A DNA stretch of 64,000 bases from Thuidium tamariscinum. Taxonomy: Eukaryota > Streptophyta > Bryopsida > Hypnales > Thuidiaceae. The stretch is from positions 12,276,001 to 12,340,000 of the forward strand of contig OX344751.2 in NCBI GenBank assembly GCA_947034885.2, written 5' to 3'. A model generated the notes under the pieces. The model searched no databases. It was not told the origin of the DNA and saw only the letters and a program-made list of their open reading frames with translations. Both the position numbers and the translations under genes were made by a program. Of the stretch, positions 1-64,000 are shown one piece after another (positions within the stretch are counted from its first letter, which is position 1; the number at the start of each line of letters is the position of its first letter).

Positions 1-3000
1 ATCTTCTGTCTCACCATGGACAAAGAATGGATACAAAATATGAACTTTGTTTACTTCATTCTCACTAACTTTCATTAAAGTAATTCCTTCAATTTGCCAT
101 CAAAAATTCTCTTAATAGTAGATGGTAAGTTTTCTTAAATTTTTGTTGAATTCAACATTTTTTTTGTTTATTATATTGTATTATTTAATTTATTTAAAAT
201 AATTATTTATAATAATTTTACCTAACAAATAGGATACGTACCAATTAATGTCTCCAAAAATGTCTAATTTGATGTCAAAAAACAACATCAAAATTTCCAA
301 ATGACATAAAACTGTATTGACTAGGCATGCCACATCAACAACATCATAAATGGGCTAAATGAAAAAATTCCACACAACTCCCTTTGCCTATGTAGCACTT
401 ACATGGCATCCACATATCATCTTTTAAAGAGTTTGGAAGAGCTTGAAAGAGCATGTTTTTTGTGACGTTAGAAAGAATTGGGCATGCTTTTTTGACAATT
501 CATGATGTTTTTGGCCTATTCATTATAGGGCACTTTAGTTAATATTTATGTTGATGCCTTTTTTTCCTTTACGTTGATGTATTTTTCATTTTTTTAAATG
601 TCAAAAAACTGAAAAAGATCATGTTTTCTTATAGTAGAATTTATTAGAAAATTTGATAGGAGTTGCATTAATAATAGATGATGTAATGTGCTCTATTGAT
701 TATTAAATACAATTATGTATTGTATTCAATGTTAAAGTGAAAAATACATTGTGGAAAATAAAGTTAGACATATTTACCACAAGGTTATAGACTAGTAGAG
801 TTGGCCTTTGACCTTGTAGTCAAAAATTTTAAATCTTTTAACATATATGGTCCATTTCCAACTTAACTTGGATGAAATTTTTGTTTTTTATTTTTCAAAA
901 TTGAACCGTATGTCTTCTATATGTTTTAAAAATATCATATATTTTTGTATAAATTCTAAATCATTGGGTATTTTTTACAAAAAGAAAATTACAAAATAAA
1001 CTTTGAAAGTCAACTTTGAAAATTTCACCAGAATTGTATGTTATTATTATTATTATTATTAATTTTAATTTTAATTTTTTTTTGAACAAGTGGAAAACCA
1101 TTGCATTAAAAAATAAATGAAACAACTAGGTCAAAGTCCGGACAATGAAGAGAATGAGCACAAACAAGGAAAACCAATAGAGCTACCTATCTAAAATAAC
1201 AAGATACACTTATATATTATGGTGTAGAGCATTATGGTGCAAACCAAATTTTGTGTTGCACTATAATTTGAAAATTAACAACTACTATGATTAAAGGATA
1301 AATGTTTAAATTGCAACAAAAGATGCGATTTTCAAAAAAATTTAGAATTTCAAATCGGATTTTGAACTAGACTTACTAAGCTCAATTTCATGCTCACTTG
1401 ATTTCAAATTCAAAAAAGATCTTTTTTGATGGCTAGAATTTAGATCATGAGCAACAAAGCAAAAACTTATCGCCAAATACACTAGAAAGACATCTCTTAA
1501 GATGTGTGGATTTAACATAGGCTTCATTGAAAACTTTTGTAGTTCCTCAAACAGAGGCTCTCCACCATCAAACACTACAGACACACTCAAAGAACCCTCC
1601 CAAAAAAAATTGGATGAACTGTGATTATAAGCCATTCATAATCCAAGTTTTGGTATTTCACGGTCAGTGAAGGATATATCTCTACTACTGCTACTAATTG
1701 TATGAAATAACCTCTTTTCTCAAGGAAACCGTTACTCTTGAAAGGCTAGAAACAAGCAATATATTGCGTAGCTCTCCTGGAATATATTTGTCCAACTGAA
1801 ACAGCTTCCGATGAGTTTAGAGCAAATAATGCAGATCCTCACACAATCTTCAATTTGTTTCCTTGTCCCTCTAAACCATCAATGATCACAACAAAATAAC
1901 AAGTGACACTTCAATACTGAAACTAAGTTACATTTTCCTTCACTCTTGCAGTAAAGGTCCTCCTTTATTTGTGTCCAAACCCCCCAAAAAACCCTACATT
2001 TTCATGATCAACGCACATCATCCTCCAAAAAAAGAAGTGACACTTCAATACTGAAACCACTTTTTTACATGATCAACATACATTTTTCTCCAATAAAATA
2101 AGTCATACCATTTGTGCCACTGGTATGAATTAGCACAATATTGCACCGATTTTGAAAATCTCTGCTACAAGTCCCGCTTCGTGACACAAACAGGACACAA
2201 CAGAATTTGGAGACCATTAGGATGTGTTCTCTCACATCTAAAGAAGTTCAACAAGGCATGCCAATGCACAAACTAATTAGGAGGTGTTCTTCCCTTAATG
2301 CCAATGCACAAATTAATTAAGAGAAGTTAATGATTGAGCATGTGTTCAGATGCAGGTTTGTAACAACCCCAGCTGAAGGAACTGGAACACGTGCATTGTC
2401 CACAACCGCACACAGACAACGTGCCAGAACTCGTGTTGTATAGAAATCAATAAATATATCATGCTGCAATAACTCGCAGATGCAAAGTTGGTAGCAGATC
2501 TATGGCTTACAAAAAATTCTTGATGAACATTCTGAAACCAGCACAAACGAAAGGAGCACGCAGCCAAGTGACAAAGGAAACGCCAGTGAGATACAATACT
2601 TGATAACTTATTCTGAACCCGACTGGCAACTCGACATGATCTTACCACAATATAAACAGCGATCAATGAGGCCTTGCAATGACGTAATCCAGGCAGGCCA
2701 TCAACCGAGAAGAGGAATTGGATTTGGACAGGAAGGGTGTCCCCGAGTCATGATGCAGCTTACATTTCACTCAACTTGCATTGCTAGCCTCAGGCTCCAA
2801 GAATTTATGCACAAATGCATGGCATCAAACTTGCTCTGCAATCCTGACCAAGATAACCCTTTTAAGGATGGAGAAAGGGCATTTCCGGAAGCTCATATTT
2901 TGGGTAGCAGTTTGGAAGAGTGTCAATTACGTGGTTTGGATTCATTCAATTTTTATTTTTCCTGGACCAACACATGCAATGTTTTTCACTCCATCTGAAG

Positions 3001-3040
3001 TCAAGACCATTTCCCCTGTTTGAATTATACTTTCCACAAT
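1..3040. other. AT-rich non-coding region
   Basis: No credible gene is seen on either strand. The few open frames of 60-130 codons overlap each other on both strands and have no recognisable domain. There is a short ATT trinucleotide run near 1040-1060 and many A/T homopolymers. It looks like decayed repeat DNA. Confidence 0.5.
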
Positions 3041-3241
3041 GTGATCAATCAAAATGGCAGTTTTTGAATCATGAACCCTTGGTCCTCAAAAGGGTTAACT
3101 GATCTACGCCACGGTTTTTCGTGGAGGCGAAATTTTGCACTTCTTGACATGTTTGATCTTGTCAGACGACTCCGTCCTTCTGTCCTGTTTGCTGTGAGGG
3201 CTTGTGACAGGTACTGCACCCCCCACCCCACCCGTTACACA

Positions 3242-3260
3242 AATGAAACAGGATTTCATT
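3242..3260. repeat. Short palindrome, copy 1 (AATGAAA-n5-TTTCATT)
   Basis: A 7 bp perfect stem, AATGAAA and TTTCATT, surrounds the 5-base loop CAGGA and is followed by GCAAA. Related copies lie at 3343-3361 and 4058-4076. Some flanking bases (CAAATGAAAC, TTGC, CAGCCACA) are shared, so the copies belong to one dispersed repeat family of unknown type. Confidence 0.6.
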
Positions 3261-3342
3261 GCAAAGATAAAATACATATCAACCAGCCACAAGGAGCCTC
3301 GCAGGGAGCAAACAAACTGGAGCTTTGTTTAATATTTGAACA

Positions 3343-3361
3343 AATGAAACGGAATTTCATT
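3343..3361. repeat. Short palindrome, copy 2
   Basis: Same arrangement as the copy at 3242, with loop CGGAA and a perfect 7 bp stem. It is about 100 bp from copy 1. The sequence after it, up to about 3560, is moderately GC-rich and contains a degenerate RNA polymerase III B-box-like string on the minus strand, so a SINE-like origin is possible but unproven. Confidence 0.55.
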
Positions 3362-3900
3362 GCAAAAGAGAGCCCAAACACAGAACCTCTAACTTAGCCA
3401 CATGTGGCCTGCCGTGGCGAGCGGCAGGTTTAAACTACTTGACCTCGCCTTACTGCTCACTTGTAATCTGAATTCCCACAAGGATTGAACTCACTGCCGG
3501 CAGCGGCCTTCAAGAGTTCGCCTGCACTTAAGTAAAATCACCTTACAAAATTATTTCTGAGCTCGCGGGGTGGCACCTGCCTCGGCGGCGCGTGGGGTCC
3601 TTTTTTCCCCTTGTAGTTTACGTTTATTTTTTCTTTGTTTTCTAATCCCTCAGGCCGCGTCGTGGCTGAGCACTTGTATGTTTCCCTTGCAGTAAGGGTA
3701 ATCCTTTAAGTTACAGTACTTGTGTCAAAAATAATATAATTTGAGCACTTCAGACACCAGCAACAGAAGAAAGCTACTGTAGATAATTAATGCTGATGAT
3801 TAGCTTGCACATCGTACCAAAAAATGCAAACATCAAAGTTCCGAGATACTTGTTGTTCGAGTTATTTTGTGACCAAATAAGACTCTTTTGTTTAGTAACT

Positions 3901-3994
3901 TACTCCCTCTGTCCCACTAAAAGCTTTCTAATTAGGCTGATTTCCAGCCTTTCCAGGAAGAAATTGGGAAGAAAAAAGTGGGACAGAGGGAGTA
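3901..3994. mobile_element. Stowaway-like (Tc1/mariner) MITE, 94 bp with its TA duplication
   Basis: The ends are an 18 bp perfect inverted repeat, TACTCCCTCTGTCCCACT at 3901 and its complement ending at 3994. This is the classic CTCCCTCnGTCCCA terminus of Stowaway elements, and the outermost TA on each side is the expected TA target duplication. The centre is only about 58 bp and has no coding capacity, so it must have been moved by a Tc1/mariner transposase encoded elsewhere. The perfect ends suggest a fairly recent insertion. Confidence 0.9.
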
Positions 3995-4057
3995 CTGTAG
4001 TGCAGAATCGTCATTGAGGGAAGCGATTCGAATTACTTTCTTTTCTTTTCTGAAACA

Positions 4058-4076
4058 AATGAAACGGAATGTCATT
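4058..4076. repeat. Short palindrome, copy 3
   Basis: Loop CGGAA as in copy 2, with one mismatch in the right arm (TGTCATT). It lies about 60 bp downstream of the Stowaway-like MITE. The following stretch to about 4300 is GC-richer and shares CAGCCACA with copy 1. Confidence 0.5.
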
Positions 4077-4299
4077 GCCATAAAAATACATTACAAGCCT
4101 GCCAGCCACAGGCTAGGTGGCCTGGCAGAAACAAAGACAACCGGATCAACGACACAAGACGGACCAAGGACAGAACTGGGGGGGCTCGCGCCCGGAGCGC
4201 AGCGCGGGCGGTGCCGATCGAGGGGAAGGCTTTCCTTTCCAGTGGAGGCTCGGGCTCCAGCAGCTTGCCGTTTCCTGCAATCTTGCCGCCTTTCCGAGT

Positions 4300-6129
4300 A
4301 CAAAAGACGTAATCAATGTCAAGTACGCCTGACGCCATGTGCAGAATTTCCGTCTGCAAGAATATACTCTTCAAAGCCCTGCCAGTTTACGTGCACAGTC
4401 ATTCATTTCACTGCCACTCTATATTTGTCAGACATATGAACGGTGGCAAGTATGCAGCCCTTAGAGAAGCTGGAAGGAGCAGAATCTCTTGCCTGGCGAC
4501 CCGGAGAGCCTCGATCGACGCCTTCATGCACGGACAACAAGTGGCTGGGGAGAACGCATGATAAAACTTACTGACAACGAACTATGATAACCACATTGGC
4601 TTTACAAGCCAACTAAGTTACGTACATACAGACCGCATGAGTTACTTTGGCGTTATTAAAACCTGCAGACCAATCGTGACCGTTTAGAAGCAATCGAAGT
4701 CAGTCATGCACATTCGGACTGCACAAATCGACTTGTGGATTTGTAAGCCTTTGAGATACTGTATACCCATATTTATTTTTGCTAGTTCATGGCTGAGTTC
4801 GATGCAATGATTATATTCACCTCGGAATAGTCGGAAAGGCAAGATTGCAGGAATTCTCTTTAAATGAATACCGATTATTAGATCGGTCTTACGAATATAT
4901 GATGCTTTAATTTGTTTAAGTCTCACGCGTCGCTTGAGAAGTTATTTGGGGAAATACGTACCGAGGGAAAAACATCCCCATGAAGCGTGTGCACTTGATC
5001 GATTTGTTCATTGTCTTGATCGAATATGGACTTTTGATCAGACAGGCGCTTAGTTACGGATTAAGTATCAGATTGAGAGATCGAATTAGAATGCGAGCCT
5101 CAACCTGTATTTGACGGCTAGCTGGGGTCTACAACGGACAGTTATATTCCATCAACTTTTTACGAATAGGGCTATTTAATTAATGCATCTCGAATCATTG
5201 AGAGATCAAACGATGGCTCAGGTTCGATCAGTTGCCTTCAGAGCACTATCAGTCGAACTACAGTATAATTAATTAAGCAAGGAAGAATTTCAACGTAATA
5301 TTTCAGCGCAGAAGACTACAGCGCATGGATCGATGATAAGCTATCAGGCGGTATGAGGTTTCTTCAGTGCCTCCTTGAACTGAATTGAATACCCCAACTA
5401 GGGAAATTTAAAACTTTTATGTACAGTACAATGATAAACATTCCCAATCCCATGAACGACATGCGCAAATTCTCCCGACATGATGCAGACGTGAAAAACT
5501 TAGTGCACAGAGAAGTTTGATCGAGAGCAACATCAATTTCACTGCGTTTTCTGTGAAATTAACTCAAACATTGTTGACTTATATCGATCACTGGGAGCAA
5601 ATTAAAGTTGGCACTTCAATCTCACCGACGACAAGTGCTGGTACGTGGTGGTGGTAAGTTTGCAATTGGATTGTGCTCACTTTCGTAAGTTTTTGTTCCG
5701 TTGGCCGGTGTGATCGATCCCGGCGCCAAAAATTGCAACACACATGGGACATGTATAGATTGTCATTTTGGCCGCGCGTCATGAAAGATGCCGAAGTGGT
5801 GGAAATCCTGCGAATTTAACAAAATTCATTGACATTCATTGCTTTGGTTCCCATCTTTCTAATTTCGGCAATTAATTGTGCTGCAGATGGACGCCAATTG
5901 ATTCGACTAGTGACTGAAGGAGATGAATTTATGTTTCGCTCCAGGCAAATAAGATCGATTTTTTTCTCCGTAGACACAGAGGAGATTAATATTTGCGGTT
6001 CCAGGATTGGCATGCAATTAGAAGTTCACTTACAGTTCCTGGAGGCAAGACGTGGAGAGTTAGTTAAGCGAGGTTGGAAATCATGTTGTACTGTACTTCG
6101 TAGAATTGCAGCAATTGATGTGCAGCAGA
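4300..6129. other. Non-coding region, no gene recognised
   Basis: Moderately AT-rich, apparently low-copy DNA. The longest plus-strand frame (5829-6140) begins with a hydrophobic run but has no domain, no homologue I recognise and no gene signals around it. I therefore leave it unannotated. Confidence 0.4.
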
Positions 6130-6133
6130 TTAA

Positions 6134-6784
6134 CCCCTAAATGCCTAAAGCACCAGAATCTGATGTTTGCAAAACTTTGAAGTTAAATAAAACCTAACTA
6201 ATTTTCTATTTTTAGTAGTTTTTATTTTTGGAAAGTTCTTTTAGAAGTTTAGTTTTAGTGTCAAAAATCTAATTGAAAAATGAATGATGGTTATTTTCTA
6301 TTTAAGATTTTGTACAAGGGTACCCATTGCAATCTTGACTTTCCGTAGTGTTGAGAGCTCTTGAAAATGAGCCTCAAATACACTAGATCTTGGAGAAAAA
6401 TCACATTTGAAAGTCATTTACAAAAAGTGTAGAGTAGATTTTGAGAAGCCATAAATCAATTGGAATTATGCATGTTAAGTCCTTCAACCTCATATTTTTT
6501 TGGTCACCAATTTTTTAGATTTGACTTATGAAAAGAGGATAGAAAGACTTCACATTACTTTTGGAGTTTTAACACCCTCATAGTCAAACATTATAATCTT
6601 TCACTCCATGAGTCCATGAGTAATATTGTTGTATTTTTTTTTCCTATGCAATCTCTAACATCTCTTGTTTGAATTTGTACAATTACAATTTTAAAAAATT
6701 CATACAACTTATCAAAATTTTGACATTTTGTTCAACTTAGACCAAATTCTAAGAAGTTCAAAACATGCTTTGGGCATGTAGGGG
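6134..6784. mobile_element. TTAA-bounded non-autonomous element, diverged (about 650 bp)
   Basis: The left end reads TTAA then CCCCTAAATGCCTAAAGCA. The right end, read in reverse, gives CCCCTACATGCCCAAAGCA next to TTAA with two extra T. That is a 19 bp inverted repeat with few mismatches. The first bases match the ends of the elements at 43594 and 59926 (TTAA then CCCCTAAA). No ORF is present. TTAA duplication plus a CCC start is the piggyBac pattern, but assignment to that superfamily is inference. Confidence 0.55.
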
Positions 6785-9288
6785 TTTTAACATACTTGGG
6801 ATCTTGCATGCCATGCTTTAGCATCCACCTAGAAGAAATTAAGTCATTGATTGAAGCAAATGTCAACTTCATTAAAGTGGGGGAACTCGACAAATTTGGC
6901 ACATCATACTATTTATCCTGAAACAGATGGAAGCCTAAAACTAAATTTTGGAGAAGTGAAACATCATGAAATATTTTTCAATAAATTTTTCTTGGAAGAC
7001 AAGTGGAATAGGCATCTAAATTAAATTGTTTCATATTTTTTTGAGCTTTGTGGAATTAGTTATAATTTTTTGAAGTTGAAAAAAAGTGTTCATTTGTGGT
7101 CATCAAAAGTGACCACCTCTTGAAATGTGCAAATTAGGTACATTGAAAGAAACAAAGTGTACCTTTGAGTCACGTTGGCTTTTAATGCCAGGTCAGAGAT
7201 GGAGCCTCCAACCTTAATTGGAGTTTTGTTTTCATCATTTTTAGCACCCTAAATTTTCTCCAATTGAACAATATTAATTATTACAACTTCATCTATAAGG
7301 AAAGGCAGTTACAAAGTGAAAAACTACCACAAATATCCATGATTTCCTTTTCTATTTTATGTGTGCAAAATGTTGGGTTATACCTCAAACATCAAAGAAA
7401 ATTTGAGGCTAGTAGAAGGTCAATCTAGAGTAACAAATTCAACTATTAAAAGAAGAGTAGGGAGCATATGGAATATGATAAAATTCTATGGTCAAATGAG
7501 GTGAATTTTGTGAAAGCTATTAGATCATTGTAAACTAGGACAATACAAGACAATAAAGTAGAGTAGAAGGCAAGAGAATATACAATGTTCAATAGGAAAA
7601 CTTTACTAATGAAGGATGATTGCAAGAAACACCTATTCTATTTGTGTCACACATTGCATACAGAAGTTGTTTTATGCCATAAGTATTGCAAAAATGATCA
7701 AATGAATGTGAAATTTGGAATGAATCTTCCTCAAGCATGAAATATTTTACCTAAATTTTTTCAAATTTTTCAAAAATGATAAAGTAGGGGGGATTGAATT
7801 TTGAACATATGTTACACATGTAGTTTTGGTGGTTTTTAGGACTATTGAGTACCTTTTTTGAAGAATAACATTGTGAAATTTGGCAGGCTAGGTCTTCTAA
7901 TAGAAATATACTTTTTCAAGAGAGATACTTTAAAAATATTTAAACAAGTGTATTTTATATTGGCCTAAAGGATGCATTATTTCAATTGAATTTATATTGA
8001 AATAGAAATGTTTTTTTTAGTTCTAGCTTTGATATTCTAGATTTGCACTTAGTTGGCAACGATGGCCATTTTTCAAATGAACTTTTCAAAAGAATTTTCT
8101 AATTTAAAAAAAAAGAAATGTAAAAGTTTCATTTTTAGCATAAATTGTTGCATGTAGTTCAAAATAGTATTCCAAAGTACACAAAAAGACTCAATAGTAC
8201 TACTAGGGACTAAAGTGCCTTCAATTTGTTCATGACATTTCTTTTTATGGCAAAATTAAGTATTACCATTCATCCTTGCCATTCACTAATGAACATTACA
8301 AGTTGTTTAAATAGTAGATTTGAAATCCAATCGACTATCTAGATGTCATATTCTTTGCCTCAAATAGTATTGAAGGTAACTTATAGTACAAAAAGTACAC
8401 AAATGCTAAAAATAAATAAATACAACAAGTAGTATAAGTGATTCTTGCAATTAACCTCAAAGTTGTTTTTGTACCACAAACATAACATTTTGTCATATAC
8501 TAGTTTGAGCCACTTTATTTATTTTGTGTAATAGAGGGTGAGAAAATAAATTATTTATACAAGTGGGATAGTGGTAGGTAAAACAACCCATGTGGTACAT
8601 GTGAATTAGAACTAAAATTAGGATCCAACAAAGATTTTTTTTCAAAAAGATGCTTAAATTGCTCAAAAAGAAATATTGTTCATAACTTTCACATTACTAA
8701 TCCAAGTGGAATTAATCATAGCTTCACACATAGACAAAAATGTGATCTGGGTCATTGCAAGAAACACCGACCACTTTTGTAGCCCTTTGTAAAATTTGTT
8801 CTTGTCCAATGCTATAACTTTTGATCGATGAATCCAATGCCCAAACCAAAAAAAACATTTCTAGAGTTCTTGATTGCAATCATATTCTATATTTTTCAAA
8901 ATTTCAAAAAAATCATTTATATTTAAAAGTTATTTTTGTTAATTTGTCACATTTTCAAGATTAGGGTTTTCTTATACTATTGATTGGTTTAAATTAATGA
9001 TTTTTGTTTGAAATTTTTGTGGTATGTTTTTACAGTAGGTAGACATGCCCCTACCAAAGGGCATCTAAAAGAACATTATTTTATGACCTCTACATTAGTG
9101 CAAACAGGCTTCCCTTGCACGCACACTTCAAAACATTAGAAATGGTTTTGAACTCATTTTTTTAGTCAAACCTCATCACCAAGAAGTCTTCTCAAATGGA
9201 CAATTTTTAGCTTTGTTCAAAAATATTTTTCCTATTTTTTACAAATTAAAACATCTATATATGTATTTTCTAGGACATCATCTTGGAC
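6785..9288. other. AT-rich non-coding DNA with a decayed TTAA-family relic
   Basis: No gene seen. Around 8640-8750 the sequence closely resembles the interior of the TTAA element at 43594 (for example the shared run CATAACTTTCACATTACTAA). Part of this region is therefore an old copy of that family whose ends I could not place. Confidence 0.45.
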
Positions 9289-9337
9289 ACTTTCTTGTAG
9301 TGACATGACCATATCACAACATGACCATATGAAACAT
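9289..9337 (+). repeat. 49 bp direct repeat, copy 1
   Basis: Identical to 9372-9420, starting ACTTTCTTGTAGTGACATGA and ending GAAACAT. The two copies are separated by 34 bp. The perfect identity points to a recent local duplication. Confidence 0.9.
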
Positions 9338-9371
9338 GATTATATCATTTTTCGCAGTCATGTTTGTCCCC

Positions 9372-9420
9372 ACTTTCTTGTAGTGACATGACCATATCAC
9401 AACATGACCATATGAAACAT
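9372..9420 (+). repeat. 49 bp direct repeat, copy 2
   Basis: Exact second copy of 9289-9337. No coding function is suggested. Confidence 0.9.
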
Positions 9421-9837
9421 CTTGTGTTTGATTCCTCATCTATTTCTCTTTCACTGGAAAAATAAGCTACAAATATTTCCATCTCAGGAGATACATGAAA
9501 AAGGCACATCAAAAGTGCTTAGATGGTCGCTTTTGGAGCCTCCTCCCTTACCCTCTGTAACTGCCGCTTTCCAGACTGTCCAGCTGTCCCCCTGGCCATA
9601 ACAGGAAACTGAAGGAATTGAAAACTGACCCTGCCTGCCCACTGAACCTGGCAGCAACCAGCCCTCCAGCAGCAGTGGGGAAAAGTAAACGCATGGAAAA
9701 CGCCAGCTCGTATTAGCCAGGGGTGACTCCCGTGGAACATGTGCAGCTGGGAGCACCGCACACGCGCAGTAACTTACATCACGCAAATGGAACGAGACGG
9801 AAACCAGACCACCATAGTTAGTGCACATAACATTCAG

Positions 9838-10255
9838 TAAGGTAGTCCGCTCTGTAATGGAGCATCTAAGGGCTGGTCCCCTTTTTCATGTATTTAATTG
9901 AATGGAAATATTTTTAGTCCATTTTTCATAGAAAGAGAAATTGAAGAGGAATCTATCACAAGTGGTTTCATAATTTTTGACGCATTTTTGAATTAGTTAT
10001 GAATTTTCAAACTAAGGAGATGTGCAGTAGGTCCTTAGTTTATGTCTCTAGGTCTTCCATGAATGGTTCACTTGCAATTTCTAAAGAAAGATGGGAAAGC
10101 AAAGAGCATGATTGGCTCTCACTATTTCCAATGCATCTTTTCTTGATTCATTCAATGAATGTGGAGGTCCATTTAAGAACCACCAATTGTCCATTTTATA
10201 GCCTTTTATAGGGTCCATTCTTAATGCCCATTCCATTTTAGAGCCGACTACCTTA
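9838..10255. mobile_element. Probable MITE with imperfect 23 bp inverted ends (418 bp)
   Basis: The left end TAAGGTAGTCCGCTCTGTAA and the reverse of the right end TAAGGTAGTCGGCTCTAAAA agree at about 20 of 23 positions. The interior (about 9890-10020) is clearly similar to 38050-38170, so it belongs to a dispersed family. No target duplication could be recognised outside the ends, so the superfamily is undetermined and the exact borders may shift by a few bases. Confidence 0.5.
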
Positions 10256-10343
10256 GCTCATAGAAGGACTGCCTTGCCCTTCGTGAAGTCCCCATCACCT
10301 AATTTCATCTAACATTTCTTAAAGTCTGCAACTTTAGTTATTG

Positions 10344-10369
10344 AATGGTGTGAAATATTCCACATCGTT
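10344..10369. repeat. Hairpin repeat, copy 1 (degenerate)
   Basis: AATGGTGTG and CCACATCGTT pair imperfectly around AAATATT. It is a mutated version of the perfect hairpin at 10385-10410. Confidence 0.6.
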
Positions 10370-10384
10370 TCATTTGCTGGATGG

Positions 10385-10410
10385 AATGGTGTGGGATATT
10401 CCACACCATT
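10385..10410. repeat. Hairpin repeat, copy 2 (perfect 10 bp stem)
   Basis: AATGGTGTGG and CCACACCATT form a perfect 10 bp stem around GATATT. The tandem arrangement with copy 1, 41 bp away, suggests a duplicated small inverted repeat. There is no gene next to it to make this a credible terminator. Confidence 0.7.
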
Positions 10411-10419
10411 TCATCCGTT

Positions 10420-12400
10420 GGGAGGCAGTGTGATAGGCTGCTACTGAATGTTATGCACTTTGCGTAGTGAAGGGCTATTTTATTTTTTTCCAAAAGATTT
10501 TTTTCATGTTGCTTTCACGTTGCAACAAAATTTGCAAGATCAAACCTTTTTTAGTACATTTTTTTTAGTCAAGCTTAACGTGGCATTGAACAATCATGTC
10601 AAATTTGAAAGCTTGCAAGATCCTACTAAGTTATAGAGAAGGATTTGAATTTGTTCACTGCGGTGATTGGCAAGGTTACTCTAGTGAAATTACATTGCCC
10701 ATCACTAATTTCTCATCATTTTTAACATTATAAAAATATTATTTGTTTTTGTATAAGAATGCACTATTTTCGAATTAGGTATTATTCTAATTGGGGACTC
10801 ATAAACCTCTATGGGTACAAATGGAAGTATCTCTAGAAATGATTTGTTGACTTTGATGGCTTGTAGAGTAATTTTCTTGGGATAAGGCAACCTAATTGTT
10901 TAAGAATCCTAATTTCACTATGTTGTGTAGGCCTTCTAGTGTTGTCCACAAAACAAATATTCATATAATTCTAAAAAGAATCAAATGGTGAGTTTACATA
11001 ATGATACCATTCTTTCAATGTCTTTTCCTAATGGCCTTCTTTATTGACAAAATACCAAGCCTCCCTTTGCCATACATATTTGTAGTTGAAGTGTTTAAAT
11101 TTAGTCATGGTTGACAATTGAAGCTTACACTTTAGAATCAATAAGGAATCTTTGAAAAGCCCTGCTAATCACATCAAAGCATCTACTCCGCACTTACTGG
11201 TGGTGCAATTGCATATACTTATTTAATGTCATTGGCCCAACAAAACTTGGTCAACTACGTTAGTTGCCATGCTCAAGCCACTCACTCCAGCAGACCAACA
11301 GACCTAATTTTTAATTTTTAATATTTTTATTATTTTTTATTTTGACACAAACCAGACCTAATTTTGGAGCACAGATTCCTTGAGCTCCCAGCCTGGTCAC
11401 ACTGATAGACAGTCAAAAGGTTGGAGTCAGGGTTTTTTTTTTTTCATTTGTTTTAAGCAGTGCCAGTAGCGATAATCACTGGACGGATGAAGCTATTACA
11501 TCCATGGAAATGGATGAAACTTACAACCTACGGATGAAATTTCATTTACTATTCCGGACCGATGTGCATTCATCCAAAATAGAGCGATACCGTCCCAAGA
11601 TTTTATAGCAAATCATGGATTTCATCCACTGAAAGCAAGAATCTTTTGCAAATATTCCCTTTGAAAAATTCATTGCTTTTCTTTCAGCAGACACTCGCTC
11701 AAATAAAAACCGTGGTTGGAGTGAAGATGCTCCGATGGATCTAAAATTAGTAGCTAAGGAATTCTCCCAGCCAGTTTGTTTTTGTTTTTGTTTTAGGGCA
11801 AATGGTAATGTGGCCTTCCTTTCAAGAAGGTATTAAGTTGACTGGCTCCTTAATTTAGGGGGCTTGAATTCAAGGAGGCCAATTTTAAGTATATAATTTT
11901 GAATATGTAATTTTTGTATACAATTTTGGCTGTGCATAATAGATGAAATCAGGTTTTAGAAGCATGTTGGCAATGATACAAAGGATTATTATATCTGTTT
12001 GGCATTTTTTGTCACATTTACCCTCATTTTTTCTATAGGCTTGAAGCTGCCCAATTTGCTTTTGAGGAAATTGGGCATTTAATAAATGCCTAAAAAACCC
12101 CTGCTCCCAGCCTGCCTGAGCGTCTGCTGCCTAGCGTTGAATTGAATTCATGGCCGTTAAAATTCGGACACTGGTGACAGCTTTTACTGGTCCACCATTC
12201 ATCGAACCTCCCACACTACAGTAAACTTCTTCATCGAACGGAATTGAACTGGCCTGCAAATTATTGATCAGATTCCTACAGTGAAACTCAAACCACGTCA
12301 TTCGTCAACCCTCGAACCACGCATTGCAAGTTCGCACTGACTCCAATTAGTTGTCTCCAATAGAAAACTGAATTCGAAGTAAAAAAGAACAATTGATTTT
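10420..12400. other. Non-coding region upstream of the GT2 gene
   Basis: No gene is supported. The sequence is AT-rich until about 12100 and becomes more balanced toward the GT2 promoter region. A few short frames (10448-10636, 10705-10890) have AT-driven composition and no domains. Confidence 0.4.
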
Positions 12401-12903
12401 CGCTTCTCCAGCGGCGGCCTTGGCTCTCGAGAAAGGAGACATGATTGAGAATTGATCCTCAATAACTTCACTCAATTAATTTGTCATGCACGCCACTGAC
12501 ATGGGATGCTGCTGCGACGCAGCTAGCTAGCTAGTCTCGCTCACTCGATCGGGGTACTAAGTAGTTAGAAACCTCGCCATTCGATCTTCAGTCGTCAATG
12601 CGGCGAGCTCCAGGGAATGCGCTGCGGGCTTAGCTGTGTCGTAGCAAGCATTCGTTTGGTAGCCCGCTAGCTCGTCACTTTGACTTCTGGAGCTGGGAGA
12701 GTTTCGAGTCTTGGTCAAATCTTGTGGATTGGCTAGAGCGGTGATCGAGCGGTGATCATGACGTCTAAGAGATTGAGCACGTAATGTCATGGGAGACTGC
12801 TGACGACACGCGAATGGTACGGGGAATGTATTTATTAATCGAGGTAGTTGGAGGTTTTAATGTGAGGATTTGAGCTGGGGAGTCGAGTGAGGTTGAGGTG
12901 AGG

Positions 12904-12910
12904 TATAAGG
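12904..12910 (+). promoter_or_regulatory. Possible TATA box of the GT2 gene
   Basis: TATAAGG lies in otherwise GC-rich sequence about 360 bp before the proposed start codon. A start site some 30 bp downstream would give a 5' leader of about 340 bp. No other TATA-like string fits better between 12540 and 13200, but no transcript start can be shown. Confidence 0.3.
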
Positions 12911-13272
12911 CGCGGCCATTGCGCAAGTAGTGGGACTGGGATCTGTGATTGCAGTGCGTGCGCGCTCTGAGCCCTAACGCGCGCAAGGAGCTAGCTAGTT
13001 CTAAGTTGCAGCTCCGAGGATTGTCAATTTGATGATCCGTGAACATCTTACTTGTCGATTGTGATTCTTTCGAATACAATTGCGCCTGCGAAGTTGAGAT
13101 AGAGTGTTGAGTTGAATGCTTGGACGAGAAGGGGTTGTTTTGGTTTCGTCCATGGCCGCTGTTTGCTGTGGAAACGATTTTAGGCAGTGAGTTGTCGCCA
13201 AGTGCGTTCTGTTGCACAGTTTCCATCATCCGGGGAGTGCTGGCGCGTGTGGTGGCAAGCATTCCTTCCGCG

Positions 13273-15207
13273 ATGGGGTGGATGAAGGAGGAGGTCGAGT
13301 ACACGGCAGTTAAGGTCACTGACGACGTCGAAATCGCAGTTGACGACAGCAGCAACAACGTCAGAATTCATCCCCGAAGACGCCTTTCGGGACAGCACTA
13401 CCGGAGACTCAAGCATTACGCTCTCTATAGTGTCGTGACGCTGTTAGCGCTCGCCATGCAGATCAACTACCTAGCGTACAAATTCTACCTCTATTCCTCG
13501 TACCCCAAAGAGTTGCTGCAAAGTTCATGGCTGATCATTCTCCTGTTCTGTGAATGTGTGTACCTCTTCACGGCCGTGTTGGGTGCCCTCGACCATGTGT
13601 TGCCGCCCAGTTGTCGTCCCGACCTGGGCTACCTCGACACCTCCCAGAAGAACATCCCCACAGTGGATATTTTCATTCCTTGTTGCAAGGAGCCCACGGA
13701 AGTCCCCGTGGAGTCTGTTAAGGCCGCGCTCGCGATGGACTACCCCTCTGATCTGGTGAAGGTTTTCGTTCTGGACGACGGCGGCGACGACGAGCTTCGC
13801 GCGTGGTGTGATGGCATGAGCGCAAAGATCCCAAGACTAGTGTACATTCGCCGGAAGAAGTTGCAAGGGGTGCCCCATAATTTCAAGTGCGGCAACATGA
13901 ACAACGGGCTCACATATTCCAACTCGGAGTACGTCGTCATGATGGACGCCGACATGATTCTCCACCCGTCGTACTTGCGTCGCCTCTTGCCGCACATTAT
14001 GAACTCCACCGACGTATCGTTCGTCCAGGTGCCCCAAGCGTTTTACAACCTCCCCATCGGCGACCCCTTGAACGATTCCTGCTTCATGGGCTACCACAGG
14101 ATTCTCCCAAATAGAGACAGCTTGGGCACGGCTTCTTGTGTTGGCACGGGGACGCTCTTCCGGCGCAAGCATTTGGATGAGATCGGCGGGTTCCAGCCGC
14201 AATCCATCACCGAGGATACCATGACGGCGTACACGCTCTTCAACCGCGGCTACGAGTCCGTGTACGTGGATGAGAAGCTGCAAATCGGGCTCACGCCATG
14301 GACTTTCGAGGGGTACGTGAAGCAGAGAACGCGCTGGGGAAAGGGCGCCATCCAGCAATGGTGTGCGACTTGGAGAATATGTTTGGGCTCAGAAAGCCAG
14401 CTCAACATCCTCCAAAAGCTTTACTACATCAATCACACGTCCTTCTACTTCGTCTCTTTCGTGAACGCATTGCTAATGGGGATCTTACTGGCCGCTCTCG
14501 CCTTCAACTGGCAAATCTCGATTGGAACGGATCGTGAAAATATCAAACTCATACAAAACCTCACACTCTACCTTATTTCGCTCCGACTCTCCTGGAACGT
14601 GGTCTGGCTCCACGTCCCCCAGGGCGTCATGATGCGCAACCGCGAGGAGTCCCAATTCTGGTGGATGACGCCCTATTTCATGGAAATGTGCGTGGAATCC
14701 TTGCGCAACTTCAAATCCACGTTCGAATTCGTTCCCTCCAGCAACATTGACCGAAACGCAGCGGCGGCGGCGAAGCAATCGGGCCCCTTCCAGAAATTGG
14801 TCACGAAGTACGCGCAGGTGAAGTGGCACCTCGCGTTCATAATCGTCGCCATGACCGTCGTCTGTGCCCGCGCCGCCCACGCGTTCGTCACGCGCGACTG
14901 CGACGAAACGTTTCTCGCTATCGGCTTGTCAATCTTCCTGGTTTCAGTCTCGGCGCACATGGTCGTTCCAGTCGCGTTCCTGGCATTCTCACCCAACTAC
15001 AAGCCTGCGGATCGGAAGTCGCTCATTAGGTTTAATGCCGAAGGGGTGCCGCAGTTCACGCAGGCCGACGGCATGCCGAAATGGTCCTGGGGCGTGGTGC
15101 CTTACGAGATGCTGTCGTGGATCACCTTGATCTTCTGGACTGCAGTCATGGTGTTCGTCTTCATGAATCCCTCCGGCGAGGTTTTGCATTCATGGTGCAG
15201 AGTCTGA
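13273..15207 (+). CDS. GT2 family cellulose-synthase-like glycosyltransferase, bacterial/fungal type (644 aa)
   Basis: Membrane processive glycosyltransferase that should polymerise a beta-glycan from a nucleotide sugar at a cell membrane. Numbered from the ATG at 13273: two membrane segments near residues 50-70 and 86-106, then the GT2 domain with DDG near 168, DAD near 225, TED near 312 and QRTRW near 351-355 followed by GKG. About five more membrane segments lie toward the C terminus. The D,D,D,QxxRW set is complete. Plant CesA features are missing: no N-terminal RING finger, no plant-conserved or class-specific inserts, and QRTRW where plant CesA/Csl proteins usually have QVLRW. There is no C-terminal PilZ domain as in BcsA. 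The frame is open upstream to 13120, but I prefer the second ATG because the extra 51 residues look like translated leader. The gene has no intron and is much GC-richer than its surroundings. The polymer made is unknown. Confidence 0.9.
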   Translation: MGWMKEEVEYTAVKVTDDVEIAVDDSSNNVRIHPRRRLSGQHYRRLKHYALYSVVTLLALAMQINYLAYKFYLYSSYPKELLQSSWLIILLFCECVYLFTAVLGALDHVLPPSCRPDLGYLDTSQKNIPTVDIFIPCCKEPTEVPVESVKAALAMDYPSDLVKVFVLDDGGDDELRAWCDGMSAKIPRLVYIRRKKLQGVPHNFKCGNMNNGLTYSNSEYVVMMDADMILHPSYLRRLLPHIMNSTDVSFVQVPQAFYNLPIGDPLNDSCFMGYHRILPNRDSLGTASCVGTGTLFRRKHLDEIGGFQPQSITEDTMTAYTLFNRGYESVYVDEKLQIGLTPWTFEGYVKQRTRWGKGAIQQWCATWRICLGSESQLNILQKLYYINHTSFYFVSFVNALLMGILLAALAFNWQISIGTDRENIKLIQNLTLYLISLRLSWNVVWLHVPQGVMMRNREESQFWWMTPYFMEMCVESLRNFKSTFEFVPSSNIDRNAAAAAKQSGPFQKLVTKYAQVKWHLAFIIVAMTVVCARAAHAFVTRDCDETFLAIGLSIFLVSVSAHMVVPVAFLAFSPNYKPADRKSLIRFNAEGVPQFTQADGMPKWSWGVVPYEMLSWITLIFWTAVMVFVFMNPSGEVLHSWCRV

Positions 15208-15521
15208 ATTCATTCGATTCTTGCCTCACTCCATGAATGCAAAGCTTGAATCTTTCTTGCCACTCCTTCATCTGGTATTCCATCCGATCAACCCAAGATT
15301 GTTTCATTTCTACCCGGTAAATTACTTCATTGAATCCAGAAGATTGCACTTTGTACAAAATTGTTCGTAATTTGCTGCCGATTCTTCGCTGCAACAGATT
15401 GCGGTTGTATGTTACTCGATCACCCTGTCGACATTCACGAGAGGAAGACGGTGAGTGGCACTCCATCACATGTCGATTGTTCCCCTGGTCAGCCGCGCCA
15501 TACCATATTGCAATTTCCCGT

Positions 15522-15715
15522 AATAAAACCAGGCTTCGTCAACTGAAGCAGGCTCTGTGCCTGAAGCACTGCCGCTTGCTTGAAGAGAAAGGTCCTTGTT
15601 GAACTTCGTAGCGGACACGTCCTTTTAATTAGTGGAGTTTCTGTGAATGCAAAGCCTCCTCTCCTTTGGTCCGAAGACAATAAAATTGTTTGAGTGAGGC
15701 TTGCACAGCAATAAA
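15522..15715 (+). terminator. Polyadenylation signal cluster after the GT2 gene
   Basis: AATAAA occurs at 15522-15527, 15679-15684 and 15710-15715, about 315 to 510 bp past the stop codon. Any of them could direct 3' end formation. No gene follows on the same strand nearby. Confidence 0.45.
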
Positions 15716-15837
15716 GATCCTATTTGAGGCTATATTTTGCTTCATTCTTGATTGAGCTCATCACTCTTTGATAGCATGGATGACCAAGGTAGGATGGGTT
15801 GTCTTCAAGCATATTATCACTATGATAATATGAAAAA

Positions 15838-16060
15838 TTGGTCTCAGTTTTCAATCAAGGAGAGGCAATTTCATGCCATGCTGAGGCAAACGTAAATTTA
15901 GGAGTTGTGATTAAATTTTGTATGTGAAAAATATATGAGCTCAAAAAGCGGGTTGAGTTTTCAATCAAACAGAGGCAATTTTGTGCTATACTTGGGCAAA
16001 CTTAAACTTATGGAAGTTGTGTTTAAATTTTGTATGTGAAAAATATATGAGCTCAAAAAG
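15838..16060 (+). repeat. Tandem duplication, about 115 bp unit, two copies
   Basis: Two adjacent copies (about 15838-15945 and 15953-16060) share TTTTCAATCAA, GAGGCAATTT and the run TGTATGTGAAAAATATATGA. They differ by scattered substitutions. No ORF spans them. Confidence 0.75.
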
Positions 16061-16599
16061 TTCAATTGATAGATTTTCAAGTGTGTCTTGGTTTCAATGT
16101 CTTAGAATTGAACATTCTTGCACTAAGTGTCTATTTGTTATCTAGATTTATAAAAGGAGAATTTACTCAAAAGCATATGGTATTTGCTTTTCTTGCCTTC
16201 AATGTATTTATTGATGATGTCTTAAGATTGCTTTAATTTTCTCTTTGAGGAAAATGGATCATTTCATTCTTGAAATTTTTATATACATAAAAAATGCACT
16301 TAAGTTGTAGTGATTGATCATATGATAATTTGATGATTAAAAATCATCACTATAAGAAATTGGGGGTATAAATGACTGTGCAAGAATGATTGCTTGTCTG
16401 GTTTCACTAAAGAATGACTAGTGCTTCTATAATTGCACCAACTTTGCCCTTTGGACAATTTCAAAGTCATTTTGTAGAGTCATGCTTATGACTCGAGGAT
16501 GAAAAAAGATGAAATTAGATTTCATTAGTAGGAATTCATTTTAAATGTCATTGACTAATTGCTTGTCATAAACTATGACTACTTATTACTATTAAATGA

Positions 16600-17100
16600 C
16601 TTTGAGATGACTAGAAGGTTTAAAATAGGCCATGGTGCAATTTTTTGCACTAAAGATGGGCAAGGCACTTAGCTAATATGGATGGTAGATATTTTTTAAT
16701 TACTAATGAATGATTATGTTTTACTACTGTGCGACTCTAAAATAATTGCAAAGTCTTAAATTGGCTAGGGTGTAATTTTTTGTACTAAAAAAGGTTAGGG
16801 CACCAAGCTAACATGGATGGTAGTCATTTTTTAATTACTAATCAATGACTATATTTTACTACTATGCAATTTTAAAATGACTGCAAAGTCCCAAATAGGC
16901 TAGGGTTTAATTTTTTGCACTAAAAAAGGTTAGGGCACTAAGTTGATGTGGAGAGTAGTAATTTTTGAATTACTAAAATCTGACTACTTTTTACTACTCT
17001 TTGACTTTAAAATGACTATAAGGTCTTTTGACCATAATACAATGTTTTGCACTAAAAACAAGTAGGGCACTGAGCTAATATGGACAATACTATTTCAAGA
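16600..17100 (+). repeat. Left subterminal tandem array of the CACTA element, about 130 bp unit
   Basis: About four diverged copies share GCACTAAAAA, TTAGGGCAC, TTTTTAATTACTAAT and TTTTACTACT. Each copy carries several AATGACT or AATGATT motifs. In En/Spm elements the subterminal repeats bind the accessory protein and are required in cis; the same role here is inferred from position and density. Confidence 0.75.
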
Positions 17101-17139
17101 AAAATTTTACTTACCAAAGGGACTAATTTCCTTCTAAAC

Positions 17140-17426
17140 ATTAGAAGGGATTTGAGGCCTCCAAAGGGTTGTTTCGGGGCTATTCTCCAAAACTATTCCC
17201 GTAATTGCTGGCCACTGTCACGCTAGCATTTACCCAAAAATAAAAATAAAATAAAATGGGGAGACCCTGAAATATGAAAAAAAAAAACCAATTTTTTTTT
17301 CAAAAATAAATAAATTAATGATGTAACACTCTCTCGACTACGTAGGATTCTTGTTCATGTGACAGAAGCTGCATTCCCGCAATTCCCGAACCCACAGTCT
17401 TCGAATGGCCTCAAAAATCCCCTAAT
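17140..17426. mobile_element. MITE nested in the CACTA element (family shared with 27411)
   Basis: The left end ATTAGAAGGGATTTGAGGCC and the reverse of the right end ATTAGGGGATTTTTGAGGCC form an imperfect inverted repeat of roughly 40 bp. It includes GTTTCGGG/GTTCGGG and then AATTGC. The right end aligns well with the left end of the element at 27411 (AGGGGATTTTT versus AGAGGATTTTT, then GAAGACTGTG in both). No ORF. Superfamily unknown. Confidence 0.6.
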
Positions 17427-18904
17427 GAGTTCCCTTCAAGGGTACTTGGAGCCCCTTCAAGCAACAATGATCACTAGTCATCATCATCAATAGTGATCTA
17501 TTAAAAAATTATTTAAAATTATTATTATTTAAAATTTAAAATTTAAAACATTAAGATATTAATAATAAATTTTAAAATTAAGAATTTAGGAACTTATAAT
17601 TTTGAAAATATCATATTGATGTGGTAGCATTGATCCTACATTATATTTGAATTTGTTTTTGTTTTTGTTTTAATACGAAGTTCTTAAAAATATTTTTTTA
17701 ATATTATAAAAATCATTTCATTCTTACTATTCCCACAATCCTATAGTTTCAAGCACTCCCATTCACTCGCCTAAAAAATAGGTTCATTTTTCATTAAATT
17801 TTTTTTTTTGGTCTTGGTTCCCTTGTTTTTCTTCACAACTCCTTCAAGTAATGAAAATTTTCCTAATGGTTGTTCTTAATTTTTACAATATGACTGTACT
17901 TTTTTACAACATGACTTTAAAACAACTACAAGGTTGAAAATGATTGCAAGGTCAAAAAGGATTTTAAGGCTCAAAATCTAAAATAGATTTTTGGAAATGA
18001 CAATAGAATTTATTTCCCAACTTTTGCTAGTTCAAAGTTTTTTGAAAAAAAATTGATTTGCTATGTATAAATGAGGTCTACAATTTTACTTGTAACACTA
18101 GCGGTTGGTACTTGCTATACTATGCAATCATCATTACAATTTAGAAAATTGATATCATGAAAGCTCAAATCTCACAAAAGTACTAAATTATAGAAGCACA
18201 AAGAAGCGTTAAGCCAAGAAAACCAATGGATTTGCTACTATTATATCTTCTTGTAGATCCTCTTTAATACCACCTTCATTGCAACAACTACATTATTTTT
18301 ATAATATCACTCTTTGTAAAAAGTGATATTACAAAAGTGATTGCAAATTGCTACTCCTTTTCTGTAATATCACATTGAGTGACAATAAGATTTTCATGTA
18401 TTCATGATTGAAAATATTCTTATAAAATACTTAAAATAATTATTTTAAGGACTTATTGAAATCAATATCATGCATTCTATTCAAATATATCAAAATTTTA
18501 TTAATATGTGATATAGTGAATGCATAGCATACCAAGCACCAGGCCCTAGTATTAATGGTAGCATTTGTGACATTAGAGAGGGAGTTATGATTTTAGTAGT
18601 ATAATAATTCCTACATTTTATATATTCAACATGCTTTGTCTTGCCTCCTTTTGTACCTCTAGTATAAAAGTCTTGTCATTTCATCCCTTCTTACTCTCAT
18701 ACTAAGAGGCTTTGGAAGTCATATGGCACATGTGCTAAATGTAATGTATGATTTACGGAATATTTTATATGGCATATTGTGTATGGTGTATTGGATTTGG
18801 TGTATTATGTATGGTGCATGGCTTATTGTATATAATATAGTATTATGGAACTTTGAATGTACTCATATGTGATTATAAAATGACTTACTCCATCCTAACT
18901 TCTA

Positions 18905-19235
18905 AATGACTACATTATAACTTCAAAATGACTTATATATGACTTTGATGTTGATGTCCATGTCAGCAATGCCTTGATTGTATCACAACTACATTATAAC
19001 TTTAAAATGACTTCTATATGACTATGAGGTGGATGTCCACATCAACAATACTTTGATTGTACCACGACTACATAATGACTTTAAAATGACTTCTATATGA
19101 TTGTGATGTAAATGTCCACATCAACAGTGTTTTGATTGTATCACAACTACAAAATGACTTTAAAATGACTTCTATATGACTTTGACATGGATGTCCACAT
19201 CAACAATGCTTTGATTGTATCACAACTACAAAATG
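18905..19235 (+). repeat. Right subterminal tandem array of the CACTA element, about 82 bp unit
   Basis: Four copies share TTTAAAATGACTTCTATATG, GATGTCCACATCAACA and TTTGATTGTATCACAACTAC. Each contains two or three ATGACT motifs. The motif matches that in the left array although the longer unit differs, supporting motif-driven function rather than a simple satellite. Confidence 0.8.
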
Positions 19236-19529
19236 ACTGCATAATCGATTGATGTGGATGTCCATATTGACAGAAATTCTTTTGAAAATGGGCGGTTGTC
19301 CATCTTTTTCCAAAAATTTACTTGTCCATGTCATCAACCATGTAGACTTTGTCATCTTTTCTCATCCAAGATCCAAATGGATGGTGATAATAAAATTGTA
19401 GTCATTAAAGAATGACTTGTCTATAATGGTTTCAAGGCTTGGAGTCATTTTTCAATCAATTTTGTCCGAAATGACTATTTTTTAGTCATTCTTTGCAGTC
19501 ATTTATAACTCCAATTTCTTATAGTGCAT

Positions 19530-21930
19530 TATGGTGATAGTATACGTAAGGCATTGCAATAATGAAGAAGCCAAAGGTTTCCCTTACAAAATGCCAAGTA
19601 GAACATTTTATAGTAAGTTGTTAAGTACTTAAATTGAATCCTTTAAGTTTGAAGACTATGACCTACCAATATCTACGATTAAATTGTCATTTTTAGTGGA
19701 TAGGGCTAAAAATATAAAAATAGTCATTTTTTCATATCCAAACAAGAATATTGCATAATATTTTTACAAAATTTGTAGAATTTAAAAAAAAAATTTAAGT
19801 CTATAGATTGTATGATACTTTGTATTAAACTTCAGATTACTATACTTTATTATATAAGATTTAAATCTTAGACATTAAAATTTCTTAACCTAAAATATTA
19901 GAGCTATAAAATTTTGAAGTGTCAACAAAAGGGAAAAAAAAATCTATGTAAAAATAATTTTTTAATAAATTATTTCAAATTTTTGTGACTTAGTTTTGCT
20001 GCCTAGATTTTACTACTACTAATTTGCATGGCATAACTTTTTCTACAAGGAACCAATCAAAATAAACATTATATTTTTATAATTTTTGTTTTAAGAAAAA
20101 ATTCAAAGAAATCATGCCAAAATTGTAATATTAAGTTTCTACTACCCAAATTTCCAAAAAGCTTGTTTGCAGAAAATGATCCCATCTAGGAGTTGAGCAA
20201 AGCAATAAATGGAGGAAATATTGGCATACTTGCATAGGTAATCACACAAATATATTCTACTAGTGCATTATTGCAATTACATGCAGTAGAGTTTATAAGT
20301 GCAATAAAAAAAATCACTATTTTAATAGGATTTATTAAAATAAACTATTTTAAAAATTTCAGAGAAAATTGGCTTATTGGCATGTATTGAAAGCAAATTT
20401 CAATTATAAAAGTACTAAATAATGCGAGCAATAGTGTATGGGATGTACAATGAAGTTGTCAAATCAAGCTCAAGATTTTTTTGTTTAGAATTGATAGATT
20501 GTTGGGAGTTTTATTAATTATGAAAATATAATTATTTTTAAAATAGAATGTATCTAGCAATTGTGGATGTTGTCCATAGGAGCTTTTATTGTCTATAAAA
20601 TTCAGATTTGACTAACACAGAGAAAAAAGGTGTTTTAGATGGAGTACAAATCCAATTCAAGGTAAAAGTACAAAAACAACCAAACTAATTAGATATGTAA
20701 CAAAATTGGCTAAAATTAAAAGTCATAGAAATACAAGTAATGCAAATCCATCTCTAGAATTAATAAAGTAGATGCCATGCCTCTTGGTTGGATTGAAATA
20801 AGTTCACAAGCCTTTCTATAGAAGAAAGTAAAAGGGTACAAAATGGCAAGTAGAATTCAAAATTCAAGGAAGAAGACAATGAAAAGACAATTAGAAGAGG
20901 GAGTTGACATGAGAGAGCATCCTAGGATGTCAATGGCATAATCCCTGTTTAGATATTTCTCTCTAGTCAAAAGATGTTTTTCATTCAATACCTCTAGAGG
21001 TAATTTTGGCAAGCAATCATCAATTGAGGTGTTGTTGAAGAATAATTAGAACTTGCATTCCGAAAGTTAGGATGTTTAAGACTAGTATGCAATAAGCCTT
21101 TAAGGCTTTTAGATTTAACTATTGTATAAATGAGTTTCCATAGTCAACTTATGCAACTTTTGAATTAAATTCTTAGATTTTCACCAAGTAGTGAAAAATT
21201 GTAATAAAAATAAGATACAAGTTCTAAGTTGTTTTTTGGGGACAAAATGTTAGGATTTTGGTCAACAATGTTCAATTTAGAGGCTTTGGAAGTGCAATTC
21301 AATAATAGAAATATCTTTCTTTTCTTTCTTCACTTCTTCAAACACAAGATTCTACTTTGGCAATTTTAATAGAATGGATGTTTTCTATACACGTACTTTA
21401 CAAGTCCAATTGACCAATGAAAAGAGGTAAGGGATTTTCCTAGCTCATTCGGGACAATAGGAACAATGTTAAGATGTATTTGGTATTTGGATTTTAGTCC
21501 AATATATAGGATTCTTGGCATTGGAAGTTTAATTCTCTTAAATCCTAAGGTGTAAAGAAGTATGAGCCTATGTATGGAAGACTTTTCGCCTCATTTTAAG
21601 CACCTTACTTATCTCATTTAGTCATTAGATATTCTTGTTTCCATTCCATTTCATTTTATGCTCTTTCCTCTCATAACTTGAGGTTTTTTTAAGAGCTTCT
21701 TAATTTGGAAGTTTGATAATTTGGTTTTAAGCAATTCCAATTGTCTATTTTGCAATAGATTTTTTTTAATTACAAGGCATACTTATGGACTATTTGAGCA
21801 TTATTTGGCAACTTCTTGAGTGACTATCTATGGTGTTTACAAACCACGTATTCCCCCCCCCCTCCTTGGAAAAATTAATGGTGGCCGCTGATGATAGTTA
21901 AGGTGGCACGTGGCACTCATCCAGGGACCC
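19530..21930. other. AT-rich non-coding region
   Basis: No gene, inverted ends or clear tandem repeat could be supported here. A C-run lies at about 21853-21862 just before composition changes to the GC-rich block that holds the next hAT element. Confidence 0.45.
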
Positions 21931-21979
21931 GACAATTGTTTGTGGTCGTCGTCCTCATTTGTTCGTGATGCGGGAGGCC

Positions 21980-22070
21980 GGACCAGGAGGGGAAAACAGA
22001 GCTCCGGATCTGCGGCGAGGTCAGGGAGGCGCGGGAGAGAGGACCGGAGCGGCGGACGGAGTCTGCCAAG
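21980..22070. repeat. GC-rich repeat unit, copy 1 (left of the hAT insertion)
   Basis: Contains ACAGAGCTCC, ATCTGCGG and GAGAGAGGACCGGAGCG, all found again in the same order at about 25905-25990. The two units were adjacent before the hAT at 22071-25894 inserted between them; its 8 bp target CTGCCAAG lies at the junction. A weaker third echo (GAGAGAGGACCGCAGCG) is near 26829. Confidence 0.75.
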
Positions 22071-22324
22071 CAGTGAAAATTTTAGAGTTTAGGGTGGGTT
22101 GCACGAAAGGCTGCCAGAGGGTTCCTGGAGGCGCTTTCGTGGCGACTGCCACCCAGAATTCCACGCGCCTTTCTGGCTACAGGGTTCCTCTGCCCTTGGT
22201 GACTTTGGCGAATCCTTTTTCACTCTGGAATTTTTACTTGGCGAGTCTCGGTGCGTGTCAGGCGCTCCTGTGGCGAGTCATCCGTATTTGATACCTGCTC
22301 CTGTGGCGAATCAAGAAAAGTAAC

Positions 22325-22381
22325 ATTGCTCAGGGGATTCGAACCCTAGCCGTGACGGCCTTGCCCAGTGCAATAAGCAAT
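22325..22381 (-). other. tRNA-like fragment with a perfect B box inside the hAT 3' region
   Basis: Read on the minus strand, this 57-base stretch ends with GGTTCGAATCC, an exact RNA polymerase III B box (22335-22345). The outer ends pair as ATTGCT/AGCAAT, like an acceptor stem, and GCCGT/ACGGC forms a short middle hairpin. It is too short for a functional tRNA and lacks a normal anticodon arm, so it is either a relic of a tRNA or SINE, or coincidence. Confidence 0.3.
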
Positions 22382-22458
22382 CCCCCCCACCCCCAACTAA
22401 GTTAGTAAGTTGAATAAAACTTGGAATTGAAAACTTGCCGTCATAATGGAAACGGAGC

Positions 22459-25002
22459 TTACATTTCCGTTCTTCTGCGAGATCTCTCCTCTCGCCACGA
22501 GATGATTGCTTTGTTCACAGGGAACGTTTGCAATGTGAAGAAATCCTGTGAAAAGAGCTTGACACAAGTGTCAACATGTCCACCAGTTAAGCGATTTCGA
22601 AGTTTGGACTTCATAAAGCTGAGTGTGGAGAAAGTCCGCTCATCTACGACGCTGCCCAAGACAGCACAAATTGCAATTTCTGCAACTTTAAAGAACTCTG
22701 ATAACCGGCTGACCATGAGAGCATTTTGGCCAATACAAAGCCACAGTTTCGTTAAAGGATTCTGATCCCTCGGTTCCTCCATAGCAGCCTTGCAACGAGA
22801 CTTCATCGTTAACTTAAAGAGGGACATCTGCAAAGTCAGTAATTTCCCATCGACAATGGGATCCACCTGCTGCTCATCGGAATCATCAGATGTGCCAAAG
22901 TTAACTTTGCGCATGACACCATAGTATGTCCGCAATGTCTTCACATGCAAGGGGAACAAGTCCTCGCAATTGGATTGGAACCAATACTGTGGGAAGACCA
23001 CAGCCAAAGCATTCATGAGTTCCACTTCCGGAAAACGGACATCAAGCTCAAGAGAGAGCATTTCAGCCGCATCCCGGCATTGTCCTTTGACCGAGAGAAT
23101 CGTTGCCTCAAGGTCGGGCCTTGTGACCGAAAGTTTTTTCCTAGTCACCGAACAGATAGAATGCTTTGGGTAAGTGTGTCCAGCTATTCAGAAAGCAAGA
23201 CTCTCCCCTCCTGTGTTCAAGTCAGTGACCCATTCCTGGCTTATGGAGTAAGAATGATCATTCACAATGTCAAAGAACATTTCGAAATGATGCTTCTGCC
23301 ATGCGGTATCTTTGTCAGAATACATGGTGTATAATTCAGCCTGGCAAATTTTGACAGCAGCCACATAGTCACTGATGAAAACGTGATCTGATTGAGCAAA
23401 CTTCATGAGGGTATTCACTGATTCCCGCAAAGGCATAAGGCAGGGCAAACCGAGCAAAGTGCCGATGTCACATAGGAGGTCGTAGTTCAAGCGAGCAGAG
23501 TCTCTGGCAGCTCCTTGCTTCGTTGTCAACTCAGGCTCTTTCAACGCTGCATCGTCACACATTTTCACGATCAAGGTTTTATACTCCCTCTTCACACGCT
23601 TTAGTGGCTCCAGTAGAGAAATCCACCGTGTCTTCACGTTGCGCAACATCCGTCGACCCTCTATTTCCACTACGTCGGCAAGTTTTTGGAATTCCAAGTG
23701 CCGCTTGGGGTTGTGACTGAAATAAGCGTACATCGCTTGGCAAAGTGCCTCCAACTTCGCTACAATGGGCAAGTTTGAGATTGGCTCCACTGCTAGATTT
23801 GTCCGGTGTGCCATGCAATGGACACCGAACAAGAAAGGTGCCATATGTTGCCGCATCTGCGTTGTGATTCCATTCTTACAGCCCTAGAAAACAGTTACCC
23901 CATCCGCCCCAAAACACACCAACCGAGTAGCAATTGAAGCCTGCGAGACCCCAGAGTGATGGCTGACCATGGACTCAATGGCCGTTCTAATTGCCTGAGA
24001 ACCATTTCCATCATGCAGCCTGCTCAATGACAACAAAATGGGCACCCTTTTGAAATCGATGCAAACATATACATGCAGGGACAACCATGACTGAGAGTCA
24101 ATAGTCGTGACTTCATCTACACTTAGTGAAAGAAAACGAGACTGAGAAAGAACCTACTTCGTGTGGTCTGCCAAGGTAATGGCTAAGTGATCAGCCATTT
24201 CCCAAGCCACCGTCAGGCTCCAGTGCTTCTTCGGGAAGTCAGGAACGCCCAGCAGGTCAAATAAGTCCCGCATGTGCTCATACTCGGACAGAGGTTGACC
24301 ATGCATAAGTAACCAAAGTATAGCTCGAAATTGCACATTCTTCCTCTTGCGCTCTTTGATCGTTCCCTGCGCAACTTGCTGCAACACAGTCTCCCCAGCC
24401 TTCCTCAAACGTGCAAAAAAAAAATTTTCATTTCGAACGTGCACATTGTTGTTGAGGAAGTAAAATTCACCAGCTTTTACCTGACCAAAGGAAGCGATGG
24501 CCTTCCTTCGCCCACAATGCTTCTATAAAGAGTCCAGCTTCGGAACCAAAAGCTTCTCCCTACCTTCAACCTCCGAGCACACCTTACAGCGTACCTGTCA
24601 AATCTTGCCGTCTGCTCCTAGGACGCTCTCCGCCCATGGAAGGCGTGCAGCCCACGAGTCCTGCCACTGTCGATTGTGCTCATAAGAAAGTCGATGAGCA
24701 CGAGCTAGTTCATGAGCAGGTGAAGCCTCCTTCGGATCCAGAATTAGCAGATCAGGAGTTGAGGCTACAGGGATGAACGGTGGTGCATCAATGTCCTTTA
24801 GAATGTCGCTTGCAGTGGTGCTGCAAAGCACCGATGGTTTGGATTGACAAGCTTCAGCAGGTGCTGAGCAATCTCCCTGGCTATCAAGAACATCAACCTG
24901 TGAGACAGGAAGGGACTCGCCATCAATATTGGAATTGTCCAAAGCAGAAGTAACTCTCCCCTCATACAAAAACTTGTTCATCATGGACTGTCGGGGAGCC
25001 AT
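22459..25002 (-). pseudogene. hAT transposase pseudogene (one frame, five premature stops)
   Basis: Once the DDE-type transposase of the surrounding hAT. A single minus-strand frame runs from a likely ATG at 25002 to 22459 with no frameshift. It is broken by TGA at 24598-24600, TAG at 24523-24525, TAG at 24154-24156, TAG at 23884-23886 and TGA at 23188-23190. After the first stop comes a zinc-finger-like CxxC with a KLDSL...KHCGRR stretch. Next is the catalytic region (LSLSVDE, CFGADG, then GVHCMAHRTNLAVE). At the C terminus is the hAT dimerisation region (ERTFSTLSFMKSKLRNRLT). The family resembles the animal ZMYM/KIAA1586-type hATs. The first TGA is followed closely by CAG, so a spliced intron there is possible. 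The TAG codons stand where CAG (Gln) would fit. Confidence 0.85.
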
Positions 25003-25894
25003 GGACTCTCCCAACGCAGCAGCTGAAGACAGCAAGACAATTGAGGAAAACGAAAACTTCACGTAAAAGCACAAGAGGAGAAGACTCATCTGCTGTAGAA
25101 TGTCACCGAGCTCCTCAATTTATCTCCGAGGGTAGGGAAGTCCGCAGCGCAAGATCGACAACTCAAAACAGTCAAAAATCAGATGAGAACAACACATTGC
25201 CAAATTCAGGAGCAGACAACATTCACATCTAAAATTCCTTTGTCAGATCCTAAATCTGAAAACAATGCCTTTGTCAGCAAAACCTTTGCAATGTAAACGT
25301 CGAATTCTAATTTTGTGAATGCGCCAGCCTTGGATCCACCACAAGCAAACAAGAGAACCCTAACCCAATTCTAGAAAACGGACAACTTCGCAATTAAGGA
25401 ACGATCACTGCAATTGTGGGCTACTCCGTAGCTCTAAGCAAGATTACCTCACGATTAATTGAAAGCGCCAAAGATAAACTTCCTGATTCAAAGAATCCGA
25501 GCAACCTACAACACAATTGCACATGAGACGAAATCACAGCACCTGATCAGCGCAGCGCAGACAATCCAGCGGCGCACAAGCGCTTGCACAAGTCGAGTTG
25601 CAGGCGAATGATCCGAGAACATGGGGCCCAAGAGTAAATGAACACTGGCGAGGGAGGGAGAAAGCTGAAGAGCACTGGCGAAGCAGGTGAAAAGTGCCAG
25701 GGGGGAGCAACGAGAAGATGGAGAAGACAGCGCGCCACGACGGGAGCCCGGGCGGCTGAAGTGGCCCCCCCGCCACCTGGCAGGTCTGTGTCAGGCGACA
25801 AACAGGTAAAATTTTTTTTTTTTCGTTTGTTAAATTCGCCAGGTGAAAAACTGGGGTAGTTTCTGGCGATTTTTCGCCATTAAAAAAATCACTG

Positions 25895-26440
25895 CTGCCA
25901 AGCGGAGGCGGGCGGAGTAAACAGAGCTCCGAATCTGCGGAGAGGTCGAGAGGCACAGGAGAGAGGACCGGAGCGAAGGACTCGGACGGAGGGTTCGGAG
26001 GAGTGGAGCGGAGCCTCGGAGAGGCGTGGGGATCTGCTGCGTGCGGATCGGAGAGGCGGCCGAAGGCATTGGGCACGGAGGATCAGGGCACAGGTCGCAC
26101 ACTGCCTCCCTTTATTTGTGGCTTCCCTGTATTCTGCGGCTTCAGAGTGGTGACTCCGTCTGATTTTGTTTCTTGTGATTTTATTTTTGCAATTTCATCT
26201 CTGAATTTTCGGTTTCTCTCGATTTAGTTCTGCAAGTTCATCTCTGAATTCGTGATTTTTCTCGGTGGACACATGATTCCTATCAGACCACAGGTGGTTG
26301 AAATTTTGAAATGACTCAGGAGGTTTGCATTCCCGTCTGTGATTATGAGGAATTGCTCAAGAGTGGATTTTCACTGCCTTATTCCGTTATCCTACCATCT
26401 TTAAAATCTTGTATGTGTTTATGGAAGATTGTTAACAGTC
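25895..26440. other. GC-rich flank of the hAT insertion
   Basis: Begins with target duplication CTGCCAAG and a second copy of the GC-rich unit seen at 21980-22070. No gene is supported: the overlapping frames here come from GC-rich composition. Composition returns to AT-rich by about 26150. Confidence 0.5.
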
Positions 26441-26605
26441 ATGCTTAAACTTCATGGAGGACATGATTCCGACGGCGTTCTTCTTTTTTGGGTTTTGTCC
26501 GTAACGTGTTAACAGATTCATACAGTCGTGCTTAAACTTCATGGAGGATCTGATTCCAACGGCGGGTTTTTTTTTTTGAGTTTTGTCCATGGAGTCGCTC
26601 CCTCC
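26438..26605 (+). repeat. Tandem duplication, about 90 bp unit, two copies
   Basis: Two copies share TGCTTAAACTTCATGGAGGA, TGATTCC, ACGGCG, a T-run and GTTTTGTCC. They are separated by about 90 bp (start to start). Overlapping short frames on the minus strand repeat the same peptide and are an artefact of the duplication. Confidence 0.8.
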
Positions 26606-26719
26606 ATTGTGGAAACCTGCCGAAGAAGAGGGAGCCCAGGAAGGAAACAAATTTTCGTCGAAGCGGGGCCCAACGACTTTAAATACTGTCAAGTATTTCC
26701 AACCGATGTGCTCTTGTAA

Positions 26720-27410
26720 GAGTCACCGATCTCCTCTTCTGTTTTACAGCAGCCTCCGATCTGCTCATGTGCTTTGTTGGGTTCTTGAACCAGGAATTCG
26801 GTGAAGAGGCGCACTGCCAGGCGCGACGGAGAGAGGACCGCAGCGTGGGAGCAGCTCAGTCAGTTTCATGTTGTAGGTAGAGTAGTGCAGTGTAGAGGGA
26901 GGTTCATTGTAGGAGGGCGGGGTAGTCGTTCTTGAAAACTTTGATGGCCTACCAGAAAGTGACACGTGTATAATATTAAATAATTAATATATTTATTTGG
27001 AAAATCTCTTGTGAGTGACTATCCACTCTAAGTACAACCTACACTACTTCTTGAGTGACTTCCTCGAGTTTAGAGTCATACAAAGATTATATATAAAGTA
27101 TAACGACACAATTATGGACAAACAAAAAATAGAATAAATTCATAATTTTCAAAAAATAAAACAAAGATCATAATCTAGTATAAATTCATAATTTTCAAAA
27201 AACAAAACAAATAATATCTTATTACCAAATATTAATATGTTGTAGCGTATTAGTATATTGTTTGTATTTTAGATATATATTTGAAGATATCTTACAAATT
27301 AAAATGTTATAATTCTTTTCTTATTTGTCATAGTAAAATATTTCTAGCATCCATCCAATTAGTGCATTATTCTAGGTCTAGATGGTGTTCAAATTAACAC
27401 CTAAAGGACT
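26720..27410. other. Non-coding region
   Basis: GC-richer to about 26960, where a weak relative of the 21980 repeat unit occurs near 26829, then strongly AT-rich. No gene is supported. Confidence 0.4.
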
Positions 27411-27726
27411 CATAAGAGGATTTTTAGCTACTCTGGAAGACTGTGAGTTATCAAGCCATGGGAACTCTTTGAACGCTGCCACAGAGGCGATCTGATGTGG
27501 CCAAGAGGTTGCCACATTAGATAATCATATTTAATTAATATTTTAATATTATTTTTTGAAAAAAAAATTATTTTTTTATTATTTTTAAATTTTTTTAATA
27601 ATATTTTAATATTATTATTATTATTTTAATTATTATTATTTTTTTAATTATTTTTTATCTGATGCGTTCGTAGACAGGGGAACAAGGCTGAAACGGTCTC
27701 CTGAAGCCCTGAAAAATCCTCTTATG
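27411..27726. mobile_element. MITE, 316 bp (same family as 17140)
   Basis: The left end CATAAGAGGATTTTTAG and the reverse of the right end CATAAGAGGATTTTTCAG are nearly identical for 15 bp. Looser similarity continues further in (GGAAGACTGT against GGAGACCGTT). The middle is almost pure A/T. The ends align with those of the MITE inside the CACTA element. No target duplication was recognised and no ORF is present. Confidence 0.65.
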
Positions 27727-27840
27727 TGCCTATTGAATTTGGCAATGTAGCAATTTTGGGTAAGTACATGTAAGTAGAGATATTCTATGTTTTGGACCCA
27801 TAATTTTTATAAAAAGTTTGGACTTGTAAGAAATATCTTT

Positions 27841-28000
27841 CTTATATACAAAAATTCATGACACTTCAAAATATGAATCAAAAGCTATTGCCTAATAGAG
27901 GGAGAGAGAGAGAGAAAGAAAGTGTAGACAAGGATTATCTTTCCTATATACAAAAATTCATGACACTTCAAAATATGAATCAAAAGCTATAGCCTAATAT
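27841..28000 (+). repeat. Direct repeat pair, about 58 bp units
   Basis: The string TATATACAAAAATTCATGAC and about 40 following bases occur at about 27843-27897 and again at about 27945-27999 with one or two differences. A short GA-rich microsatellite (about 27899-27922) separates them. Confidence 0.8.
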
Positions 28001-31000
28001 CTTCTTTTTTTATAGATAATCAATTCAGGAAATTCCAAAACTTCCCTTTTTTTGAAAAAAAGAATTTGAAATTAGTTTTCTACATTTATGTATATGTAGA
28101 ATTCCTTAAATCAATGAGTCAAAATTTATGAAGAGTTTGTTTGCAAGTAGGTATGGATTCTCTACAAAAAATAATTCATTTAAAGAATTTTATTTTACTG
28201 AATTTTCAATTTTTTTGAAAAAATTAAAACAATAGGAATTGGAGGGGTTTTTTACAACATTACAACCATTGTGATTGGCATTTTCCAATTTCATACCTAA
28301 TTTTTTAGAAGTTTAGTATTTTGAAACATTATCTACTTCTTTCTACCCACTATTATTTCTCTATATATTGTCCAATTCTAAATGATTTGAAAATGTTTTA
28401 AGCATATAGCTAAGTTGCCTTGAAGAATTAATTTAAAGAAGAACCATCATTTTGGAAATTTTTTCTTACAAATGTGAGCTTGTGAAGTGCAATTACCTAG
28501 TCTTTTGCATGGCAAGAAAAAGAAGATAGTGAATTTGATAGCTAATATCTTACAATCCACATTGTAGAAATTTCTGAATTTTTTACCACATGTTTCAAAG
28601 TCAACATACTACAAGACCTATGGTTACTGTGTTACACGTGTCCATTTTTTATTTTTTGAATTTAAAAAGAATTCAAAATTTGGAGCTCATTTTAGAAATG
28701 GCAATTTTAGAGTGTTTTTGGTAAAAACATAGTGTGGGTGCTTTATTCCTGCCTTTCAAATAAACTGTACACAACCAAGTTCTACTACTTTGTTAACAAT
28801 TCCTAGTTGGTGTTTAACCTACGTGTAATCCAATTACACCTTCAAAGCAATGGATCTTTTTAAATTCCTACTCCTAATTGGCTTGCTTATAATTGCTAAA
28901 TTGAAATAGCCTTATACTAGTAATTGGTTGGTTTTAACTACCACAATCCTTGACTAAGCGCTGTTAGGTGATGATCAAAGATCAAGAAAATTGGCCTAAA
29001 TTTGTAGAATTCATTTTTCTCTTTTCAACTTGTTAAAGAAACATACGTTTAACCTAATTACCTATCGGATAATGGTGCATGAAGTTTGGATATTAACCCT
29101 TAAAACGTCATCCATTAATTGCAAGTGTTCTGACTATCAAAATTGAATGAGTATTTTTTGTTTATTTTTGATTTTTTAATATCTATGGGAGTTTAAAGTT
29201 TCACTTGATTGGGTCAATCCTAGTTGACTTTCATCCAAATGAGCAAAAAATTTAGCTAAGATTTCATTCTACTCTAATTTCTTCAATGTTTGATCAAATT
29301 CAAAGTAGATTTGGATTTTTTTGGTTCTAAAATATCTTCTATAAGCCTCTATCTTTAACTAGTTCTTTGGTTTCCTTTTAATCTAATTAATGTATTGCTT
29401 AACTAATCTCTTACTACTTTGGCTAAATACTGGAATAGAAAAATTGAGGTTTATCTCAAAAAAGAATGATTTTATCCTTTCAAGTTTCAAAAGTAAAAAA
29501 CCTCAAACTTTGACTTTGTGGTAAATGTGATTTTTTTATAGTAAATTTGATCGTTGATCGGTTAATCAAAATTTACCTAGTTAAACTTTTTTTACCTAAG
29601 TGGTCAAATTCTTTTGGATTTATTTTTTACCTTCTTTTTTTTAATCAAAGTCAAATTTCACTTTTTAATCCTTGGATGAATTAATCATAAGTAAATTTTG
29701 ACCGTTATCCGGTTCACCAAAATTTACCTATTAATTATTTCTCCCTTGTAAGTACTTTTGGCTTTTAATTTTCTACTTCTACTTCTAATCAAAAGTCTAA
29801 ATTCTAACTTTGTTTAATTTTGGAAATGATGTTGATTTTAATTAACTTCTAAAATTCTTGTCCGATTTTTGGGTTTTGTTATATTTTGGGAAACTACTTA
29901 TACTAATTGACTAATTCTAATTCTAATTGGTAAATCACTAATTGTTACATGTGTCTGATCTTAATTTGAAGTTTAATGAATACTAGCTAAATTTTACTTT
30001 AAATGAAATTGTTGAAAAATAGAAATAAAAAGGGATTTTCATAGACTAACCTCCATTATGATGACTTTGAGGTCTTCGTATGCTCCTATAACTCCATATT
30101 GCGCTAACTCCACTTCCATCTCAATGCTCTTGTATTTGAATGTGGTATTTAGTATACTTGTAAAACGCCTTTGAATGTTGTATTCTCCTTCAAGACTCCA
30201 TCCCATTCTTTTACCTTTTTTTGTGTTTTTATTCATCTTTAGAACTCCTTCTTTCTCTTTCTAATGGCCTCCTAACTCCTAAGTCCAACTATAAAATATC
30301 CTAATATAATCTAATTGTTGGAATGAATCATTAAATGGTTATCAAAGTCAAACTATACTACAACTAAGATTTTCCAACTTTTCTCTAATTTGGCAAACCT
30401 CTAAATCCTTCCAAAGTCAAACTATTCTTTCTTTTGTTTTTTCTATTTGTCTTTAATCTAAAACAACCGTGGTTAAGAAAGTCAACTTATTTTAACAAGT
30501 TGGGTTTTGAGCCACCCAAGCCTTCTTCTCCAAATGCTTAAAGCATCCCTATGCCAATACACTAAACAGACAAAATATGCTCATTGGGCGGGCCAAGGCA
30601 GTAGGAGAGCCCCATGCCAGACTCACTAAATGGAAAAAAACAAATGTCAACTCCATACTTTGATGGGGGCACGACCAAATTGTGTGTGCAAAGCGTGGCA
30701 CGCTATATACTCTAATTCAGTTTTCGAGGTACTGTCTACAGATTAGTTCTCGGTCCTTGGGCTTGTAAATGTAAAAAGGTGAGTATTGTATGCAAAGTCA
30801 CTCATAAGATGCACCTCATTAACAGAATGAAGCTTTTTTTTGTTTTGGGTACTTGTGCTAAATTGATGAACTCCTATCTTGACGTGTCAATTAAAGTTTC
30901 ACGAATGGGACAAGGGAGAACCACAAGGCTCGGGCTAATTGACTAAGCACTCCAAATCAAGCTTTGGCGCCTCTTTTTATTATGTATGACATGGGGATGC

Positions 31001-31321
31001 TCTTATGCCTAAACCTTCACTTCAATTCTTGTACATATGCTTGTATTCGCAATTTAGAGAGCTTGAGTGATGTTTTGAGAATGTTTGATTAGAATCTGGG
31101 TGATCCAGCCACTTCACGTTGTCTTGTTGTAAATTCCTACATAGTGTACAAACATATTATAATATGTTTTATTGGGTAGCTTCAAGGTAACGTTAATTCT
31201 TTGAATAACTTCAAGGTGACGCTATTCTATTGAGGTGTACAACATTCATATAAGAACACGATTTTGCCTTAAAGTTTCATTGGATTTCGTTAGTGAGTTT
31301 AGTTTCTACATTTGAATTAGA
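28000..31321. other. AT-rich non-coding region with two related hairpins
   Basis: No gene is supported. Two similar imperfect palindromes occur at about 29540-29577 and 29690-29729, each pairing AGTAAATTT-type and AAATTTACCT arms around a TCG/CGG core. The short minus-strand frame at 30039-30236 has no recognisable domain. Confidence 0.45.
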
Positions 31322-31780
31322 ATGTTGAAATGGAGGGTTTTTTCTGAGTCTCAAGATGAAGAGCCTCAACCGGAGGCTGAATTCGAACTTTCATCATCAC
31401 AACTGCTGAATCAACCTCTTTTGCTGCAAGATATTGTATTGCCACGTGAGCATCCACGGGATGAAGCTGGGCCTTCTCGACCGTTGAAACAATCTAGTGT
31501 GGAACAACGGTGACAAGAGAACCTTGAGCAAGATGCTCGAGCTTTGGTAATCTTATTGCAAGTTGGGTGTATTGAGCCCGGAAGTTGTGAAGTGACATTT
31601 GAAGAATGTTTTGAAGGTTTAAACGACGAACAATACTTTGGTATGGTGAGGCCTATCGAAGGGAGTCGCGGTCACAAACGATGGTTAGAAGGACCGGTGA
31701 ATCCTTTGACAAAGGTGGATCGTGCCGATTATGTCGCCGCGACAATCAAACGCATCCTCAAGTTTCTGCAGATGGAGTGA
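31322..31780 (+). pseudogene. Unidentified small ORF (152 codons) with one in-frame TGA
   Basis: I do not recognise this protein. An ATG at 31322 opens a frame that continues to 31780 except for one TGA at 31511-31513, in a context where CGA (Arg) would fit. The first part is acidic and rich in Glu, Gln, Pro and Ser. The second contains EECFEGLNDEQYFGMVRPI and then a basic/aromatic stretch near RGHKRWLEG. It is GC-richer than the DNA around it, which supports real coding origin. It lies just left of the giant hAT (31957), outside its target duplication, so it is older than that insertion or independent of it. It could be a fragment of another transposon gene. Confidence 0.45.
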
Positions 31781-31974
31781 AGCTTCGATTGGAACTCTAG
31801 TTTTTTACTTCTAGTATACATTTATTGAATGTTAGTTCTTAATTTTATATTTTGAGTATTTTATTTAAATCACAATGTGTGATTATAAATGTAGAATGAA
31901 GATTTTGTGATAGAAAAATTAGCTTGGGATTTGATGATAAAGGAGAGTGTGAATGGCAGGGTTGCTTCCATCGC

Positions 31975-32450
31975 GTCACGTCCGTCCGTCAGGATGTCCG
32001 TCCGCTGACGTGACGGGGAGCCGAGCGTCCGTCAGGATGAAATTCACGACAGAATCCGTGACAGAGGATGAAAAATCGTGACAGCGGTCATGGACGCCCT
32101 CACGGACGACCTCCGTGGACGGCCTGGAAGGACGTGCTCGGTGGACAGTTCCGATGGACGGTCCTGGCTGACTGGATGGCTTGGATGGACACTCTGGGTT
32201 CTGCGGACGGTCCGGATCCGGTGGACGGTTTTAGGGGACGGCCCCGCTCGCGGGGTATGGACGGCCCCGATGGACAGGACGTCCAGTGGACGGCCTGGAC
32301 GAACGCCTCCAGATCGACGGTCTGGGTACGGTCTATGCTTGGGAAGGACGGCTTGGATTGAGAGGAAGGTTGGACGGCCTGGGTTCGATGGACGGCCTGG
32401 CTGTGCCGTCGACGGTCAGGATGGACGGCCTGGGCTCCGTGGACTGGAAC
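31975..32450 (+). repeat. GC-rich GACGG repeat block A (left subterminal)
   Basis: Dense variants of GGACGGCCTGG, GTCCGTC and GACGGT on both strands, beginning about 20 bp inside the left end of the giant hAT. hAT transposases bind short repeats near the ends, so this block and the one at 48240-48610 are candidate binding regions. Frames reading through it are artefacts of the repeats. Confidence 0.8.
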
Positions 32451-32616
32451 TCTTTATTTGTAAGACTTAAAAGTCTGAGTTCATATTCGCAATCAAAATT
32501 TTCTCATTAGTCTATGAGGTTTAACCATCTCTCAAAAAATAATTTCCCATGGTTTTGTATTTTAGGCCTTCCATAGTCTAAATATAATATATATTCTGTA
32601 TTTAAAAAAAAGGTTT

Positions 32617-33870
32617 GTGGTGGTTTGAATCAAAAAAAAGGAAATGGTTTGAATGAAAATAACGTTAATGGTTTGGAATTGTGAATAAAAAAAAATGTAA
32701 AACTGGTTTTGAAAAAAAATGTGTTAATTGTTCGAATAAAAAAATTATGGAAATGGTTTGAATAAAAAAAACGTTAATGGTTTGAAATGTTGAATGAAAA
32801 AAAAATATAGAAAGGGTTTGGAAAAAAATGTGTTAATGGCTCGACCAAAAAAATTTGGAAATGGGTTGGGAAAAAAATGTGATTAGGGTTTGACTAAAAG
32901 AAATATGGAAATGGGTTGAAATGTTGGAAAAACAAATTTAGAAATGGTTTGGAGAAAAAATGTGTTAATTGTTTGACTAGAATAAATATGGAAATGGTTT
33001 AGGGTAAAAAAATGGCCAAGTTTTGAGTAAAGAAAAACGGTAATGGTATAGGGTGTTAGAAAGATAAATATAGAAATGGTTTGGAAAAAAGATGGGTTAA
33101 TGGTTCGACTAAAAAAAATATGGAAATGGTTTGAATCAAAGAAAAAGAAAAAGGAAATGCTTTGAATTAAAAAAAAGTTAATAATTTGAAATGTTGAATA
33201 CAAAAAAATATAGAAATGGTTTGGAAAAAAAATGTGTTCATGTTTCGACTAAAAAATATATGAAAATGCTTCGAATAAAAAAAAATATGGAAATGGGTTG
33301 AATAAAAAAAAAGGCAATGGTTTGAAAGGTTGGAAAAAAACTTATAGAAAGGGTCGTGAAAAAAAATGTGTTAATGGTTTGACTAAAAAAAATATGGAAA
33401 TAAGTTGGAAAGAAAATGTGTTCAGGGTTTGATTAAAAATAATATGGAAATGGTTTGAAAAAAAAAACTTTCATGGTTTGAAATGTTGAATAAAAAACAT
33501 TTAGAAATGGTTTGGAAAAAAAATGTTAATGCCTTAATGGTTAAGGCTCAAATTGGAAATAGTTTGAATCAATAAAATGGGAATGCTTTGAATAAAAAAG
33601 AACGTTGATGGTTTGAAATGTGGACGACAAAAAAATATAGAAATGGTTTAAAAAAATGTGTTCATGGTTCGACTAATAAAAATATGGAAATGGGTTCAAT
33701 CTAAAATATGGAAAGGGTTTGAATCTAACAAATGGAAATGGGTTAGGGTAAAAAAATGGTTATGGTTTGACATGTGGAAAAAAAAAATGTGGAAAAATGC
33801 GGTGGGAAAAACTTGGGTTAATGGTTTGATTAAAAAAATTCGAAATGGTGGGAATCAAAAACAAAAGCAT
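32617..33870 (+). repeat. AT-rich minisatellite (ATGGTTTGAAT-type), plus orientation
   Basis: Roughly thirty short units of the kind AATGGTTTGAATAAAAAAA, AATGGTTTGGAAAAAAATGT, TTAATGGTTCGACTAAAAAA and ATGGAAATGG alternate in a loose higher-order order. The same motifs recur in reverse orientation at 39240-39620. No gene is present. Confidence 0.85.
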
Positions 33871-34221
33871 ATATACTTGTGGCATATGTAAAAAATAGAA
33901 TTTTGGCAATTTTTAAAAGTGAACTTACAAAATCTACTTTAAGTGAAAGTATGGCATTGGATTTAAATGAACTTGTTGCACATACATTTCAAGCAAACGT
34001 ATTGAGTATTCTTTTCATTTGTTCATGGTTAAGTTTTCAGTTTAAGTGTTTAACAAACAATACAGTTGTACGAGAAAAATGAAAATGCTTCATTGCCCAA
34101 AAAATGTACTTTTGCAACATGAGCAACAAACGCTCGTAAATGGTCGTCATAGCCAAATACTATTTACAATACTAATATACTATACATCCGTCTAATGGCC
34201 TAACTCATCACCAGAAGGTAT

Positions 34222-36585
34222 TCAACCTTGTTCTGGTTCTACAATGCCTCTGCCTATACTATTTCTCAAAAAATCTTGCAATCCTTCTCTAGATTGCAAA
34301 CTGTTCAACGTAGCCACTACGGTCCGATCATATCGATCGTGCAAGTAGGAAGAAATGGTTGACAACATTTGCACCTCATTGAACGTAGTGTCTTCGATGA
34401 ACCTCATTTGTGCCTCATGATCCATGTCTTGGAGTATTCCGATAGGATTTCCACTGGAGTCAAAAACCACATTCTCTGGATGTGGTTGGCGCACGAACTC
34501 CTGTCGGTCCAAGTCCCAATGGCCACCAGCAAGTTGGCCAAAAAATACTCGCCGCCCTGGATCACCCGCACTAATCAGCTTCTTGCACACCTCCGTAATC
34601 TCCGCATCATCGTTCCACGGAATGTCTTGCACGCTGCGCACGGCGAGGTGTCTACTGTCATGGCCCCACTTCCACATCCATATCATGTCATTACCCCAAC
34701 TCCCTCTATTCTCATCGCCAGGCAAGTTCTCTTCGTTCAACTCGAAGTGTGGGGGCATGTAATCCTCCAACCCAAATTGGACGTACAACCGCCGGTGTAA
34801 AGGAGCCTTGCATTGTGCGCACCGCTTTCTTGTGACCATGTGCGGAATGAGACATCCGGGGTGGTACATATGTCCACACGTTCCAAGGCAAAATCCACCC
34901 TCGGGTCCAAACGGTTCCATGCAAATCGTGCACGTCGTTCCATCCTTCACAAACTCGGGAACTATGGGCCACAGTAAGGGGGCATTGCCTTCTCTATCCA
35001 CGGGCCCGTATCGATATCTCGCGGTGTTGAATTGGAAGTCTAGATGCGGATGCCCGTCCCAATCAATGCTTGCATTATCGCGATTTTGGGGCAATGTAAC
35101 TGGAAACATATCCTCCAGTCGGGCCCACGATGTCAAGCCAAAATAACGTTGGCTACCATCTCTAAATTCTGCAGCTATTCTCCTGACTTCACGCTGCAGT
35201 TGTGCGACCTCGTTCATAGCCAAAGTGCATGCCAATCTCATGTTGCTCATGGCAAGCAACTTTTGCTCCCTCGTAGTTGACGTTTGTTGCAACAATCTAT
35301 CCTTCATGGCATTTACAAATGCCAACTCGTCCTGTAGTCCCTCCAAAGCCGCTGATACAGTCTCCATGTTGGCCTTGGCCTCATTGCACTCGCCCTCTGC
35401 ACGCTCCGCTCGTGCCACAAGGGCATCGTATGCCACGCGCTCAACGCTTATGAACTCTTGGCCCAATGCATCTGTTGATTGGGTTGCCGCATTTGAACTC
35501 TCACCACGAAAATGTGGTGTTGGGAATATACCATGAGGCCGCACCCGGCGCACCGTCAATGGGTCAGCTGGCTCAATTAGACCATATGTGGCCCGCTCCA
35601 CGACCTCATCCAATGGTGGAGTGCCATCCGTGCTTTGGCGACGTTCATGTTCAAGCAAGTCAATGTTACTTGCTAATAACTTAGCATTCGTTTCCTCCAA
35701 AGCCTTCACTCGTGCGTTGTGGGCTTGTACCTCCATCTCGTGCCTTCGCTCAGCTTCTGCACCATCCTCACGCAGCTTAATCACCAATGCACGTAATGCC
35801 TCTAATTCCCCATTTGCTCCAAATACTTCATTAATTGTCATGGACGGGGGAATTGGGTGAATGGCGAGTGGCATGGGCTCGCTTGGACCGGCAATGGGCA
35901 CCTCCAATTCGGGAGCCACTGGATTTTGTTCGTTGGCGCCTTGAGGTGCATTGTCGACCTCCATGGGGTCCGCGGCCGCCGCTTCGTCCCCTTGTGCCCC
36001 AGCCACTCCTTCGCCTTCCAATTGCACTTCAGGATTTGGTGGAATTCTACGGCTTTTAGTAGGGAAACGGCCGCCCCGTTGTTTAGCCGGATACGTGTTC
36101 CAATCCACGTCCTTGCCCAAAAAAACCTCCGCATACGCCATTTGACACAATGCGAGGGTCCCATCCTTCTTCGAGAGGGTCCCCCAAAGTGCCAATGCCA
36201 CCTCGGTCAACCGCTTCTTGAACGTTGGGTGTACGCAATACTTGATCAATGCAACGCCAGATCGCACTTGCGTCTCATTTCTCTCCCGTGGAAAATGGCG
36301 GTTGATGTGGGCCCAGTCCACGTATCTCTGACATGTGGTGCGGGTCCATGGCTCAAGCGCCTGTTCCCACCCGTGCCCGGCCAAAACTTCTCCAGTGTTG
36401 AAAGTCGCCCAGTCTACAGTGCTCCTGTTCCCACGACGCCTCCTGTGTGGGGGTTCACCTTTATGGGTTACCATCTCCTGGTTTTCTACCACTGGGGGGT
36501 GATTTCCAGCAATTACCACCTCCTGGTTCTCTGCCATGGGGGGGTTCTCTACATGTAGTACCATCTCTCCAGGGTTTAAGGCCAT
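34222..36585 (-). CDS. Coiled-coil RING-H2 protein carried by the giant hAT (787 aa)
   Basis: Likely an E3 ubiquitin-ligase-type protein; target unknown. From the ATG at 36585: a basic N terminus, then an uncharacterised folded-looking region with WATFNTGEVLAGHGWEQAL. Next come an acidic/Pro stretch and coiled coils near residues 257-313 and 380-478. A RING-H2 finger lies near 549-597: CTIC, later CGHMYHPGC, later CAQC, giving the C3H2C3 ligand pattern. About 190 more residues follow. The frame is also open to a GTG at 36606, but ATG at 36585 is the first Met. TTGTGTGCAG just before the ATG looks like a 3' splice site, so a 5' leader intron is possible. The intact 2.36 kb frame implies recent selection. 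It is a typical neither of hAT elements nor of any plant RING family I know. Confidence 0.85.
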   Translation of the reverse strand: MALNPGEMVLHVENPPMAENQEVVIAGNHPPVVENQEMVTHKGEPPHRRRRGNRSTVDWATFNTGEVLAGHGWEQALEPWTRTTCQRYVDWAHINRHFPRERNETQVRSGVALIKYCVHPTFKKRLTEVALALWGTLSKKDGTLALCQMAYAEVFLGKDVDWNTYPAKQRGGRFPTKSRRIPPNPEVQLEGEGVAGAQGDEAAAADPMEVDNAPQGANEQNPVAPELEVPIAGPSEPMPLAIHPIPPSMTINEVFGANGELEALRALVIKLREDGAEAERRHEMEVQAHNARVKALEETNAKLLASNIDLLEHERRQSTDGTPPLDEVVERATYGLIEPADPLTVRRVRPHGIFPTPHFRGESSNAATQSTDALGQEFISVERVAYDALVARAERAEGECNEAKANMETVSAALEGLQDELAFVNAMKDRLLQQTSTTREQKLLAMSNMRLACTLAMNEVAQLQREVRRIAAEFRDGSQRYFGLTSWARLEDMFPVTLPQNRDNASIDWDGHPHLDFQFNTARYRYGPVDREGNAPLLWPIVPEFVKDGTTCTICMEPFGPEGGFCLGTCGHMYHPGCLIPHMVTRKRCAQCKAPLHRRLYVQFGLEDYMPPHFELNEENLPGDENRGSWGNDMIWMWKWGHDSRHLAVRSVQDIPWNDDAEITEVCKKLISAGDPGRRVFFGQLAGGHWDLDRQEFVRQPHPENVVFDSSGNPIGILQDMDHEAQMRFIEDTTFNEVQMLSTISSYLHDRYDRTVVATLNSLQSREGLQDFLRNSIGRGIVEPEQG

Positions 36586-36785
36586 AGTACCTGCACACAA
36601 TGCCACAACACGGTATGTATGTACAGATGACTATGCTCTGCCTCCTGTTGCGTGAGGGCAACTGGAATGTGGCAAAGCAATAGCCAAATGCTTGACTTCC
36701 TCCCGAATTGCAATGCAAAGCTTTTTTCAAGCTAGGACAGAGCAACTCAAGAGAGAAAGCAAGGTTAATTGTCACTGAATTTGGG

Positions 36786-36792
36786 ATTTATA
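36786..36792 (-). promoter_or_regulatory. TATA box of the RING-protein gene
   Basis: On the minus strand the sequence reads GAGTATAAATCCC, a good TATA box about 200 bp before the ATG at 36585. GACGG repeat block B begins immediately upstream. The order (GC block, TATA, leader, splice acceptor, ATG) matches the kinase-like gene at 41716. Confidence 0.6.
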
Positions 36793-36865
36793 CTCCCCAT
36801 TACCAAGCCTCGTTAGGAGTGTTAATTTGTGTCTAATCACATCGCCATGCACCACCTGGAGCCGT

Positions 36866-37640
36866 TGATGCGGACGGCCATCGACGGCTGGGGCGTCCAG
36901 GGAGCGTCGACGGAGGTTCGGGAGGCCGTCGACAGCTTCGGGATGACGTCACAGAGGTCGTCCACAGGTCCGGCGCCGTCAACGAGTTCGAAAACACTCA
37001 TGAGTTCGAAAATCCATAATTACTCCGCCGAATTGCAAATTCGATGGCCAAAAATGGCTCTTCGTGACGGCCTGCCCGTGGTCTTGGACAGCCACTGTTC
37101 CGCTGTGGACAGCCTGCCCGGACAGGTCGACGCTCCGGCCCGCAGCCAAATTCGTTGCGGACGGCCTGCCCAGGTCCTGGACGGGCCCGTGTTGCTGGAC
37201 GGTTTTCTGGACGCCCTCCGTCCCTGTGACGGCCTGCCCAGGGCCTCGACGGCCAGGGAGGACTGACCCCTCTTTGCCCCTCCGGAGGGTAAATGTAAAA
37301 AATTCCCCCCTAATTTGTGCCGATTAAATTTTAGATTTCAACACGTCCCCTAGCTAAATCGAGGTCTCTGATTCCAAATAAGAATTCAGAATTTGTAAAA
37401 AAGAATTTGTGTGAAAAATAAAATAAATTCCAGGGTTTTCTGCAAGGGTAAAAAAGGGGCAATAGAGGGGTCAGTCCTCCCTGTCCGTCCTCGACAGGCC
37501 CGTCTTCCTGGACGGTTTTAGGGACGCCCTCCGTCCCCGTGACGGCCTGCCCAGGTCCTGGACGGGCCCGTCTTCCTGGACGGTTTTCTGGACGCTCTCC
37601 GTCCCCATGACGGCCTGCCCAGGTCCTGGACGGGCCCAAT
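36866..37640. repeat. GC-rich GACGG repeat block B with an internal inverted repeat
   Basis: Two GC-rich stretches (36866-37265 and about 37475-37640) flank an AT-richer gap. They are inverted relative to each other at the gap: GGAGGACTGACCCCTCT on the left, its complement at about 37467-37483. Around 70 bp units containing CTGGACGGTTTT, CTCCGTCCC and GACGGCCTGCCCAGG recur at about 37187, 37497 and 37567. The block lies directly upstream of the RING gene promoter. Confidence 0.8.
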
Positions 37641-37649
37641 AGGTGGGCC

Positions 37650-39239
37650 CAATATATATTGAATTTCAATTAGACAGGTGGAATCCAATTAGACAGCCAG
37701 GATCCAATTACGCAATTGGTATTCATTTAGGCAGTTGAGATGCAATAAGCTGTAAGACAGCAGAATTTTAATGTGGGTGAACTGGTGAAGATTGCCAATG
37801 CAGTACCTGTATACTATAATTTTTATTGGAGCTCAGTGAGTTAACATTCACAGCTTGCATTTCTTTTTAAAAAATTTTGGGATTCATTCATGGTTGTAAC
37901 AAGTGTGTGACTCATTCAGATCTTGTATTTCTTTTTAAATTTTTTTGGGATTCATGATTGTGACAAGTGTGTTAGCCATGTATGCATGGTAGGAGGCAAA
38001 GATTGCACTTATTTAAATTAAGAGTTGATTTGCCTTTTTCGTGTATGTCTTTAGATGAAAATATTTTTAGTTTATTTTTCAGTCAAGGAGAAATAGATGA
38101 GGAATCTAATACAAGTTGTTTCATATTTTTTGGAAGAAAAATTGAATTAATTATTAATTTTCAAACACAATTTGTCATAGGACCCTATTTGTGATCAGTA
38201 AGCCTTGAAAATCTATACATGCACAGTTTCTAAAAGAATCTGGTTTGGTGAATAAACTAGTAATGCAACATGTAAAAAATGGTTTGAAATGGTTTCTAAA
38301 TGTGTCCCTTTCAAAAACTAAAATGAATTCTTCAATTAATCATTATTTCAAAACAATTTCACATTTGAAAGAAGGTAGTTTAACAACCATTTTTTATTTT
38401 GAATAAAATTAGTAGACACCTATAAGTACACTTAGTTACGATTGAATCCATTGTAACTCTAAAACCATCCATTCATATAGTAAAAATCAAATCTTAGCAT
38501 GCTTCAATATAATCCACAATTAGTTTCCTCACAATGAACTTTCCAATTCAGATTTCAGACCCTCCTATAGTCCTATTAAGCAGATAAAAAAGCCTGCATA
38601 GTTTATTAACCTCCGTGTGAGCTTCCTACCATAATAGTTGATTTGAGAGCAAGAGGTCCTTGAACTTCTTCATTTTAGATGTTAGAATGGATTTGCAGAC
38701 TTACTGATACTTGTGTTTTTAAACACAATCGGCTTATTAAATTCCCTAAGTTTTCCTTATTATATAAATGAATGTGAATATGCTCTTGTGCCTTTAAATT
38801 GGTTTTAAATATTGCATTAATTAGGATTGTATACTATAGTTTAATTTCTCTATTGTGTGCTTTGTTTTCTTATAAATGGTGAAATATAAATAGTTGTAGC
38901 TTTGATTTTTGATTTTCAAACTCTTTAGTGGCATATAGATAGCATATGCTTTGCGTTTCACCATGTTCTTAGTTCATCAAAATCCTTGAAGCTCACATGT
39001 TTCCTTGTATACAATGTTTTTGATCTTCTCAATATTTTGTAATTATGAAATGTAGAAAAAAAATAGGGTGTTCAAAAATAGTCCTTCAAAGAATTTACAA
39101 AAGAAAATAGGGTACTCTAAAATACACTCCGGTAGCTTTATTTCTACTAATAGGGAGGGAAAAAAACATGAGAAGGACATAAATACCCCCCCATTAAATA
39201 CCCCATTATCGCACGTGGTTACCAAAAGATAAAGGGGGT
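37650..39239. other. Non-coding interior of the giant hAT
   Basis: AT-rich with no gene. The part at about 38050-38170 is similar to the interior of the MITE at 9838-10255 (shared AATATTTTTAGT, GAGGAATCTA, TTTTCAAAC). A copy or fragment of that family is therefore embedded here; I could not define its ends. Confidence 0.5.
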
Positions 39240-39620
39240 GAACCCCCGAGTCTGTTATTCAAACCATTCCCATTTTTTTTATTCAAACCATTTCCACATT
39301 TTTTTCCAAACCGAATCATTTCCATATTTTTTTAGTCGATCCATTAACCCATTTTTTGGTCCAAATCCCTTCTATATATTTTTGCCCAACACCCGAAACC
39401 ATTAACGTTTTGCTTTATTCACACCACTTCCATTTTGGGGATTCAAACCTTTTCCCTATTTTTTTTAATTGAACCATTAACACATTTTTTTCCAACCCAT
39501 TTCCACATTTTTTTTATTCGAACAGGGCTCGACAATTTCTTTCCAAACCCTTTCTATATTTTTTTGGGGTAACTTTTTTAACCCTTTGACGTGTATTTTT
39601 GGTTCAAACCATTAACACAC
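39240..39620 (-). repeat. AT-rich minisatellite, reverse orientation
   Basis: Units such as ATTCAAACCATTTCCA, TTTTTTCCAAACC and CCATTAACACATTTTTT are the reverse complement of the motifs at 32617-33870. The two blocks are thus inverted relative to each other and bracket the RING gene and its promoter block. Confidence 0.8.
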
Positions 39621-40843
39621 TTGCGGAATTCTAACTCTTTCTTCTAGGGTTTATCATACACTTCGGCAAAGAGAGGATTAGAGCGGTTTAGGGTTCCGCA
39701 GAAGAATCTGAATTCTGAAAATTGGTTGGTGCCCACTAACGGAGTCTTGCTTGCCAGTGCCCCCGTCCTAAACTCCTAATTAGTGCTCGCCATTCACTTA
39801 TACTTTCATAATTCATAGTTTCATAACTCATAAGTAGAGTACATGACTACATGACCAGAATATTATGCAATATAGTAACATACTAATATGTACATGTAGT
39901 ACTAATCTAATTTCCTAAAAAATACATGCCTAGTCGGATGGCTCCCGAATTTAAAATTGAGAAGTTTAAATCCCTACATATCCGTAGGGCAACTTCTAAA
40001 ATTTAGGGTCCATCACTTCAGCCATTCTCGATATGAGATGAAGCACTGGAAGGCAATGTAAAGTTTTAGCCGTGTACATTACACACTACCCACCAACAAG
40101 TTTAGGATCATCCAATTCTGCCATTGAAACGAATTTTGCATAATATAATCAAGCATACCAAATGTGGATTTCACATAAGTCAAATTCAGTATTTGGTGAA
40201 TTGTTTCATTCAAAACTCATGGTTTAGCATGATAATTGATTATAAAACATTGGTGATGAATTAGCATTAATTTGCAAAGAGGAGATATGTAGGAAACATC
40301 CATATGCACATCTTTCATACCAAAAAACATCCTAGATTCCTAGTAAGTTACAACAATATAATTGGGTTGAAGAATTCAATTAGGCATTTTATGTGACCCC
40401 ATTTTGTAAAATAGATGTATGTACGCTTGAATTAGATTTAGGCAAAGTCATTGTACGGAAATGATTTAAGTTCCTCAAGGAGTTATAGTGTGACCATCAA
40501 ATAGCAAATGCTAATTAAGCCGGATTAAATTATTAAAATTAGCTCCTATTTCCTAAATTTACGGGGGAGAATGAAATTAGATGGAAAGGGAGGAAGTAGA
40601 GCTTTTTGACGACACAACTGAGAACGGATACGCATCAACCGAAGAGGTATGTGTTTAGACTAGAACCAATAAGTTTAATCATTTCATGTTATTTCTTTTA
40701 ATTACTTCAAAATTTGCAAAATTAGATTGACGCTAGGAAAATAAAGATCAATTACCGAATACAAATTATAATGCACTTCTTAAGTTATTAAATTACTAAA
40801 CTAGACATTTTACCCTCATTTACGCAAAAGTAAAAAGGAACTT

Positions 40844-40878
40844 AAACCCTAAACCCTAAACCCTAAACCCTAAATCCT
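40844..40878 (-). repeat. Interstitial plant telomere-type array (AAACCCT)4 plus one variant
   Basis: Four perfect AAACCCT units run from 40844 to 40871, followed by AAATCCT. This is the complement of the TTTAGGG telomere unit. It lies inside the giant hAT about 180 bp upstream of block C. In plants short telo-boxes also occur in promoters, so either a repair relic or a regulatory element is possible. Confidence 0.9.
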
Positions 40879-41059
40879 AAAACCTTCGGTTGGGCAAGGG
40901 CTTTAGGCTGGGTTTTGGACCTTCTCAAAATTCAGTGTCAGCCCTTAGATGGGCGGTTTCTGGCCTGTTACCTTATTACCTTGTAGAGGAATTTCAGTTG
41001 CACGAGGCTTGCCATTAAGTCTTTGCTGGCATCTTCACCGCCCTGTGCTTCCCCGACGA

Positions 41060-41512
41060 TCCCCTTAATGGTTCAGAATTCCCGGGACGCCCTGTGGGGT
41101 CGCGTGGACGGCCTCGTTCCACGACGGACCCCCGAATTCCCAGGACAGCTTGTGCGTCCTGTCGACGGTCTCGCAGTTCCTCGACGGTTTCTGGACGGCT
41201 TCGAAATTCCCGGGACGGATGGGTGCGTCCCGTCGACGGCCTCATCGTCCTCGACATTCCCCTCGACGGCTTCCCAATTCTGAGGACGGCGAGCGTGTCC
41301 CCTCGACAGTCTCGTAGTTCCTCGACGGTCCCCACGACGGCTTCGAAATTCCCGGGACGGATGGGTGCGTCCCGTCGACGGCCTCATCGTCCTCGACATT
41401 CCCCTCGACGGCTTCAACGCGTCCCCTCGACGGTCTCGGAGTTCCCGACACCCCTCGACGGCTTTCGAGTTCCTTGAACGGATCGGCCGTCCATGCGACG
41501 GCTCGCCAACGA
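41060..41512 (+). repeat. GC-rich GACGG repeat block C
   Basis: Repeats of CGACGGCCTC, CCTCGACGGCTTC and TTCCCGGGACGG. A unit with CCCGGGACGGATGGGTGCGT occurs twice, about 140 bp apart. The block ends just before a TATA box and so forms the upstream region of the kinase-like gene. Frames across it on both strands are artefacts. Confidence 0.85.
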
Positions 41513-41522
41513 CTATATAAGG
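41513..41522 (+). promoter_or_regulatory. TATA box of the kinase-like gene
   Basis: CTATATAAGG is a near-ideal TATA box, placed directly after block C and about 200 bp before the ATG at 41716. A start about 30 bp downstream would give a leader containing the possible small intron at 41663-41714. Confidence 0.75.
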
Positions 41523-41662
41523 TGGGCCAAGTCCCCCACTCTGCACGAGTCTCTCCTGCTCTGACGGTGCTCTCTTGCCCTGGATTGGTTGCAGTCCTTG
41601 CTTGGGAGCGCGGGTGCTTGCGAGGAGGCTCGGCTGAGGAAGGGGGGATAGTTTTCACATTT

Positions 41663-41714
41663 GTGAGTACTGAATCCTAATTCCTTGGTTTTACCATCGC
41701 ATATTTTTTTTCAG
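41663..41714 (+). other. Possible 52 bp leader intron of the kinase-like gene
   Basis: It begins GTGAGT and ends ATTTTTTTTCAG, one base before the ATG. The acceptor is excellent; the intron would be very short for a plant. The same acceptor-next-to-ATG layout occurs before the RING gene (TTGTGTGCAG) and the transposase (TTTGTGCAG). Confidence 0.45.
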
Positions 41715-41715
41715 A

Positions 41716-43377
41716 ATGGACGGGCGAGGTGCGTCGAAGCGCAAGGTTGATGAGTGGTTTTCAAGCATCGGAGATCCTGTTGGTGAGCAGTCTCCAGAGT
41801 CCATTGACTGCGTATCAGAGGCAGTATTGGCCGGAGAAGGGGTCGGTGGTGCGGCTGGAGGAGAATCTTCGGGGGCCAAGAAAAAAAAGAGCAGGCGGAG
41901 GCACAAGGCTACGAATACAGACGACTGGCCAAGGAAGGCTGCGACCAGGAAAGTGCAAGAAGTGGCATTGGATTTTTTGGAGCAATATACGATTGCTCAA
42001 TTGAATACGACCTACGTCTCGCGTGGATTGCAAGGGGTGGAGACAATTAAAAAAAAATTCACCCACATGTTTTGGACAACAATGGGCGAGGATGAGTGGC
42101 TTGAAGATCGCACAAAGGAACACTTCCGTCGTTGGCTTGACGAACAAGTGCAAACTTGTGTTTTCAACATCGCCCAAGTCGCCGCATCGGTAAAGGGCTT
42201 CAAACGAGATGTAGCGCCGAAGCAACAAGCATTGCATTTGTTGCACAAAAAGGTGTATTGGTGGCATGACGCAATGCGAGCGCTGTCTTCCAGCAATATC
42301 CGCTCTGCCCCATGGTTTTAGCAGAGCCAAAGCTTGTCCCTAGGCCAAGCGGGTGCGGGAGGAGTGGTATTTCTTGAACGAGGAGTGGTGGTGGTTCCAT
42401 TGTCAGGCCACAACAAACAAGGGGGGCACGGGAGGGTGCGTAAAGTGAGCCTCCAAAATTCAAGGCACATTCCCCCCATGATGGAATTGGCGGGCAAGAC
42501 AGCCCTATATGTGGATCAATTGAAGAAGTCGCGAGAGAAGTTGTCCATCGAAGCTTTGGTTTGTCCATGTAATCATCCAGGGGTCATAAAATTTTTTGCT
42601 ATAAATGACATGACCATGGAGTGTTATTCTCAATGGTGGAATGGAGGAACATTGGGAGCCATGTTCGCATTGGACCAGAAAAACCGAGATTATGCTGAGA
42701 TCGGGGAGCTTGCCTACCATGCAACTCCACAGACGATGCAAGAAGCCAAAAGACTCTTGGCTTATCGTAGAAACCGCACCGAGCTTGCATGGGCGTTAAT
42801 TTGCATCGTGGATGCGGTGCAACAATCTTCGGTGCTCCACAACGACATCACGCCAGAAAACATCATGTTGCATTTTCCGAATGATGATGGGCGAACAGTG
42901 TGGATTGGGCTATGTGATTGGGGAATGGCTAGTCGTATCAATGAAGAAACCCATTCTTTGTACCAGTTTCAATGTGCAAGCCAAATGCGGGCTACACGTC
43001 AGAAACGTTGGTGGGTGGCCCCTGAATTGATGTATGTTCCTGGAGAGGCGGGCACTTCGGTATCCCCCACTCGTGCAGATGGGGCACCGTGTGTTAGTAT
43101 ACATACAGACGGATATGCTGTTGGGAAGCTTGCGGAGAAGATATAGAAGAAAGACCGCGAAAATACGGAAATGCTTCCCGACCATACAGCGTTTGGTACA
43201 TTTCAAGCCACATTGGGCGAATTGTGCAAAGAGGACCCACTACAACGACGCACGGTAACGTACGCCGTGGGACGAATTAGTGGCGCCCCCTTATTTTGGA
43301 CTCCACCCGTTGATTGCTACCGCGAGGCCCGCAAGGAGCAAGCACTTCTACAACAACAAGCAAGGAATGAAGATTAG
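41716..43377 (+). pseudogene. Protein-kinase-like gene of the giant hAT, two in-frame TAG codons (553 codons)
   Basis: One frame runs from ATG 41716 to the stop at 43375-43377, interrupted by TAG at 42319-42321 (codon 202) and 43144-43146 (codon 477). The first 200 codons encode a basic N terminus (KKKKSRRRHK) and an uncharacterised helical region. The kinase-like domain follows: GGHGRVRKV as glycine-rich loop near 235, SIEALVCPCNHPGVIKFFAI as helix C and strand 4, HNDITPEN as catalytic loop near 375, DWG near 401, and WVAPELMYVP as the APE region. The usual catalytic-loop Lys is Thr, while the Asp and Asn are kept. A polyadenylation signal (43489) and a strong TATA box show a complete gene unit. 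Both TAGs could come from CAG by C-to-T change, or be read through. Confidence 0.8.
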
Positions 43378-43488
43378 AGAATAGTATTTTAGTGGCAATG
43401 TAATCGTAGACGTACCTTAGTACTTGCTTTTACCACAGTATAGTCCACGAACTTTGCGTCACTGAATTTTGTACTAACTCCTTTTTGA

Positions 43489-43494
43489 AATAAA
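43489..43494 (+). terminator. Polyadenylation signal of the kinase-like gene
   Basis: AATAAA lies about 110 bp after the final stop and about 100 bp before the nested TTAA element, a normal position for a plant 3' end. Confidence 0.5.
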
Positions 43495-43593
43495 TATATG
43501 TAAATCTTTTTGTTCCATTCGAGTATGATTCCGGTGAGTGGATTTGTGAGTAGTTCTGTCCCTTCGTAAATTTTGGACTGAATGCCATGTTAA

Positions 43594-44512
43594 CCCCTAA
43601 AGGACCACGGCCGTTTTTCAACCCAAAACCACTCAAAACTGCCATTTTTGTTCCATTCATCCATGAAAAACAAAAAAACTAAATTTTTAGAATCTAACCA
43701 TAGGATCTTGAACTTTACTTAACTAAGATGATGTGGTGAAAATTTCATGAAGTTTGACCGTATAGATAGGAAGATATGAGCATTCAAAGTTGGAAAACAA
43801 AGTTTTCTTAAACACTAGTTTGCAACTTCAAATGACTTTGTCCTCCATTTATGTAATCTTTTTGCACTACAGACCTTGAATTAAAAAATTTTTATTGAGA
43901 AATTGAGCTAAGAGCTTAGGAAAAAAAATTCACAAAATAAAGACTTTTTGTCATTCTTTAAAAAATTGTCAAGTAGATGTAGGTCCAAGATTGAAAGAAA
44001 AACTAAATTGCAAATATCTCATAGATGGAATTGAAACACAATAATCCCAATGGTGAGATTGTTCTAGAAAACAAAATCAACCTTGTCCAACAATTTTTTT
44101 TTTTAAATTGTGGAAATTGCATTCACAAATGAATCCTAGAAGTTATTTTTTCAAGAAGATGCTTAGATTGCCCGAAAAACAAGATTGTTCATAACTTTCA
44201 CATTACTAATCCAAATGGAATGAATCAAAGCTTTACTTGTAGACAAAAATATAATCTATAAGAAAAAAAAATTATTTTTTTAATTTTGAAGTTTCTGTAG
44301 ATTTTTTTTCTGCCCGGCAACATAAAAATAATGTTTATGATGGCATAACTTTTGCTCCCGGTCACCAATTGAAAAAAAATGAATATTTCCACGGAGCTAA
44401 TCAGTTTTTTTATCTTATGTGAAAATTTCAATAAAATTCATTAAAAATTGAAGTCACAAGTACTTGCCCTAATTCTTAAAGTTCCCCGAGGGGACTCTTG
44501 GTCCTTTAGGGG
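43594..44512. mobile_element. TTAA-bounded non-autonomous element nested in the giant hAT (919 bp)
   Basis: Both ends carry CCCCTAAAGGACCA (14 bp perfect inverted repeat) and are flanked by TTAA (43590-43593 and 44513-44516). A sister copy of 925 bp lies at 59926-60850. The interior is AT-rich and non-coding. TTAA target duplication with a CCC terminus fits piggyBac; that assignment is inference because no transposase is present. It inserted between the kinase-like and transposase genes. Confidence 0.85.
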
Positions 44513-44897
44513 TTAATTCAGTACTTTCAATCATTTTCTCCATATTCCAGATTACATTTGTTTTCTTGTACATGGCAAAATCCATAATGATCTCAAAATA
44601 TCCAAGCATGTAGGTAACCAGCTTCGAAGAATGAATCCAAATTTAAGAGTATAGAACACATGGCAAACGACAAAGCAAATATTTCCATTTCTTGGGACAA
44701 ATATCCATAAATGGATCCGTTGTTGCGTTGTAGAATTTGTGACATGTGAAGATAAAAAATTTCTACCCATGCGCCCTACATGAGCACAGGAAGCATGTGT
44801 AGTATTTATAATTAATGCCGAATTTCACATGCAAGGTATTCAGCCTTACACAATATTACATAAGATGACATGGAGACATTTTTTTCCCTAGATGCTC

Positions 44898-47800
44898 TCA
44901 ACGTCTTCCACGTGTACGATTAAGAGCCATGCTCCTTGCAGCAGCCTCTCGCGTGGTTGCTTGATTGTCTTGAGGTGCAGGTGGAGGACCTCTACGAGTC
45001 CCTCTATAATCACTATCTCCCGGAACTTCACCATCTTCACCTATACTAGGACCCATGGATTCATCATCATGATTGGACGTTGCCCTACCGACTTCGCTTG
45101 GTGAGTTGTCAGGGCTGTCTGAGCCTTCACCTACTATAGAAGCCAATTTGCGGATTGTTCGCCCTCCTACTCCATCTCCAGCGGTATCCACACTGGGCCC
45201 CGTTGGTCCAGGGAGAAGACCTTCGCGGAGAAATGGTATACTCGCCGCTTCTTCCCTTCTTAGCCTTCTACGTGTTCTTCTACTCACTCGTTCATTGGTA
45301 GGGCCTTCTTCACGTGGCCGCGGGCGTCGATTAGTAGTGCGTGTAGGCGATGCAACGGGTTGTTCTAAGGATGGAGGTGCATTCCTTTGCTCGGTCATAT
45401 TTAGAGTTGGGAAGAAACCGGCCAATCGTGTACCGACTGATGGAGTTTCTTGGTTGGGGCGGACTCTAGAAGATGAAGGCCGTGCTGAAATTTGGACGGG
45501 TGGATCATCCAAGCTAGGCGCTTGTGGTCGCACGCCGATCGTGTCTCGAAGCAATGTGCGAAAGTCTATCTCGACACCAATGGGGGATCTGTGGCTACGA
45601 GTGTTCCGCGCCACTCGGGGATCTGTGGCAACGACCTCATCTTCGCCTTGTCTTTCTACCACAACGACATGTTCATGTCTCCGGGTACGCATTTCTTCTT
45701 CAATCGGCCCTATAACCGGCGAAGGTGGGGCTTCAACCCCTTCGTTTTGATTTCCACCACTTGACCCCGCAATCGATGTACGTGGCATCCATGACGGACT
45801 GCCATCATTTCCCCCGTTGTCATTTCCATCATTATCCGCGCCATCAAAGTCAAATACGGACTCGTCAATTAGGGGACCCCTTTCTTGCCTTTCACCCAAA
45901 GGCCGAAATGGTGGATCATCATCGCCATTGGAACTGTCGTCTGAGTCATCGTTGTTAGCGTCTGACATAACCGAACCACGATCCAAGCCATCTGATTCGG
46001 TTGTCATGGAATCTTCGGACAACATGTTCTCAGTGTACCATCGTGCTGCATCCGCCGCACCCCTTTCCCTGAGAGTCCTCGAATTGGTATAAATGTAAAC
46101 CAATTCCTCCGCGCGCTCAGATGTCAATCTGTTGCGAGACTTGCTGTGGACAAATGAATACATGCTCCAATTGCGTTCGCATGATGATGCGGAACATACT
46201 TGTGCGAGGATCCTTCTTGCAATAGGTGCAAGCGTATGAGCAGCGGCTTCGAGAAGATCCCACCATTCATGCGGCTCCAAATTCAAAGTATTCACATCGG
46301 GAAGTCCAGCGAACATGCCTCGGCGGTCTCGAAAGGATTGGTACTCAAACAAAGCGGCTGCATATCCCAACCCTCCAACTGCCAATTTGCGTAGTACTCT
46401 AAGAATGGCCTCCTTTGCCTCGTTATCGTCTATTAGTATAATTTCATCAAGGAGGAATGGATTGAGCAGGGCAGCTGCGTAGTGCAAATCAGTCTTCATC
46501 AAATCCCATCGTTCGTAAAACGCGTATTCAGCATGGTCCGCATAATTTGCCTCCAATGAAAATGGTCGATTCCTCAAAGCCAAAACATGCTTTTCTAGCT
46601 TTTTCATCACGATCCATGCTTTGCCCATGACCGGATGTTTTCCATCAAACTCTCGAAGAGCCACCAACACAGGCTCTACCATATGCACAAAGTTGAGACA
46701 CCTCCTCCAGAACTCGTCCTTTCGAACCCTACGTCGAACCTTTTCTGCCTTATTGTGTATTGCAGCATTCGAGGACCTCACATATTCGTTCCACTGCGGA
46801 TCATGGACTGTAGATTCCACGGCTTCCTTGACCTCGGCCAAACGCTCGATCATGAGGAACATGGTCGCAAAACGTGTCTCAATGGGATTCTTCAACATCA
46901 GGTTAGGAGAATGTCGTCGGAAAATGGCGAGTGGCATGTGATGCGTGCGAATGAATTTCACGATTGATTTTGCTTTCTTCACCATTTTGACCACCCAAAG
47001 TTGCTTGCCCCAATCTTCAAGTAGAAGGTCAAGTGCATGCGCGGAACAACCTTGGAAATATAGGTGAGGGAATTCGCGAGTAATTTGAGTACCAGCCAAA
47101 CGCATGTTTGGCGCATTGTCCGTACAAACTTGCACCACATTCTGTCCCCCCACTGCGTCAATGTAATCGATCATGCGATTAGCCACATAAACAGCGTCTT
47201 TGCTTTCACCTGTAGTGTCCACCGATCCCAAAAATACTTCTCCACTCGTGCACAACAACATTACATTGATCAATGGCCGATGGCTGACATTGTCCCATCC
47301 GTCAGAACATATAGTGACACCGTACTTGTGGATAGGCCCCCTTGTCTTCTCCGCTACCAGTGCAGCCACTTCCTCCTTTGTTGATGTCATGAGCTTCGTA
47401 CGTATGGCATTGTAAGGTGGAGGTTTGTAAAGAACTCTGGACTCGGAGGTTGATTTCAAGGCATCCACAAAAGCGGGGTGTCTCACCACATTGAATGGGA
47501 TATTTGCTTTGTAGAAAAACTTTGCCCACTTCTTGTCTAGTACTTGCTTCTTGGATGTGTCCATCCCTTCTTGTACGGATAATTGCCTCAGCGGTCGACT
47601 ATGGGTCGAAGAAGGGACAGGCGCCTCTGATGATCGAACTTGAGAATTTTGGCCCAAAGTATTTCCTCCCCCTCCACTAATTGAGATTGAAGCATTGGGT
47701 AATTCTTGATCACGTACCACCCTCGTTGGATTCGATGACGGTGATGTCACTTCCACATCATGTTCCTCTTCGTCTTCGGAGACCGTAGGAACATTCCCCC

Positions 47801-48005
47801 CACAATTGAAAAACATAGCCTTCACTGCTGCACTGGCCTTGTTGCACATTCTCACTCCGAGGAGGGTGTCATTTCGTCTATAACCCAAGTGGAAAAGCAA
47901 GCGATCCTTGCGGTAACTAATCTTCGTTTTGCAGAACTTACATTCCACTTTCCCATCCTCTTGTAGCCTGTACCAGGGTTCCCATTGTGTCCTCCCTCCT
48001 CCCAT
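44898..48005 (-). CDS. hAT transposase of the giant element (1,035 aa), intact
   Basis: Catalyses cut-and-paste transposition of the surrounding element. From the ATG at 48005: a BED-type finger with C22, C25, H39 and C54, then a DUF659-type hAT catalytic domain with TICSDGWDN (Asp near 235), VCTDNAPNM (Asp near 296) and CSAHALDLLLEDW near 320. The hAT C-terminal dimerisation domain follows around 575-650, with SASSCERNWS supplying the catalytic Glu. After about residue 660 comes an unusual 375-residue acidic, disordered tail ending in basic patches (RRTRRRLRREE). The frame is also open to a GTG at 48014, but ATG at 48005 is the first Met. TTTGTGCAG at 48032 looks like a splice acceptor, perhaps paired with GTAAGT at 48089. 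The frame has no lesion over 3.1 kb, so the element may be autonomous. Confidence 0.93.
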   Translation of the reverse strand: MGGGRTQWEPWYRLQEDGKVECKFCKTKISYRKDRLLFHLGYRRNDTLLGVRMCNKASAAVKAMFFNCGGNVPTVSEDEEEHDVEVTSPSSNPTRVVRDQELPNASISISGGGGNTLGQNSQVRSSEAPVPSSTHSRPLRQLSVQEGMDTSKKQVLDKKWAKFFYKANIPFNVVRHPAFVDALKSTSESRVLYKPPPYNAIRTKLMTSTKEEVAALVAEKTRGPIHKYGVTICSDGWDNVSHRPLINVMLLCTSGEVFLGSVDTTGESKDAVYVANRMIDYIDAVGGQNVVQVCTDNAPNMRLAGTQITREFPHLYFQGCSAHALDLLLEDWGKQLWVVKMVKKAKSIVKFIRTHHMPLAIFRRHSPNLMLKNPIETRFATMFLMIERLAEVKEAVESTVHDPQWNEYVRSSNAAIHNKAEKVRRRVRKDEFWRRCLNFVHMVEPVLVALREFDGKHPVMGKAWIVMKKLEKHVLALRNRPFSLEANYADHAEYAFYERWDLMKTDLHYAAALLNPFLLDEIILIDDNEAKEAILRVLRKLAVGGLGYAAALFEYQSFRDRRGMFAGLPDVNTLNLEPHEWWDLLEAAAHTLAPIARRILAQVCSASSCERNWSMYSFVHSKSRNRLTSERAEELVYIYTNSRTLRERGAADAARWYTENMLSEDSMTTESDGLDRGSVMSDANNDDSDDSSNGDDDPPFRPLGERQERGPLIDESVFDFDGADNDGNDNGGNDGSPSWMPRTSIAGSSGGNQNEGVEAPPSPVIGPIEEEMRTRRHEHVVVVERQGEDEVVATDPRVARNTRSHRSPIGVEIDFRTLLRDTIGVRPQAPSLDDPPVQISARPSSSRVRPNQETPSVGTRLAGFFPTLNMTEQRNAPPSLEQPVASPTRTTNRRPRPREEGPTNERVSRRTRRRLRREEAASIPFLREGLLPGPTGPSVDTAGDGVGGRTIRKLASIVGEGSDSPDNSPSEVGRATSNHDDESMGPSIGEDGEVPGDSDYRGTRRGPPPAPQDNQATTREAAARSMALNRTRGRR

Positions 48006-48239
48006 TGCTCCCACTAGTTCTTCACTTGAAACTGCACAAACAAAACAGGTTAGTATTCAGTTTGGATGTGATGTGGAAATAACACTTACTGCTTTCACAG
48101 CAAGTGTTCCTCCCACACACTCTTCTTGGACTTCACTCTAGTGCAATGGCTGTGTGCCAACCAGGTCATAAGAGCAGAGATCAGCAAGGAAAAGTGACCT
48201 TCAAATACACGGCTTGTGCTATGTACTGTGAAGGCCTGG

Positions 48240-48610
48240 CAGCAGTCGTCCAGTCGACGGCCTGTCCGTTGGCGCACTGTGGATAGCCGCGGACGGGACG
48301 TCGTGGCCGTCCTCGTAGACGCTCTGGCCGTCCAGCGGACGTCCCGCTGTCCAGACGACGGCCTGGCCGTCCCCGCAGCGTGGACGGACTCTGGACGCCG
48401 TGACCGTCCGCTGAACAGAAAACTGTCGAGGCGACGGCCTGGCCGTCGCGCCTAAACCCTAAAGCCGTGGACGCTCTGTCCGTCCACGCGACGGCCAGTC
48501 GTCGAGGCGGCCGACAGGCCGTCTGCGCGCTGTTGACGGACTTCATCCGCGCTGTCGACAACGCCGTCAGCATTCGGGACGGCCTCTGCCGCGTCCTGCC
48601 GCGTCACGAC
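48240..48610. repeat. GC-rich GACGG repeat block D (right subterminal)
   Basis: Dense CGACGGCCTGGCCGTC, GGACGTC and GTCGAGGCGAC motifs lie between the right end of the giant hAT (48669) and the transposase gene. It is both the right subterminal region and the upstream region of the transposase. It parallels block A at the left end, in GC content and in the GACGGCC core. Confidence 0.8.
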
Positions 48611-48774
48611 TGACGCGTCATGACATCCCGACGGGAAAAGCCCACGTCACGTCAGGATAGACAACCCTGGTGAATGGGGAAGTGATTGGAATCTTAGGTG
48701 GGGTCTTGGTGGGGGTATAGGCTGATGTACCCTACCCCTCACTTATGATGGGGAGGAAATTAGGGAAAAGATGC

Positions 48775-50299
48775 TTAGTTGGTGTGTGGAGAGAGGGAAG
48801 TGGGTGTGTGTGTTTTGGAGAATTTTGGCCGAATTTTGGCCGAATTTTGGGTTGATGTAGCTCATTGAGCATGAAGAATTGAGTAATGAAATTTTGGCAT
48901 GACATTCTTTGTGATTATAGCTTTTCAAAGAGTGTTTACAAGTTGGATTTGGAGTTGGAAAACAAAAGTTATGAGAGCTTGAAATTGTGAAGACCTAAGG
49001 ATCTCCATTGAGAGATCAGAGGCTTCAACAAGGTATAACTTTTGTAATACTTGTTTATTTGACTTGAGATTTAAAGGGATTGTATATCATTGTAGTAGCT
49101 TTTCAAAAAGTTATCACTCATCTGGTTTGGAGTTTGGAAGAGAAAGTTATGAGGAGTTGAAGGTCTGGAGGAAAATTAGAGTTTGGAAGGAGAAAGGTTG
49201 TGACTTGAAACAACCACAACTTTGGGTGTGTTTTTCATATGTCTTTGAAAATTCTTGTGGAGTTAGTTTGTAGAATTAGTTTGTAGAATTTCCTATCCAT
49301 AATGAGTTCATTCACTTCATTTGAACTCTTATTGAAGAAATTATAGAGTGTAGAAGATAGGAAGGAGTGTTACCTTTATAGTTTAAAAATCCGAGACTTT
49401 GTTCCTTGATATCTTTTGGACAGAGTCTTAGTTTCTCATGAAACTTTCTAAGATTGTGGATATTAGTTTGAGGAATCTAAATTGCTATTACACTTGCAAT
49501 TTGGATTTGTAGTTCAAAAGTTATAGAAAAATATAGAGGCAGTAGTTGGGTGCCAAGGGATTTGAGGAACCTCTACTTTGCACTCTAATAACTTTTGGAC
49601 AGTAGTTTAGATAGAGTTGAGATTTAAAGGGTGTTTTTCTTGTAAAGTTATCTTTTCAAAATGCTATTACGCTAAGTATTTGGAGACTTAAGCCATCTGT
49701 AGCATTAAAAAGAAGGTCGCAGCTAGTAAGAGGAGAAGTTTTCTAGTGTTCTTTGGGGTTCTTTGGGTTCTTTTGAAGACTTGAAGATTTGAAGGCCGTA
49801 CATGACGAGGACCTAGCCTTGTGTTGTGGCTTGTGGCTCGTTTTCATTTCTGTTATTCTCAGCCGGTTTTGGAGGCTAGTTGAAAATTCAATTTCTGCAT
49901 TGTAAAACTGTTGCGAGCCGTAGTTATCCAGTAAGCGCTTCATTTTGTGTTTGTGGCGACGAAGTGGAGTTAGTGGCCCACATGGTCGATCTTTTATGTT
50001 GTTCCTATTGATGAAAGGCGCTTCCTGGTCATCGTGGGTTTGAAGTTTAGAGGCCCATCATCCGGACGGTCACTCGTGTTGGCCGTCTCGTTTTACACGT
50101 TTGAAGCCTTGTTTCTTATTACACACCTTCACCCTTGGCCCTATAGAGCCAGCCGCAGGATAGACCAACGAAAGAACAAGTGAAGATTCAAGTGAAGATC
50201 AAGAGAAGATTCGAGTTTTGAAGATTTACCCAACTTCACTCATCAACGTGCAGTCAGACACCCTGTGTGTTCTTTAAACGCACTCCTCTCTACCCGACA
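48775..50299 (+). repeat. Left arm of a large inverted repeat (about 1.5 kb)
   Basis: The reverse complement of this stretch matches 50587-52475 almost base for base in the inner part (49560-50299) and with more differences outward. No coding frame is shared. The inner edge reads CTCTCTACCCGACA, so read outward the repeat starts TGTCGG. A TG start would suit an LTR, but no retrotransposon proteins are present. Confidence 0.9.
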
Positions 50300-50586
50300 G
50301 CATTGTGCCCATTTTTCCCGTCGAACATTATATCATGAGTTTGCAGAAAAGCCATCTTCGAAATAGTCTTCCAAACAAGTATCATATTTGACAAAAACCC
50401 AGGTCAACCTAATTTTACCGCAAATTTCTAAACTAATACAGATCAAGACACCTCAGACTTCATTAAGGCTAAGGTTAACAGAATCTAGCTAATTAAAAGT
50501 GAATTCAAATGAGAGGAGGTACCAGCACCTAGGCTGAAGAAAAGCTATGTACACACAAGTCACCAATTGAAGAAGCCAGAGCACAT
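50300..50586. other. Spacer of the large inverted repeat (287 bp)
   Basis: Single-copy AT-rich sequence between the two arms, with no gene or obvious motif. In a transcript of the locus it would form the loop of a very long hairpin. Confidence 0.6.
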
Positions 50587-52475
50587 TGTCGGATAGAGAG
50601 GAGTGCGCTTAAAGAACACACAGGGTGTCTGACTGCACGTTGATGAGTGAAGTTGGGTAAGTCTTCAAAACTCGAATCTTCACTTGAATCTTCACTTGAA
50701 TCTTCACTTGTTCTTTCGTTGGTCTATCCTGCGGCTGGCTCTATAGGGCCAAGGGTGAAGGTGTGTAATAAGAAACAAGGCTTCAAACGTGTAAAACGAG
50801 ACGGCCAATACGAGTGACCGTCCGGATGATGGGCCTCTAAACTTCAAACCCACGATGACCAGGAAGCGCCTTTCATCAATAGGAACAACATAAAAGATCG
50901 ACCATGTGGGCCATTAACTCCACTTCGTCGCCACAAACACAAAATGAAGCGCTTACTGGATAACTACAGCTCGCAACAGTTTTACAATGCAGAAATTGAA
51001 TTTTCAACTAGCCTCCAAAACCGGCCAGGGTTGTTCTGCCGGACATTGCGACATCGCGACAGACAGACGTCACGCAACGTCTAGTAGAGCCCTCATGACG
51101 TCTCATTGACTAAAAATCAAGTTGACTTAAAAATAAATCATTAGAAATTTAAAATTTTGACATATATAAGTTGGATTTCAATTAAGTGTTTCAATTTTAT
51201 GAATACATATTACATTCTTCATTTAGGTTCATAATAATAGTAAGATTTTCATTTTTTTGAGCTGCTGAAAATGGACTTTTGCGACGAGGTGGGACGCCCT
51301 TCGTAACAAGTTGTCACCGTGACACGCGACGTTGGATGTCGTACACGACACCCAAACCCAAAAATATGTTCGACAAGACAACCCTGAAACCGGCTGGGAA
51401 TAACAGAAATGAAAACGAGCCACAAGCCACAACACAAGGCTAGGTCCTCGTCATGTACGGCCTTCAAATCTTCAAGTCTTCAAAAGAACCCAAAGAACCC
51501 CAAAGAACACTAGAAAACTTCTCCTCTTACTAGCTGCGACCTTCTTTTTAATGCTACAGATGGCTTAAGTCTCCAAATACTTAGCGTAATAGCATTTTGA
51601 AAAGATAACTTTACAAGAAAAACACCCTTTAAATCTCAACTCTATCTAAACTACTGTCCAAAAGTTATTAGAGTGCAAAGTAGAGGTTCCTCAAATCCCT
51701 TGGCACCCAACTACTGCCTCTATATTTTTCTATAACTTTTGAACTACAAATCCAAATTGCAAGTGTAATAGCAATTTAGATTCCTCAAACTAATATCCAC
51801 AATCTTAGAAAGTTTCATGAGAAACTAAGACTCTGTCCAAAAGATATCAAGGAACAAAGTCTCGGATTTTTAAACTATAAAGGTAACACTCCTTCCTATC
51901 TTCTACACTCTATAATTTCTTCAATAAGAGTTCAAATGAAGTGAATGAACTCATTATGGATAGGAAATTCTACAAACTAACTCCACAAGAATTTTCAAAG
52001 ACATATGAAAAACACACCCAAAGTTGTGGTTGTTTCAAGTCACAACCTTTCTCCTTCCAAACTCTAATTTTCCTCCAGACCTTCAACTCCTCATAATTTT
52101 CTCTTCCAAACTCCAAACTAGATGAATGATGACTTTTGGAAAGCTACTACAATGATATATAATCCCTCCAAATCTCAAGACAAGATGAAAAATATTCCAA
52201 AAGTTATGGCTCAAAGTCTAAGCCTTTGCTCTTCTCAATGGAAGGCTTTAGGTCCTCTCAACTTCCAAACTCTATATCTTTTGATTCACAAGTTCAAATT
52301 CAACTTGCAAGCACAATTTGAAAAAATCTAATCACAAGGAATCAGATGCCAAAGTTTCAATTCCAAAGTTTCAATTCCAAAGATGCAATGCTCAATGAGC
52401 TACATCAACCCAAAATTTGGCTTCAAAACCCCATTAACACTCACACACAATACTCCGTCTCCACACACACTAACC
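50587..52475 (-). repeat. Right arm of the large inverted repeat, interrupted by a hAT MITE
   Basis: It begins TGTCGGATAGAGAGGAGTGC and runs antiparallel to the left arm to about 52475. Without the 361 bp insertion and its 8 bp duplication, this arm is about 1,520 bp, matching the left arm. Near 50680-50710 it has three tandem CTTGAATCTTCA units where the left arm has a diverged version. Confidence 0.9.
51026..51386. mobile_element. Non-autonomous hAT (MITE-like), 361 bp
   Basis: The left end CAGGGTTGTTCTGCCGGACA and the reverse of the right end CAGGGTTGTCTTGTCGAACA agree at all but a few positions. The element is flanked by the perfect 8 bp duplication AAACCGGC (51018-51025 and 51387-51394). 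The matching site in the left arm (49862-49869) has a single AAACCGGC on the opposite strand and no insert, which is direct proof of the insertion. The termini match the right end of the giant hAT for the first nine bases, so that transposase is a candidate mobiliser. Confidence 0.95.
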
Positions 52476-53110
52476 AAAAAAACTCCTCAAGAAAAACTCT
52501 CTGAACCCCCCTAAGAGGAGGAAGAAGATCACTCACCAATCCTATTAGACCCTAAGTTAAGTGGGAGATACCCAAATGGATCTCCAAACAACTATTGGCC
52601 AAAGGAAAAGAACAAGAACATAAGTTCAAGTTTACTCTCCAAAGCCAATTAAACTCAAAGATCAAACTAAAAAATAAACTAATTCTAACTCATAATCTTA
52701 TCTTTTAAACATATAGATAAAATATAAGATTAAAATTAGATATTAAACTTCAACTGAACTAAATGGAGGTAAAAACTAAAGTCAAAGAAGAATCCTAAGA
52801 CTCTAAATCTCATGACTTCATAAAAACCCTCCAGTTCAACATTTTAGTGTTGAACTTCAAACCTAAATATAGATTCTAAAACTTGAATTCTAAAATCTAA
52901 TTTGAATACAAAATACGTATACATTTTAAATAGTGTATACATTTACTTCATGACAGCACAATTCCGCAGGCGCTCTATGGTAGTAGAGCACGCGATGAGC
53001 GGATTTGAATCCTCTGCGCCCCTATAGAATCTACTGCCCAATCCATGAGGTGTATGCTTGCGATCAGCAATCATTTTAGTTCTTGATTCAATTAGAATTA
53101 AGACTCTAAT
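52476..53110. other. AT-rich non-coding region before the LINE
   Basis: No gene. At about 52964-53020 a short tRNA-like stretch (GCTCTA...TAGAGC stem and GATTTGAATCC resembling a B box) lacks an anticodon arm and is not called. A run of eight or nine G near 53116 may mark the 5' edge of the LINE. Confidence 0.4.
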
Positions 53111-53187
53111 AAGGGGGGGGGATTATCTCAGGAATTAGGTCAAATTTAGGGTTTCGAGAAGACAACGCTCGAGACAAGAGAAGCCCA

Positions 53188-55159
53188 ATGGAGCGACAAT
53201 CGTATGTCGATACGCTCAAGGAGAAATTGGAGCATGCACCAACTACAGAAGGAGTGGAAGGAAAAGAGGATGTGATCGAGCCTAAGCTAGTGGCAACTGT
53301 CATGAAGCTGGGCCGCAACGCAGAGTTTCATCCGACCATAGCCAAGCTCGAGGAGAAGTTGCCGGAGGGATATGAGAGGAGCTTGACTAGATTTTTCATC
53401 TGTACAACGCCCCTTGAGGTAAAGGTTAACTAGAAAATAGTTAGGAAGGACACCGAAAGGTTGCAGAAGCAGGTGGTGGTAGTTTATTTTGTAGGAGGTA
53501 GGCAAACGCCGGCAGTCCTGCAACAATGGATTAGAGCTGTGTAGGAGCAACTAGGAGAATAGGTCGGACTGGGGAGAGACTTGGGAAAAGTTTTTTTTCA
53601 AGTTCTCTCTCGTCACGAAAGAATTACGCAATGCTTGCTTACTCTCACCCCCATTGCTCGAGATGGGGAACCTGCATTTTTCAGACTTGGGCGTTAGGGT
53701 TCAACGCCAGCAACCCCACAAGGCTGAAGATCCCAACATGGGTAACGCTGAAGGGAATTCCAGAGGAGTTCTTTGGGGTAGCAAGGGAGATTGCAGGAGA
53801 ACTAGGGGAAGTCTTAGGAGGGGATAAACGAAATGAGATCTTTTCAGATCAAAAATTTTGTGTGGCTCTTCAGGCCGGAGTGGGGTGGAAGACCCAACTC
53901 ACAGTCACAAATGAAAGCATTGAAGACAAGATCGAAATAAAGGTGGACTACTGCAACTTGCCAATCCGCTGCAGGCTGTGCCATGCCACGGATCACCTCA
54001 TTCGGAGCTACCCAAGGATGAAACGGACCTCGACAGGAAAAGACTTGGAGGGGAACACAAACGAAGCTCAAGTAGGTTCAAAGGATGGAGCCAAAGGAGG
54101 AAAGGAAAGAACTGCTGAAGGAACATTCGACGCCCTTCTTCCCCCCCCGCCTTGCAAGCAGGGCAAATTCCAGCTCGAGTATCCAAACCAGAAAGCTCCG
54201 CAGGAAACAAGACCAACAACGAAGGAGCCCCCCTCTAAGGTGGTGACAGTGCAACGAGTGACCCCAGGAGCAAGAAAGGCTGGAAGTTGGTCAGCAGAGT
54301 AAAGAATGCATCCAGTATGGAGGCGTCCACCATCCCTCAACAACGGAAATCCACCTCTGCCCCAATTAGACGCAACAAAGGGAATGCCATGAGGGAGAGG
54401 ACATCAACCACAAGCCAAGCCACCATCTCAGCTATACCAGGCCAGGCAAGCACCGGAAGGCCTAGGGCCACACCCGAATGTCAGCCACCAAACCAGAAGC
54501 GTACCAGCGCGTAGCCAGACGTCAATTACTGGCTCAACTCTTCTGTAAGCGCGTATACTATTCACGGGAGCGGCTCTCAAATCTCCACCACCCTCCCAAT
54601 TACAAGCCAAGGAATGGTATTCAGTCAATTCAAGAACACTCCAACCCTACCCTCCAACCAAAAAGGCCTACCCCTAGTCCCACCAGTCGTCCGCCCTATG
54701 TTCCCAACGTAGGGGCAGATTAGCTCACATACGCAAAGGACGAGCAATGCCCAAGGTGGCAACCTCTCTACCCCATTGCCAGCTCAAGTGATGACTCTGC
54801 AACTTGCTCCAGAGGCTATGGCAGGGCCTAATCTGATGCCCCCCCCCCCAGGGCTGCCAGGAATCAGGACAAGGCAACCAACTCCCACATGTGAGCAGGA
54901 GGGCACCAGATCGCTGGACCTCAACAACGTGGCGACCAGGTCTTCCTCTCTGGTGCCCACAGCGAGCGAGGGAGATGCGTCCGAAGCCTACCTGCCACTC
55001 ACCCCAGTGGAAGGGACGGACAATGACCAGGTTATGGGAGACCCACCCTCTCCCCGCACTTCGATTGGCCCCAGTGACCCCAGATATCGAGAAAATCTCC
55101 ATAGAGCATTCCTGGAATTCCTACGGAATGCCCAAAACGAGACCGGCGCGCCTTCCTAG
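53188..55159 (+). pseudogene. LINE ORF1 remnant (RNA-binding protein with damaged zinc knuckle)
   Basis: ORF1 proteins bind LINE RNA and accompany it to the target. Pieces lie in successive frames: 53188-53433 (coiled, charged N-terminal part), 53631-54302 (core), and 54776-55159 (Pro/Ser-rich tail). The core has NASNPTRLKIPTWVTLKGIP and DYCNLPIRC, typical of the plant DUF4283/zf-CCHC_4 type. The zinc knuckle reads CRLCHATDHLIRSY: the spacing C-x2-C-x4-H-x4 is right but the fourth ligand is Tyr instead of Cys. Stop codons and at least two frame changes break it, so it is dead. Confidence 0.75.
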
Positions 55160-55338
55160 TCAAAGGAGCTAATGCCAAGGTAGTAGGCGAGAAGGGAAGA
55201 AGGGAACGAATCAATGAGAAGGAAACGAACCATGATACTAAACGCCAGCAAAGATACGCCAAGAAGAGGAAATGTAGGGTACCTTCCACCGAACATGGAG
55301 CTATTTCCAGAGCCCCACCAAAACCCCCATCCCCCACA

Positions 55339-58112
55339 ATGAAAGTTACAATGGTTATCCAGAATGTACAGGGACTCAACGATGTCCTCAAATGTGATAT
55401 AGTGCAGAATTACTACAGGCCTCTTCTTAAAGGCATAGACGTCCTATGCTTCCAAGAGCACCATTTACAGGGAGGCAAATTAGAAGCCTTGATTCCTTGA
55501 AGCGATCATTTTGGCCAAGAGCAGCTTTCTATGGGCAAGAGGCGGCACTAGGCTTTGGCCACGCAATAGGAGAAGTTGGGGCAGGTACAGGGTGTGTGTG
55601 CATGTGGCTGGCCCCAAGCATCTCCCACTTAGTGACATCCTCTGGGCAGTCACAATGTGGGAGGGCTTAATGGGTTAGACTAAGTAGTATCCTGGGGGGG
55701 ATCTAGCCATACTAAATGTCTACGCCTCGACAAGCGCGAGGATACGATGCAGGCTATGGGAAGAACTTCTCTCTTCGCTCCCCAGAGACTATAGATGGAC
55801 ACTAGGAGGTGACTGGAACTTTGTGGAGCGACCGGAGGACAAGTCCAATCTCAACGGGCGAATTATATCAAATGGAGAAAGCCGAATCTTTTCTCTACTG
55901 AAGGATGCACTCGAAGTGGTTGACCACTTTCCAGACCAAGACAGACTGAAATTTTCTTGGGACAATAGGAGGCGCTCTAGGCTGCGATCAATGGCCCGCC
56001 TCGACAGGTGTTACTCGTTCTCCCAAGTGGAAGCGGGCCCACCTCCAGTGGTAGAGTATGTAATACGGGGGGGAAGCAACCACTCAGACCACCTCCCTGT
56101 CAGCCACATAGTGCAACTTCAAGCAGGGAAAACGAAACAGGCCTCTTATAAAATGAATTGCTTTCACCTACACGACCTGGAGGTCAAGGCAGCGGTTACT
56201 CAAATTTGGAGGCTCAACCCAAGTGCGGGCTTTTTTAGCAAGCTCAGAAGATTTGTGAAATTCTACAAAATTCATTGCATTACCAAAGCGAAAGCCAGAA
56301 ATGCCAAAGAAGCAGAGCTAAGGAAATGGTTGGCGGAGGCTCAAGCAGCGCTACAGGAGGATCCGCACAACCCTACGCTGCATGACTTGATTGGTTCCTT
56401 GGGAGATCAATTAGTGGCCTTAGAAAAGCACTCAGCGGCGGGACAAAGGGTGCGGAGCCGGGTGAAATGGTTAGAGGTGGGGGACTCTTGCTCAAGAAAA
56501 TTCTTTCAAGCCTCAAAGAAGCACACAAGAGCTTCCAACATCACAAAATTGGAGGACGAGCAAGGAAGGCGGCATACAGATCATGATAGCTTGGAGAAAG
56601 TGTGCTCAAAATTTTATGAAGACCTCTACACCGCCCCTCCACACATTGGCACACAACGAAGAAAAGGAAGCAACAGCCTCTCAATCACTCGCATGCCTGA
56701 ACAGTAGGATCACGGTAGCTATGGCCCAAGCGCTCAACAGACCAATTGAATTAGAAGAGCTCGACACAACCCTCCAGAGTATGAGCCAAGGGAAGTCTCC
56801 AAGTCCCGATGGGGTGGTAACTGAATTCTTCCAAGCTTATTGGGCAATCGTAAAGGAGGGTTATTTTCGAATGGTAACCAAAGCAGTGAAGGCGCAACAG
56901 CTGCCGCCAGGAGTAACCAAAGGAGTAATAGCGCTGCTACACAAAGGAGACACTCGGAACAAGCTCAGCAACTGGAGGCCTATCACACTTCTGAACGTGT
57001 CATACAAACTTCTTGCCAAGACACTTCAGTTACGCCTTCAGCCTATTCTAATGGAAATTATTGACTTCGATCAGTCAGCCTTCCTTCCCATGCGCTTTAT
57101 ACTTGACAACATCCTGCTTACGCATGAAACAATGGCTTGGGCAGAGCATTCAAATCAGAAATTAATCTTCCTGAAGTTGGACTTTTCGAAGGCCTTCGAC
57201 ACTATGGACTGGCCCTTTTTATTCCAGGCCATGGACACTCTCGACTTTCCACAGGAGTTCATCAAACATGGTGAAATTACTCTTCAAGGATGCGGAAGCC
57301 TTAGTCAAAGTAAACGGCTCCAAATCCCCTTCCTTCCCGATCCGTAGGGGAGTGCGCCAGGGATGCCTGATTGCTCCTTATCTTTTTCTCATAGTGGCGG
57401 AAGTTTTGAATGTCATGATCAAGGCAGGGGTCAATGAAGGCACAGTGAAAGGGATCTCCCTTCCAGGTGGCACGAGACAACAAGTATTGTGTCAATTCGC
57501 AGATGATATCTCGTTCACCCTACTAGAGGAAAAGGAACCAGTTCAAGCAGCGATGATGGTGATTGAGAGATTCTGCTTGGGGTCAGGACTTCTACTAAAC
57601 AGGGACAAATCTCGCGTGTACTGGAGGGCAAAAGATGGCTCAGCTCACCCACACTGGACCAACGAGCTCAACATGGTGTGGGTAGACAATGGCAGCATTA
57701 GTAAGCTGCTGGGCACGTCGTTCGGCCTTAACATGTCTGCGAACTCTGTGGACTCGTTTTTTCATACCAGAACAACCAAAATGCTGCACTATTGGTGTAC
57801 AGCAAGGATAAATTCCACAGGAAGAGGGGTGATCGTCAATAGCATGCTTATTTCAGCCATATTTTACTTTGTCTCCATATGGGGGGGACACAAGCTGGGA
57901 TCATGCAGACCACAGCATCAATCAGGAATTATCTTTGGTCAGGTGCCATGCATCAAATGAGAGCCAAGGTCTCATGGATCCAATGTTGTCAAACAAAGGA
58001 TAAGGGGGGCATCAATGTAGTCAACTCAAAAGATGTAGTCATAGCCCTGATGGGGAAATGGATTCTGAAGGCTTGCGAACCAGGCACCTCCAACCTTCAC
58101 GTGCATTATTGA
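55339..58112 (+). pseudogene. LINE ORF2 remnant (endonuclease and reverse transcriptase)
   Basis: It would nick target DNA and reverse-transcribe the element RNA. The ATG at 55339 opens an APE-type endonuclease: QNVQGLND, then CFQEHHLQ, then after stops and a frame change LGGDWNFVE (about 55803), ARLDRCYSF and SNHSDHLPVS (about 56080). The reverse transcriptase follows: SPSPDGVVTEFF, NWRPITLLNVSYKLLAKTL, LKLDFSKAFDTMDW, GVRQGCLIAPYLF and QFADDISF with the catalytic ADD near 57500. SWIQCCQTKDKGGINVVN belongs to the terminal zf-RVT region. Main pieces are 55823-56707, 56583-57347, 57268-57960 and 57879-58112, in different frames. Catalytic motifs survive but the gene is non-functional. Confidence 0.85.
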
Positions 58113-58424
58113 GGCACCGTCTAAGCCATTTTCAGCCCTATCAAAAAGGCCGTTGGGCTGCAAGCTTCTCTTACTTCACCCTGAATCACTTTCAAAGACA
58201 CAAGGGCTCTAAGGTTTGGAACAGAGTCGGCACAGTCTGATGTGGGCGCTTCATTCCCACCCTTGGAATTAAGCAATTACAACCAGGCTCTGGTCCTAAT
58301 GATTCTATTACCTACGGGTGTCTAAGCATCAATCCATTGTGCCTTCCAAGCAATAGATCTTCTTTACTAACCTACTTATCTTAATGTGTGTTTTATTCCT
58401 ACTTAGGCGTGGTTCCCTACTCTA

Positions 58425-59005
58425 CTCGTTTCATTCTCTTGTCCTACTTTTATGTCTTGTATCTGATTTTAGTCTACTCTATGTATGGTATTTTCTATCC
58501 CATCTCTATGTCTTTGTGTTGATTTTAGTCTATTCTACGTATTCGTCTTTGCTTTTAATCTAACCTACGTATTTGTCTTGGTCTTGATCTATCCTACGTA
58601 CTTGTCTTTGCTTTTAATCTAACCTACGTATTTGTCTTGGTCTTGATCTATCCTACGTACTTGTCTTTGCTTTTAATCTAATCTATGTATGTGTCTTGGT
58701 CTTACTCTACTCTACGTAGTTGTCTTGGTCTAATTCTACTCTACGTATTCTAATGGGGTACTTCTACTCTATGTATTTATCTTGGTCTAATTCTACTCTA
58801 TGTATTTTAATTGGATACTTCTACTCTATGTAGTTGTCTTGGTCTAATTCTACTCTACGTATTTTAATTGGGTATTTCTACTCTATGTAGTTGTCTTGGT
58901 CTCATTTTACTCTACGTATTCTAAGTGAATACCTCTACTCTACGTAGTTGTCTTGATCTAACTCTACTCTACATATTTTAAGTGGATACTTTTACTCTAC
59001 GTATT
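58425..59005 (+). repeat. Pyrimidine-rich tandem repeats, about 58-59 bp units
   Basis: Two related arrays. At about 58557-58680 a 59 bp unit (TCTAACCTACGTATTTGTCT, then GATCTATCCTACGTACTTGT) is repeated twice almost exactly. At about 58700-59005 four to five units share CTACTCTATGTAGTTGTCTT, GGTCTAATTC and TACGTATTTTAA. It starts just after the LINE 3' region and could be its tail or an unrelated minisatellite. Confidence 0.75.
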
Positions 59006-59394
59006 GCATTCCTTTTGCTTGTTCCTTTTAACTTGTGGTTGTTCTTTTGTTTCAGTCCCTACTTGCTAATTACGGTTTCCTAATCGCAACTGGTTCGTGA
59101 CCTTTAATTCTAACCGCTTGCTTATTCTAATCAATTGCACTAAAGAGAGAAGGGATTGGGTTAAAGTTTAGGAACCCACGTCTAGTATGTACGTGGCGGC
59201 CTCTCCTAGCTCCACCGCTCCCCACACCATGTCCACCATAGCCATCCTTCGACTTCGATTGAGACCCGGTTCCGCTCTTTTAATTATCCCCTTTCGGGTT
59301 GTTTTACAAATAAGCCTCTTTCCTAGGCTGTGTTATCCTTCTACTATTTCCTAGACTACTTCCTCGAGCTCCCCTTGTGGCTGGGCTTTGCTTT

Positions 59395-59570
59395 TCCAGA
59401 CTATGCTATCTCTTAAGTATCCTCTAATTCTAACTATACTATCCCCTAAGTGTCTTTTCTAACCTCAACTAGTTTTAGAAAAACTATACTATCTCCTAAG
59501 TGTTTTCTCTAACCCCAACTATACTATCCCCTAGGTGTTTTTTCTAACCCCAACTAGTTTTAGGAACAAT
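59395..59570 (+). repeat. Short tandem repeats (CTATACTATCCCCTAAGTGT)
   Basis: The unit CTATACTATCCCCTAAGTGT followed by CTAACC and CAACTAGTTTTAG appears about three to four times. A C-rich stretch with repeated CCCCTGGACCCC follows to about 59660. The plus-strand frame 59535-59828 is a product of this low-complexity sequence. Confidence 0.7.
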
Positions 59571-59925
59571 GGCCCAATCCCCTGGACCCCTGGACCCCTT
59601 GCTCGAACCCCTGGACCCCAAGCCCGAACCCCTAACCCCCGTCCCGAATCCTTGACCCCCCAAGTCCGAGCCCTTGATATTCGGGGAGCCCGATGGTCTG
59701 CTGCGGCGCCCGATGGGAGCCCGGCTGGTTGCTGCGGCGGCCGACTGGGGGGAGCCCGGCTAGTCTGGCTGAGCGCTTGGCTGGGCTGGCTAGTTCTCTA
59801 TTTTTCACAACTTTTGCCTAACAACTAGTCACACTTCTTGAGGAACTAATTTAACTAAACCTATACTAAGCTAAATGACCACACAAGGGTTCACCCAAAG
59901 GGTGGTTCACTACATACCCCTTTAA

Positions 59926-60850
59926 CCCCTAAAGGACCGCAACTATGTTTCCACCAAAACTGCTCCAAAACTGTCATTTCTAGGACATCTACCAAATTTC
60001 AAAAAAAAAATATTTTTTGACACATGTAACCATAAGATCTCTTAGTGCACCAGTTTGGAAAGATGTAGAAAAAATTTCAGAAATTTCCGCCATGTAGATT
60101 GCAAGATATTAGTGTTTGAAGTTACAAAAATCATTTTTTTTCCACTGCGAAAATCCGGGCAGCTACACTTCAGAAGGTCACATTTGTATGCAAAAATGTC
60201 CAAAATGGTTGTAACTCTTTGGATTTATTCTCCAATTCAAGTTGGCTACATGCTTGAAAATTTTCATATCATTTGGAATTGTTCAACATGTACCAAAAAA
60301 ATAGTAAGAAGAAAGAAGTAGAGAATGATTCAAAATACAAAAATGGTAACAATTTATTTATTCAATTGAAAAATGCCAATCCCAAAGGTTCAAATGTTGT
60401 GATAAACAATCTACACCCAATGTTTTTATTTTTTTTCAAAAATATTGAAAATTGAGTAAAATAAAGGACTTCAAAGTTTATTTTAGAGAAGAGAATCCAT
60501 AACTACCCGCAAACTAAAATCCTTCATAACTTTTGACTCATTAATCCAAATGGAATGATTCAAAGCTTTACATGTATAAATAAATCTATAAAACCAATTT
60601 CAAATTTTTATTTCCAAAAAAAGTGATTTTTTTTTATCTACCCAAACTGCCCGAGTTGAGAAAGAAACAACGTTTTATGCGATAACTATTCAACCATGTA
60701 GTCAAAAGTCACAAAAATTGTTGGGCTTTGAAGATACTCCTCGTCTACACCTTCTATTAAAATTTGGTTTCAAAATATGGAGATCTCTAGCCACACGTAC
60801 CTGCCCAAAATCGGTATGTTGCCAAAAAAGGCATGTTGGTCCTTTAGGGG
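59926..60850. mobile_element. TTAA-bounded non-autonomous element (925 bp)
   Basis: Ends CCCCTAAAGGACC (13 bp perfect inverted repeat), flanked by TTAA at 59922-59925 and 60851-60854. Size and ends match the copy at 43594-44512, and the interiors are also alike (for example CATAACTTTnnACT and AATCCAAATGGAAT). Non-coding. Confidence 0.87.
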
Positions 60851-60939
60851 TTAAGAAAATCACTACTCTATTGTTGGATGCTAAACGTTGCATTAGTGCC
60901 AAACATGTTGGACACTAAATGTTGAGACTAGCTCAGAGG

Positions 60940-61210
60940 TGGCCTCCTTTGACACCCCGCTAAGACTTAGGGGGTTCAAAGCTTCACCGTAAGGTGAGGT
61001 TTTTGACACGTAGCTAAGACTTTCTATCTTCTTAAAGACGTGGGGAGGCCATAGCTTCGCCGTCCCCTATGGGACTAGCTTACTCTTGTGCACAAGAGAA
61101 GAGGGAGATGAGGATTGGCATATGACTATTCAAGATTAACGGTCAAAGCTTCGCCGTCCCCTATGGGACTAACTTAACCTTGTACACAAGAGAAGAGGAA
61201 GAAAAAGGTA
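60940..61210 (+). repeat. Local duplication with CTTCGCCGTCCCCTATGGGA
   Basis: The segment AAAGCTTCGCCGTCCCCTAT with GGGACTA, CACAAGAGAAGAGG occurs at about 61070-61110 and again at about 61147-61200. A weaker relative (AGCTTCACCGTAAGGTGAGG) is at 60981. No gene is supported. Confidence 0.65.
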
Positions 61211-61588
61211 GGTACAAGTTGCAACATACTCTCGAAGTCACCTCCCAAGTCACCCCTCGGTTCCTCACAAGTCTCTCCCACAACAACATTGCATTGTTTT
61301 ACAATGCAAAAGGTGGTCCAACATCAATTAGTAAAAGTTCCCACACAACTTGAGGGGTCTCAAGTCCCCAAGTGCAAACTACAAGAATCAAGGGTGCAAC
61401 AACCCCAAAACTATCAAAGGCTCCTTTGCCATCAAAAGCCAAAGGAAACCCGGCATAACCCGGGCCCAATAGTCCTCCTCCCTTAAATGGGTAGGAGTGA
61501 GAGAGAGAGAGAGAGAATGAGAGGAGAATGCCGCCCCTCTTATACTCAAAAGGAAGCAACACCCCCCCTTAATCTACTAAGAATAACT

Positions 61589-61700
61589 CAGGGTTTTCTT
61601 GTCGGACATATTTTTGGGTTTTGGTGTCGTGTAGGACGTCTGACGTCGCGTGTCGCAGGTGACAACATGTCGCTACCCCATCGCAGCCCATCGAGTAAGG
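61589..61700. mobile_element. Solo end of the 361 bp hAT MITE family
   Basis: Begins CAGGGTTTTCTTGTCGGACA and follows the right end of the 51026-51386 element (reverse strand) closely for about 100 bp, including ATATTTTTGGGTTT, GGTGTCGTGTA, ACGTCGCGTGTC and GGTGACAAC. No matching second end or 8 bp duplication was found downstream in the window, so this is a truncated or rearranged copy. Confidence 0.7.
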
Positions 61701-61779
61701 TAAAAAAATTTTATCCTATGGTAAATGGATTTGGCATACGTGGCAGGCTTTGGACAATGACGTGGAAAGCCGGTAAGGC

Positions 61780-61990
61780 GCCTGCGGGTGAAGACAGGGC
61801 GACCGCGGGTACTAAATGCAGGGCAACTGCGGCTTTAGGGCGACCTCGGGTGCGGGTTCTTGTGGGCGACCGCGGGTGCGGGTTCCCGTGGGCAACCTCG
61901 GGTGCGGGTTCCAGTGGGCGACCGCGGGTTCCAGCGACCGCGGGTCGTAGAGGACTGCGAACTCGGATGAGGGGCGACTGCGGGTTTAGG
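61780..61990 (+). repeat. GC-rich minisatellite (GGGCGACCGCGGGTGCGGGT)
   Basis: About six irregular copies of GGGCGACCGCGGGT/GCGGGTTCC lie in an otherwise AT-rich area, just inside the solo hAT end. The resulting Arg/Gly/Thr-rich frame (61487-62086) is a by-product. Confidence 0.75.
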
Positions 61991-61994
61991 GTGG

Positions 61995-62920
61995 CAATGA
62001 GATTTCTACTTCATGCACCAAGACTTAGGGGAAAAAACATTTTTTTAACACATGCAACCATAGGATCTTATAGTAATCTTCTTTGAAAAGGTTTAGAAAA
62101 ACTTTCAGAATTTTCCACCATACAGATTGCAACATATTTTTGTTTCAAGTTACAATTTTTTTTTTTTAAACAATGCTAAAATACTGGCTGCTACACTTTA
62201 CAAGGTTACACTTGTATGAAAAAAAAGTTCAAATTGCTTGATACTCTTGCATTCATCCTTAAAGGCAAGTTGGCTATGTGCTCAAAAAATTTCAAATCAT
62301 TTGGAATTGTACAACATATAAAAGATTATAATAACTAGAAAGAAGTAGAAAAGAGCTAAAATACCAAATTGTGAACAATTGATTCATAGAATTGGAAAAT
62401 GCCAATCCCAATGGTTAAAATATTATAATAAACAATCTACACCTACTATTTCTTTATTATTCCAAATGTAAAAAACTAAATTTAATAAAGGATCAGGAAC
62501 TGCTTCTTTTGTAGTGTAGAGATTCTATAACTAGTCACAAAATACTCCTAACTAAAACTCGACATAACTTTTGACTCATTGATCAAAATCAAATGATTCA
62601 AAGCTTTGCACTTAGGTAGAAATCTAATAAACCAATATCAATGTTTTACTTCTTATAAAAATTATTTTTAAAGAATTTTTTGTTTCTACCTGTACTACCC
62701 ACCAATTAAATGAATTAAGGAAGTGACATATTATGCCATAACTTTTAAAATATGTTGTCAAAAGCTATGAACATTGTTGGGCCTCAAAGCTACTCATTGG
62801 ACACATATTGTTTGAAAATTTCAAAAAAATATAATAAAATCTCCATTCATAGTGAATTGCCCAAAATTGCCATGTTGCTAAAAAAATGGTGTTTGAGTGT
62901 GTAGAGATTAATTGGCCCTA
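61995..62920. mobile_element. Decayed relative of the TTAA element family
   Basis: The interior aligns with the element at 59926-60850: AAAATGCCAATCCCAA, AATAAACAATCTACACC, CATAACTTTTGACTCATT and CAAAGCTTT occur in the same order. The ends have lost the CCCCTAAAGGACC termini, so borders are approximate. Confidence 0.65.
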
Positions 62921-63464
62921 TCTATTAATCCACTCTTGATTTGAAAGATCCCAAATGATTCTCAAGGATTTACACTTATGTACTTCTAAACCCCGTTCGA
63001 AACCATTGGAAGTGCTACAAAATCATAATGAGTTCCCTACTACATAATTATGAATAATGAAGGATGAGAATTTTGTAGCTCATTTCTTCTTCTCCAATTC
63101 AAAAACGGATGTCTAAGGACTTTACATTAATGAAATACAAATCAGTAGTACTCAAAATCAAAATAGTGATAATAAACTCATAACTTATGTATTATCATTA
63201 TACTTCGAAGAGTCTACAAAAAAAGATTTGTCTGCGTTGCTATTTTGAAATTGCCTACTACCATCAACTAATTACTTTCGAACACAAATAATAATATGGA
63301 TTTATGTGAGTCTCACTATAACATGTATAATTATCTAATGAAGCACTACAAAATGCTCACACATAAGGTACTAGCCTATAAACGTCTACTTCTAATCTTC
63401 AATACAAAACATTTGTCGAAGATCTTTATAATACTTTTTTTTCTCAAGACTGCTAGTTGCACAT
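62921..63464. other. AT-rich non-coding region
   Basis: No gene or clear repeat is seen between the decayed TTAA relative and the partial ORF at the right edge. Confidence 0.4.
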
Positions 63465-64000
63465 TTAATCACTTGGTGAAAAATCCGAATCACCCTCAAC
63501 TTCATCGACATTAGGGTCTGATTCTCCATTTGACTCGCCACTGCCTCTATTGCCATCTGAGCTTTCGTTCTCGTCATCCTCTCTCAATATTGGCTCAACT
63601 TGTATTTCACGTTCTACCTCTGAGTGCAAATTTCGCACCTGAACATCTATACCTCCTACCTTTTCAACTCATACTAACCGTTTTGTAGGCCTCGTTGCAT
63701 CTGTAGTGCCATCAATAATAGATAAAGGAGGCCGACCTCCAGTACTTGATTGTCCAACTCTTTGCGTAGAGCCCTCCACCGCCATGTTATATTTTTGAAC
63801 AACATGGTTAGCACGTTTTGGATTCCCTTGTGTCCTTTCATCAACCCTTCTAATACGTCGTCTTTTCCCTCCGGTATTGCGTGTATGCGCTTCCAATGAT
63901 GATTGTCCTGGGAGTGACATTGATGTCACTTGGGTAGGTTGTGGAGCAAATTGTAGTACTACTTCCGTAGTGGATGCTATTGGATGCACCCTTCTTGAAG
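63465..64000 (-). pseudogene. C-terminal part of an unidentified protein, running off the window, one in-frame TGA
   Basis: A minus-strand frame enters from beyond the right edge and ends at a TAA (63465-63467), with one TGA at 63669-63671. The upstream portion is Ser/Thr/Gln-rich with a basic cluster (GGKRRRIRRVDER) that could be a nuclear signal. The last 67 codons are strongly acidic (DDENESSDGNRGSGESNGES). This resembles the acidic and basic disordered tails of the transposase at 44898, but no shared motif proves a relation. No domain is recognised. Confidence 0.4.

Follow-up and report, generated by a model that had tools for sequence, protein, structure and literature searches.

A 16.7-kb hAT insertion with two non-transposase genes in the moss Thuidium tamariscinum

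Plant hAT transposons are usually a few kb in length and carry a transposase gene only. As plant hATs are usually known with a transposase alone, a 16.7-kb element on contig OX344751.2 of Thuidium tamariscinum, located within the 64,000-nucleotide stretch of DNA analysed here (the window), is unusual and raises the question whether DNA of this length, with a RING-H2 and a kinase-like gene besides the transposase gene, has been inserted as one unit and whether the additional genes are resident components or accidental passengers.

The element spans 31957-48669 (16,713 bp) and ends in the 8-bp terminal inverted repeats CAGGGTTG at 31957..31964 on the forward and 48662..48669 on the reverse strand, flanked by the target-site duplication GTGAATGG at 31949..31956 and 48670..48677, a perfect 8-bp match between left and right copy. 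The left repeat matches the plant hAT consensus [T/C]AGNGNNG (PMC6027215); a terminal repeat of at least 8 bp with the hAT consensus and a target-site duplication of 4-8 bp are both present. Past the 8 bp of CAGGGTTG, similarity between the two ends is weak. By itself CAGGGTTG is common, with four matches in the window versus 1.94 expected and four reached by 13 shuffles; a motif search of the window found none inside the element between its ends. Pairs of CAGGG and CCCTG with an exact 8-bp flanking duplication occur only twice in the window, at 31957-48669 and 51026-51386, and 200 dinucleotide shuffles yielded three such pairs with a maximum of one per shuffle. The boundaries of the 16.7-kb element are thus confirmed as genuine. 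A preliminary description of this DNA had recognized the matching termini and the perfect duplication, both of which are located on either side; its span of 31949..48677 was right as to the ends and counted in both duplications, which do not belong to the element proper. Equally, its proposal of one insertion event covering three genes agrees with the rarity of ends plus duplication in shuffles and with the position of all three genes inside. One hAT insertion of 16.7 kb with two non-transposase genes is therefore supported.

The second pair delimits a 361-bp element (51026..51386) with the same CAGGGTTG ends and the duplication AAACCGGC, a probable non-autonomous relative of the large element. 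An inverted duplication has this element in one arm and its empty site, a single AAACCGGC at 49862..49869 on the reverse strand, in the opposite one, so that this end type has been mobile in the window. For the 16.7-kb element an empty site was also sought in the inverted duplication to its right, but this begins about 100 bp past the junction; neither such a site nor a second full-length copy was seen.

Which genes, then, does the element hold? The transposase gene (44898..48014, reverse strand) reads inward from one element end and has an open frame of 1,038 amino acids with DUF659 (E 2.6e-35) and hAT dimerisation (Dimer_Tnp_hAT, E 8.7e-10) domains and similarity to Hermes (E 7.9e-6). D238, D299 and E613, identical in 10/10 sequences of an alignment that takes in 9 of 63 relatives, are presumably the DDE catalytic triad, as assigned from motif context. 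A TATA-like box was not found in the transposase promoter with the pattern used. The RING-H2 gene (34222..36606, reverse strand), with a TATA-like box near 36792, encodes a coiled-coil, E3 ubiquitin-ligase-like protein in an uninterrupted frame of 794 amino acids. Its zf-RING_2 score of 26.9 bits lies slightly below the cut-off of 27.3, all eight C3H2C3 zinc ligands are identical in 5/5 sequences, and comparison with solved structures gave RING matches, with RNF24 as the best (E 1.3e-5). The intact transposase and the intact coiled-coil RING-H2 protein described earlier are thus confirmed, the former with its presumed DDE residues and the latter with its eight zinc ligands.

The kinase gene (41716..43377, forward strand; TATATAA at 41514) is one frame of 553 codons with in-frame TAG at 42319 and 43144, and relatives with uninterrupted frames occur elsewhere. 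The Pkinase domain was found in 10/10 members of one alignment of kinase relatives; in another, DWG and APE are present in 11/12 rows, HND in 10/12 and HNN in one, the remaining row, P0076, diverging from the other relatives in the motif region. The structure models of two proteins are of low confidence (mean pLDDT 48.6 and 50.7). In the fold search with the kinase model all 50 listed of 996 matches are titled kinases or pseudokinases, and none of the 996 reached E 0.001; with a weak model and no fold match at this level, the kinase assignment rests on sequence. Recoding was considered, as both stops are TAG, and rejected: across the two TAG positions, close relatives have two different residues, and TGA ends the frames of the transposase, the RING protein and a glycosyltransferase, none of which contains an internal TAG. 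The gene is consequently read as broken, so that the kinase-like gene noted earlier is kept as kinase-like and is disrupted in this copy.

The ends and the regions upstream of these genes have a dense short motif in common. Of the 127 GACGG sites in the window, 91 fall inside the element, which makes up 26% of the window. A left subterminal array (31982..32428) holds 19 sites against a null mean of 4.3, reached in 0/500 shuffles, and a right subterminal array (48256..48634), located also upstream of the transposase gene, holds 17 against a null mean of 3.3, equally reached in 0/500. The RING gene is preceded by 23 sites at 36873..37633, in two clusters at 36873-37252 and 37485-37633, and the array upstream of the kinase gene lies at 41107..41510, with 20 sites in 41060-41510. 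The count of each of the four blocks, which were picked after inspection of the sequence, was matched by 0/500 shuffles. The internal GACGG blocks that had been noticed before are thus confirmed, and they lie upstream of genes.

The remaining internal DNA is heterogeneous, and some of its noncoding parts resemble repeats that are dispersed over the rest of the window. An A-rich degenerate tandem array of AAATGGTTTGAA-like units (32602..33865; families D1-D5) lies downstream of the RING gene, and a second array of such units in inverted orientation (39245..39622) matches 32958-33326 at about 70% over 380 columns. A short CCCTAAA run (40847..40874) is taken to be a plant-type telomere-like motif. 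A nested element of 919 bp (43594..44512) with a TTAA duplication and CCCCTAAAGGACCA ends, absent from the preliminary description like the 361-bp element and its empty site, accounts for about 0.9 kb of the total length; it either came later or was carried along, and by its structure may be a piggyBac-type MITE; an element with the same ends is present at 59926-60850. Rfam gave no matches and ARAGORN no tRNAs.

On relatives elsewhere, a kinase relative (P0071) and a transposase relative (P0008) have the same longest reported contig of 6,480 bp, a type of coincidence that arose in 0.93% of trials of a jitter null; by this indirect sign, these two relatives are probably linked in another genome. 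None of the RING relatives has a reported contig size in common with a kinase or transposase relative. An organism name is attached to 15/63 transposase matches, 0/4 RING relatives and 0/12 kinase relatives. Scans of viral contigs with the RING, transposase and kinase alignments gave 49, 22 and 62 pattern stretches, respectively, and no confirmed relatives.

We favour, at a probability of roughly 55%, the reading that 31957-48669 is one hAT element that arrived in a single insertion and holds resident accessory genes under motifs shared with its ends. The element would be a cut-and-paste hAT transposon, inserted once, whose transposase should recognize the CAGGGTTG ends together with the adjoining GACGG arrays, excise the element and reinsert it with an 8-bp duplication. 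The arrays may serve both as transposase-binding subterminal repeats and as a common control region of the promoters, with the kinase and RING genes expressed together with the transposase; such co-expression under shared arrays would make the two genes resident accessory genes rather than accidental passengers. Their favoured putative role is to regulate transposition or evade host silencing, whereby the RING protein might remove a host repressor or limit the transposase and the kinase might modify the transposase or host repair. As its kinase is broken, this copy would depend on intact copies for kinase function. More tentatively, and with confidence short of an even chance, a plant-lineage hAT family may have permanently recruited the kinase and the RING ligase, the three genes being co-regulated by the end-marking GACGG arrays in a self-regulating, VANDAL-like manner.

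A composite origin, in line with the fusion of several smaller elements that the preliminary description named as an alternative, appears rather unlikely. It would have a RING-bearing left and a kinase-plus-transposase right hAT-type element lying adjacent, with the outermost ends moving everything as a macrotransposon and the 8-bp duplication recording the last move. Consistent with it, the kinase promoter block at 41285-41503 resembles the right end (48447-48244) in inverted orientation, a weak similarity of 59.8% over 224 columns, the RING gene is flanked by the inverted A-rich arrays, and the 6,480-bp figure is common to kinase and transposase relatives and not to those of RING. However, internal CAGGGTTG is absent, and none of ten end pairs with duplications in the whole window lies wholly inside the element. 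Among 23 TIR-like rows from an end-pair scan inside it, with TTAA, TA or 3-bp flanks, none has an exact duplication of at least 7 bp; most join low-complexity A-rich arrays and two represent the nested TTAA element, the second shifted by one base. Furthermore, the gene promoters account equally well for the positions of the GACGG blocks.

That an ordinary hAT took up two host genes by chance, in a Pack-TYPE-like manner and without a role for the element, would fit the two stops that break the kinase, the resemblance of noncoding parts to dispersed repeats and the occurrence of Pack-TYPE hATs in plants (PMC8903248). We regard such capture as improbable: Pack-TYPE elements are non-autonomous with coding fragments, whereas a complete transposase and full-length frames occur together here, and GACGG arrays lie upstream of all three genes alike. 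Moreover, the kinase relatives in the scored list, with 56-87% identity, all come from sequences without an organism name, and one of them probably adjoins a transposase. Chance terminal matches or a misassembly could be invoked, given that CAGGGTTG by itself is not rare; such an artefact is highly improbable in view of the rarity of ends plus exact duplication in shuffles, a window without N and a transposase oriented inward from one end. Several points weigh against the preferred reading of one element with resident accessory genes: the kinase is broken, the dispersed-repeat matches of internal noncoding parts would be expected of DNA gathered piecemeal, neither a second full-length copy nor an empty site of the 16.7-kb element was seen, RING relatives have no contig size in common with the others, the 6,480-bp match is indirect, the GACGG blocks were picked after inspection and the transposase promoter gave no TATA-like box with the pattern used.

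How does the moss element compare with known systems? Ac carries subterminal repeats, and the VANDAL transposase belongs to the Mutator-like superfamily, which is distinct from hAT. Ac/Ds-type plant hATs differ in having a few kb and a transposase alone versus 16.7 kb with two more genes here. They share the fit of CAGGGTTG to the consensus and the 8-bp duplication, for which PMC6027215 gives the rules, as well as the DUF659 and dimerisation domains and short subterminal repeats. The VANDAL elements of Arabidopsis (VANA/VANB/VANC) are likewise plant DNA transposons with accessory genes and dense short-motif arrays in noncoding DNA, and VANC binds a motif of this kind and counteracts silencing (PMC5735166). 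Among plant DNA transposons, Pack-TYPE elements likewise carry coding DNA, and hAT types are found among them (PMC8903248); the intact transposase frame sets the moss element apart from their non-autonomy. The giant fungal Starships resemble it in transporting accessory genes on a mobile element (PMC12134995). They differ in their tyrosine recombinase and far larger size, with no machinery in common.

The closest precedent bears on the previous suggestion of a new class of plant mobile element, which would call for further copies with this gene set. The element is more modestly a variant of a kind already described, as cargo-bearing hATs are known from ToxhAT, an element of 14.3 kb and eight genes including ToxA in fungal wheat pathogens (PMC6737239). 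Both are large hAT-type elements with a hAT-like transposase and extra genes between terminal inverted repeats and with nested elements, the RING and kinase genes lying here between the one end pair 31957-48669. ToxhAT has 74-bp ends, no identifiable target duplication and a cargo that includes ToxA, in contrast to the 8-bp ends, perfect 8-bp duplication and kinase-like and RING-like cargo of the moss element (PMC6737239). Among the literature matches listed, in which subscription papers are thinly covered, none showed a plant hAT whose cargo includes a full-length kinase or RING gene.

If the kinase and RING genes are resident, plant DNA transposons would bring their own signalling and protein-turnover tools, and the element would join VANDAL as a second testable case in which a plant transposon controls how it is itself expressed or silenced. 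The hAT machinery would then be able to move 16 kb and several full-length genes, so that gene movement would not be limited to fragments, and the motif common to ends and promoters provides a simple testable hypothesis.

The large hAT element (31957-48669; 16,713 bp) is flanked on both sides by GTGAATGG and both of its termini read CAGGGTTG. While CAGGGTTG alone occurs at about chance frequency in the window (4 versus 1.94 expected, with 4 reached in 13 shuffles), the combination of CAGGGTTG-type ends with an exact 8-bp duplication has been found for two pairs, and 200 shuffles gave three such pairs in total with a maximum of one each. The perfect 8 bp duplication with matching termini of the preliminary description is thus confirmed as a combination beyond chance. 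A broader scan for any exact 8-bp duplication around matched ends recovers 10 pairs in the window, including the large element and a 361-bp element, and also picks up several low-complexity pairs, so that it is the specific CAGGG test that carries weight.

The 361-bp element (51026-51386) shares the CAGGGTTG ends and is bordered by the duplication AAACCGGC. It is located within an inverted duplication (48772-50000 versus 52476-50887; outer 1.1 kb approximately 90% identical), of which one arm carries it and the other presents the same sequence with a single AAACCGGC and no insert. The latter arm is an empty site, for the 361-bp element only, and together element and empty site are an independent sign that CAGGGTTG ends move. 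As the inverted duplication begins approximately 100 bp past the right end of the large element, it provides no empty site for the latter. A partial further copy of the right end of the 361-bp element is located at 61589-61670. Elsewhere in the window, a second element, probably of hAT type and 3.8 kb long (22071-25894; duplication CTGCCAAG, CAGTGAAAATTTTA-like ends) contains hAT-like open frames in pieces, two of which were scanned with Pfam and gave no match, and a possible 287-bp element (11428-11714) shows the duplication GTTGGAGT and CAGGGTTTT-like ends. Open frames in pieces at 55823-57960 resemble a LINE-type reverse transcriptase by eye only.

Of the three genes described inside the element, the transposase and the RING-H2 protein have been substantiated. 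The transposase (44898-48014, minus strand) combines DUF659 with a hAT dimerisation domain, its profile matches the Hermes transposase, and D238, D299 and E613 are identical in 10/10 aligned sequences. Among the 63 relatives found, the nearest four show 56-70% identity by BLASTP; the 15 named by organism (14 entries from angiosperms and a single one from the green alga Coccomyxa) show 26-37% identity. The RING protein (34222-36606, minus strand), with long helices predicted in a low-confidence structure model, has four relatives with 42-52% identity by BLASTP, and all eight RING-H2 ligands are present in 5/5 sequences. Its Pfam score of 26.9 lies slightly under the curated cut-off of 27.3, and two of the four relatives carry the domain in precomputed annotation. 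The start of P0001, one of these relatives, and the untranslated sequence that precedes the RING frame are alike by eye (9/11 residues), a hint that this leader, too, is conserved.

The kinase-like gene (41716-43377, plus strand) is present, but its frame is not intact, being interrupted by TAG at 42319 and 43144. The 12 relatives found with a read-through query, the best 71-87% identical over the frame, retain the glycine-rich stretch, the N-lobe lysine and glutamate, HND, DWG and APE, except that P0072 has HNN and P0076 departs from the others; the Pfam kinase domain occurs in 10/10 members of the kinase alignment. Recoding of TAG is ruled out, as relatives carry different residues at the two stop positions. 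This copy of the gene is broken, with uninterrupted copies present elsewhere. The contig of P0008, a transposase relative, measures 6,480 bp, and this is also the length of the longer of two contigs represented by P0071, a kinase relative, which indirectly suggests that the two genes are linked elsewhere; under a crude null with contig sizes jittered up to 10%, any coincidence (12 kinase versus 48 transposase lengths) arose in 0.93% of trials. The RING relatives show no such size match, which says little because their contigs are short (2.7-6.3 kb) and 5 kb separate the RING frame from the kinase frame in the large element.

GACGG on either strand occurs at 127 sites in the window, 91 of them within the large element, which makes up 26% of the window. 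The internal blocks reported previously are borne out: 23 and 20 sites lie upstream of the RING and the kinase gene, respectively, besides 19 at the left and 17 at the right element end, the latter block lying upstream of the transposase gene as well (null means 2.9, 4.9, 4.3 and 3.3). Each count was reached by 0/500 shuffles, p-values being descriptive since blocks were picked after inspecting the sequence. TATA-like boxes precede the RING frame by 186 and the kinase frame by 202 bases; none was found before the transposase frame. A preference for CGG-containing motifs and binding to subterminal repeats are described for some hAT-derived DNA-binding domains (PMC8097297), and the transposase of the large element may bind GACGG. 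A palindromic insert (37248-37489; 33-nt arms, 88% complementary) sits within the array upstream of the RING gene. Outside the element, no GACGG precedes the glycosyltransferase gene, an intact glycosyltransferase-2 frame (13120-15207) that among solved structures resembles bacterial cellulose synthase chains more closely than plant CesA.

We favour, at a probability of roughly 55%, one hAT element with resident genes. Between kinase and transposase, a nested 919-bp element (43594-44512) with a TTAA duplication and CCCCTAAAGGACC ends is located, and a 925-bp element with the same ends and TTAA duplication is found at 59926-60850; by structure, both are putative piggyBac-type MITEs. Without the 919-bp element and one TTAA, the hAT would measure approximately 15.8 kb. 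The nested origin was proposed as an alternative; a form of it in which a hAT with kinase and transposase was joined to one bearing the RING gene would fit the weak, inverted similarity of the kinase promoter block to the right end (59.8% over 224 columns), but a search for internal ends with a duplication of at least 7 bp found none, and we consider such a fusion rather unlikely. A-rich degenerate arrays on both sides of the RING gene are inverted relative to each other, and a short CCCTAAA run, presumably of plant-telomere type, lies at 40847-40874; this run and the named transposase relatives are the grounds for regarding the sequence as plant-like. Resident genes and fusion are compatible in the long term, as a fused element can turn into a stable one.

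Precedents exist in the literature. The fungal ToxhAT, 14 kb in length, is like the large element hAT-type with several genes and differs in lacking identifiable duplications (PMC6737239), while Pack-TYPE elements carry captured coding DNA and are non-autonomous (PMC8903248). In a 2026 review on gene capture in plants, a term search does not retrieve 'hAT' from the main text (PMC13317346). The closest functional parallel within this literature is VANDAL, with accessory genes and dense noncoding motif arrays (PMC5735166). In place of the new class of mobile element initially proposed, these precedents speak for a variant.
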